NCBI RefSeq assembly: GCF_037975245.1
Contig: NC_092568.1
Coordinates: forward strand, 34,318,501-34,382,500
Direction: 5' to 3'
Length of the DNA stretch: 64,000 bases
Source: Apostichopus japonicus
Taxonomy: Eukaryota; Echinodermata; Holothuroidea; Aspidochirotida; Stichopodidae
Shown here: piece after piece, positions 1-64,000 of the stretch
Layout of the letters: each line of letters begins with the position of its first letter
How positions within the stretch are numbered: the stretch's first letter is position 1
Made by a program: the position numbers and the translations under genes
Notes under the pieces: model-generated
Seen by the model: the letters and a program-made list of their open reading frames with translations, nothing else
The model's database searches: none
Told to the model about the DNA's origin: nothing

Positions 1-2124
1 ACCATCTTTCAACAAAATAAATTTGTAAGCATTGGAAGGTTTCCAGTAGAGGTCCCCATTGGAGCCCATGCATGTTTATTATGTATAAATACAGGGTTTC
101 CCCCACACTATGTCCCGTACGTCACATTTTGTCCCGTACGTCACATTTTTAATTTTGATAATTAGATTTGCTGTGAATATTTTTTCAATTTTTTTGGGAT
201 GGATTTTGTTGAACAATGTTCTTAATTAGAACTTTACAGAATATCACCAAAAAAAAATTGTTAGTCCATATCAAAACTTGAAAAAAAGTGCTGAAAATTG
301 TGACGTACGGGACATCAGTATTTGGACACTAGCTAATTAGCATATTTAATTGATGAACCCCCAAACATAATATGTCAAAATTATTGGAAGGAAGGGTGTA
401 TCATGTCCCACATAACTTATATTCAATAAGTTCATATTGCTGGCAGGGAAATAGGATTCCAAATGTCCCGTACGTCACGCTGCAATTTGAATTTATGCAA
501 ATTAGCCAGCTGTAATTGTTCGAATAGGCAAAACAATTAAAAAAAATTATGAAAATCTGAAACTTCAATAATTCAGCTTTAACATGACACCACATTTAGG
601 GTGCTTCAGTAAAGTTTGAAATTTGGCTTCTAGGGATACAATAGCTTGGACCTGCCCTACTTACGAAATAAATGATCCAAAGTATCACAAATTTATCTGC
701 TGATACGCCATGCCTCTTGATTTAAACAAACCAATGAGAGTATGCACTGTAATGCATATTCAGTAGACTTTCCACCGTCTTCACAATCTCTCTTTGACTA
801 GACCAAAAAAAACTTTATTAGAACTAGCTCTCTGACTAGGCTACTAATGTTATATTTATACCTAGGCTACTGCTACTAGTACCTACTAACAGTAACCTAT
901 TAGTACTAACTGATCGAAGGGACACTGACTTACCAACTTTATTGTATTTCAATTCAGCAATAGTCTCGCTTCCAAAGTCCTTTAAACAAAACTAGTTGTC
1001 CAGTGATAAGAACCCAACCCAGAGGAATAATTAAGTCAAGAAGCAAAGCTTTAACAAAGTTCTATCACTGTCATTTCAGTCATTAAATGACATGTTTCAT
1101 CCCTGAACAACACTGGTGGTATATTGAAACAAGCAAAAACATATCTGATCAAACATTATTTTAAATTGTTCCCTTTTGGATATACACATTATCACTTTAA
1201 TGTAATTGATATGTTTAAGAATACCGGTATTTCTGTATATGGGTAATATGCGGATAGCAATACCGGTATGACTATGATGGCAATACCGCCTATAGATATT
1301 CAAATTTATCAGTATACCACCAGACATTACCTACAATACATAGGTCACTAAACTTGTTAGTGGGGGAATCCTTGCCAAATCAACAGATTTTTGGGTCGAT
1401 TGTCTGTATGAATGTACTGTAACCCACCCCCCCCCCACCCACATCCTCTACCCAACCCTATATCAGAATAGACAAGGACCCTATGCAAATTAAAACTCAA
1501 ACATGCCTTTGCTTGTGAATATAGAACACACTCAAAGTAGGGCCAGAAAAGGGCCCTATCTAATTTTCTGTTATTTCAATTACTTGTTTCGAAAAATTGA
1601 GACCGAAAATATTCCTCAAAATTAGCTAAATTTGAAGACTGGTCACATGTCTTCCACAATATCTGCAATATCAGACATAAAATACTTTACATTTATGCAA
1701 AAGATGTCTCCAAACTTGACACAAATTTAGGGCTTTTAAAATGCAATCTGGATTTGGTTGCTAGGCATGGCCGTATCCTAGCAACCAAAAAGAGTTTTCA
1801 AACGTTTTTTTGCCCAAAACATGTGGTAAGACGCCATATCAGTTTCAGGCGATTCTGAAAGGGTCGACGTGGAGGCTACTGTTGATTTGGCTTGGATTGA
1901 CCCTAATAGATATTTTTAAATTATTAAGCAATTGTGAAAACCTATCATAATCTCTCCCAAATTAAAAAATTGGTATTTGATGTTCACGGTCAATTTTTTT
2001 TCCAATACAGAAAGCAGCAATACAGAAAGCACATTCTGTACCTCAAGTATGTTATCCAAACAAAGGTTATCTATGAGACCTGGTTGACACCAGACCAAAA
2101 TATTATACACTAGGTCTTAAATAA
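1..2124. other. Intergenic, no supported gene; short dispersed repeats
   Basis: No splice-supported coding region was found. The stretch is AT-rich with short ORFs that look random. It contains four copies of a 14-15-mer of the form ATGTCCCGTACGTCA, three on the + strand and one inverted, within 111-478. Two palindromic ATACCGGTAT sites lie near 1223 and 1260, and there is a 10-base C run at 1427-1436. Confidence 0.6.
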
Positions 2125-2411
2125 CAAAGTGGCTATTCTTACGACTGTTCGTAAGAATAATTTCCGACTACGCATGCGCAGTTGCTATTTTTATGACAGG
2201 AGAACTATTTTGTACGACAAGGAGTAACAATAATTTCCGGTTAGGGTTAGTGTTAGGGATAGGATTGGGGTTTAGGGTTAAAGTTAGGGTTAGGGTTACC
2301 TCTACTACATGCGCAGTTGCTTTAATTACTTTACTGCGCTTTAATTCGCCTTTGTCGGAAGAATAGTTTTCTAAATAATTGTTACGACTAGTCGTAAGAA
2401 TAGCCACGGCC
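2125..2411. mobile_element. MITE with 18-bp terminal inverted repeats and 9-bp target duplication
   Basis: Perfect inverted repeats GTGGCTATTCTTACGACT at 2129-2146 and its complement at 2390-2407 bound the element. The 9-mer CTTAAATAA flanks it directly at 2116-2124 and 2412-2420 and reads as a target site duplication. Each end folds on itself: ATTCTTACGA pairs with TCGTAAGAAT at 2135-2158, and TTACGACTAGTCGTAA is palindromic at 2382-2397. The interior holds telomere-like TTAGGG repeats (about 2238-2300). There is no coding capacity, so it is a non-autonomous DNA transposon. A 9-bp duplication is typical of Mutator-like elements and 8 bp of hAT, so the superfamily is open. Confidence 0.75.
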
Positions 2412-2420
2412 CTTAAATAA

Positions 2421-3339
2421 ACACTCACTTCATTGGTATATCATCTTACCTACAGTAGTCAATATTTAAAATGTTTCATATTCTTCAATTTTTCATAAAC
2501 ACTGGAGCCAAAACTACTGGGAACAGCACAATATTACACTGTCCTAAATTCCCTAAAACTGAGCAGGACTACAGCCTGTTTTGTACAATCACAAGAGACT
2601 TGAGAGTGCTTCAAAGTTCAAGCCTATTGCAACATTCCTATACAGTGCTGAGAAATTTTTGTCTGAGACATTGTCAAAACCTTCATCAGCATTTTTCATC
2701 ATGTGGAAATATCATTGCGAAGGTGGTACCACCACGGTTTAGCCGGCTAACATGTATGTATCATTGTCACACAATGCTCAAACAGTAGCCTACACACACT
2801 CGCGTAGTGAAGCTGAAGAAGACTTGTCGAGGGAGCCGACGGAGCCGGGTATAATTGTTCTGCGAAGGTTCATAGCACAAAAGGAAAAAGAAAACTATAA
2901 TTTTAAAATAAGCTTATATTAACCTCCACTGATCAGACCCATAACTAAAGCAGGAAAGATACCTAAGTGTGCTCTAAGCAGGTATTACAAGCCTAGGCCT
3001 AACGTTATTGATATCTTCTTTGAAAAAAATAGTATATGTCGCACAAGCTCAGTATAGTAAAATGGTAAACATCAACTCACTAAAATTGCAGGGGATAATT
3101 ACTAGTTCATCATTCAGTTGTTGGCTGGGACGATGCGGCTCAAGATATTATCAATCCCAGATATCACGGATGATAGGTGTCTAACACTAACGTATAAAAA
3201 TGTCCAGTGATATAGTGTACCAGTACAGTTTCGCGTACAATAAATAAATATTCAGTTTATGTGCTGTGTCAGCTAATTTACTTTTTTTCTGGCAGACAAC
3301 AGACTGACCACTTGCATTACTTCGGTTTCTGCCAAATTA
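2421..3339. other. Intergenic, nothing recognisable
   Basis: The longest open stretch here is a + strand ORF at 2471-2788 (105 codons) with no recognisable domain, no splice context and low-complexity composition. I treat it as chance. No RNA gene or repeat was recognised apart from a CCTAGGCCTAACGTTA patch near 2993. Confidence 0.5.
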
Positions 3340-3374
3340 GTCCGGACTGCTATGGCGCGCCGTTTGTACCATAC

Positions 3375-3600
3375 GTATGTTGCCATCGCGGTAACTTATG
3401 TTGCTGTCGCAGAAACGTAGGTTGCAACAGTATAGTATGTTACATTGCGAAGTTCGCCTGTGCTATTATGTAACTTAGAAGATAATCGCATTAAGTTTCC
3501 GCGGCGGCAACCTAAGTTACCCTAACGACAACCTAAGTAACCGCGACGGAGACCTAAGTTTCCGCGACGGCAACATAAGTTTTAATACGGCAACATAAAT
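3375..3600. repeat. Inverted clusters of a ~21-bp tandem motif
   Basis: About five degenerate copies of CTAAGTTTCCGCGACGGCAA run on the + strand at 3491-3600. About two copies of the reverse complement (TTGCCATCGCGGTAACTTA-like) lie at 3378-3430. The two clusters face each other across about 60 bp, so the region could fold as a long imperfect hairpin. The motif is GC-richer than its surroundings. Confidence 0.55.
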
Positions 3601-4002
3601 ATGGTTCATCAGACGGTGTTGGATTCCCTGATGAAGCAGAAGTTTTCACTGTCCTGAAGGCCGAGACGAGAATTTCACATTAATTAAAATTAAATTTCTA
3701 CTTACATTTTTCCGAATTTCTCAACAACACTTATTTCTCGCAAATGCAAGTTTCAACTCGAATAGTGATAACATTTTTAGAAGATATTTTTTTAATTCAG
3801 CTGACCACGTAGAGTATAGAGTGGAGGATGTCTTCAGGAATATTAAGCTGGAAATGTGTTTGTATTTATGACTGAAACATGTATACTGTGATCCACTTTC
3901 AGGAGTATAACTATGAGAGAGGGATTATCCATGCCAAAGTACGTTACATTCAATCACATCTCGAGTTATAAAGAACATTTTGAGGTGGGGTTTTCACCAA
4001 TG

Positions 4003-4415
4003 TTAAGGCCCGGTCACACTATACAGCGATATGTTATCGGAATACCGTCCGATTTTTCCGATTTTAGGCCGAAGAGTGAGGTTTGTGGTAGTGAATGTAA
4101 TGAATGCAGTGGAATATTCGAATACCTACTCCAAATCTGAGGGGTTCTGGAACGGACTACATTCTGAAGTGACGTCACATCGAAAAGCGATAAAAATCGG
4201 AAGAAAAATCGGATAGCTATCCGATAAAAGGAAACGGAGTCAATAGCAAAAGTTAGGAGAGGGCTATTCCACATCGAAATGGCTCAACAGATTGCAAAAC
4301 AGGTCCTTTATCAATGTGGCTAGAAGACCCGAACGAAAAACTGACTGTTTCGATTCCTCCGGGAAAATCGGATAGTATTCCGATAAAAAATCGGTATAGT
4401 GTGACCGGGCCTTAA
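4003..4415. mobile_element. TTAA-flanked MITE with 22-bp inverted ends
   Basis: The ends at 4003-4024 and 4394-4415 are exact inverted complements of 22 bp: TTAA, then GGCCCGGTCACACTATAC, and its mirror. TTAA at both outer edges fits a TTAA target duplication, as in piggyBac or Kolobok transposons; TAA-duplicating Harbinger elements cannot be excluded because TTAA is palindromic. Subterminal segments rich in TCCGAT/ATCGGA also mirror each other (4026-4066 and 4370-4392). The 413-bp element has no transposase, so it is non-autonomous. Confidence 0.75.
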
Positions 4416-4796
4416 CAGTGTTTATTTTTACATACGGTATTCTGCCACCGGGATATCCCGTCAACTGTAAAGACACTGAAACTAGGGTCACGTTTCCGTT
4501 TCCGTACATATCAATCAAGACCATACCTGTTACCGTAATAGCTCATATATACGATAACTGCACGCCAGTGAGCATATCAGTTTGTTTCAATGGAAGAGTC
4601 GCATTTCCACTGTCAGTAGTCCAGCCAACGCAATGAATAAAGTATCTATTACCTCATTCTATATCCCGATTGGTTGAATGGGCGGGGCTTGTAAGGTTTC
4701 GTATGTATACATGCACCGTACACGGGTATTGAAGGCGAGACAAGCGTGCTATGAATAGTCATTTGGGGCGTTTTTATTGCAAGGTTTATTAATTGG

Positions 4797-4862
4797 GTAA
4801 GGTCCATGTGTGGGAGTGTCAGAAAAGTAAACGAAAATGACATAATTGGCTAGTTTACACTA
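4797..4862 (+). repeat. 66-bp direct repeat, copy 1
   Basis: This stretch matches 5494-5559 with one visible mismatch (C versus A at the 36th base). It begins GTAAGGTCCATGTGTGGGAG. The flanks are not similar, so this is a short dispersed or terminal repeat rather than a large duplication. The copies are 697 bp apart. Confidence 0.7.
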
Positions 4863-5493
4863 GACGTATCCAGTCAGTCATGTGTTATGTCAATCCATAC
4901 ATTTTTTTATTAACACCTCGTGGTCAAAAGTTCAACCCTATTGTTCACTTTAGAACTTACATGACCTTGAAAATCCATCCGGGTCCCTATGTACAACTTT
5001 CATTGTTAAATTGCTTCCCCTCTAATCAGTATAGTGTACACTTGGTTGTACAAGAAAATCCATGTATTAAATAACATCAGTTATGTACGACATCGCTCCA
5101 GAGTTCATGTATGTTCAGTTTTCCATTGAACGGGATTTGCGTGTGCGGGGACGGGCACAGTTGTACGTGAAAAGCGACAAAACAAATTGATATGCAGGTT
5201 AGTTAATAATTGGTTGCACCAAGTACCGTACACGGAATATGTCAGTAGCCACACACACAACTTGATAACAACAAGAAGAAAATGTTCCACATGATAGAAC
5301 CAGCTTGTATAATACATTGCTGCTTGCCAGAAATAGCTGTCACAATATAACTTATGACGGCCCGAACCCCTATTTTGATGTACAATTACACTATGGCATG
5401 GTAAAAACAGGTTAGTCTACTGTACGTGGCAATACATACCTCCACCAAAAACAATAGGGGTCTTGTACTCAATGTGATGCATCCACACACCAA

Positions 5494-5559
5494 GTAAGGT
5501 CCATGTGTGGGAGTGTCAGAAAAGTAAAAGAAAATGACATAATTGGCTAGTTTACACTA
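5494..5559 (+). repeat. 66-bp direct repeat, copy 2
   Basis: Second copy of the repeat at 4797-4862, in the same orientation and 697 bp downstream. No inverted ends or target duplication could be seen around the pair. Confidence 0.7.
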
Positions 5560-6479
5560 TAGTTTACGTTATAGATATCACATGTAAAAGGGTTTTCAAT
5601 ATTTGGTGACCTCAAATGAGATTTGACCTTACAAACAACAGGATTCTTTTACTCAATATGGCAAATCAATGTACCATGTACGAAAGTATCAATGATTTTT
5701 GCTGTGAGATATCATGTTTTAATGGTGGTTTTCAGGCCTCGACACTGAAATATTTTCAAAAGTACGCGCTATTTGGCCACCGTGACTAAAACTCGCCAAA
5801 ACGAAAATTCACTCGCCACTATGACTGATGTTCAACTTCCATAGTACATATCTACACCATCAATACTTTCTATGAACAAAGGTGAGGCACTAAGGCAGAT
5901 ACGTGGTGCTACATTGGAAAGTTCTGTTTCTGTGCAGTATGAAATTTACACTTTTTTTCCACGTATAAGTGATGAACAAAGTAACACATGTCGCAGAATC
6001 GTAAATAAGCAGCTATGCGTATACTGTGGTGTTTCAAACAAATAAAAATATAACATCTGCAAAAATATCTACGAAGATATAGCTTGTTTACTGTTACATC
6101 AGGGCTTCTCTAGTACTAAGCATATACTATACAGTAGCTATACACGCAATCCGCCTGCGTCGACTGCAAAGGTTACGATTATCATCGGAACCAGAAATCA
6201 AATGGCAATTTGGTTGTGTACCGAAATTATTGGCGACTCTCCAAAATTTTCTGGCGACCCGAAAGAGGGTCGCGAAAACCAAGGGTTAGTATGGTGATGA
6301 GTCGTATAGCAGTCTATTCAGTGTATACCAAACATAGAGCAGAATATAAGAGCTCGAGGGCGGACTGTCCAAATATCTGTGCCAGCATTGAGACCCGGCC
6401 GCCATTACCAAACCGGACAAGATGTGAGCGTCGTCTGCTCACTGCATATATACGTTCAACACATAGTAGGCTATATGTT
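5560..6479. other. Intergenic, nothing recognisable
   Basis: AT-rich sequence without splice-supported coding potential. The + strand ORF at 6210-6554 runs into the TGGGTCA repeat zone and shows no domain, so I do not call it a gene. Confidence 0.5.
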
Positions 6480-6483
6480 ACTA

Positions 6484-6705
6484 TAACACTTGGGTTAAAA
6501 TTGACCCAAATTGGGTCACTTTTTGACCCAAATGAAAGTCAGGAGGGAACCTAACACATTTGGGTCAAACTGACCCAGAAAATAAGGTCAGAATAAGTGA
6601 CCCAATTTATGGGTTGAAAATTTGACCCAGAAATATTGGTAAATATTGACCCAGGCAAGGGTTATGATGGAAAATCAACCAAATTTGGGTCAGCTTGACT
6701 CTTAT
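6484..6705. repeat. Cluster of TGGGTCA/TGACCCA motifs, left end
   Basis: About a dozen degenerate copies of TTGACCCAAA or its complement TTTGGGTCAA occur in both orientations within 220 bp. Many form small palindromes such as TTGACCCAAATTGGGTCA near 6501. They mark the left end of the putative 6480-12277 element. Confidence 0.65.
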
Positions 6706-6749
6706 AGGAAAAAATACATAAATACAAAAGGCTTCATTTGACAGAGCAA

Positions 6750-6755
6750 TTTATT
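6750..6755 (-). terminator. Candidate poly(A) signal of the minus-strand SAM-domain gene
   Basis: TTTATT on the + strand is AATAAA on the minus strand. It lies downstream of the C-terminal exon (7975-8178) and just inside the left repeat cluster, so it could end the transcript. It is a six-base motif and may be chance. Confidence 0.25.
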
Positions 6756-7974
6756 GATATAACTCCTTCAAAGAAAGTGAACTGAAATGTAAAATTGCAA
6801 CAAAACTGAATGTTTCATTAACATGGTACCATAGTACAAGATCTAAAGGAAGGAATTGTTTGTAGCATTACCAATGATTTAATATTTTTTTTACCCCATT
6901 GCAATTTTTACATAAACAATTTCAACATTTTATTAGACTTGTTTGGATAAAATACAATTTGCTGAATGTATGAACGAACACTTTCTAGCTAGACATGTGT
7001 GTGTCTTCATAGTGATAGTTATCAGCTAAAGCATAGACTAGCTCGCATGGGGAGGTATTTGCCTTACTTAAGATGTAATAACAAAAGAAGAAAATGACAA
7101 TCAAAACATGGTTGCCACATTTTTAAAAGATGGGGTGATGGATGGTCAGGCTTGAAAATGTTCACTAAATTAGGCCTCGTAAAGAAAGATTCCCCCCCCC
7201 CCCCTTTTAACACTTATCCATGGCTTTCATTAAACGGCGGCAAGCCTATAAGTAATGAGTCCAAATATTATGTGTAATATTTATACTGCTGTTGTACATA
7301 ACCCAGCACAGGTAAATATTGTATATGTAAATATGTGTAGAATGGATACGCAGATTTCTGCATTCCAAGAGCCGTTCAATTGAAAATAGTCCAAGAAATT
7401 TATTTAGAGCAGATAACTGGGACTGGGACAATCCATATAATTTCCTTCTAAAATTTCATGACAGCAAAACAATTTGTGAGCTGCAACTTTGGAACTGGAA
7501 TTTATGAGATGAAAACAAATATGATCATACAGGCTGAAAACGTTTTGCCAATTCTTCTTAGAATACAAAAATATCTTTGCTTTGTATATGAGGCAAGTAT
7601 GCCTTGGTCCCATAAACGTGATTCAACTAACAGTTGAGATTTCAACTAAAATCACACAACTTCAGATGATCATAAAGGTTGCTCGGCATTGAACAAAATT
7701 GTGTCCAAATTCTTTCAACTGTTATGTAAAAAGGAATTGTAATGGACAGTTGAATCGATTGACAAGTTAATTCTAGTGTTGCACTGTGCGACTATTGTTT
7801 CAACTTTGTTGAAAGTTCTTGTTGAAGCATGAATATGGGACCCAGGTATGAAAATTTTCAGCCCTACTTCATTTTGATTTTCAAATATGTCTTCAATGAC
7901 ACAACTGATAATGAAATTTTCCCAGGTACATCAATGTCGTATACAACAGTCTGGAGGAACTGCCGGGAGTTGTA

Positions 7975-8178
7975 TCATTGCCACTGATAATCCATATCAA
8001 AAACATGAAAACACTTAAAACATAAATCAATGGCATTAATCAGCGACTCCTGTGGAATGGCTTCTCTCTCTATGATTATGTAAGTTTGTTCCGGGCTAAC
8101 CCTGCTGCTTCCAATAGCTAGAACGAATGGTTGCTTTTGTTTCACCCCTTCAAGGTAGTGTAGAAAATTGGTTCCAAT
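7975..8178 (-). pseudogene. C-terminal exon of a SAMD3-like gene, with premature stop
   Basis: On the minus strand a good acceptor (ctttttcatttcag) precedes 67 open codons beginning IGTNFLHYLEGVKQ and containing PFVLAIG, AIPQESLINAIDLCFK and CFHVFDMDYQW. This arrangement matches, from memory, the C-terminal domain of the expanded SAMD3-like family of uncharacterised proteins in fish and marine invertebrates, whose function is unknown. A TGA at 7977-7975 ends the frame, but the codons after it still read NSRQFLQTVVYDIDVPG, which fits the family's continuation. The stop therefore looks like a disabling mutation, although a truncated product is possible. It joins in phase to the exon at 9151-9263. 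Confidence 0.55.
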
Positions 8179-9150
8179 CTGAAATGAAAAAGAAAAGGTT
8201 ATGGAACCAAACTTATTAGATTTATTCGAATACTGCCTTCCATATAGAAAGGATCATATATTGTAGTACTCCCCAGAAGGTGGGGTATTGATAGAAGCAA
8301 TCTTTGTTTTGATTAAGGATGTGCAATATTTAGCATTCACAACTTCAGTGATGAATAGTGCCACAATTTCATAGAGGGTTGTAGAGATGCCAGGTATTTT
8401 ATGCATTGTACTGAAAACAAGTTTTTTTTTACTAATTCAGATATAAAGAATTGTCGGGCCTCTGTAAGTTAATTTGAGGCTCATCGAGGAACCCTGGACA
8501 ATTGATTTTGGATGAACACAGTGTTCAAAAGTTAACAAGACAATTATACTATCCCAGCATACTGCCTGGAATACCGCAATGTCCTATCCGATCGGTGTGA
8601 ATTAGATTGTACACTCTTCCACTGCACACTCAACATATTCTGCATTCACATTTATATACATGTATTCATATATCATGTGTATACTGGACTGAGGAATCAT
8701 TGTTACAACTCTACCTGTAATGAATTTGGTTTAGGGTTTGTACAATGCAACCTGGTGCAGTTGTCTGTGTGAGAACTTGCTAGTGGGTAATGTTTTCACA
8801 ATTTCTGGGGGTGGTGAGGTTCTTCGGGCATTTGATTGGCACAGCTGCAGAGCATTAGTGACCGATGCTTTGATAGTCCCCTTCCACCATTCCCCTTGGG
8901 AAAGTGGCTGAATGCATCGTTCATGTCTTTCAGATGGGAACATAAAATGGTGGTTCTAGGAGCAGGGTGGGATTGTAATTGATGAATGTCTTGTCTCACC
9001 AATCGATGTACACTGCTCGAGAACAGAAGGCAAGCTCTTTGCCTGTTTCATCCATAATTGTATCGTCTGTCAATTTTCCTAGATGAACCTGTAACCGACG
9101 ATGATCTGATAAAAGGAATTTTTCTACTTCAAATTTAGCTTTCAGCTCAC

Positions 9151-9263
9151 CTTTTGCAAATCCACAAATGAAGTTAGGGCATCTTCAATTGTAGCCCGTT
9201 TTCCTTTGCCAATTAGTAAGATGCATGGAATGCACTGCAGTGCAATGTTGCATACTTCATCAT
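9151..9263 (-). pseudogene. Penultimate exon of the SAMD3-like gene
   Basis: The minus-strand exon is bounded by acceptor ccctctttacag and donor AAG|gtgagc. It begins with two bases of a split codon and reads DEVCNIALQCIPCILLIG, then EDALTSFVDLQK. Spliced across a 972-bp intron to the exon at 7975-8178 it gives SFVDLQK-IGTNFL in phase, the junction expected for the SAMD3-like family (from memory). The clean splice sites suggest recent function, but the downstream exon carries a stop. Confidence 0.5.
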
Positions 9264-9917
9264 CTGTAAAGAGGGAAAATAAGAACCTTGGGGAAAGATT
9301 CACAGACTTAACACTCATAGAGTCACTGATTATGCCTGTGTTATAAGCTAACACATTTGTGGTAATATATGATGATATATCAGTTACAAAAAGGCTTTCA
9401 GTGGAACATTATGCATTATATAGTGTGGATAGGATCTCTGACGGCTCTACAAATCCACCAATTTCTCAACAGCATCTCTGATTGTGATCCAAAGTTGGGT
9501 GGATGCCAGGCCAATGAATGTTCGTCGATGAAGCAAGACAATATTACCAGAATTCTGATGCGAGAATAGAAAACATTTGTAGCTTATAACAAATCCGATG
9601 TCATCTATGTTGAATGTGCAGGGTTGTGCCCATGCCAGACCTAAGACACTGTGTACTGACACATGGCAATCAAGCATAATACTTGACACTATTCTGTTAT
9701 CTGACTGGCCACCTTAATCCCCTGACTGACCCCCTCCTCCAAATACACACCATTTTCATTATTTCCCCTGACTGAGTTGAAGCTCAGCCGGGGCCCAGTG
9801 ACACATCACTGGCAGTGTCACATGAAAACAGTTCACATGCATTTTACCTGGGTTAAGTTATTGCACCTTAGTTACCTGATAGTTGACTGCTGTCTTGATC
9901 AATCCCCAGGTGTCAAG

Positions 9918-10032
9918 ACCAACCATTTTGCTTGTCAGCATAATGCAGTAGGTTCCTAGCGAGTGCAGGTGTCCATATCAGGAACAATTTGTCCCCACAC
10001 TTTGGCTTGATGACTTCAAAGTCAAGATTAAT
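9918..10032 (-). pseudogene. Possible internal exon of the SAMD3-like gene
   Basis: On the minus strand an acceptor (ctttttcag) precedes an open frame reading INLDFEVIKPKCGDKLF, which vaguely resembles the second half of a SAM domain. The phase does not match the exon at 11906-11972: joining them directly gives an immediate TAA. Either an exon is missing between them, or this copy is decayed, or the call is wrong. Confidence 0.2.
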
Positions 10033-11905
10033 CTGAAAAAGGATGAAATATGTGACAAATCTGCACAGAAAGCATTTTTTTGTGCCCAGACTTGGACTGT
10101 GAAGATTTTTTCCTGTATAATTTTTTACACAATGATGATAAAAGGTATATACAATATACAGTATTGCTATGGAAAAGATTTACACATTGTTAGTGTGGGT
10201 GAAAACAACTTATCACAGATAAAAGCTTTCAAATTGGGAAATTTTGGTAGCCCATCGGACTACTGCTACTAAGTGTTCTGACAGTTGTGGTAGTCCAACG
10301 TATATTTGGTTGTCTAGGGCTACACTCTGCTACAGCCTACTGAACTACCACATATTTCGAACCCTGACGATTATGCCAGGCCCTATATAGATTGAGGTTT
10401 GTCTGGTGCTGGCATCATAATCTGAATATTTTCAATGAATGTTGAAGCAATTTAGCTGAAAAGTGCACAGTTACAGGCACCCCGTGCTACTTACAGTACT
10501 TGTTACAACACCCCCCCCCCCGCCCCTGCTTAACTGTACATACTTAATTTGTAGAATTTATATACAAGTATTTATCGTAGGGTATCATAAGGTGCCCGAA
10601 TACTGCATATACACCTAGGCTACCTAACAATACGTTCCAATATTACCGTATAACAACGTGCTCAAAAAGCAATATGAACAAATAAGATCTGCTAGGCCTA
10701 CTTATTTTTAACCATAATATATGCAAAACAGGCTGTTTTTTCACATCTTGACCAAATAGACCTAGCATAGGCCTATAACATTCTAGGCTAGGCCTAAATG
10801 TTATTTTGTATGATAATTCAAAATTTTCATTGCCAAGAAATTTTCAAATGAAATTGTTGTAAATTTATTCCAAGTTCTGCCTCTTTTTTGGTCTTCTTTG
10901 CCTTTCGTTCGGAAGTCAGATAGACTACAGTATGTTAGTACACTTACTGCTTAATCAGATGTAACATTAGCTATTTAACTAGGACTAGGCCTAAGCTATT
11001 TTTGTTATTTAGGCCTAACCCTAAAATTCTGGTAAAAACTCTTGTTCACAGGTGCTTGTTCCATATCTAACGTTAGACCTATAACACTATACGCAGTAGG
11101 GCCTAGGCCTAACGTTAGGCTAAATGCTTCACACTACAGTAGCTGCCCCTATGTGTACAAAAAAAAACACCCCATTAGCCTGTCCAAATCTAGCCGTCAT
11201 CCTCATGATCGCAAATAGGCCTAGCCTAGGGGCCTAATCATATTTACTCAGCAAACTTGGCACAACAATGCTTAATTATGCATCGTCAACAATGCTTACT
11301 TATGCAGAACTTTGTGCATCGTCATATTTATTTTAAATATACAGTTCGGCAAATGTAAGAATATGGAATAATGTTTGGTCTCCGTGCAAGTCCATGGGTC
11401 TATCCACGGGCGATCCTAACGGTAGTAATAGGCCTAGGCCCTATAGGATATATTGACATCTTACTTCTTAGTCCTATCGAAAACTTTGCATTTTTTGTAC
11501 GTAGGCTAACTGGCAGCGACTAGGCTAAACGGGTCCGTTTAACAACTTGGACAGAACTTTCTGTAAATTAGCTCCATATTTTACAATTTCAACCATTAGG
11601 GGCCTAATATTCATATCAGGATTGTGGATTTGTATACCGGATACTAAAGCCTAGTAGAGGTTTCGTACATATATACATAATCTCAATATTTTAAAGAAAC
11701 TACTTAGCCTAACCAGATAGTGTAATGTTTACAGGCCATGCCTACGTTAGGCCTAGCCTATGTTATGGCTTAACGTTAGGCCGTAGGCTAGTACGACTAC
11801 GAATTCAGTCACCGACTTAGCCTTACGTTATGTCTTCGTATGCTACGTCAGCACTTCTTGAAATTTAATTACATATAAAAAAGATATTTGCACATGATAC
11901 CATAC
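10033..11905. other. Intron or spacer of the putative element; TAGGCCTA-rich
   Basis: No coding stretch was recognised. The region is enriched in TAGGCCTA and palindromic CCTAACGTTAGG patches (for example near 11101, 11747 and 11772), with an 11-base C run at 10511-10521. Such patches recur elsewhere in the window (near 2993 and 16905) and are probably decayed interspersed repeats. Confidence 0.4.
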
Positions 11906-11972
11906 CTTGGAATGAATAAGCCCATTCCATCAAGCCCCATTCTTCTAATTTATCTTTCACAAACGAATCCAT
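11906..11972 (-). pseudogene. First coding exon of the SAMD3-like gene (start of SAM domain)
   Basis: A minus-strand ATG at 11972-11970 opens 22 codons, MDSFVKDKLEEWGL followed by MEWAYSFQ, then donor G|gtatgg. The pattern of acidic residues, KLEEWGL and an aromatic FQ end is typical of the first SAM-domain helix in SAMD3-like proteins. It lies about 300 bp inside the right repeat end, as expected for the 5' end of a gene carried in the element. The SAM domain is a protein or RNA interaction module. The call rests on one short exon and on its agreement with the downstream exons on the same strand. Confidence 0.4.
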
Positions 11973-12204
11973 CTGTGCTTCTGATCATGTTCGCTCTGTC
12001 AGCAAACTTGTCCTACAGCCAAGTTGTCTATGGCGCGCGCGCAGGGCCAATATTATCAGACGGTCAATGTGTGTTCGTTAATTGGCTGATCTGAAATGAT
12101 GCACTCATATTCCTATAATGTTGACCAATCATAGTGCAATATTATTTTGACTCATTGTTGAAAGTCAATTTCGGACTTAGCATTAGGTCAGCTTAGTGTA
12201 TGGT

Positions 12205-12277
12205 ACAACCCAAATTGGGTTATAAGACCATCGACCCTGCGTTTGGGTCATGAATATGACCCAGGTGTTTTAAGAGT
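12205..12277. repeat. Cluster of TGGGTCA/TGACCCA motifs, right end
   Basis: Contains ACCCAAATTGGGT, TTTGGGTCA and TGACCCAGGTGTTTTAAGAG in close order. Read inward on the minus strand it resembles the left cluster at 6480-6705, so it is the probable partner end of the element. Confidence 0.55.
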
Positions 12278-12861
12278 ATACCAACTGACCAAACTTCGTA
12301 AATCAAAGTTTCTCACAGAAAAATGCCTGAATCCTGCCTTGCATTGAGTTTGGGCCTAGGCTAGGACTATCCTAACTTCAATGCTAGTATTCGCGATCGC
12401 CCAGGTTGTTATACATCGCCGCTAAGCCTCAATAAAACTGTGCATGCCTCAAAGAGGCACCATGAAGAGACAACAGATGACAAAGACAATTCAGTTTATG
12501 GGTCAATATAATGCTGCCCCCCCCCCTGCCTTTCCCAAAATAAGGGGAAATTCTTTCTTTGTTTCAGTCCTAATGACTGTTTAAAGGATAATCTGGTGGC
12601 CAAAGTTGATTGCTGAACAGAAATGCTGAAAAGTTTCTGAATCAACTGTGAAATAACATCCTCATAGCATTTTGTATTGTGAAGATATGAATTTTTAAAA
12701 TTTAGTGATATTTTGTTAATGCATCTGCATGGCAACAGCAGAATGGATGGCGTTTCAGCTGAAAATGTCTTTGTTTTTCTTTATGATATTTCAATCATTT
12801 ATTTACAAACAAAAAGAATATTTCTACAAAAAGATGCATTTTGATGAAATTCTAAGTACAG

Positions 12862-12935
12862 AGAACTTTGTGTAAAAGTAAGTTGGCCTGACGTTTCGAT
12901 CCTATAGCAGGATCTTCTTCAGAGAACTTTAACTA
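12862..12935 (-). repeat. Hairpin repeat with hammerhead-like core
   Basis: On the minus strand CTGAAGA (12922-12916) is followed by a 6-bp hairpin, GATCCT/AGGATC with a 5-base loop, then GAAACGTC (12897-12890). A fixed tail, AGGCCAACTTACTTTTACAC, follows. The same tail and hairpin occur twice more at 33490-33665. CUGANGA, stem, GAAAC is the core order of minimal hammerhead ribozymes known in Penelope-like retroelements, but one extra A precedes the stem and stem III would be very short. The ribozyme reading is an inference. Confidence 0.4.
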
Positions 12936-13348
12936 TTATGAAAATATTCCAAATGAATCAGGTTTCATGGATAAATCAACAAGAAGATTATAAGCTTCCA
13001 AAGAGCATTTGCCAAGATGACATCACAGACCCCTACTGTGATCGAACTTCCTGGAGTAATTGAAGGTTTAGCCAGTCCAAAACGGCCACATTCAATCAAA
13101 CATAGCTAGGGGCATGATATTGAGATTGGGTTTTCAACTAGCAGTGTGGAATATTTTTTTCTTCAATAAAATGTTCACATTGTCTGTCTGTCACGAGAAT
13201 ACCCTTTTAATGTCTACCAGGGCATATTTTTTCGCGCTCGGCGGTGACTCTTGTTGTGGGCCGTAAAATGCGGATGAAATCGGGGGACGATATAGTTTGG
13301 TACCTCCCCCCCCCCCTCCTCCAATTCAAACAGCTCGCTACACCCTTG

Positions 13349-13350
<2 letters not shown>

Positions 13351-13419
<69 letters not shown>
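13351..13419. repeat. (AT)n microsatellite
   Basis: An uninterrupted AT dinucleotide tract of 69 bases, preceded by a C run and a CACCCTTGGA segment. Length is likely to vary between individuals. Confidence 0.95.
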
Positions 13420-13420
<1 letters not shown>

Positions 13421-13454
13421 CATGGCTATAATAATCGCAATGGATAAAGGAAAG

Positions 13455-13830
13455 CAGTCACCATTTTCATACGGAGTATAAATTCTTTGAGAAGAATGAA
13501 AGATCTTGACCGTGAAAAGTACACGCCTAATTATATCATGTGGAATATCATTTTGCGATATGTGAATGAACCAGCCGCGGTGTTATACTACTTTTCATAT
13601 GGATTAAATTATTTAAGAAAATGGAAGATCTTGACCGTAAAGTGCACCTAAGTACTCCATGAAAATGTCTTTGTGTATCATGTTCTTGCAAAATGTGGAT
13701 TATCCGAATTTTTTTAGGTTATAGTATATTATAATTTGTTCTGTGGATCAAGGAAATATAATGTACGTGTAACCATTCCATGCCGGATTAAATTCTTTGG
13801 GAAAATTCGTAGTATACGGATTCATGCTGA
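13455..13830 (+). repeat. Degenerate tandem repeat, ~3 copies
   Basis: A module of the form TTCATACGGAGTATAAATTC, then TTTGAGAAGAATG, AAGATCTTGACCGTGAAAAG and TACAC recurs at about 13467, 13594 and, more diverged, about 13776. Spacing is about 128 bp and then about 180 bp. No coding potential was recognised. Confidence 0.6.
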
Positions 13831-16800
13831 CACGAAGGTAACATAAATGTCATTCTTTTTTAATTTATGAGGGATGTGGATCATTTCTCCTACTTATTTT
13901 GGCTTTTGAATGGAAAAACCGTGATAAGTATCCCCCCCCCCCCCAAGTTTTACCTAGGTCTAACAGCTTGTACATGCGCACTGTGTTGTGTCTTGCCCGG
14001 GTTGGTATTGACGGATGGTTCCAGCTGCTTTGCGTTAGCGGTATTATGTGTCCGCCCTCTATCCTTATATGATGCTCTAAGATACAGAATAATGTATTTA
14101 CACTCGCGAGTCAACTGTTATATTCAAGGAGTTGCTGACTATTCAGATCATCTAATATTTTGGGAGCTGAAGGCGATTTTCGCCGTTTATCTGGGGCTGC
14201 CTTTTTTGGACGGTGGTGTGCTGGGGAGGGGTGTTTCGTTTCGCTGCGTGCGGGTCGTCCTTTTGTGTTTTTTTTTTAATGTTTGAGTGGGTGGTTGGGG
14301 GTTTGTCTCTGCAGGTCGGTGGGCATATTTATTTTTTTGGCTCGCTTGACCTGAATTTCGTTTATCAGAATGGGATGATTCGGTAGTGCCGTTTGGCCGT
14401 GACGTTTTGGATCCCGCATGGCGGGTCACGTAAAAAGCATATTTTGGGAGCGAGATAAGAAGTTGTATAACATATGCACGCGCGCTGTACTTTGGTACTG
14501 TCACCACATACGGCGTATGTTAACATTTCAACAACGATGCTACCACTTTGAAAATAATTTGTCTACTAAATACAATGTTTGGGAGCTTCTATGATATGTG
14601 GTACGGGGTGTGAGGCCGGGTGATTTTTTTCGCCCAAACAGGTTTGCAATTACGGATCAGTTTTCAGCCAATCAGATTTTAGTGTTCCCATTCTACCAAA
14701 TGAATTCCGTTTTCAAAAGAACGACTCTCGAATCTTGGATAACTTAAACACGAACCCAATCATATGTAGCGTATGTATCATATGTCAGCTTAACATATGT
14801 GTTCCAAACATTAAAAGTATAAAGTTAGGGTGTTTGGAAGGAAACCCCGTAACGTACTAGACTTAACTAAGTGTCATAGGTCAATCAACAACAAATCTTA
14901 ATATGTTCAGTGTTTCAGTGACGACCATAAACTCATCCATGTTTTGACATTTTAAGACCCGTGGACCTTATAATCATTCTTCATATTTAGTGTATATCTT
15001 CCAACTTCCAAGCGTGGTCATCATTGATGCTAACGTCATGAATGATTGTCTGTAATTGCAAACCTGTGTGGGGGGAAATATCGAGCAGGGGAGGGTGAGG
15101 TGGAAACTTCGAGGAAAGTGCTGTGAAACTTCTATAGCATTCTTATTGCATTAGAGGCAATATTTACTAGCAAAGCCAAACATTATGAAAGGAGTTTATT
15201 ACTGATGCCTAGGCTACTGACAATATATAGATCGAAACCGCCGTGTTTCAGACGTGATGAAGGGCCATGTGACGTGGTCTTCGGAGGTAATTAAGACTAC
15301 TTTGTGAAAATTCCATATTTACAAATAAGAGTTCAAATGATGAGGTATTCCTATCTTGGGGGATTGTTTGGATTAATACTACCACAAAACATGGGCGGGT
15401 GAGTAGATGTATATATAACATGTCTCTCTGTTTTCTATTTGAGATTCTTTTCTCTTTAAAGATTTTAGAAGGACACGTGGTGACAAAGGCTGACTTTATC
15501 GAATTTATTGGTTCTGTACTGTAAATGTCTTATTCATTGTACTGCATATATACTTTATCTTGATATATAGGCTGTTTATTTCTGGTAACCGTTCCCAGAA
15601 TGAATGAATTGCTATACCCAAACTAGTCCAAACTAGTCAGCTTCAATACAATTGCTAAAAGATCTCTTTGTAACAACTTCCTTTGTAGGTATCGTATGGC
15701 TGATTATGCTCACCAAGCACGTTCAAACCATGCATTCAAGTGTAATAGGGATAGGCCTGTGTGAAATTTTGCACGTAAACAAAGTTTGATGTATACAACA
15801 ACATTGACATGTGACAGACAGCAGCCTTTGGGTTCTTCTATTATTATGTAGGTAAAATTATTTTCATATGTTAATTCATATGATAATTCTTACTTTATTC
15901 ATATACATCTGTTGTACTTCAGTGCTAAGAAATGTATAAGCAACACATATTATAACACATATGATATCAACAATCATAGCAAAAAGTTAAAAAGCGGTCA
16001 TTTTAACAGCAAGATGCCGTTCTTTTTTGAATTGACTAATACGATAACCGGACCGTTTGTGGTGCATTCGAAATTGCAAAGGCTAATGCTAACACTATCG
16101 CTGCAACTGCAAAAGACTGAAAAAGAGCAAAGTGACCGAAGAGAAATGTTATGAACGCAATTGTTGTCCAAATATGCTTGGTCATTTCTTTGTTTATTTT
16201 AGCGTAAAGGTTACTTTGATAAGAATAGTACCGATATTCTGCTTTGTAAAGTTCACACATCACACGTGAGCCAATACACCGTACAGTAGTAGAGACCTAC
16301 AAACATAAACAAAACCAGTTAGAACCGGTTTTTACTTGTGCAAAATTTTCCATCACTCCACTGTATATGAGACCGTACGAGAGAAAGGACGCTGAAAAAA
16401 CCAACGTCCAAATTTAGGTGCACCGGATTGTTTAGGTTAGTTTTCGCAGTATATATCAGATGCTAACAAAAAATTGTGGACATTTTTAAGCGAATATTAT
16501 TTCATTGGATTTATCCATAGCGTAGCCGCTGCAACGTTAAAAGCCACTTTCCTCGATAAACGTGCGTTTGCACTACAGTAGGTTAGTTTCTAGCCGATTA
16601 CGTAAGTCAGATCAGTATCCACATGCATGCTTTACGGTATTTTATTGCGGGAACTTGAATTGAAATTGGTCTTATCCATGGCATGGTATATATGGCATGG
16701 TATACAGTGCACGCAAGTTGTGCCTAGTAAAATATTAGTATGCTATAGTATAGTACACTACAAGCCTAGGTTCTGAATCGGTTAAGTCGGCAAAAATCCT

Positions 16801-18616
16801 ACTAGAGCCGGACATAAACGCCAACCGAGTGCTACAAAGTATGAGTTAGAGTATAATTTATTTGATAACCAAACAAGAGTTTGTAAGCTTTTCCTTGAAA
16901 CAGTCTAGGCCTAGACTAGGTGCATGCACCTAGTCTAGCCGAAGTTAGGTTATAGTTGGCAATATTTGTCAGTAAAATACATCAAAATAGTTGATGCTTT
17001 CAAGACCTCTGTGTTGCCACTGACCAGGCTGAATCCAACCGAATGTGTTTGTGTAGAACATGGGGCATATCGGTACAGTTAGGCATAAGGGTTACTGTAA
17101 CTGTAAATCATGTGTAACTCAGTAGTCCTAACTTCGGCTAGGGCCTTACAAGTTACACACCTAGGCTAGCCTAGTATTAGTATTGATGCTGTGACTAAGT
17201 TGGCTAGCATTTTATACCAAGCGGAAGGTAGGCTAGGCTTATTTGTCATTGTATGTATGTTGGTGAATGGTAATTTGCGTAGAGTACTGTGCTCTAGGCA
17301 AGGCCTACATATATTTGTTATATTTACTAGGCTCCGAGTCCTACAGTATTACTACTACTAGTGGCAGTGGTAGTTCTAAGGAGTAGTCTTACTACTACTA
17401 GTATAGGAATATTAGGATTAGGACCCAGTCCTATGTAGCTGCATTGGTACTGGTAGTATTACTAGTATTAGTTTTAATCTGCAAAGCCTTAACAAAAACA
17501 GCCGAACTTGTCATAGTGAAACAAGGAAATACCAGTTTTGTATTTCAAGACAATTTGGTGGATTATTTCACCCATTTAGTGAAATTATAAAGTAATATTC
17601 AATTCATGTTTCTAGCAGCTTGACTCTCGACATTTACAAGTATAAGTCTCTCTATGTCTGATGTATAATCTACTTTCAGCACATGCGAGTGCAGGTAAAC
17701 AAAAATATTTTTGAAAGCGCCTCAAATAAAGATGTTGGCATTCCCCTCTTTTCACAGTAAAATTGGTGGCAGGCCTTGCCTTAGTTATTGTAGCTAAGGG
17801 CTAGGCTGTCAATTATTAGTAATGCCACTGTCAGAATTAACTGCCTGACATGAGAAGGCTTCTTTGCAATGTTCATTTTGGGAATGCTACAACACTAGGC
17901 CAATGTCAAGTTTCTCAAACAAATGACAAAGTGCACAGACTTAATCAAGCTTTCATCTGATGCATGGAGTCACAGTCCAACTGGGGAATCCATGCTGATA
18001 ATTTGATGTTTATTTTGAAAATATCTTTCAGTCCACTCTGCATCCATCCTAGCGTGGAAGTGTATGCAGTGGGGAATAATCATGTTCTGTGCTAGGTACT
18101 ATAAAGGAAGCAGAGAATGAATGAAATAAAACCAATGTAGATTCCATCCATTAGTTACAATTTATAAGACTAAAGAGGATTTACCCATGGCAGAATTGTT
18201 TTGTTAGCTTATTATTGTACTTTGTGGATTACCAAATTTGCTGTCCACCCAACCTTGGCAACTTGAAGGCTTCGAAAATCTAGTTGTTTTACCACAAGAA
18301 ATGTTCATTAAACAAGTACTGATTCCACTCCACAGACACAGTACAGTGTACAATTCATTGTAGAAACTCTTTGAACCATTTAGGATGCACCTTAGGGATT
18401 GTCAAAAACCTTAAATTATCATCAGTTTGCCCTTATGTTTTCCTGTATGTTTCTACCCTTATCTTTTCCTGTGTTTCTTTTTTCTTCTTCTTCTTTAAAG
18501 TTGTTGAACTAGGACATAGCAAAACTCAGCTATGCAGGGAAACTACGAGACTAGTGTCAAATTTAATGTAAATTTATTTGGAATCAACTTCTAAAAACTA
18601 ATTATATTTTTTCTAG
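13831..18616. other. Intergenic; upstream region of XPO1
   Basis: No gene was recognised. It contains a 14-base C run near 13933, TAGGCCTA patches near 16905, and CTACTACTA-type trinucleotide patches at about 17340-17480. The XPO1 promoter and at least one non-coding first exon must lie upstream of the splice acceptor ending at 18616, but I could not place them. A donor-like GTGCAG|gtaaac at about 17695 is one weak candidate for the end of a leader exon. Confidence 0.4.
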
Positions 18617-18632
18617 ATTACGGATCATCAAT
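18607..18632 (+). promoter_or_regulatory. XPO1: Splice acceptor and 5' UTR remnant before the XPO1 start codon
   Basis: A pyrimidine-rich acceptor, ttttttctag, ends at 18616. Sixteen bases then lead to the ATG at 18633 (ATCAATATGCC context). The 5' leader is therefore split, as in human XPO1, which also has a non-coding first exon. The upstream exon was not identified. Confidence 0.6.
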
Positions 18633-21600
18633 ATGCCGGCACAGAGTATGGGATCATTAGCTGAGCAGGCCTCAAAGCTCCTAGACTTCAGTCAAAAGTT
18701 GGACATCAACCTCCTGGATAACGTGGTAGATTGTCTGTACAAAGGAGAAGGATTAGAGGTGGGATGTTTTTTTATTATTGCCGTTAGTGAAATTCTCTCT
18801 CTCCCTTTTGTAGTGACCACATTTTTAAATGAAAATGGTATGCATTCTGCTAAAAAGGTTTTCTGGTTTACTCTTTTATAGTATCTTTAGGTTTGTTATA
18901 GAATAAATCAGAATGGCATCAAGACATGCCTACTGTCAATTGTATCTCATCTATCTCTAAACAAACACTTTCAGTTTGTTTTATGTGGAAAATAAATGGA
19001 ACAATTTGAAATATCAAAGAACAAAAATTCTCTGGAAAAATGTGTCAAAGGGATCAAATAACTGTAAGTTCTTTGTTCACTTGACCACCACCCCCCCCCC
19101 CCTCAGGGGTTTAGGCAGCCAGCCGGCTTTTGCTCGGTCAATATTTCATTTTATATTTGTCTTTCCCTAATTTAACCAATTAAATTGACTCACTAAACAG
19201 CTTGCATTTTACCCTCCGATACCTCAAAAATGCAAAGTTTCTAAGGGGTCCTTGTCCCCTTAACCCCCACAATGGACCCTAAGGCAGGCAGGCCCTTGAC
19301 TCTAACCTTGAGGGGCAATCGCTTTGTGATTGCAATGATGTTTTTGGCATCATTTTGCCCTAAAAAGTTAGGACACCACTTTAAAGTTTGGACACCCACA
19401 ACTACCAGTTCTGCCTCAACCCTTGCCCCACCTTCCCCCCATTTTTTTACTAATGTTAAAACAATATATTATTGAGTCTTGTCCACAACTACATTGTAAT
19501 TATATATGTACACTTACTATCAGTGCCATCTTAATTGCTACTTTGCAAGTATACAGTACCTTTTCTTAATTTTGCAGCAACGAACAGCTGGACAAATTTT
19601 AACAAGTTTAAAAGAGCACCCAGATGCCTGGACTAAGGTTGATACAATCTTGGAGTTTTCAAGTAATGAACAGACCAAGGTACAGTATGTTACTGTAGGC
19701 TGATAGATTTATCCAAATGATAACTCACCCACTGCCATTATGTGTCATCTAGTTATTAGACTTGTATGAACAGATGTATAACAGATTGTCAATTGGGTGT
19801 CAACAGGTTAGAAGGATGTGTAACATTCTAGTTGAACTCACTAGAAGTCTTTTCTAAGTATCCTGTTGAAGTTAGATTGAAAACTTTTCAAATTTTGAGG
19901 TAGAATATTGAATGCAACAGGCATCAAAGTTTGAAAACATAACTCCAAAATTTAAGAGCTGCATTTAATCTGTGAATTCTCTATTGCTATGATTTTCCTT
20001 CGTTGAACATGGTTTGGTCAAATTTAGTTAGAACTGTGAAAGGGCTCTATGTGCATACCTGGCATCCAGGTAATGAAAGTTGCTTCAGAATTAACCCTTA
20101 CTTTAGACATGAACTTAAACCTCCTTATCAGTTTGAGCCTCAAGGGTCAACAGGTTATATCTGAAATGGTGGAAAAATTGGTCAATTTCACAAAACTATT
20201 TCACAATGTTTGCCCAATTAAAGGTAACTATTAACAATTATTAAAGGGATTGCTAGCTCAAAAGCAAAATGTGTCTTTGTTTCATGTAGGAAGACTTGTT
20301 CTTTCTGGATATTGAAACATTTTGGTTTAAAATTCCTATACTGTAAATGCCTTACCAGTGAATGACATGTAGTTAATGCCCAGGAGGAATTGCTACAAAC
20401 CTTTTCTGGTTCTCACTTCATTCTTGTCTAGACAAATTTAACTCACTTGCTCTACCTTAGTCAGTTAGTTATTTTGAACTTTGAGCAAATTGTATGTAAC
20501 AAGAAATCACACAGCTAACTGGCTTTCTGTTTGTTTCTTTTGGTATCTCCTATTCTTACTCATGTAGTATTATGGATTACAAATTCTGGAAAACGTAATC
20601 AAGAGTAGGTGGAAGGTTTTGCCAAGGAATCAGTGTGAAGGTATCAAGAAGTACACTGTTGGTTTGATCATAAAAATATCATCAGATTCCAGTAACAGCA
20701 ATGTGAGTACCATGGTAAATTGTATTCTTTGCAAATTAGATATTTTTGTTAATATTTAAACCTGTTTTGGTCTTTTCATGACCTACTGTTAGATGGATGT
20801 TTAGGTAGATTGTGCTATGCTTCTCGTCTATAAGCACTTGACCTTCTCCAAATCTATGGATTACTTTAGTGACTCAGTATCAATAATGTTCTAGAACAAA
20901 TTTTCTTTAAGCAACATTTTAGATAACTTTGATAGTAGTAACTCATTTTTGAATTGTCAAAAGCATAAATAAGAGAATTACTAATGTGGTAATTTATGAG
21001 AAATACAAACCCTTACACTGATGAAGTATCACCACTAAATTAATTCAGATAGTCTTTTTGTCAATATCAATTGTAAATACAGTACTATGACCATTCAGTC
21101 ATGATTCCTCTGTTCCTTGTGTTATTTTTTGCTGTTCTAATTGAATGTTGTGATACACCAAGTCTGTAGTTTTGGTATCTTTTCTGTAAAGACTTTCTAT
21201 CACTGACACCTTTCTTATTTCACATTGCTTTTACTTTTCCTCTACCAAAGAAGAAGATGAAAGTGTACCTTGGAAAACTGAATATGATACTGGTCCAGAT
21301 TCTTAAACATGAGTGGCCTAAGAACTGGCCCACATTTATCAGCGATATCGTTGGGGCAAGCAAAACAAGTGAGACGCTCTGTTCGAACAATTTGACCATT
21401 CTGAAACTGTTAAGGTAAAGTTACCCATCTATGCTTCTGATTATATTTTAAGTTAACTACATTAGTTGTTCATAATATCGTTTTGCGTCCTGTACCACGT
21501 TTCTGTACCATGATCTGAAAAACAAGATTCTTGACTTCTTTAATCTGATATGGTGATTAAATTCATTAGATCTATTGTAAGTGAATCTCTGGCAGCAACT

Positions 21601-24600
21601 ATTATCTTAAACTTTGAAGTTAGAGCTCCCCAATGCTGTTGCCTATTTGTCTGCAATTGTATCTCTGCCCCACTCGAACTGTGTGGTAACTCTACACGTG
21701 TACTTCAGAATCCTCAATCCTTTCTACGATTTGTTATTTCTTACAGTGAAGAGGTGTTTGATTTCTCCAGTGGCCAGATGACACAGGCTAAGGCAAAACA
21801 TCTGAAAGACAGCATGTGCAATGAGTTTTCACAGGTCTTCACACTTTGTCAATTTGTAATGGTAAGGACTCCCCCCCTCTGTTTGTTCAGTATTTATATG
21901 AAAAAACAAATAAGATTTTATATGTTGTGTTGTTCGTCCCCCTCCAAGAGTTCTTATGTGGTATTATAGAGGGAGTCAGACTTACAGTAAACAGTTGTGA
22001 CTTAACATGTCTGACTTGTGTTTACCTGTTGTTATGAGCTGTTTGGAACAGACTAAGTACCATTGCTAAGTAGATAACCTCTGATGTTGAAGAGTAGAAT
22101 AAAGAGTGCTTGAGTAACATATCGATGTGCACTTCTCAATATTTCCTTGAGTAGTTAAATTCATTTCTGGCTGTTATTTTGATTGGTATTTCTGACAGAG
22201 CTGTTATTGTGCAATCTTCTTGTTGTGTTGGTGTCAACTTGGATAACTCTTAGGCAGGTCTACCGTAGGAGCCATTGGTATTTCTCTAGAAAATTGCACT
22301 GACCCTGTTGTGTTACAAAGGAAGACAATAAAAAGAGGTGATCATATGAAATAGGACACAAAAAGATAGTGTACAAACAACTCAAATCTGTATAGGAGTT
22401 CCATTCACAATGCAGGAAAGGTCAAATGAAGAGTGGTGCACAATTGAATTTTGTGATTCTTTTCTCTGTTTTCTGAGCTTGTGTCGTTATAGTCTCTTCT
22501 GTGAATAAGCATTACCCAAACAAGGATGGATAATCAACCAACTTTATTTCCTATCTTGGCAGTATGGATACTATCAGGAATGCTAGCCAATTTTATTTTT
22601 TGATTTAGACTTGCTGTTACCTGAGTCAATTAAGAAAGACATTCACAGTTCATTATGGTTTGAGATGATAGGCCTACGACTTCGCTTTAAAGGTTGACTT
22701 TCACACAATTTTTTAAATCTAGATACAGGATTTGTGGTCCAAGGAAAAAAAAAGCATTACTGCTAGAGTAGCTATGTTTTATGGCCATCTGAGTTTTCAA
22801 AATATTCACCAAATACAGTAAAGCTCTGCAAAGCTCTGAACGTTAGACTGAAGTGATGATGCGCTCTGCAGTGCCGGTCTACATGTCAATCCGTTGTTTT
22901 AAGAATTTATAAAAACTAGGTCAAAAACATGTCTCTGTAACTTCTTATGAAAAATAGAGTAGTGACATTGGATGACATTCAACACCATTTTGTTAAGAAT
23001 AAACAGTAATAGCTAATTATGCACATTGATGATGTAAAGGGAGTGACAGCCTAATTTTCTGTTATATTATCCCTTTGTTTTTACAACCTTCGTTTCAAGG
23101 ACAATGAACACAGGTTTGTGGCCTAAGCCAATTTTGTTGAGATATTTTATCGTCTTTCTTTGAAAGAGGAACGTCACATTTTTCAAATGATCTATGTGGG
23201 TAATAAGGGGTTTACATATTAAGGGCTAAAATTAGAAATTTTGCTGAGGGCAACACTCCATGTTATAGTTTGCACAAATTTAATGAGTTTCCCAGATTTA
23301 TCAAAACTTCAAATGTGTATATTTTGGTAACGAAAATAGTTTTCAAAAAAACAGATTTTGAATGAGATTATCACACATGCTGAATGTACTGAATATGGGG
23401 GCATATGGGCTAGGTGTCCCTAGTACTTAAAGGTCTACTACATGTCATTCAGCATTAAATTTGTGCCTAAAGTCAATGCTGGAGACAGCTTGTTGTTCAA
23501 TTTCATTTCTATTCTTTACCACAGGACAACTCTCAGAATGCAGCATTAATGCAAACATGTCTGGAGACATTGCTGAGGTTTTTGAACTGGATCCCTCTTG
23601 GTTACATCTTTGAGACAAAATTAATCAGTACGCTCATATACAAGGTAAGATCTGTTGTTTTGTGTGCTTTACAATCCCAGGCTGAGAGAGCGGTTCAGCA
23701 TTTATCAAAGTTACAAAAATACTTGAAATCCATTCTTTCAGATAGCCCTTGCAAATGTTAAAAAGCTAAGGTTCATATCTTCCTGATGAAGGGAAAGGAA
23801 AGTTTCTTTTGGGACTGCTGCAAGCGTAACAAACTTGTCGATGAGAAAGAAAATCTAAATTATGATTGAAAGTGTCACAGAATGTCTGGCAAACTTTTCA
23901 ATTCATTAAAAGAGGGTGATATTTTGTTATACTGAGTTTGAGTTTATTCATGGTTCAAACCATTACTGTAGGATAAACTAGATTACTATATATGTGGAAT
24001 CCATGTTTGAATGCCTATCTTTGATATTTCACTTCATCCAAACTTTGGTTTCACAATTCTTTTGTTATATTTGCTTTCTCCCCTTTCCATTCCAACAGTT
24101 TTTGAATGTACCCATGTTCAGGAATGTGACGTTAAAATGTTTGACCGAAATTGCTGGTGTGAATGTCACGCAGTATGATCAACAGTTTGTACTTCTCTTT
24201 ACCCTGGCTATGGTGCAACTGAAACAGGTCAGTAGTTTTCTTGGTTTAAGTGTTGTAACAAGAAACTTTGGTGACACCAGTATTGAATATGATTTGGATA
24301 GCATCCATTGCTTCTAAATGCTATTTTTAATTCACAGAAGTTTGTTAATTGTGGCAGTTCTTCAGTTACAGCATTTGTGAAATAGGAGACCAGAATTATG
24401 CACAGGGTATACAGGTGTAAAAGCAGTAGTACTGTACATTGTCATTCCTTCTCTTATACCTTCTGCCTTGAATGTGAAACGTTTAATTACATAAGAATCA
24501 TTTGTGGATACTTGCCCCCTCTCTCCCCCCCCCCCCCCACAAATTAATGGTTAATAAAATGCAAAAGTGTCTTTTTTCTGTGTAGTTTGCACATGATTTG

Positions 24601-27600
24601 TGAAAAGTTTTAAAAGTCACGACTGCTATCAGTCTGTGTAAACAGCAGCAGTTCTGTACAGTGTGTTTTCATCCTATACTAGAACTAACTTAGTATCTAT
24701 TTCCTTTTAGATGTTACCCATTGAGACAAACATTAAGGAAGCTTATGCTAATGGAAGTGACGATGAGCAGAACTTCATCCAGAACCTGAGCTTGTTCCTG
24801 TACACATTTTTCAAAGAACATGTCCAACAGATTGAGAAGAAACAAGAACTGAATGACATATTGTTGGAGGTATACAATCATATATTTTGTGAAGCCTAAG
24901 TTGCATATGAATCAGTTTACCATAGCGTAGAAGTTGGTTGAATTTCTCTATGTCAGTTTCAAAAGTGATGATTATAACAGGATGTGTGCATGTTTCACAC
25001 CTTTCTCTGTTACCAAGCACTACTTGAATGTTAGAAACATTCTGTATCACTGCATATATACCAGAGCTGAAGTACTCAAGTCTAGTTTACTATGGACTCT
25101 GACTTGACGTAGCTTTGGATGCATTTGACTCTGATTTGGCACGGATTCACACCAACTGGAGTCACTGGACTTGGACTCGACCAAGACAGAAGATAAGTGA
25201 CCTCTTCGAGAGCTCTGATATATACTGAGTAGTCTCTGTCTGTTCAATATAATTCTTGTTACATTTCTGGAATTGCTGCCAATTGGTGTGAATCCTCAAT
25301 GATTTGGAACAGTTATTTCTCTCTTCATGCACTGTTGATGGTAGATGACACAGGCATGACAAGTCTTATAAAAGAAAGAACTACTTGCTGCCTTAAAAGT
25401 TAGGTTGTGTGGATAACCTCTCTTGGCGCTGCTTGTATGAGCAATTTACTTTGTATAAATGTAAACTGCTGTTACCTCTTATAAGTAATTGCAGGAGTCA
25501 AGGAATTACACACTCTAGAGACTAGTTTTGGTCGAATGTCATAAAGTAATTTTCAGATTATAAACATTCAATTTTTCAATGTCTCCTGTTTCAGGCGCAT
25601 CATTATTTGTTGCTGATCTCTGAGGTGGAGGAAACTGAAATATTTAAGATTTGTTTAGAGTACTGGAATATCCTGGCATCAGAATTATACAGGGAGAGTC
25701 CATTCCCGTCGTCTACCACATCACCTTTGCTATTGGGGAACTCACAGCCAGAGATACCACCTAGGAGACAGATTTACCTCAACATTTTATCCAGAGTAAG
25801 TACCCATTTATCTTCATGTCTTTCGATTACACTAGCACAATCTTTTTCTTTTTGTCCTTTTTTTGCATGGTTATGTTTGCTAAGGATTTCTTAAAGAATG
25901 ACATTAGGCAAACTCTTAGTCCCCACATGTTACCGTCCAAGAAAAAAAGAACCAAAAAAATGAGTGAATGTAATGTTTGTGTAGCTTATTCAAGAAATTA
26001 AACTATAAAATATGCTTTGGAATGCTTGTTTATGGCTAGATCAATGACATCAGCTCTTTGGTGCTGGCATTATTGTTAATGATAATCTATTGTTTCTTAA
26101 ATTGTAAGAACTAGACCAAAACATCTTCTTTTTACTCCCTATTCAACAACAGAGCATCCTTTGATCACATTAAAAGCTATATGTCCAAGTCCAATTTGTA
26201 GCACATTATAAAATTGTCATTTGAGACCAATAAATTCTCTTGTTTTCCCTTTGAGTTTTGAGCTGCATCCTGGAATTTTATCTACTGGTCTGTGTATAAG
26301 ACTACAAGGCCCAGTCACTTTAGCTGATGAACCCCGTCATTTCTGATAATTAAATGTTGTTTAGAAATAAAGTTATTCCAAATTCAGCACTAATATCAAC
26401 CAGGGTTGGGCTAAACTTACACAACATAAGCAATCCCAGATGAGGCTTTATTAAAAAAAAATGGTTGTTGTATAAGTTTCATTTCACTATTTCAATATTG
26501 TATGGTTGGTGTGCATGTAATACCATGCCCTTTTTGTTAAGTGTTGCTGATTTTGGTTTTTGATCAAAGGTGAGAAGAATCATGATATCTAGGATGGCCA
26601 AACCTGAAGAAGTCTTAGTGGTGGAGAATGAACAGGGCGAGGTTGTCAGGGAATTTATGAAAGATACAGACTCCATCAACATGTACAAAAATATGAGGGA
26701 AACACTCGGTAAGAGCCTGCAGATTCCAACACACCAATTGTTTTTCAACAGGTTGTTTTTATCGTTTCTTTCATGTGTCTGTGACCTCTACGCGCATGGC
26801 AAGTCTGGAAAACCTAACACATCTACAAAGAAACAGTCTTCGTAAAAAGATGTTGTTTTGGTTACAAAGTAGTTTCTTGTCAGTTGTAGAATTTGGAAAG
26901 TTGGGTATGGTAAAAGCTATTGTTGTTTATTTTACCAACTCAATCTTCTTGAGCAATGGAAAGGTTGTTAATTCTGATGAAACTTTCTCTTCCTTGTACC
27001 TACATTCTCATCATTTATGTTTTAAAGAATATATTGTTTGATATTGACTTATTAGCTTGTTTGAAGTATCAGTAAACCTTTTAAATATTTCCTTTTTCTC
27101 TCCAGTTTATCTCACTCATTTGGATTATGCTGATACTGAGCAAATCATGACAGAAAAACTTCAATTGCAAGTGAATGGACAAGAGTGGTCGTGGAAGAAT
27201 TTGAATACAGTAAGAAATGAAAGACATACTGAATATACACTTACGAGTATGATTAGTAAGACCTTCTGATATTAATTACCCTTCTCAGGGAGGTTGGTAT
27301 ATGAGGATGAATGTTGATAGGTGTGAAAAAGGCAAAAGAGTAGATTTTGTTGCCGACTCTGCAGATGGTAGACTGGATTGTTCGATCGAGTCTAGGCCTT
27401 TGGCTACTTCAAAAAGCAACTTCAGTGTACAGTGCAGTTATTAATGGAAACAGCCTTGAAGTTTTTGATAGATTTTGATAGGATGGTATCACTTGAAAGG
27501 TTGAAGAACAGTCACTTTTTGTGAAACAACTGGTAGTTATGTGGAAATTGGATGATTACATTGTGGTGGAAGTTTTGACAGGATTGCAGAATCAAACATA

Positions 27601-30600
27601 TATCATCCATGTTCCATTGTAAGTCACATTTGAAGATGTAAGAAATATAAATGCACATATCACAACAGGATATAAACAATGCTGAAATTATAGCTTCAAA
27701 ACACCCCTGTTTCCTGTCTTGCATAAATATGCATGCAATAAGGGATAAAAATAATCAGGGTGTAAAATATTCTTGCCAGTTGACATATCTCATGGGTAGG
27801 ATATGTGGTATCACTTGCACATTCGAACAAAGATACCTAGTGTTTTAAGTTGTATAAGAAAGAAGAAAATTTGGTAGCTTCAAATTTCCATCTTTTTATC
27901 TGCTTACTGTGAGTTGAGATCATTTGGGGTTTATTGCATGGAACATGAATAAATTTGATTGTTGTATCTTTTAAATCTCAAGCTTTGTTGGGCGATTGGT
28001 TCCATCAGTGGAGCCATGCATGAAGAAGATGAGAAGAGATTCCTGGTTACAGTTATCAAGGAACTTTTAGGGCTCTGTGAGCAGAAGAGAGGCAAGGATA
28101 ACAAAGCCATCATAGCTTCTAATATCATGTATGTCGTCGGGCAGTACCCACGCTTCTTGAGAGCTCATTGGAAATTCTTGAAGACTGTTGTCAACAAACT
28201 CTTTGAGTTCATGCATGGTAAGGAACATTTACAACCCATCATTCCTACTGGTAGCTAAATAAAACTGCTATGTGACTCTTTGGGAAACTTTCCCTACCAC
28301 AAATAAGTTGAATAAGAAATTTTTCAGAAGTATCAGCAAAGAAGCTGTTATTATTGAGATATAATTTGTTTTATCATTATTTTTCTCTCCAGAAACACAT
28401 GATGGTGTGCAGGACATGGCATGTGATACATTCATTAAAATTGCCCAAAAGTGCAGAAGGCATTTTGTGCAAGTTCAAGTTGGTGAGGTGATGCCATTCA
28501 TTGAGGAGATTCTCAACAGCATCAACACAATAATTTGTGATTTACAGCCCCAGCAGGTAAGTAGAAGGAAGGGAACAAACACATGGGTTACCTACCATTG
28601 TAAGTTTGTACAGTTAACATGTGTATAAAAAAGAAACTCTCTGGTTTTAAATATTAAATTTGGTGATTTTTGGCTTCTTAATAGTGGAAATTGGCAAATT
28701 AAATTACGTTGATGGCTCGCAGTATTGCTGCAAACTGACCTACTCAGATCGATTTCGTCAAGAATGGAACACTGATGTGAACAATGTTTGTGTTGATTAT
28801 GCCATTGGGCTTTCTCCCTAATGGAGGATAAGTCACAGGATAAATGTTGCAACTGATGGCTAACCCTGATACGATTGTGTCTCTTACTTCATTGAGGTTC
28901 CTTCCACAACACATAAAATTGCAAACTTTTGCAACTTGCCCGTGAAAACTGATATCACTTAGCTCCCATATTGTGAGATATATGTTTATAATACTTGTCG
29001 GTATCTGGTAATATCTGGTCTGTGAACTTTTAGAGGCATTTCCTTTTTCTCAACTCCTTTCCTTCACTCTTTCAGGTGCACACATTCTACGAGGCTGTGG
29101 GATACATGATCAGTTCGCAGACGGACAGCATTGTTCAAGAGCACTTGATAGAAAAGTACATGCTACTTCCAAACCAGGTTTGGGATCACATCATCCAGGA
29201 AGCAACTAAGGTAAACTACTCTTTTCTGAATGATATCACATTTTTTTGTAAGGTAGATATAAGGATATATTATCTTTGAAATATCGTCTAGCATTGATTT
29301 GAAATTGATTATGTAAGATACTGAAACAAGCAAACCACTAGCATTGCAGATGACTTACCATGTGAAGTGACTTTGGGCCTGGATTAACATTTTTCTTGAG
29401 ATATTGGAAACATATAACACATTGGTTCGATATAATGTCTGGAAGATTTACAATGTTTTCAAATTCCAGTTCCTGGAAAGGTGGGGAGGGGGAAGGTGAG
29501 AAGGACAAATAGAAATGCATTCAATTCTAATCAGGATGTAAAGATCTGCATGAAAAGTTTGTTTACTGTATGTGTATTTTCAATGCCTGTGATTCATACG
29601 TGGAAAAGTTGTGATAAATTAATGTCTATGCCTATTCCTTTTACTTTCAAAGAATGTGGATAAGCTGAGGGAAGAGGAATTAGTCAAACAACTTGGAAGC
29701 ATTTTGAAGACCAATGTCAGAGCTTGTAAAGCAGTTGGTCATCCCTTTGTTGTTCAGGTATTGTTCAAGAATGTCCTTTTGTAATATTATCTACTGTTCC
29801 CTTGTGTCACTCTGGTTTCTAGTGAGGCTTCTTTGACTAAATAAAAGTCATTGCTTGGGTACAGGATCCATCCATGAATATGACAGAAATTTTGTATAAT
29901 ATTTTACCCTAGGTTTCTGCTATACTTAATGGGAACCTCACATTGTTGTTGGTATGGGGTATATTATTTGTGAAAGTCACTATGTGTGGGAATGACCTAT
30001 AAGTTTTTTTTTAAATTTACTACACTTGAGGAAGGGTACGAGTAGCAACCTAGTATTGCCTTGTGCATCATTATGTGTCACTCAACAGCTGTCGTTTGTA
30101 TGTTCCCTATGTTACGGGACTTACCGGTTGTATTGTAACCAAGACTGAACCCAGTGTAGACATTTGTCCTATATGGTATTAGGATTCTTCTGTATAGGGC
30201 TTTCTCTCTTACTTCATGTAAACATGGGATGTATTTCACTCATTGAGTTGTAATAATGAAGTCCTGCTAGACTAATTTGGCAAACTGACTGGTTGTGAAG
30301 TGGTCTTACAGCCAGTTTGCTTCATCTGAATATAAATTTAAGTTAGCCTTCATTTTGTAAGTTTCTTTCCATCATTTCCTCTTTTTTAGCTGGGTAAGAT
30401 ATATCTGGATATGTTGAATGTTTACAAATGCATGAGTGAAAACATATCTGCAGCTATTGCTGCTAACGGCGAGTCTGTAACGAAACAACCTCTGATTCGA
30501 AGCATGAGGACGGTGAAGAAAGAAACCTTGAAGCTCATCTCCGGCTGGGTTAGCATGTCGACAGACCCACAGATGGTAAGGGAGATTAAGAAATTCAACA

Positions 30601-33600
30601 AAAGTCAGTTATCAAACAGAGGTTGAATAGCCTGATGTGAAGGCTGCTGTGGGTTATTAAGGCATATGAGAGCTTACTTATCCCTCCCCCCCCCCCCCCT
30701 CCACCAGCATGACTTCAACAAGAGTATATACTAAACAGCCCTAGCCAAAAAATATTGCTCGAGTTTCTGAGATTGTGTTATTTTGCACTAGACATTTGAA
30801 ACCATTTCTGCCCTAACTATTCCCTTACTAAGGATTTTCTGGTAAATGTTATACAAGGCAAAGTAAATACATGGTGTACTGTTTTGTATTAATTTAAGTG
30901 CTGTGTTCTAGGGGTAAGATCCACGTGTCTTCTTTTTGGTTCTTGAGAAAAGTTTCTTTTTAAAGTAAAATGGCCACTGCATGTTCCTATTTTATAACAT
31001 TCTGCTACAGAGAACTTAGTGCTATGTGTATTGTGGACACATGATTCCAAGTTAAGCTGTTACAACAATATATTAAGATACATATATTTATCTTTCCAGG
31101 TACTTAAAAATTTCATTCCACCACTCTTGGAGGCTGTCCTGATAGACTACAGGTCCAATTTGCCGGCAGCCAGGGAACCAGAAGTGTTGAGTACAATGGC
31201 TACGATAGTCAATAAGTTAGAGGTATGTGCAATAGTACCAGAGAGCATGACATTTGGCTGGAACAACAAACTTATCACATGAGGGTGAAACAGCCTCATA
31301 AAATCTCAAGTAGGAACAAGTACATGTCAAATTTCTTTGTGGTATAATTGCAGGTGTCATCTTTTTATGTTCAAACATTGTTATTTAGCTGTTTCAGTCT
31401 ATATTTGATATTTTACTGAAGATGATTAAGTGTGTACAACAGTGTGATACTTGATGCCTCTAGTGGGTTATTGGCAAGTACACCTTGGTAGAACTTAGTA
31501 CTTATGAAGGTCATACCCTTTGATAAACAAACAAGTTACCAAGGAAGGTCAAAAGTCATGTTAGGTCAATGAAGAACAAAATGAAAAAGCCTGGGTAAAA
31601 CAAATCTTAAAGCTTTAAGAGGTTCAAAAGAATCTTATTTGCTCGTCTTGGTCAAAAGCGCAAATATGTGATATAAATGTTCGAGGTGGGATCAGTTTCA
31701 GTCGGCATACAGAAAAGCATATATGTCATTACAGTTTATCATCATAGCTTAAACGTTTGACTGGTTTTGTTCGTTTTTATTTCTCCAGAACCACATAACA
31801 CAGGATGTCCCCAAGATATTTGATGCCGTCTTTGAATGTACCCTTGAAATGATCAATAAGGATTTTGAAGAGTTTCCAGAGCACAGATCTAACTTTTTCC
31901 TCCTCCTGCAAGCTGTGAATTGTCACTGCTTTTCTGCCCTTTTTGCTATTCCTGCTGCTCAGTTTAAGTTGGTGCTAAACTCTATCATCTGGGCAGTCAA
32001 ACATACCATGAGGAATGTTGCTGATACTGGTAAGTTTATCCAACATTTTTTAGTGGAAAGAAGTCTGTTGTAAAGTGTTTGATATTCATGAAACATGCTA
32101 GTCCAATATGTAAATGTCCTTGCTTGTAAGCAGTTGGGATTGCTGCACTTGGAGTTAGGATACACTAATGTTACCATCCTTCTTATTTCTTTCTGTCTAT
32201 TTTAACCTAGTTTGTTCGGTCATGGATGACATTAACTAAGTCCATTTCGTGGAAAGGTTTTGGTCTCATATTTAAGTCGACCTCCAATAAATCTTGCATC
32301 ATTGACCATTTATATCTAGCATTGTGTCTGTTCAGTACGTACAATCTGTTTGAAATTTAATGCAGTAAAGTAAGGCAATAATCGTTGTTTCTATACAAAG
32401 GTATTACAATTAATGTATTTTTTGAAATAAATTGCTCACTATTAAAATTTTTGTATGTTAGAAGACATCACCCGTTCAACATTGCATAAGTTATCTCATT
32501 GTAATCAGCTGTGAGGGAACTGCAACTTGTCTTCTACTATTCCTTGTAAAAATGAAAAGTCAAATGAACTGTTGTAAAACATTTCCTGTCCATTTTCTTC
32601 TCAGGTCTTGCTATCTTACACTCCTTGTTAGAAAATGTTTGGGAGGACAACTCTGCTGCACAGAGTTTCTATCAAACGTACTACACAGACATCTTACAGC
32701 ACATACTGTCAGTGGTTACAGACACATCACATACTGCAGGTAGGTGGCCAGCATGTTTTCAACTCCTTACACCAAAGGCGGAATGTATCTGATGTTTTGT
32801 GTGTATGTGTATGTATGCGATGCTCAGCCTTGAAATTTACGAATGGTTTATAAATTCATACTGTGTGTGTTGATCCAAAATGATCACATGGTACAATGAT
32901 CACATGGTTCGTAAAAGACGTCAAAGGTCATTTAGGGTCACCAGAGGTCACTGAAAAGCTTGTTAACACAACTCCGTAATTAGTTTGCTGAGGCAAACTG
33001 TATAGTTATTCAATTTCCTAGTTAGAAAATAGGTCCATCTTAATGAGTGAATTAACTGAATAGTTTTATGGAGGTCAAAGGTCATTTGAAGTCAACAGAG
33101 GTCATAGTCTTGTAAACATTAACTCCCTTGGATTAACTACATTATTTGTATGTCAAACTTTGTGATTACATGCACTGTTTTATTATATTAATTTGTTTAT
33201 CTTTCTGTAGTTGTCAAAGGTCAGTTGAGGTCAACTGACGGCAGAGTCTAAAAAAGTTGTATTTACATGGATTGTTAATTTTATGTAGATTATTTATAAC
33301 TACTGAGATTAAATGACATTGTAACTAGTCATTAAAGGTCTACCAAAGATGAAAATGTATCACTTGAAATTAGCCAGGATGTTTTTCATTCTAGCGTACT
33401 GTAATTTCTTAGAGAGTGGTTCTATGCATTGAATGAAGCCCTGCTTTTTCATCGTTATTTTCTCTTTGTTGTAGTCAAAGGATAAAGTATGTGTAAAAGT
33501 AAGTTGGCCTGACGTTTCGATCCTAGCAGGATATTCTACAGAGGCTAAATGACAAGTAACAGTAACAGAAGGGACAAAAACCCGCACAGAATACAGACAG

Positions 33601-35180
33601 GTTAATGAGCATGGTAGAAGATCCTGCTAGGATCGAAGCGTTAGGCCAACTTACTTTTACACATTCTATTAAACAGGCTCTATAGTGGATAAGCAGTTTG
33701 CTAACAGTTTTATTTTATTTTGATTAAAAGGATAAAGTAAACGTTTATTACATTGATATTTTCATTCATCCTTTCCAGGACTGACCATGCATGCCACAAT
33801 ATTAGCTTACATGTTCAGCATTGTTGAGGGAGGCAAGATTACAGATCCACTAAGCCAGTCACAAGGAACAAAGACCAATGGACTGTATATCAAAGAGTTC
33901 ACAGGATCTCTGCTCAAAGCAGCATTCCCACATCTCTTGGAGTAAGTACCCATGTATCTAGAAAATCATCTCTGTCGACTAGCTGCTCCAGTAGTCTCAA
34001 AACCAGGGAGTCATTGTTTTCTACACTAAAGGCAGTATAATGTGTCTTGGAGCTACATTCTGAGCTTCTCTGTAAACAACTTTAAGACTTTAAAATAGGG
34101 GATTGACTGCTTCCACAAGAACAGTAGTCATTAATCCATGGGCTGCAAACATTCTCGTGTTTGCAAAAAAATGCTACACTTCTAACAGATTGCTGGAAGG
34201 CTTATGTAATACTGTGTATTCGGAAGTAGAATTTACCTTGTAATTTTTGACATGTTCTGATGTTACATGTAACACACATATCTGCTTTTATTTCAGTGCA
34301 CAGATTAAAGTGTTTGTGACAGGCCTGTTCAGTTTGAATCAAGATATTCCAGCCACAAAGGAGCACTTGAGGGACTTCCTAGTCCAGATCAAGGTGAGAT
34401 TCCCTTTTCGGAAAATGCAGAAATATTACACCTAGTTTCTTTAACATGCCTGCTCGTATGGAATTGGAATTACATTTTGGTATTTAGCTTCCTAAACTTT
34501 ATGTAAAGTTACTGGTAAATGTTGGTTGCCAATGGCTGTCAGTTTTACCATACCATGTTAGAGTCACTCCTATAAGATTGTAATTGATGAAATTTAAGAT
34601 GATATCCACCTCTTTTATCATTCACTTGGTTTTTGTTCTTCAAAGGAGAGTTACTTAGCCAAGAATTGATGATAATCATGATACCCATATGACTGCTCCT
34701 CCCACTCCCCACACCCAGTTTTGGTTGTATTAAATCACATCAGAAATTTGAGATTTAAAAATATTTTTAAGTTCACCTTCCTGTCCATCGTTTCAATTAT
34801 TGTTGTGGGATGTTATTTGTAAATAGTGTCAAACTTGTTCAAAAGTCAATTTAGGAAGCAAAAATTAAAAAATAAAAGAGAAGGTGAAAAAAAAATGGTT
34901 TAGATTGTAAAAGAATGTTTCCATGGGTGTGTAGCAGATGTCTGATGTCTTGATTCCCAGAAAAGAACTGTAAGTGAAATTTGAGTATGGGAATTTTCTG
35001 AAACTAACTTCTGCTTGGCTTTAATATTCACAGGAGGTTGCTGGAGATGATACCTCTGGTTTGTTTCTGGAAGAGAGAGAAGCAGCTCTTAAACAGGCAG
35101 AGGAGGAGAAGCACAAGGTACAGTTGTCAGTACCTGGTATCGTCAACCCTCACGACATCCCAGAGGAGATGGTCGATTAA
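18633..35180 (+). CDS. XPO1: Exportin-1 (CRM1), complete, 22 coding exons
   Basis: Nuclear export receptor of the importin-beta family. It binds leucine-rich export signals together with RanGTP and carries cargo through the nuclear pore. Coding exons: 18633-18758, 19578-19679, 20568-20702, 21251-21414, 21747-21861, 23525-23644, 24099-24227, 24711-24869, 25595-25795, 26570-26708, 27106-27209, 27983-28217, 28393-28556, 29076-29210, 29653-29757, 30390-30575, 31100-31222, 31789-32029, 32605-32739, 33779-33941, 34297-34393, 35034-35180. All introns are GT-AG and all phases agree. The total is 3225 nt, 1074 residues plus stop (human 1071), and similarity to human CRM1 is visible in every exon. Importin-beta N-domain about residues 47-113; HEAT-9 acidic loop ([19 protein letters not shown]) about 426-446; NES-groove cysteine Cys530 in [11 protein letters not shown]; end PEEMVD. 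The family start pattern [17 protein letters not shown] supports the ATG. The gene looks intact. Confidence 0.97.
28076..28078 (+). other. XPO1: Codon for the leptomycin-B-reactive cysteine of exportin-1 (Cys530)
   Basis: TGT at this position is codon 530 of the joined CDS and lies in [11 protein letters not shown], which aligns with human Cys528 in the NES-binding groove. In known CRM1 proteins this cysteine is alkylated by leptomycin B, and organisms with another residue here are resistant. The sequence predicts a sensitive protein. Confidence 0.9.
32919..33245 (+). repeat. AGGTCA-rich degenerate minisatellite in XPO1 intron 19
   Basis: Three modules starting GTCAAAGGTCATTT or similar and continuing with (A/T)CAACAGAGGTCA lie at about 32920, 33074 and 33212. 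The intervening sequence CTTGTAAACA...AACTCC is also shared. Similar AGGTCA minisatellites are common in marine invertebrate introns. The middle copy contains AGGTCAAAGGTCA (33072-33084). Confidence 0.6.
33490..33726. mobile_element. 237-bp insertion in XPO1 intron 19 with 13-bp target duplication
   Basis: AAAGGATAAAGTA occurs exactly at 33477-33489 and 33727-33739 and brackets the insert. The insert holds two inverted copies (about 33490-33534 minus, about 33619-33663 plus) of the hairpin repeat also seen at 12862-12935, each with the AGGCCAACTTACTTTTACAC-type tail facing outward. A duplication of 13 bp suits target-primed retrotransposition better than most DNA transposons. There is no coding capacity. 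It lies between exons 19 and 20 and leaves the splice sites intact. Confidence 0.65.
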
Positions 35181-36069
35181 AACCGCTGCCACTGTCAGTG
35201 AGCGTTGATGTTTGGGGAAGCAGCTGAAAGCACTCCTAGCACTTCTGTTAATCCTGTGGTTGTGTGCTCATAGATTCTTGCCACATGTTTGTACAGACTC
35301 AACCCAAGGTTATGAATAGAAGGCTATTTAACTGTGGATTAGCATGCAAGTTTATCACTGATGACTTGGTTTATCTTCAGGAAAGGAGTTTCATCAGTGA
35401 AACTGCCATGAAGAATGAAGCTTTGAATCTGGATATGCTAGTTTCCCGAGTAACATAGAATAATTTGATTTTGAACATGCACTGATATTGTTTAAGTTGT
35501 TACTTACCTGAAGGCTAATTTATTCTCAGTGTTGTAAAACTGCAATTGGTGGCAGATGGGGATTTTATAGCTATCCTAAGGGGTGTCTTTCAAAATGATC
35601 ATGTAAAGGAGCTGAAACGGCTACTAAAAGCCTGGTGAAAAGTATTCATTGCTTAGTTGAAATGGTGCAACTAAGATTTAACCTAATTGTGAAGTTGGGG
35701 GGAGGGGGCAGTGGGGTCTGTTACTTAACTACATCTGTGCTCCCATCATGTGTGCAAAACTTCATTGATTGAAAGCAAAGCTGAACACAATATGTCACCT
35801 GGTTCAAGTTGGGTGGACCCATCACTGCACTGTTGACCAGTCATCCTTCTTTCCCAACTTTGTGCTTTCATTACACAGCATGAATAGAGAAACTGTTGGG
35901 ACTTAAGACACACATCTTACACTACTTGGTGAGACAATAGGTCTTTACACACTTACTACTTTTGTCCCATTTGAAAGTAGAAAAACTACAAATGGAGGAA
36001 TCGTCAACAATGTGTGTACTGTACATATGATATTCTACAGATATAAAAAAAAAAAATTAAAAAATTTCC

Positions 36070-36075
36070 AATAAA
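36070..36075 (+). terminator. XPO1: Candidate XPO1 poly(A) signal
   Basis: First clear AATAAA after the stop codon, about 890 bp downstream, in an A-rich stretch. A later AATAAA at 37998-38003 is an alternative site. Confidence 0.4.
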
Positions 36076-36875
36076 AATAATTTGTGATAAAACTCACAAT
36101 GATTTTTTTTTTTTTAGTCTGTAAAAGTAGTTTTTATGTTTATACAATACACAAGACCCAAGGCATTCATAAACAAGTATACTAGAACCAGTGTTGTCTT
36201 TGTGAATTAACAAGTTATCTTTCAGTTTTGCTTATTACAAAATGTTGCCTCACCAAAGATGTTAGATTAGTTGTTTGTACATGTACCCTTTCTACGGGTC
36301 TGTTGTAAATATTTCCTTCTTTTTTTTTCAGAACTGTACACTTAAAGTTGTATATTATTGTACATTAGATCTTCTCATACAGACTGCAGTAACAGATTCA
36401 AAGAAAAGAGAAAAGTTTTGTTTGTTGTTTTAGTTACCTAGTAAGTCAAAGTTAGTGCTTAATTACCAAAGACAGATGAAACACTTGTCATCAGTTTTAA
36501 CCCTGGTGCCATTTGTGAACCGGTGAGAGTTATTGTTGAGTACTATTACAAAGTCATCCATTAATGAGACCTCTGTCTTACCATTTCAAGGCAGTCTTTT
36601 ATTTTTTGGTCTTTGAAATAATAGACATTTGATAAGTTAAATACTTAATTGATAGATGGTGTCCGGTGTAAATGTTACTGTCCATATCGTCCACACTTCT
36701 TTTATAGCTACAGTTTTGTACCTTTTCCCCTGGCCTTTTGATACCAGTCTTAAAATGTCTTTTCATTTCTGAGTTTTTTGTTTTCCTTTGTTCCATGTGT
36801 TCATTTGTACGTCTTGATTTTATATATAATGTGAAAAACATCACAAGTAAGCCTTCTCCTTTGGTTATTTATCCC

Positions 36876-37178
36876 ATGTCAAGTTTGCTACCTCTCTGCA
36901 AGAAACATGTTAGTTATGACTATTTATATCATTTTCACTGTACAACTTCAGAAGAAGTCATATTTTTTCTTGTAACTGGGAAAGAGGGTAACTTATTTAG
37001 CCGATTATGTATGCAGGAAGTGCCATATGTCAAGTTTGCTACCTTCCGCAAGAAACATGTTAGTTATGACTATTTATATCATTTTCACTGTACAACTTCA
37101 GAAGAAGTTATATTTTTTCTTGTAACTGGGAAAGAGGGTAACTTATTGAGACGTTAATGTATGAAGGAAGTGCCATAT
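36876..37178 (+). repeat. 151-bp tandem duplication downstream of XPO1
   Basis: Two nearly identical copies, 36876-37026 and 37027 to about 37178, share ATGTCAAGTTTGCTACC at the start and AAGAGGGTAACTTATT near the end. There is a one-base indel (CTCTCTGC versus CTTCCGC). Because of the indel one reading frame passes through both copies and repeats the same peptide, which explains the 139-codon ORF here without a gene. Confidence 0.85.
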
Positions 37179-38635
37179 TTAATACATGTTTAAAGTCAAC
37201 TTAGGGATGACTTAAACAGGTTATTACTGAGAAGAATTTTGTTTCTAAACTAAACTTAATATTTGCAAAACCTAAAAATAGAGAGGGTGGGATGGAGGGA
37301 GGAATTGGAGGTTGCTAATGATTTCTTGTGGAACCAAATTTTTCTGAATGGTTTAGGAAAACTCTGGTAAATGAAAGGATAATTAGAGGTTTGTTAGTCA
37401 TTGTCAACATTTGTTCGTTCAGTTTGACTGTTATGCTGGCAGTGTCTTGTCGGGATACTGCAGCCACCTCTGAATTTGTATCACTGAGGATAATGTGGCT
37501 TCTTTATTTTAAGAACCTATGACAGTCGTAGATATCAGTCTTGATGTCAAATCCCTGTTCGAGTCTGTGTTTTACAGGCAAAGCAACTTGTGAGCTAATG
37601 GTGTGCAATTGCCGGTAGAACAAAATACCCTTTTAACCCACGCACCTTGTACAGGTTTTATCTTTGTAAAACCAAATGCAAAAAATAGGGAGATGGGAGG
37701 ATCTTTGTGACGAAGAGTCCAACAATAGATCTGTTTGTATGATTTGTTAGATTTGAGATGTTTTAGTGGATCTGCTGTAATATTAAACAGGAGAGGTTGT
37801 ATTCATTGAGTAGAATACAGCAGCTGGTTGCAAAGTGCAATGGTAGATACTTCCAATCCTGGTTAAAGACATGTGGCTTTCATTCAGTAGAAAAAGAATC
37901 ACCCCTGGATTTATATCCCTTTTAACAAGTACTGATACAAGTAATTTCCTTATTTTTTCAAATACAGATTGGTTTTCTATACATTAAAAGAATTATGAAT
38001 AAAAGAAGAATCAAATTTGAGATTCATTAAATCAAATTAAAGTTTATTTTCTTCTCTGTGTGATTGTAGTAGCTATTTTTTCATGGGTACCCTTTGGGGC
38101 TGTTAATTTTTTTTAATTCTCTGAGGAATCGTAAACCAATCTTAATGTGATTTTGTGTGCTTGTGCTTGTGAACCTTGCTTGTAAACAACTATGTCACAA
38201 GAACTTAGTAGTAAGTCCCGTAGAACTTAGCATGCCTCTTCAAATGTGGATGCCCCATAAGACTGAGTACAAGGTGCCCCTTATGCTCTTTTATTCCTTG
38301 CTGGGGTACAATTTTGTTTTATTTTGAAATCAACAATTACTAAGCAGTTCAGGGATTGCACCATTCTGGAAGCTTGCTTCCATTACGTTTGTACGACGTA
38401 ACAGAATACTTAGTTTTCAAGAAAAAAAAAACGAGTGTATGTTGTGGAATATACAGATATTGGTCTCCGAGGGGTAGATATAAGACATACCATACATTCT
38501 AAACAGAAGCGTCATGACTATGTGTTATATATTGCCAAGATATCTTATCATGTGTTTGTGTGCACTAGTTTGTTCAGAGACGGAATAGTGGAGTTGGCTG
38601 ACATAAGCAAACAAGACCCAGACATTGACCTCTGA

Positions 38636-39596
38636 ACCAAAGGACGCTACATTTATACGTGTACAGGCGGTGAAGGATAGTGATTGGTTGAATTGTTGCT
38701 GTCTAGTCGGGTCAAAATGTTAACGGAACTTTCCTCTTGGGCGTTATTTCCGCCACACTGTAGTGGTTCAATGTTGGGTCGTGGTATCAGCGGATTGTTA
38801 TAAATAGCTGTACAAACTAAAAATACAAATTTATTAACACCTGTAAAGCTTAACGGGGAATAACTTGGAGATTGAAAAAATTATAAAAAATACTCGCACA
38901 AAGGTGTGCTGAATACTAGTGGAATTATCTGCTAGCTAAAAATAGAATTTCACTTTATACCCAAATATTGTAGGTTCCTTGCATGAGAAAATGTGAATGC
39001 ATTGAATGGCAAGTTTTTAATCTGGTGCCAGTTTCACACCCAGCGTAAGTTATTTTGATAAATCAAGTATATAGCATACAAGTGGCAAGCTCTGATGTCA
39101 TCCCGTCGCCATAAATGTTTGTTCACGACACTGACACACCGCTCTGGATTGTTTTCATCAACATTCGTATGATTACTATATTTGCAACTTTCAAAACCTT
39201 AAATTTTACCTCAACTTCACCTATCCCATTTCTATATTTTGGCTATAGGCCTACTAGGTAAGAGTGTCAATTTATTCTGAAGATATTATGTTTGCTACTG
39301 AACATCAGGGCAGATATGTGTCACCAAACCGTTTCAAACCGTACGTACCGTACTCCGATCACCGCTGTAGCCTACAGCTTTTTATTTTCACTTTCAACTC
39401 TCAACCACTGATTAAATTATCACTTTAAGCAAAATAAATCCTGATTGAACCTTGACACAAAACTCAATCAACTTGATCCACCCTCATGCAACCCCAGTCC
39501 AATAACATACAGAAAATATTATTGATAATAAGGCATTTTTACCTCAACTTAACCAGTGACAGTAAAACTTGACACAAAATTCAAAATTTAGCAATA
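38636..39596. other. Intergenic, nothing recognisable
   Basis: AT-rich sequence with no supported coding region, RNA gene or clear repeat. Confidence 0.45.
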
Positions 39597-40136
39597 ATTA
39601 ATATTACGTAGTGTTCCTTGTTGCTGGTCCGGTCAAAACCAGTTCTCATCGGAAACTACGGTGGTCGATAAGTTCAATCCGGTTAAGCTGGTGTTTTCCA
39701 AACAGTCCTAACTGTGGTTCATATCGGCTTCCTATCTGCTTATATATAAAATGCCGTTGTATTTTGTACCGTTTTTCATTGCACGGCTATTATTTCTACA
39801 TCGTATCGTTCAACGGCTTGTAAATAGTACCGCGTATAATATTGTGTACTATTGCCTTTTATAAACTCTACACATTTTTCTTCAAACGTGGAGAGGGGGT
39901 CTGCATGAACCCACACTTTCAGCATTGCACACAAAAGCATTACCTCGGTTTTGCGTTTAGATCTTATTTCAGTCGAATATACCACACAATGCACTACGTT
40001 TCTCGTCTATGTTATTATTTTATTTTTCTTCTAGGGAAGAGCGCCAGACCTCAAACATAGGGTCGGCTTACACGGCTACACCCCGGATTTTGTAAAATCC
40101 TAGACCCGCCCTTGGGGGCAGAGGCGGTGTTCAACT
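39597..40136 (+). repeat. Segmental duplication, copy A
   Basis: The start (about 39605-39830) and end (40034-40133) of this copy match copy B at 40213-40563 at high identity. Shared pieces include TTCCTTGTTGCTGGTCCGGT, TTTTCCAAACAGTCCTAACT and TCGGCTTACACGGCTACACC. Copy A has an extra ~190 bp (about 39835-40025) that copy B lacks. No inverted ends were seen. Confidence 0.75.
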
Positions 40137-40212
40137 TCACACAAAGCAACACTTTCAAACTAATTAAAAATAAAAATTGTTAGCAAACATCTTATCTACT
40201 TGAGAGCCTGTG

Positions 40213-40565
40213 TAATTAAAATTACGAGTTCCTTGTTGCTGGTCCGGTCAGAACCAGTTATCGTCGGAAACTACGGTGGTCGATAAGTTCAATCCGATTG
40301 AGCTGATGTTTTCCAAACAGTCCTAACTGTGGTTCATATCGGCTTCGAATCTGCCTATATAATGCTATTGTATTTTGTATATTTTTTTTTATTACAAGGC
40401 TATTACTTCTACAGTATCGTTCAACGGTTTGTCAATCATGGCCGTGTATACTATTTTTCTTTTTTCTTCAAGGGGTGGGCGCCAGACCCCATACATGGGG
40501 TCGGCTTACACGGCTACACCCCGGATTTGTAAAACCCTAGACCCGCCCTTCGGGGTAGAGGCGAA
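40213..40565 (+). repeat. Segmental duplication, copy B
   Basis: Same order of conserved pieces as copy A in the same orientation, about 618 bp downstream at the left end and 440 bp at the right end because it lacks the internal ~190 bp. Scattered substitutions indicate an old duplication, or two insertions of one repeat family. Confidence 0.75.
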
Positions 40566-42959
40566 CCATTGGAAACATGCCCTCCAGTGTCGAGTTTAGT
40601 GGTCGTATACAGCTGTACATAGTGAAATTTCAGCACCCTAAAAATTGCCTGTAGTTGACCTAGAAGGTTCATCTTGAAAACATCTTCTTATTGATGTCTT
40701 GATCCTCCTATAAAAAAAATGTCCCATCCGTCGATACTATTGATACACAAAGAAGTAATGATACATCCGCAGAGTGTATATCCACGATTTGGGTGCACCT
40801 TTAAAAACATGTAAATTTACAGTAAATCACTGTCGAATTTTCCAGAAAAGTCGGTTTTTTTTTATATTTACATAGGCCTATAAAGTTTTGCTATTTTAAC
40901 AGACGTTTTATGTACAGCAAGTGGTTTACAAAAAGTAGTATTTTTGTCCCTCCAATGAAAATGAACAAGAAAATCCTATAACTTCCAGAATATGTCAGTT
41001 TTTTAAATTGACATTTAAAATTCTGTGATTTTTATAGAAGTTAAATAGGGTTGTTATCTGCTTCAGTGTTACATTTCAGCACGACACCACCCCCATCCCC
41101 CCCCCCCCCGTGTTGCTGATCAACGACCCTTGTCCAGCGGACGTGTACTACTCCTGCAATTGTTACCCTCGTAATGTGAGAATATGCATGATAGTGAATG
41201 GTAGTTCCTAATTCACCCCTGCTGCGAAGATTAGATGGACCATAAGGTTCATAAAGTAACAATGCAGTCGTGTGACTAATCGCCCGCAATCTCGCTCCCG
41301 GGTCCGAAATTTACCGTCCCATCCCTTCGGACAACTGAGTGTATCTCCATGTCATAGTAAATCAGCCACTTTCCCAAAATCAGCTGAAAGAAGATTGTGT
41401 CTAGGGTTTTTCAAGATTTTGTGTCTCCCTTATTCTACGGCGGTACATTTTCAGTGGCAGTTTCAGAATTTTTCGAAAGTGGAGTGGTGCGAGGCATCTA
41501 CAAAACAGGAGATTTTCTCCGTTGAACTGAACTAAAAAAAAAGCTGCGAAAGGGAAGGATGATTTCTAAGGTGCACAACTTAAGGCCACAAACCCCACGG
41601 GCCATCCACAGTTCGGCTATCTACTTTTTAAGTGCATGCATGGCTGTAACACCAACTGCTACACATTATTTCCTACAAGTTTTACCGTGTAGGAATATAA
41701 GAGGTACGTTTCTAACATAAGTAACCAATGTGTGTTGCAATTGAAGGCGGACTCGGAGTGGCGGACTTTTCTGGTTTAGTTTATTTCTTATCTGCTCTAT
41801 TGAGTAATCTGCGAAATTACCCAAACGTCCCATGGATTAGCGCAACATATTGTAATCAGGGAGTTGTTATGTGTTGTAATCACCAACGTGAAACGTTTTG
41901 CATGCGTTGTGCTGTCCTATTATGTATACTTCTAGACATTTCTTGTGCGGTTGCAACAGTGAAACATTTCACAATACCGGAAGTGATGAGTATTGTTTAC
42001 GAATCAACAGTATATTTGGCACGATGTCAATTTGTGACGTCATGGCCGGATCACAGCGTCACAATAATTATTCCGTCGTCATGGCCGAATCACAGCGTCA
42101 CAACAATTATTCCGCATTTACTTACAGAGCTTGTCTTTGTTTTTTATCTGTATTTACTTGAGATCATAAGGTATCATTCAATATAAAACTTTTTCTTTTG
42201 CTTAATTCAACTTTATTATCACTATATGATAATTTCAAATCGAAGTGAAACCTAACCAAGAATACCGTTCGTAACAGCCTGGTTGTTCTTTGTTTACAGT
42301 GCACGTATATCACAGCTAGTCGGTCGCTTTTGTATTAAGATCGCCAGCTGCAGCGTCATCAAATCTACAATTAGCAGTTTCGTTCTACGCAGCAAAACAG
42401 CACGCCCATAATTTGATTGAAATTGTTCTTTTCGGACCGAAAATCTGGCTCGAGACAATGTTTATATTGAATCGTAAACTGGAGATGGCCATGCCGTTTG
42501 ACTGCCTGGTTTCACGTTCTTATTTGGATATCTTTTCTATTGCTAAAAGTCGCCTCTTCAACTCACTTCACGGAGGGTGAAGATGACGCACCTACTTTCT
42601 ACCGCAAGACATAACACTAACGTGATATACGAAGTAGGCTTTATCGTTGCCCAATATGCTAGTCTATACTAGTATTATGGCTTAGTACTATAGCAATAGT
42701 GCTAGGCTGGTCTGTCTAGGCCTATGCTGATACTATAGTATCACTGGCCCAGGCTAGGTTGTCTACAATGGTTATTGTTATATGCTAGAAATGTTGTGTG
42801 CTGGGCCCGGAATGCATCTTACATCAGGCGATGTCTAGTGTTACATTTCTGTATTTAAACAGTATATAACACAAGACTAGTTAGAACGTGAGTAAACTTG
42901 TTAAGCCTATTGTTACAACTTAACTCTTACAATACAGTATACGCTAGTTAATAAGGGAT
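40566..42959. other. Intergenic; no supported gene
   Basis: A 39-bp tandem pair (CATGGCCGGATCACAGCGTC-type, 42041 and 42080) lies inside a 152-codon ORF (41728-42186) that shows no domain. A C run sits near 41096, and short TAGGCCTA-like patches recur around 42660-42760. Confidence 0.45.
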
Positions 42960-43737
42960 GGTTTCAGTTGTTTTCCGCATACGTTACTTTCCGCTGATTA
43001 CTTTCCGCTGAAAAAAATCTTCTGCGGAAAACACCTATTTTTCACTTACCTGTACACTATATTTTTCCGCAATTTTGAGATACCAAATTCAGGCAGGATG
43101 ATTAAAATAACATGAGAAAGTATCAAAGAACGTCGATCAAGGATGGTTAGACTGAGTTCATGTCAGAAAAGTTAATTAAGCTGCGTATAATTTAGAGGAG
43201 GCTTGGGGTGTAAGTAATTACGAATTATTAAAGAAGCATATAATACTAGGGCAAAGGGACGCCCGCGTTATGAAGGATTGAGTATCTAATTAAGTATTAA
43301 AAATTCGGCCCGCGTTATGATGCTTTAAAAAAAAAAAGGTGTAAAAGGCGGTATCTTTGATTTTCGCTGGAAATAAAATGGCTGTACAAGTAAGGCATGT
43401 CGAAAACTACAACCCAAAAGGGTGGCGCTGTTTAACTAAAATTAAACTTGTGCTTACAGCCTAAGCTAGTGCTTACAGCCTAAGCTACAAATACAACCTT
43501 AGCTATCCTAAATCTAGTCTCAAAGCTACATTTTATCCTGTTACAGTCAAATCCTATCTTATCCATCCTCCTAAATCCTTCCATGTGCCTAATAATTTCA
43601 GTAAGTCATTCTGTTCCTCCCATAAAGAAACGGTACTTTCCGCTGAAAAAAACGTTGTTTTCCGCTGACAAATTTGTTTGCGGAAAACACCGTTTTGTTT
43701 CAGCGGAAAGTAACGTGTGCGGAAAACAACGGTAGTC
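42960..43737. mobile_element. Non-autonomous DNA transposon with 31-bp inverted ends and 9-bp target duplication
   Basis: The inverted ends at 42967-42997 and 43700-43730 (GTTGTTTTCCGCAYACGTTA and 11 more bases) differ at one position in 31. A second layer of TTTCCGCTGA/GCGGAAAAC motifs lies just inside both ends. ATAAGGGAT flanks the element at 42951-42959 and 43738-43746, a 9-bp target duplication as made by Mutator-like transposases. The 778-bp body has no transposase. Confidence 0.8.
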
Positions 43738-43746
43738 ATAAGGGAT

Positions 43747-46700
43747 CAAGTCCATTAATACTAGTAGTAGTCGTCACGGCATTGTCAATGAACTTACCAT
43801 TGTAAACTAGATGTGCAGTACATATGCATGAAGGAGTTGGGTTGGGTTGGTTACATGTAAATATGAAGAAGCTAGGTCTTTTGCATCACTTTAACTTAGT
43901 TAAAGCACATAGGCTATATGACTGAGTATGACTCGTTTGTGATCGTATTCTGCTGTAACACTGTACGCACATACTGAGCACATAGTTTGTAATGGTCAGT
44001 CCAAATGACATGGCAACCGCTAAAGAACTTGATACCGTGCTAGTAGTACAAGCCTACCTAATATTAGGTGTAAAACAAAAGTACCCATTCAGTAGGCCTA
44101 ACAGTTTGTTAGGGAAGGGGACATATGCCACAGTTAAGTTTCCACTGTTACTTTCTCAAAAACTGTTTTGCGAAGAAAAACAAGAACAATATAGTTTCAA
44201 CGATGGGAATAGGTGCACTATATTTGTAATTGCACTTAGGCCTTGGTGTATTGTCAACATTTTTGTAGTTCAAGTTCATGCCTACATGAGAAATTTTGAA
44301 GATGGCATATTGATTGTAGTGGAATCTAGTGCCATTCCACCATATGTACATATGGTATATCGTTCCCCCATAGGTTTTGAGCCTTTCAGCCATGGCAGAA
44401 AGTACCGTTGGGGGAATAACAGTCCCCAATATAGTGCTGACACTGTTGATTTCATTAGCCGTGTACATATGGATTAACATCTATAGGCTAGCTCGCATTT
44501 CATGTAGAACATGTTGATGCAATGTGTAGATCCACTCAAGGTATTAGTACTGTAAATTGAAGTGCCTTTATATGTTTTTGACTATCATTTGTGCTCATAT
44601 GACAAATTAAATGCTTTTGCTATCGAGACTAAGCACAGTTTTTATGGTGGAATGTAAGGCTGTGGTTGCAGTTGGTTAGGTCTCTCTGCTTATTTTTCTA
44701 CAGTAATTTGTGTTGTCATTTTTTGTCCAATGAAACCTGTACAGTTCAAATTTCTGAAAAGAGAGTGACTTCTTTGCATTAGGACATAATGAATGGACCT
44801 GTATTCATTATTCTCATATTTTTAAAGATCTCATGGTTAATTTGTCAGGTGCCAGAAATGGTGTATTCTATCTGTATCCACATTTTTTTTCAGTTCAACT
44901 TTTGTTTCATATTTCTCTCATCTCACCTTGGTTAACACTTCAGGGCAGTTTGTATTTAAAGTAGATGTACAACTGTCTCTTCTTGATTACATTGATTTGG
45001 TTAACTCGCATGGCCAGGATATGAAAACCTAAAAGGTTGAGTGATGTTGAAAACTTGAGAATTCAGAAATCTAGAATTAATTGCTGTCACTGGGTAAAGT
45101 AATAACTTTGTTTATGTACTCTCCCATGAGAGGCTGTAGCTTAAGTGTTATTTGTCAGTTTTGTCTTTGTCCCCCCTGTACATGTTATTGCCCCCACCAT
45201 GCTTTGACCTGATTTAACTTTCTTTGACAGGAGTTGGTTCCAAAATTCCATTAAAATCATGACCTAAGCAAGACGAGATGTCCCTCATAATTCAACAAAT
45301 AATACATCATGGATACATAATGCACAGCACCCTTGTAAAAGCTGATGGTTCACCTTGAAGCACTAGAAGTCATTTGCTCTCCATGACCTAGCAAGCACTA
45401 ATCAGTGTTAATACCAGAGAAAAGCAAGATTGGGTGAAGTTATATGCAAGGAAATTTTACTCAGCGTGCAGTATGCCAACTTGGTATTTATGTGTAAGAA
45501 CGGCTCTCAACAGTGTTTGTTGTCACCCAAGACCTAAGAGAGGTTGTTTTTAATGGTAGGAACATTTTGGCAGTGGAACAGTAGCAATGCCTAAAGTCAC
45601 TACCCTTAGACGTAGTTCCAAATGTTCTTTAGTTTACTATGAAGTTCTCGTAATTTAAAATATGGAAGATGTAAACATGACACTTAAGATGTTGTTATTT
45701 TTTGAAGCATTGGGCAAAAACAGCACATGTGATGAGCCACAGTATTTGAGGTCCCCAAGGTTCACTTTTTTTTGGGGGGGGGATCTATGACTTTGTTTCA
45801 GTCGGAAAGGGAGTGTTGTTACTCAGCCTATAGCATCAGTGTACACATAGTACATGTTGAGCAACCATGTACTTGGGGTGATCTCTTTAACTTTTAAAAG
45901 CACATTTCTTAATTTCTAAATATTTTGTCTTTACATATCAGCACTGACAAATCGTTTGTTTATTTCACCACAACAGCCTATGCATTTGGGATAGAAAACA
46001 AGGTTTGTAACCTAAGAGTCTTCAAAGTGAAATTGTTCCGTACCTTGCCTTGGAAATCAATGCAGTAGGTCTTCATTTCATTCTCTTTTCTTCATTACCC
46101 CTGTGGATACATTCCTACCCTATTTCAAGCACAGCATACTAACATAGTTGTTACATTAAGTTATAATTTGCCGATAGTAACATGCCAGACGTCTGTGGAC
46201 ATTCAAAAATCTGGTTTCTTATTTCTCAGCATAAATGACTTTTGTATGGATATATACATGTACAATGCATGGCATGGCAACAATGTTATTTCCCTTGAGG
46301 AAATGGCTTAAGCCTTGTAACAATGTAAGATGATAGATAATTCTCATGTGTACTGCTCTATGTACAGTTCTGTCTAACTTAAGACCATTTTAACATAATA
46401 TGACAGTCTCTATACAACTCCCATTGAGATGCATACATTCCTCTTTGTTGCTGTGTTTTCTCTTTGTATACAGTATGCATCTATCAAGTTCTTGAAATGA
46501 ACATCTCCCAGCTCCAGAAGGAAGCCTAGCAACAAAGTAAAGTTGATAGTTTTCTCCACTGTAAAGCCTCCTTAGGTTGAGGTACCTTGTACTACTATAA
46601 ATGTCCTTTTTACTGACTTTCATACGGCCTGTCTTATTCCTTTCAAGGTAACTTCTGATTGATACAATATTCTAGTTTTATTTATGACAATACAGTACGT

Positions 46701-46750
46701 TTATGTCAGAAAAGCAATATCAAATGTTTTCTTTTCCTTCTTTTAAATGT
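43747..46750. other. Intergenic between transposon and satellite array
   Basis: A 161-codon ORF at 43992-44477 has no recognisable domain, and the opposite strand is open over much of the same stretch, so I do not call it. About 46495-46605 resembles, at roughly two-thirds identity, the part of the array unit at 48241-48345 (shared ACTGTAAAGCCTCC...TTGAGGTA), in the same orientation. Confidence 0.4.
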
Positions 46751-49260
46751 TGTATTTAACATCTAGTCTCGACTTGTAGTGACCATTTATACCTCAGTTG
46801 TAGGTAGCATATTGCTTTGGCCTTTTTGGGCCTTTTCTTCTCCCGATTTCTTCTCTTTGTATGTGTGTATTTAGAGAATACCGTACACTTAACCCATTAC
46901 AAAAGATAGAGGACACAACTTTCAGCTTGGCGACAGAACAGTACAACCAACAAGTTCTCCACCTCCCAGTCCACAATGACCTGTGATGAGGTAGAGGTAC
47001 AGGGTTAATTAAACCTTCATCTTTAAAATGACACAACACTCAAAACTTCTTGCGGTAAAACACAAACTACGGTGCAAAATGTGTAATGCTGATTAAGCTC
47101 ATTAACCATTATTTTTTGGGTTACAACTTTGAACATTAATATTGCTTCTGCTATTAAGTTTGTTCAGTTGAGGTGTTCAGAAAAAGTTGTTGAGTATTTG
47201 TGAGACAGCATGTTATGTCACTCTTTAAATATTATGAAAAGCTTTTAAAGATCAATTAGTTCCCAAATATAGGAAATGAATTGCCTACTTCACTTATTAC
47301 AAAGAATGAAATCACTATTTCTTGTTTGGTATATGTTGATGTAGGCTTGTTTTTTGTGTGTATTGCTTGCTCCCTTTTATTTTGTCTATAACCAGAGAAT
47401 TGGGAAATAGTTGATAACCAAGCAAGAAATCTGAAAGTGGCTAAAGTTAGAAAGCAGTCAAGCAAGTGGTCTCAGGAGGGTGGCGAAAGAAAACAAAGCA
47501 GTAGCAGGGATACCTCCTTACAGTGCTAAAAGTCCCAAGTTTTGGACCACAACGGTGGTGAAGATTGCCACTCGGACTGACGAAAGGTGTCACTCGGAAA
47601 ATGGGGGGAGGGCTTCCCGTGCTCCTTTGTATTCGGCAGATTGTCTCCAACAGGCAAATGATCTTTGCAGTAAAGATCATGTCGGAGAAAGGCGAATAGG
47701 TTTTCAAGCTATGAAAGAAGCTACAGATTGGTGTACTCCAGTGAGTAATGCCCATGCAGTGCGATGCAGACAGATTGCGAGTCAGGTTTCAAAATCCCTC
47801 TGATGACATGACCATGGTGGTGAGAAATAATCTGATTGTTCCTCCAAATTTGTAAGCGCTAAAGATATTTAGTATCCAGGCAAGTCATCCTTCACATTCC
47901 AGTATGTAGGTATGAAAAATGTATCTTGTATAATGTGCAGTGAAAGTGGCGTTACACTTCTGTGCAGGAAGTTTTCAACACGGTTGGCTATAAAAATTCT
48001 GATGTTCAAGGAAAAAATTTGTTTAGAAAAATAATATGCAACTCTTGGGGTACTACTACTATTTTATTTAAGGTTCCTATGAGTGTGAATCATATGAAAG
48101 GGAATTGCTGATAAGTTTTAAAATGTCCCTGTGGCCCATTGGCCATTTTCTCCCCATATTTTTTCTCTTTTGTGTATGTGCATCTACCAGGTTGGCAAAA
48201 GTTTCACAACAGCGTAGCTACCGGGAAGGAATCACAAAGTACTAAGCCCAGCTGCTGAAAGCAAAGCTGATAGTAGCAACTTCTGTTTTCTGTAAAACCT
48301 CCACATGTTGAGGTATTCTGTACTCCAATTTACCAGACATGTATATTTTCTTCATAGTGGTAAAATTCTCTATCAGTTTTACTTGTACTAAACACAGAAT
48401 CACATTTTGTTGGGATAAAAATCCATAGGGAAGGTTGTATATAGTGAAGAATCACAGATCCCCACTGTGCAAAAAAGGGGGAAAAAAGCTTATTTTATTC
48501 ACAAGGAAACATTGTTCAATGAGTACTAGTAGTCATAATCCAAATTATGAGTTACAGGAATTACATTTTGAAACTGTTGGTAGTCAGCTTGGCTGGCATA
48601 TGGTATTTCTATTTCTTCCTTTATTTGTGTATGAGCAGGATGAATAACATACCAGTCATGGCTTGAATTTCAACATTATTTCTGTGAAGTGGGTGCATTT
48701 TAGAAGACTCTAAGCTGGCTCCGGTTGATGATCAAGGGGTTACTACTTGCTAGTGGATTGAAATCTTTGTTACTTGAGTACCTTGGCCGCTAACAGCTCC
48801 CACATAATGTGCAGGAAATTATTTTGACTTGCTGCAACACGAAAAAGAGTGTTCAGGCAAAATGTGGTCAGATGTAGATCTATGCGGTCGGTTTGATTCA
48901 CACCCACTCGACTTAAGCAAAGGATTTGGAAAGGCTGGTAATAATACATCAGAAAAGTGGAAACAGTTGCAAATGGTGATCCAGAATTCGATGATATCAC
49001 AGTCCATAGTTAACTACTTGGGACCCGTCAAAGTATCTGGAAAAAGTGTTTCGATAAAGTGATGACGGTACAGACAATCTCAAAGCCTATACACAAGACC
49101 AGTAGGTCTTCAGGGACCAGGCAAGTTTATATCTCGGTGAAGTGTTAGTCTTGAAATCATTCTCAAGTGATAAAATTTGTAATATGTTGTATATCCCAAG
49201 TGAATTTATTGTGTTTGCTGCCAAATTTGAAAAGCACAGTTCAATTTTACCGGATTGCTA
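46751..49260 (+). repeat. Array unit 1 (edge copy, most diverged)
   Basis: 2510 bp. It carries many substitutions absent from later units, for example GTAAGCGCTAAAG where others have GTAAGKGCTGAAAG, and AGATCATGTCGGAG where others have AGATAATGTCAGAG. Its coding-like stretch is open at 47480-47803. It also keeps a 77-codon open stretch at 48829-49062 that later units have lost. Confidence 0.9.
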
Positions 49261-51559
49261 TGTATTTAACATCTAGTCCCGACTTGAAGTGACCATTTAT
49301 ACCTTAGTTGTAGGTAGCATATTGCTTTGGCCTTTTTGGGCCTTTTCTTCTCCCGATTTCTTCTCTTTGTATGTGTGTATTAAGAGAATACCGTACACTT
49401 AACCCATTACAAAAGATAGAGGACACAACTTTCAGCTTGGCGACAGAACAGTACAACCAACAAGTTCTCCACCTCCCAGTCCACAATGACCTGTGATGAG
49501 GTAGAGGTACAGGGTTAATTTAACCTTCATCTTTAAAATGACACAACACTCGCAACTTCTTGAGGTAAAACACAAACTACGGTGCAAAATGTGTAATGCT
49601 GATTAAGCTCATTAACCATTATTTTTTGGGTTAAAACTTTGAACATCAATATTTTTGTTGTACGTATTGCTTGCTCCCCTTTATTTTGTGTATAACCAGA
49701 GAATTGAGAAATAGTTGATAACCAAGCAAGAAATCTGAAAGTGGCTAAAGTTAGAAAGCAGTCAAGCAAGTGGTCTCAGGAGGGTGGCGAAAGAAAACAG
49801 AGATTGCAGTAGCAGGGATACCTCCTTACAGTGCTAAAAGTCCCAACTTTTGGACCACAACGGTGGTGAAGATTGTCACTCGGACTGACGAAAGGTGTCA
49901 CTCGGAAAATGGGGGGTGGGCTTCCCGTGCTCCTTTGTATTCGGCAGATTGTCTCCAACAGGCAAATGATCTTTGCAGTGAAGATAATGTCAGAGAAAGG
50001 CGAATAGGTTTTCAAGCTGTGAAAGAAGCTACAGATTGGTGTACTCCAGTGAGTAATGCCCATGCAGTGCGATGCAGACAGATTGCGAGTCAGGTTTCAA
50101 AATCCCTCTGATGACATGACCATGGTGGTGAGAAATAATCTGATTGTTCCTCCAAATTTGTAAGTGCTGAAAGATATTTTGTATCCCGGCAAGTCATCCT
50201 TCACATTCCAGTATGTAGGTATGAAAAATGTATCTTGTATTATGTGCAGTGAAAGTGGCCTTACACTTCTGTGCAGGAAGTTTTCACCCATGGTTGGCTT
50301 TAAAAATTCTGATGTTCAAGGAAAAAAATTGTTGAGAAAAATAAGTTGCAACTCTTGAGGTACTACTACTATTTAATTTATGGGCCCTATAATTGGGAAC
50401 CTTATGAAGGTGATAATGTTTAAAAATGTCCCTGTGGCCTATTGGCCATTTTCTCCCCATATTTTTCTCTTTTGTGTATGTGCATCTACCAGGTTGGCAA
50501 AAGTTTCACAACAGCCGCGCTACCAGGAAGGAATCACAAAGTAGTAAGCCCAGCTGCTGAAAGGCAAAGCTGATAGTAGCAACTTCTGTTTTCTGTAAAA
50601 CCTCCATATGTTGAGGTATCCTGTACTCCAATTTACCAGACATGTTTATTTTATTTCTAGTGGTAACTTCTATACCAATTTTACTTGAACTTGACACATA
50701 ATTACATTTTGTTTGGATGAAAATCCATAGGGAAGGTTGTATATAGTGAATAATCACAGATCCCACTGTGCAAAAAAGGAAGGGAAAAAAGCTTATTTTA
50801 TTCACAAGGAAACATTGTTCAATGAGCACTAGTAGTCATAATCTAAATTATGAGTTACAGGAATTACATTTTGAAACTGTTGGTAGTCAGCTTGGCTGGC
50901 ATATGGTATTTCTATTTCTTCCTTTATTTGTGTATGAGCAGGATGAATAACATACCAGTCATGGCTTGAATTTCAACATTATTTCTGTGAAGTGGGTGCA
51001 TTTTAGAAGACCCTAAGCTGGCTCCGGTTGATGATCAAGGGGTTACTACTTGCTAGTGGATTGAAATCTTTGTTACTTGAGTACCTTGGCCGCTAACAGC
51101 TCCCACACAATGTGCAGGAAATTATTTTGACTTGCTGCAACACGAAAAAAAGCGTTCAGGCAAAATGTGGTCAGATGGTCTATGTGGTCGGTTTGATGCA
51201 CACCTACTTGATGTAAGCAAAGGATTTTGAAAGGCTGGTAACAATACATCAGAAAAGTGGAAACAGTTGCAAATGGTGATCCAGAATTCGATGATATCAC
51301 AGTCCATAGTTAACTACTTGGGACCCGTCAAAGTATCTGGAAAAAGTGTTTTCATAAAGTGGTGACGGTACAGACAATCTCAAAGAGTATACACAAGACC
51401 AGTAGGTTCCAGGAACCAGGCAAGTTTATATCTCAGTGAAGTGTTTGTCATGAAAATATTCTCAAGTGATAAAACTTGTAACATGTTGAATATCCCAAGT
51501 GAATTTATCGTGTTTGCTGCCAAATTTGAAAAGCACAGTTTAATTTTACCGGATTGCTA
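49261..51559 (+). repeat. Array unit 2 (internal ~206-bp deletion)
   Basis: Only 2299 bp. About 206 bp present in all other units is missing at about 49652, where ACATCAATATTT runs directly into TGTTGTACGTATTGC. The remainder aligns end to end. It shares GCAAATGGTGATCC with unit 1 where units 3-6 have GGATTGGGTGATCC, so it is intermediate between the edge copy and the bulk. Confidence 0.9.
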
Positions 51560-54070
51560 TGTATTTAACATCTAGTCTCGACTTGTAGTGACCATTTATA
51601 CTATACCTCAGTTGTAGGTAGCATATTGCTTTGGCCTTTTTGGGCCTTTTCTTCTCCCGATTTCTTCTCTTTGTATGTGTGTATTTAGAGAATACCGTAC
51701 ACTTAACCCATTACAAAAGATAGAGGACACAACTTTCAGCTTGGCGACAGAACAGTACAACCAACAAGTTCTCCACCTCCCAGTCCACAATGACCTGTGA
51801 TGAGGTAGAGGTACATGGTTAATTTAACCTTCATCTTTAAAATGACACAACACTCGCAACTTCTTGAGGTAAAACACAAACGATGGTGCAAAATGTGTAA
51901 TGCTGATTAAGCTCATTAACCATTATTTTTTGGGTTAAAACTTGTAACATGATTATTGCTTCTGCTGTTAAGTTTGTTCAGTTGAGGTGTTCAGAAAAAG
52001 TAGTTGAGTATTTTTGAGACAGCATGTTATGTCTTTCTTTTAAATATTATGAAAAGCTTTTAAAGATCAATTAGTTCCCAAATATAGAAATAGAATTGCC
52101 TTCTTCACTTATTACAAAGAATGAAATGACAATTTTTTGTTTGGTATATGTTGATGTAGGCTTGTTTTTTGTGTGTATTGCTTGCTCCCCTTTATTTTGT
52201 GTATAACCAGAGAATTGAAAAATAGTTGATAACCAAGCAAGAAAGCTGAAAGTGGCTAAAGTTAGAAAGCAGTCAAGCAAACGGTCTCAGGAGGGTGGCG
52301 AAAGAAAACAGAGATAGCCAGTAGCAGGGATACCTCCTTACAGTGCTAAAAGTCCCAACTTTTGGATCATGACGGTGGTGAAGATTGTCACTCGGACTGA
52401 CGAAAGGTGTCACTCGGAAAATGGGGGGTGGGCTTCCCGTGCTCCTTTGTATTCGGCAGATTGTCTCCAACAGGCAAATGATCTTTGCAGTGAAGATAAT
52501 GTCAGAGAAAGGCGAATAGGTTTTCAAGCTGTGAAAGAAGCTACAGATTGGTGTACTCCAGTGAGTAATGCCCATGCAGTGCGATACAGACAGATTGCGA
52601 GTCAGGTTTCAAAATCCCTCTGATGACATGACCATGGTGGTGAGAAATAATCTGATTGTTCCTCCAAATTTGTAAGGGCTGAAAGATATTTTGTATCCCG
52701 GCAAGTCATCCTTCACATTCCAGTATGTAGGTATGAAAAATGTATCTTGTATTATGTGCAGTGAAAGTGGCCTTACACTTCTGTGCAGGAAGTTTTCAAC
52801 ATGGTTGGCTTTAAAAATTCTGATGTTCAAGGAAAAAAATTGTTTAGAAAAATAAGTTGCAACTCTTGAGGTACTACTACTATTTAATTTAAGTTCCCTA
52901 TAAGTGTGAACCTTATGAAGGTGATAATGTTTAAAAATGTCCCTGTGGCCTATTGGCCATTTTCTCCCCATATTTTTCTCTTTTGTGTATGTGCATCTAC
53001 CAGGTTGGCAAAAGTTTCACAACAGCCGCGCTACCAGGAAGGAATCACAAAGTAGTAAGCCCAGCTGCTGAAAGGCAAAGCTGATAGTAGCAACTTCTGT
53101 TTTCTGTAAAACCTCCATATGTTGAGGTATCCTGTACTCCAATTTACCAGACATGTTTATTTTATTTCTAGTGGTAACTTCTATACCAATTTTACTTGAA
53201 CTTGACACATAATTACATTTTGTTTGGATGAAAATCCATAGGGAAGGTTGTATATAGTGAATAATCACAGATCCCACTGTGCAAAAAAAGGAAGGGAAAA
53301 AGCTTATTTTATTCACAAGGAAACATGGTTCAATGAGCACTAGTAGTCATAATCTAAATTATGAGTTACAGGAATTGCATTTTGTTAGTGTTGGTAGTCA
53401 GCTTGGCTGGCATATGGTATTTCTATTTCTTCCTTTATTTGTGTATGAGCAGGATGAATAACATACCAGTCATGGCTTGAATTTCAACATTATTTCTGTG
53501 AAGTGGGTGCATTTTAGAAGACCCTAAGCTGGCTCCGGTTGATGATCAAGGGGTTACTACTTGCTAGTGGATTGAAATCTTTGTTACTTGAGTACCTTGG
53601 CCGCTAACAGCTCCCACATAATGTGCAGGAAATTATTTTGACTTGCTGCAACACGAAAAAAAGCGTTCAGGCAAAATGTGGTCAGATGGTCTATGTGGTC
53701 GGTTTGATGCACACCTACTTGATTTAAGCAAAGGATTTTGAAAGGCTGGTAACAATACATCAGAAAAGTGGAAACAGTTGGATTGGGTGATCCAGAATTC
53801 GATGATATCACAGTCCATAGTTAACTACTTGGGACCCGTCAAAGTATCTGGAAAAAGTGTTTTCATAAAGTGGTGACGGTACAGACAATCTCAAAGAGTA
53901 TACACAAGACCAGTAGGTTCCAGGAACCAGGCAAGTTTATATCTCAGTGAAGTGTTTGTCATGAAAATATTCTCAAGTGATAAAACTTGTAACATGTTGA
54001 ATATCCCAAGTGAATTTATCGTGTTTGCTGCCAAATTTGAAAAGCACAGTTTAATTTTACCGGATTGCTA
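51560..54070 (+). repeat. Array unit 3
   Basis: 2511 bp. One additional base (AGATAGCCAGTAGC, near 52318) shifts the frame at the start of the coding-like stretch, which is then open from 52369 to 52623. It shares AAGTTCCCTATAAGTGTG with units 5 and 6. Confidence 0.9.
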
Positions 54071-54083
54071 TGTATTTAACATC
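53934..54083 (+). pseudogene. Second coding-like stretch spanning the unit junction (units 3/4 shown)
   Basis: Fifty open codons read SLYLSEVFVMKIFSSDKTCN and later EFIVFAAKFEKHSLILPDCY, ending in TAG at 54084-54086. The same frame is open in the unit 1/2 junction copy despite several replacement substitutions. It crosses the point where the array starts (46751), so unit 1 carries only its last few codons on the left. No family recognised. It could be the tail of the same decayed gene as the stretch earlier in the unit. Confidence 0.25.
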
Positions 54084-56580
54084 TAGTCTCGACTTGTAGT
54101 GACCATTTATACTATACCTCAGTTGTAGGTAGCATATTGCTTTGGCCTTTTTGGGCCTTTTCTTCTCCCGATTTCTTCTCTTTGTATGTGTGTATTTAGA
54201 GAATACCGTACACTTAACCCATTACAAAAGATAGAGGACACAACTTTCAGCTTGGCGACAGAACAGTACAACCAACAAGTTCTCCACCTCCCAGTCCACA
54301 ATGACCTGTGATGAGGTAGAGGTACATGGTTAATTTAACCTTCATCTTTAAAATGACACAACACTCGCAACTTCTTGAGGTAAAACACAAACGATGGTGC
54401 AAAATGTGTAATGCTGATTAAGCTCATTAACCATTATTTTTTGGGTTAAAACTTGTAACATGATTATTGCTTCTGCTATTAAGTTTGTTCAGTTGAGGTG
54501 TTCAGAAAAAGTAGTTGAGTATTTTTGAGACAGCATGTTATGTCTTTCTTTTAAATATTATGAAAAGCTTTTAAAGATCAATTAGTTCCCAAATATAGGA
54601 AATGAATTGCCTTCTTCACTTATTACAAAGAATGAAATGACAATTTCTTGTTTGGTATATGTTGATGTAGGCTTGTTTTTTGTGTGTATTGCTTGCTCCC
54701 CTTTATTTTGTGTATACCCAGAGAATTGAAAAATAGTTGATAACCAAGCAAGAAAGCTGAAAGTGGCTAAAGTTAGAAAGCAGTCAAGCAAACGGTCTCA
54801 GGAGGGTTGCGAAAGAAAACAGAGATAGCAGTAGCAGGGATACCTCCTTACAGTGCTAAAAGTCCCAACTTTTGGATCATGACGGTGGTGAAGATTGTCA
54901 CTCAGACTGACGAAAGGTGTCACTCGGAAAATGGGGGGTGGGCTTCCCGTGCTCCTTTGTATTCGGCAGATTGTCTCCAACAGGCAAATGATCTTTGCAG
55001 TGAAGATAATGTCAGAGAAAGGCGAATAGGTTTTCAAGCTGTGAAAGAAGCTACAGATTGGTGTACTCCAGTGAGTAATGCCCATGCAGTGCGATGCAGA
55101 CAGATTGCGAGTCAGGTTTCAAAATCCCTCTGATGACATGACCATGGTGGTGAGAAATAATCTGATTGTTCCTCCAAATTTGTAAGTGCTGAAAGATATT
55201 TTGTATCCCGGCAAGTCATCCTTCACATTCCAGTATGTAGGTATGAAAAATGTATCTTGTATTATGTGCAGTGAAAGTGGCCTTACACTTCTGTGCAGGA
55301 AGTTTTCAACATGGTTGGCTTTAAAAATTCTGATGTTCAAGGAAAAAAGTTGTTGAGAAAAATAAGTTGCAACTCTTGAGGTACTACTACTATTTAATTT
55401 AAGGGCCCTATAAGTGGGAACCTTATGAAGGTGATAATGTTTAAAAATGTCCCTGTGGCCTATTGGCCATTTTCTCCCCATATTTTTCTCTTTTGTGTAT
55501 GTGCATCTACCAGGTTGGCAAAAGTTCACAACAGCCACGCTACCAGGAAGGAATCACAAAGTAGTAAGCCCAGCTGCTGAAAGGCAAAGCTGATAGTAGC
55601 AACTTCTGTTTTCTGTAAAACCTCCATATGTTGAGGTATCCTGTACTCCAATTTACCAGACATGTTTATTTTATTTCTAGTGGTAACTTCTATACCAATT
55701 TTACTTGTACTTGACACATAAATTACATTTTGTTTGGATGAAAATCCATAGGGAAGGTTGTATATAGTGAATAATCACAGATCCCACTGTGCAAAAAAGG
55801 AAGGGAAAAAAGCTTATTTTATTCACAAGGAAACATTGTTCAATGAGCACTAGTAGTCATAATCTAAATTATGAGTTACAGGAATTGCATTTTGTTAGTG
55901 TTGGTAGTCAGCTTGGCTGGCATATGGTATTTCTATTTCTTCCTTTATTTGTGTATGAGCAGGATGAATAACATACCAGTCATGGCTTGAATTTCAACAT
56001 TATTTCTGTGAAGTGGGTGCATTTTAGAAGACCCTAAGCTGGCTCCGGTTGATGATCAAGGGGTTACTACTTGCTAGTGGATTGAAATCTTTGTTACTTG
56101 AGTACCTTGGCCGCTAACAGCTCCCACATAATGTGCAGGAAATTATTTTGACTTGCTGCAACACGAAAAAAAGCGTTCAGGCAAAATGTGGTCAGATGGT
56201 CTATGTGGTCGGTTTGATGCACACCTACTTGATGTAAGCAAAGGATTTTGAAAGGCTGGTAACAATACATCAGAAAAGTGGAAACAGTTGGATTGGGTGA
56301 TCCAGAATTCGATGATATCACAGTCCATAGTTAACTACTTGGGACCCGTCATAGTATCTGGAAAAAGTGTTTTCATAAAGTGGTGACGGTACAGACAATC
56401 TCAAAGAGTATACACAAGACCAGTAGGTTCCAGGAACCAGGCAAGTTTATATCTCAGTGAAGTGTTTGTCATGAAAATATTCTCAAGTGATAAAACTTGT
56501 AACATGTTGAATATCCCAAGTGAATTTATCGTGTTTGCTGCCAAATTTGAAAAGCACAGTTTAATTTTACCGGATTGCTA
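54071..56580 (+). repeat. Array unit 4
   Basis: 2510 bp. Shares with unit 7, and not with units 3, 5 or 6, GTGTATACCCAGAGAATTG (54711), AAGGGCCCTATAAGTGGG and the one-base-shorter AAAAGTTCACAACAGCCACG. Private differences include CTCAGACTGA. Confidence 0.9.
54807..55353 (+). pseudogene. Coding-like stretch within the array unit (unit 4 shown), unidentified
   Basis: An open frame (54807-55133) reads IAVAGIPPYSAKSPNFW, later WASRAPLYSADCLQQANDLC, and ends near ATDWCTPV. It is open in all seven units (47480-47803, 49770-50111, 52369-52623, 57317-57643, 59827-60153, 62337-62663). In the next frame CDADRLRVRFQNPSDD and MTMVVRNNLIVPPNL follow (55090-55182). After a TAA, still in frame, come DILYPGKSSFTFQYVG and CIMCSESGLTLLCRKF (from 55186). 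Removing the 19 bases GTGAGTAATGCCCATGCAG (55071-55089), which begin GT and end AG, would join the first two frames, but 19 nt is too short for a normal animal intron. I do not recognise the family. A decayed gene fragment amplified with the satellite is the likeliest reading; chance openness is possible. Confidence 0.3.
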
Positions 56581-59090
56581 TGTATTTAACATCTAGTCTC
56601 GACTTGTAGTGACCATTTATACTATACCTCAGTTGTAGGTAGCATATTGCTTTGGCCTTTTTGGGCCTTTTCTTCTCCCGATTTCTTCTCTTTGTATGTG
56701 TGTATTTAGAGAATACCGTACACTTAACCCATTACAAAAGATAGAGGACACAACTTTCAGCTTGGCGACAGAACAGTACAACCAACAAGTTCTCCACCTC
56801 CCAGTCCACAATGACCTGTGATGAGGTAGAGGTACAGGGTTAATTTAACCTTCATCTTTAAAATGACACAACACTCGCAACTTCTTGAGGTAAAACACAA
56901 ACGATGGTGCAAAATGTGTAATGCTGATTAAGCTCATTAACCATTATTTTTTGGGTTAAAACTTGTAACATGATTATTGCTTCTGCTATTAAGTTTGTTC
57001 AGTTGAGGTGTTCAGAAAAAGTAGTTGAGTATTTTTGAGACAGCATGTTATGTCTTTCTTTTAAATATCATAAAAAGCTTTTAAAGATCAATTAGTTCCC
57101 AAATATAGGAAATGAATTGCCTTCTTTACTTATTACAAAGAATGAAATGACAATTTCTTGTTTGGTATATGTTGATGTAGGCTTGTTTTTTGTGTGTATT
57201 GCTTGCTCCCCTTTATTTTGTGTATAACCAGAGAATTGAAAAATAGTTGATAACCAAGCAAGAGAGCTGAAAGTGGCTAAAGTTAGAAAGCAGTCAAGCA
57301 AACGGTCTCAGTAGGGTTGCGAAAGAAAACAGAGATAGCAGTAGCAGGGATACCTCCTTACAGTGCTAAAAGTCCCAACTTTTGGATCATGACGGTGGTG
57401 AAGATTGTCACTCGGACTGACGAAAGGTGTCACTCGGAAAATGGGGGGTGGGCTTCCCGTGCTCCTTTGTATTCGGCAGATTGTCTCCAACAGGCAAATG
57501 ATCTTTGCAGTGAAGATAATGTCAGAGAAAGGCGAACAGGTTTTCAAGCTGTGAAAGAAGCTACAGATTGGTGTACTCCAGTGAGTAATGCCCATGCAGT
57601 GCGATGCAGACAGATTGCGAGTCAGGTTTCAAAATCCCTCTGATGACATGACCATGGTGGTGAGAAATAATCTGATTGTTCCTCCAAATTTGTAAGGGCT
57701 GAAAGATATTTTGTATCCCGGCAAGTCATCCTTCACATTCCAGTATGTAGGTATGAAAAATGTATCTTGTATTATGTGCAGTGAAAGTGGCCTTACACTT
57801 CTGTGCAGGAAGTTTTCAACATGGTTGGCTTTAAAAATTCTGATGTTCAAGGAAAAAAATTGTTTAGAAAAATAAGTTGCAACTCTTGAGGTACTACTAC
57901 TATTTAATTTAAGTTCCCTATAAGTGTGAACCTTATGAAGGTGATAATGTTTAAAAATGTCCCTGTGGCCTATTGGCCATTTTCTCCCCATATTTTTCTC
58001 TTTTGTGTATGTGCATCTACCAGGTTGGCAAAAGTTTCACAACAGCCGCGCTACCAGGAAGGAATCACAAAGTAGTAAGCCCAGCTGCTGAAAGGCAAAG
58101 CTGATAGTAGCAACTTCTGTTTTCTGTAAAACCTCCATATGTTGAGGTATCCTGTACTCCAATTTACCAGACATGTTTATTTTATTTCTAGTGGTAACTT
58201 CTATACCAATTTTACTTGAACTTGACACATAATTACATTTTGTTTGGATGAAAATCCATAGGGAAGGTTGTATATAGTGAATAATCACAGATCCCACTGT
58301 GCAAAAAAGGAAGGGAAAAAAGCTTATTTTATTCACAAGGAAACATTGGTCAATGAGCACTAGTAGTCATAATCTAAATTATGAGTTACAGGAATTGCAT
58401 TTTGTTAGTGTTGGTAGTCAGCTTGGCTGGCATATGGTATTTCTATTTCTTCCTTTATTTGTGTATGAGCAGGATGAATAACATACCAGTCATGGCTTGA
58501 ATTTCAACATTATTTCTGTGAAGTGGGTGCATTTTAGAAGACCCTAAGCTGGCTCCGGTTGATGATCAAGGGGTTACTACTTGCTAGTGGATTGAAATCT
58601 TTGTTACTTGAGTACCTTGGCCGCTAACAGCTCCCACATAATGTGCAGGAAATTATTTTGACTTGCTGCAACACGAAAAAAAGCGTTCAGGCAAAATGTG
58701 GTCAGATGGTCTATGTGGTCGGTTTGATGCACACCTACTTGATTTAAGCAAAGGATTTTGAAAGGCTGGTAACAATACATCAGAAAAGTGGAAACAGTTG
58801 GATTGGGTGATCCAGAATTCGATGATATCACAGTCCATAGTTAACTACTTGGGACCCGTCAAAGTATCTGGAAAAAGTGTTTTCATAAAGTGGTGACGGT
58901 ACAGACAATCTCAAAGAGTATACACAAGACCAGTAGGTTCCAGGAACCAGGCAAGTTTATATCTCAGTGAAGTGTTTGTAATGAAAATATTCTCAAGTGA
59001 TAAAACTTGTAACATGTTGAATATCCCAAGTGAATTTATCGTGTTTGCTGCCAAATTTGAAAAGCACAGTTTAATTTTACCGGATTGCTA
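56581..59090 (+). repeat. Array unit 5
   Basis: 2510 bp and almost identical to unit 6. Both share AATATCATAAAAAGC where units 3, 4 and 7 have AATATTATGAAAAGC, and both read GGCGAACAGG in the coding-like stretch. Confidence 0.9.
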
Positions 59091-61600
59091 TGTATTTAAC
59101 ATCTAGTCACGACTTGTAATGACCATTTATACTATACCTCAGTTGTAGGTAGCATATTGCTTTGGCCTTTTTGGGCCTTTTCTTCTCCCGATTTCTTCTC
59201 TTTGTATGTGTGTATTTAGAGAATACCGTACACTTAACTCATTACAAAAGATAGAGGACACAACTTTCAGCTTGGCGACAGAACAGTACAACCAACAAGT
59301 TCTCCACCTCCCAGTCCACAATGACCTGTGATGAGGTAGAGGTACATGGTTAATTTAACCTTCATCTTTAAAATGACACAACACTCGCAACTTCTTGAGG
59401 TAAAACACAAACGATGGTGCAAAATGTGTAATGCTGATTAAGCTCATTAACCATTATTTTTTGGGTTAAAACTTGTAACATGTTTATTGCTTCTGCTATT
59501 AAGTTTGTTCAGTTGAAGTGTTCAGAAAAAGTAGTTGAGTATTTTTGAGACAGCATGTTATGTCTTTCTTTTAAATATCATAAAAAGCTTTTAAAGATCA
59601 ATTAGTTCCCAAATATAGGAAATGAATTGCCTTCTTTACTTATTACAAAGAATGAAATGACAATTTCTTGTTTGGTATATGTTGATGTAGGCTTGTTTTT
59701 TGTGTGTATTGCTTGCTCCCCTTTATTTTGTGTATAACCAGAGAATTGAAAAATAGTTGATAACCAAGCAAGAAAGCTGAAAGTGGCTAAAGTTAGAAAG
59801 CAGTCAAGCAAACGGTCTCAGGAGGGTTGCGAAAGAAAACAGAGATAGCAGTAGCAGGGATACCTCCTTACAGTGCTAAAAGTCCCAACTTTTGGATCAT
59901 GACGGTGGTGAAGATTGTCACTCGGACTGACGAAAGGTGTCACTCGGAAAATGGGGGGTGGGCTTCCCGTGCTCCTTTGTATTCGGCAGATTGTCTCCAA
60001 CAGGCAAATGATCTTTGCAGTGAAGATAATGTCAGAGAAAGGCGAACAGGTTTTCAAGCTGTGAAAGAAGCTACAGATTGGTGTACTCCAGTGAGTAATG
60101 CCCATGCAGTGCGATGCAGACAGATTGCGAGTCAGGTTTCAAAATCCCTCTGATGACATGACCATGGTGGTGAGAAATAATCTGATTGTTCCTCCAAATT
60201 TGTAAGGGCTGAAAGATATTTTGTATCCCGGCAAGTCATCCTTCACATTCCAGTATGTAGGTATGAAAAATGTATCTTGTATTATGTGCAGTGAAAGTGG
60301 CCTTACACTTCTGTGCAGGAAGTTTTCAACATGGTTGGCTTTAAAAATTCTGATGTTCAAGGAAAAAAATTGTTTAGAAAAATAAGTTGCAACTCTTGAG
60401 GTACTACTACTATTTAATTTAAGTTCCCTATAAGTGTGAACCTTATGAAGGTGATAATGTTTAAAAATGTCCCTGTGGCCTATTGGCCATTTTCTCCCCA
60501 TATTTTTCTCTTTTGTGTATGTGCATCTACCAGGTTGGCAAAAGTTTCACAACAGCCGCGCTACCAGGAAGGAATCACAAAGTAGTAAGCCCAGCTGCTG
60601 AAAGGCAAAGCTGATAGTAGCAACTTCTGTTTTCTGTAAAACCTCCATATGTTGAGGTATCCTGTACTCCAATTTACCAGACATGTTTATTTTATTTCTA
60701 GTGGTAACTTCTATACCAATTTTACTTGAACTTGACACATAATTACATTTTGTTTGGATGAAAATCCATAGGGAAGGTTGTATATAGTGAATAATCACAG
60801 ATCCCACTGTGCAAAAAAGGAAGGGAAAAAAGCTTATTTTATTCACAAGGAAACATTGGTCAATGAGCACTAGTAGTCATAATCTAAATTATGAGTTACA
60901 GGAATTGCATTTTGTTAGTGTTGGTAGTCAGCTTGGCTGGCATATGGTATTTCTATTTCTTCCTTTATTTGTGTATGAGCAGGATGAATAACATACCAGT
61001 CATGGCTTGAATTTCAACATTATTTCTGTGAAGTGGGTGCATTTTAGAAGACCCTAAGCTGGCTCCGGTTGATGATCAAGGGGTTACTACTTGCTAGTGG
61101 ATTGAAATCTTTGTTACTTGAGTACCTTGGCCGCTAACAGCTCCCACATAATGTGCAGGAAATTATTTTGACTTGCTGCAACACGAAAAAAAGCGTTCAG
61201 GCAAAATGTGGTCAGATGGTCTATGTGGTCGGTTTGATGCACACCTACTTGATTTAAGCAAAGGATTTTGAAAGGCTGGTAACAATACATCAGAAAAGTG
61301 GAAACAGTTGGATTGGGTGATCCAGAATTCGATGATATCACAGTCCATAGTTAACTACTTGGGACCCGTCAAAGTATCTGGAAAAAGTGTTTTCATAAAG
61401 TGGTGACGGTACAGACAATCTCAAAGAGTATACACAAGACCAGTAGGTTCCAGGAACCAGGCAAGTTTATATCTCAGTGAAGTGTTTGTCATGAAAATAT
61501 TCTCAAGTGATAAAACTTGTAACATGTTGAATATCCCAAGTGAATTTATCGTGTTTGCTGCCAAATTTGAAAAGCACAGTTTAATTTTACCGGATTGCTA
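59091..61600 (+). repeat. Array unit 6
   Basis: 2510 bp, near-identical to unit 5. Private changes include TCTAGTCACGACTTGTAATG at the start and CACTTAACTCATTAC near 59230. Confidence 0.9.
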
Positions 61601-64000
61601 TGTATTTAACATCTAGTCTCGACTTGTAGTGACCATTTATACTATACCTCAGTTGTAGGTAGCATATTGCTTTGGCCTTTTTGGGCCTTTTCTTCTCCCG
61701 ATTTCTTCTCTTTGTATGTGTGTATTTAGAGAATACCGTACACTTAACCCATTACAAAAGATAGAGGACACAACTTTCAGCTTGGCGACAGAACAGTACA
61801 ACCAACAAGTTCTCCACCTCCCAGTCCACAATGACCTGTGATGAGGTAGAGGTACATGGTTAATTTAACCTTCATCTTTAAAATGACACAACACTCGCAA
61901 CTTCTTGAGGTAAAACACAAACGATGGTGCAAAATGTGTAATGCTGATTAAGCTCATTAACCATTATTTTTTGGGTTAAAACTTGTAACATGATAATTGC
62001 TTCTGCTATTAAGTTTGTTCAGTTGAGGTGTTCAGAAAAAGTAGTTGAGTATTTTTGAGACAGCATGTTATGTCTTTCTTTTAAATATTATGAAAAGCTT
62101 TTAAAGATCAATTAGTTCCCAAATATAGGAAATGAATTGCCTTCTTCACTTATTACAAAGAATGAAATGACAATTTCTTGTTTGGTATATGTTGATGTAG
62201 GCTTGTTTTTTGTGTGTATTGCTTGCTCCCCTTTATTTTGTGTATACCCAGAGAATTGAAAAATAGTTGATAACCAAGCAAGAAAGCTGAAAGTGGCTAA
62301 AGTTAGAAAGCAGTCAAGCAAACGGTCTCAGGAGGGTTGCGAAAGAAAACAGAGATAGCAGTAGCAGGGATACCTCCTTACAGTGCTAAAAGTCCCAACT
62401 TTTGGATCATGACGGTGGTGAAGATTGTCACTCGGACTGACGAAAGGTGTCACTCGGAAAATGGGGGGTGGGCTTCCCGTGCTCCTTTGTATTCGGCAGA
62501 TTGTCTCCAACAGGCAAATGATCTTTGCAGTGAAGATAATGTCAGAGAAAGGCGAACAGGTTTTCAAGCTGTGAAAGAAGCTACAGATTGGTGTACTCCA
62601 GTGAGTAATGCCCATGCAGTGCGATGCAGACAGATTGCGAGTCAGGTTTCAAAATCCCTCTGATGACATGACCATGGTGGTGAGAAATAATCTGATTGTT
62701 CCTCCAAATTTGTAAGGGCTGAAAGATATTTTGTATCCCGGCAAGTCATCCTTCACATTCCAGTATGTAGGTATGAAAAATGTATCTTGTATTATGTGCA
62801 GTGAAAGTGGCCTTACACTTCTGTGCAGGAAGTTTTCAACATGGTTGGCTTTAAAAATTCTGATGTTCAAGGAAAAAAGTTGTTGAGAAAAATAAGTTGC
62901 AACTCTTGAGGTACTACTACTATTTAATTTAAGGGCCCTATAAGTGGGAACCTTATGAAGGTGATAATGTTTAAAAATGTCCCTGTGGCCTATTGGCCAT
63001 TTTCTCCCCATATTTTTCTCTTTTGTGTATGTGCATCTACCAGGTTGGCAAAAGTTCACAACAGCCACGCTACCAGGAAGGAATCACAAAGTAGTAAGCC
63101 CAGCTGCTGAAAGGCAAAGCTGATAGTAGCAACTTCTGTTTTCTGTAAAACCTCCATATGTTGAGGTATCCTGTACTCCAATTTACCAGACATGTTTATT
63201 TTATTTCTAGTGGTAACTTCTATACCAATTTTACTTGTACTTGACACATAAATTACATTTTGTTTGGATGAAAATCCATAGGGAAGGTTGTATATAGTGA
63301 ATAATCACAGATCCCACTGTGCAAAAAAGGAAGGGAAAAAAGCTTATTTTATTCACAAGGAAACATTGTTCAATGAGCACTAGTAGTCATAATCTAAATT
63401 ATGAGTTACAGGAATTGCATTTTGTTAGTGTTGGTAGTCAGCTTGGCTGGCATATGGTATTTCTATTTCTTCCTTTATTTGTGTATGAGCAGGATGAATA
63501 ACATACCAGTCATGGCTTGAATTTCAACATTATTTCTGTGAAGTGGGTGCATTTTAGAAGACCCTAAGCTGGCTCCGGTTGATGATCAAGGGGTTACTAC
63601 TTGCTAGTGGATTGAAATCTTTGTTACTTGAGTACCTTGGCCGCTAACAGCTCCCACATAATGTGCAGGAAATTATTTTGACTTGCTGCAACACGAAAAA
63701 AAGCGTTCAGGCAAAATGTGGTCAGATGGTCTATGTGGTCGGTTTGATGCACACCTACTTGATTTAAGCAAAGGATTTTGAAAGGCTGGTAACAATACAT
63801 CAGAAAAGTGGAAACAGTTGGATTGGTGATCCAGAATTCGATGATATCACAGTCCATAGCTAACTACTTGGGACCCGTCAAAGTATCTGGAAAAAGTGTT
63901 TTCATAAAGTGGTGACGGTACAGACAATCTCAAAGAGTATACACAAGACCAGTAGGTTCCAGGAACCAGGCAAGTTTATATCTCAGTGAAGTGTTTGTCA
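61601..64000 (+). repeat. Array unit 7 (cut by window edge)
   Basis: 2400 bp present. A mosaic: it matches unit 4 at several diagnostic sites (TATACCCAGAG at 62241, AAGGGCCC near 62933) and units 5/6 at others (GGCGAACAGG, GTAAGGGCTG). It has a one-base deletion at GGATTGGTGATCC near 63823. Confidence 0.9.

Follow-up and report, generated by a model that had tools for sequence, protein, structure and literature searches.

The window, by which we mean the whole 64,000-nucleotide stretch of DNA analysed (C8:34318501-34382500), contains the left part of a tandem array of 2510-bp units that sits between two convergent genes, exportin-1 on the left and a hydantoinase/S-Me-THD-like gene on the right. 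We interpret this array, with a probability of roughly 0.7, as a locus-specific, non-coding macrosatellite, on the basis of one assembly. Units longer than 1 kb follow each other head-to-tail over 29.3 kb, with no foreign DNA between the copies. The array starts sharply at window position 46751 and, with a further 20 kb of the chromosome included, ends at C8:34394588 (extended coordinate 76088; extended coordinates carry on the numbering of the window, the next piece running from 64001). It totals 29,338 bp, or ~11.7 unit copies, and comprises ten full-length copies (c02-c11), one copy with a 207-bp deletion (c01), and partial end copies on the left (c00, 1038 bp) and on the right (c12, 897 bp). 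The part within the window (46751-64000; this feature and those that follow carry no strand) consists of the partial left-edge copy c00 (46751-47788, unit positions 1463-2510), the second copy c01 (47789-50096, ~5% diverged from the core), five full-length copies, c02-c06 (50097-62648), and the beginning of c07 (62649-64000), which is full length in the genome.

When one unit was compared with the window by BLAST, the copies fell head-to-tail from 46751 up to the window end. Identity was 94.9% over 1038 bp in the first partial copy and 93.6 and 96.6% on either side of the 207-bp deletion in the second; the later copies in the window measure 2510-2512 bp and are 98.6-99.6% identical to the reference unit. 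An initial annotation, made from the letters of this DNA, had described a tandem array with a 2510-bp period, an abrupt edge, and a continuation past the window, and all three descriptions hold: the period is recovered by BLAST, the left edge is sharp at 46751, and the array continues to C8:34394588. Both edges are in fact sharp, the left beginning at unit position 1463 and the right ending at 897, and near-identity to the unit is lost immediately beyond either of them. The unit has a G+C content of ~38%. Chance cannot account for ~99% identity along 2.5 kb, and the array is confirmed as real.

The copies differ from each other in an ordered way. Pairwise identity among the core copies c02-c11 is 98.4-99.6%, and c00 and c01 share ~95-96% identity with the core copies and 97.1% with each other. 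The two outer core copies carry 16 and 15 private substitutions, and the eight inner ones carry 0, 0, 3, 4, 4, 4, 5, and 5. Differences between copies grow with their distance in the array (Spearman 0.34 over 45 pairs, Mantel p 0.019), and all four combinations of variants occur in 118 of 253 pairs of shared sites, the closest pair being 132 columns apart. This variation fits unequal crossing over together with gene conversion. The edge gradient, the distance effect, and the four-combination sites show the homogenisation by unequal exchange that characterises macrosatellites. We infer that exchange in the germ line caused this pattern. A 2510-bp segment of the DNA that separates XPO1 from the hydantoinase-like gene would have been duplicated head-to-tail, after which misaligned exchange (unequal crossing over and gene conversion) may have altered the copy number and held the inner copies alike; the ends of the array would exchange less and so drift. 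Copy c01 also contains patches of low divergence (e.g., alignment columns 800-1063 with one substitution). In 100-column bins (n = 23), the patches do not track variability within the core (Spearman 0.20, p 0.36), and we therefore claim neither constraint nor gene conversion for them.

The same variation bears on the possibility that the assembler multiplied a single copy. At 29.3 kb the array exceeds the mean HiFi read length (14.7 kb) of the likely source assembly, which the available portion of its report describes as a HiFi-based Apostichopus japonicus assembly of 671.64 Mb in 34 scaffolds and 23 chromosomes with a G+C content of 38.6% (PMC10344927). An assembler error should not produce an edge-to-centre gradient together with reassorted variants, which argues against such an artefact, as do the private variants in the copies, the diverged edges, and the count of zero N within the array region; we regard an artefact as extremely improbable. 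Because two of the inner copies lack private substitutions, we are less certain of how many copies there are than that the array exists.

Both flanks contain diverged pieces of the unit. In the left flank, a relative at 46458-46599 (+ strand) matches unit alignment columns 368-536, with nhmmer E-values of 7.7e-9 for the unit profile and 4e-10 for the module profile. The piece in the right flank, at extended 76160-76237, is weaker (E 0.0022 for the unit profile and 4e-5 for the module profile). The repeat is therefore older than its present uniform core. The initial annotation had considered a recent amplification; the core is indeed recently homogenised, and the age of the repeat as a whole is where that proposal falls short.

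Near copies of the unit are confined to this one locus. We searched 671,581,487 bases in 35 contigs with five query pieces that together cover approximately the whole unit (82-382, 412-982, 942-1522, 1502-2182, and 2182 to just beyond the junction). Every piece matched 12 places, all inside the array (in one query, one copy was split by its deletion), so that the five pieces place the near copies at a single locus in 671.6 Mb, as expected of a macrosatellite. As a control for the search, a dispersed palindromic repeat at 33486-33667 gave 626 candidates, 40 of which were scored, which shows that 12 is no upper limit of the method. This control sequence is an imperfect palindrome of ~180 bp, 73% self-complementary, and a member of a dispersed family with up to 97% identity over ~128 bp among the 40 scored of 626 candidates. 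A query of left-flank DNA returned only its self-match and missed the array despite the diverged unit relative in that flank, and distant unit relatives elsewhere may therefore go undetected.

Transposons can seed tandem arrays, and this is the one point in favour of a mobile element arranged in tandem, which the initial annotation had listed as a possibility. Near copies elsewhere in the 671.6 Mb are absent (distant ones would be missed by this search), the frames searched contain no transposase or polymerase family at cut-off, and the two edges of the array have no flanking sequence in common. Neither dispersed copies nor transposition genes, the marks of a tandem transposon, were thus found by searches that distant or non-autonomous families may escape, and we consider this origin very improbable.

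The genes on either side are recognisable. Four + strand frames match CRM1/Xpo1 Pfam families, and one of them matches Exportin-1 in the PDB (E 4.2e-49); they span 21170-32070, the extent given here to the exportin-1 (XPO1/CRM1) gene from the four exon frames tested. Further XPO1 exons, recognised by eye, presumably extend leftward to ~18.6 kb. The right-hand gene has three minus-strand frames with matches, to S-Me-THD_C at extended 91.2 kb, to S-Me-THD_N at 97.0 kb, and to Hydantoinase_A at 102.6 kb. Minus-strand frames with a repeated proline-rich motif and elevated G+C (0.476 across the 2 kb that begin at 94001) occupy extended 93724-94881, which is probably a minisatellite within the hydantoinase-like gene. 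The interval from XPO1 to the array holds direct duplications at 36876-37178 and 39595-40563, one of 153 bp with 95% identity and longer ones with 85-86%.

Whether the unit encodes a protein is a separate matter, which the initial annotation had raised from a + strand frame that stays open in every copy. Within the window this is correct: the frame crosses the unit junctions with 122, 118, 101, 118, 118, 118, and 118 codons, open in seven of seven cases (e.g., 57287-57640, 118 codons, with no sign of constraint). It does not hold for the whole array, in which the frame has 118 codons in nine of 12 copies, 122 and 101 (cut short by a TAG) in one copy each, and 79 in the last, where it is broken by a 2-bp deletion. 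A minus-strand frame (e.g., 55122-55553, 144 codons) has 135-144 codons in ten of 12 copies; the two leftmost copies have 31 and 72. In the + frame, we counted 0.5 silent changes (61.7 sites) and 12.5 replacement changes (220.3 sites), using 94 codons from 11 of 12 copies with the frameshifted copy dropped. There is no sign of purifying selection, and the changes are too few to argue for positive selection. The corresponding counts for the minus frame are 3.2 silent and 10.8 replacement changes on 43.7 and 163.3 sites (last 69 codons, 11 of 12 copies, c01 dropped).

No Pfam family matched at cut-off in ten unit frames or in the three frames tried first, and the weak lines to EURL, Y1_Tnp, CdsD_PD1, GPR180, and Peptidase_S7 fell below the cut-offs and were taken as chance. 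The two longest unit frames (+ and minus) had no PDB match at E 10, the + frame had no relative elsewhere in the genome at E <= 1, and a search of phage DNA and one scan of viral contigs with the + frame returned no relative. Among 500 shuffles of the unit, 27 had at least 118 codons on the + strand, 98 reached 118 codons on either strand, and 21 reached 144. A length of 118 codons on both strands at once occurred in only one. The codon-usage score of the + frame (z 0.99) lies within the range of intergenic ORFs. The minus frame scored z 2.13, higher than any of the 78 control ORFs, whose maximum was 1.98. An unrelated ORF in the left flank (46069-46308) scored 2.18, and three XPO1 exons, which belonged to the training set, scored 2.7-5.2. 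The unit segment bearing the + frame has a G+C content of 0.48, above most of the unit.

These results can be set against a tandem family of small genes, or its remains, amplified from a gene fragment. All but one of the 12 copies have a + frame of 101 codons or more, the segment with this frame is G+C-richer than most of the unit, the frames of the two strands are jointly long, and the codon score of the minus frame exceeds the 78 controls. The substitution counts in the + frame and in part of the minus frame speak against such a family, as do the breakage of the + frame in one copy and the shortening of the minus frame in two, the lack of a Pfam, PDB, or viral relative or a + frame relative in the genome, and the ordinary + frame codon score, and we consider it improbable. 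Purifying selection in each unit and a recognisable protein family, which would mark a tandem protein-gene array, were both absent from the results. The open frames are weak evidence of a gene, and a conserved gene in the unit is not supported. The protein-profile search and the comparison of silent and replacement changes, both proposed in the initial annotation, gave no support to its coding interpretation, nor did the PDB search and the codon usage of the + frame. Its suggestion of a satellite born from a gene fragment fares better: a fossil exon or coding past of the unit is possible because of the joint frame length and the minus-frame codon score. The macrosatellite itself, we infer, has no protein product.

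Known non-coding genes were likewise not detected. Rfam had nothing at gathering score across the window and only one chance-level line in the unit at E <= 1 (E 0.74), and a tRNA scan with bacterial settings found none, in agreement with the earlier statement that no rRNA, snRNA, or tRNA gene is recognisable. A known RNA family (rRNA, snRNA, or tRNA) of the kind that defines an RNA gene array was thus not found in the unit. Among six stretches folded on one or both strands, the best hairpin had a z of -1.23, and a scan for C/D snoRNA boxes yielded zero candidates. Acceptor-like, T-rich stretches before AG occur at unit positions 395, 844, 1591, and 2113, and we considered whether the units are repeated exons. 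With splice scoring matrices, two of the stretches reached no more than 1.7 and 2.9 bits, the remaining two fell outside the eight best, and this reading was dropped because of the low scores. The stretches are alike in pairs ~1.2-1.3 kb apart (395/1591, z 9.2; 844/2113, z 5.4; each reached in none of 300 simple shuffles), which suggests that the 2510-bp unit may itself be an old doubled unit. The two unit halves align barely above shuffles (a score of 52, the best of 60 shuffles being 50), and self-comparison of the unit by BLAST gave no internal repeat below E 0.09.

The CpG content of the region offers a lead towards transcription of the array. In 2-kb steps, CpG observed/expected is 0.17-0.36 at 18-38 kb, across XPO1 and past its last tested exon, rises to 0.75-0.98 at 38-44 kb, and is 0.25-0.40 from 44 kb through the array (to 76 kb). 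Within this stretch, the ~2.5 kb of flank to the left of the uniform array (44001-46750, no strand) are as CpG-depleted as the array is. The ratio is then 0.58-0.92 at 76-90 kb and 0.31-0.48 in the right-hand gene. Available parts of a study of the crown-of-thorns seastar report methylation mainly in gene bodies and slightly, significantly above background in intergenic repeats (11.8 versus 10%), the authors still counting repeats as a methylation target (PMC12550476). Exons and introns are reported to carry methylated sites in A. japonicus, in the part of the source consulted (PMC8027599). The CpG depletion of the array resembles that of the neighbouring gene bodies, and the array may therefore lie in a transcribed unit.

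Under this interpretation, the array would be the germ-line transcribed, methylated body of a putative unannotated transcript of ~32 kb (~44-76.5 kb), either a non-coding RNA or a repeat-filled intron. In its non-coding form, the transcript would consist almost wholly of one tandem 2.5-kb module in the gap between convergent genes, with exchange between copies keeping the modules alike. The low CpG between two higher stretches, its recurrence in both neighbouring genes, and the mainly genic methylation with near-background intergenic repeats in the available seastar data (PMC12550476) are consistent with it. Against it, CpG is as low as in the array in 16 of 50 2-kb control windows drawn from ten sites along C8, the homogenised array amounts to approximately one observation, and the splice-like signals in the unit are weak. 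The region at 8001-10000 also has a low CpG ratio (0.31), and five of its several minus-strand frames were tested and had no Pfam family at cut-off. We consider the transcript, in either form, unlikely and put it forward tentatively. It shares tandem exchange with the macrosatellite interpretation and differs from it in germ-line transcription and methylation.

As it stands, the array is an ordinary kind of repeat. It is also a compact, gapless echinoderm array beside a conserved gene, where the age of the copies, the decay at the edges, and exchange are directly readable. Copy-number variation is a hallmark of macrosatellites, and if copy number varies among animals, the array would serve as a ready marker. 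Should the CpG signal reflect transcription, the array would be a large unannotated RNA locus. In the literature on sea cucumber satellites and macrosatellites, no title on this locus appeared among the top matches listed, which is not meant as proof of absence.

Several known systems resemble the array. Arrays of rRNA, snRNA, and other RNA genes are likewise made of long, homogenised tandem units; unlike them, the window has no Rfam family at gathering score. The human macrosatellite DXZ4, as described in the available text, has uninterrupted units of ~3 kb at one locus and is not obviously protein coding (PMC3218863). DXZ4 is, however, GC-rich, X-linked, and CTCF-binding, whereas the sea cucumber unit has ~38% G+C and a CTCF-like core motif is not above chance in the window (17 matches versus 21.3 expected). 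A survey of the human genome, in the portion available, lists 96 locus-specific tandem arrays with units >2 kb, which share with the present array the unit length, the local confinement, and a presumed spread via unequal crossing over; 53 of the 96 hold genes or repeated exons and many others hold transposon pieces, neither of which was found here (PMC2588610). With these 96 human arrays and DXZ4 on record, the kind of repeat is known, and the sea cucumber array is best read as a known kind of repeat in a new place.
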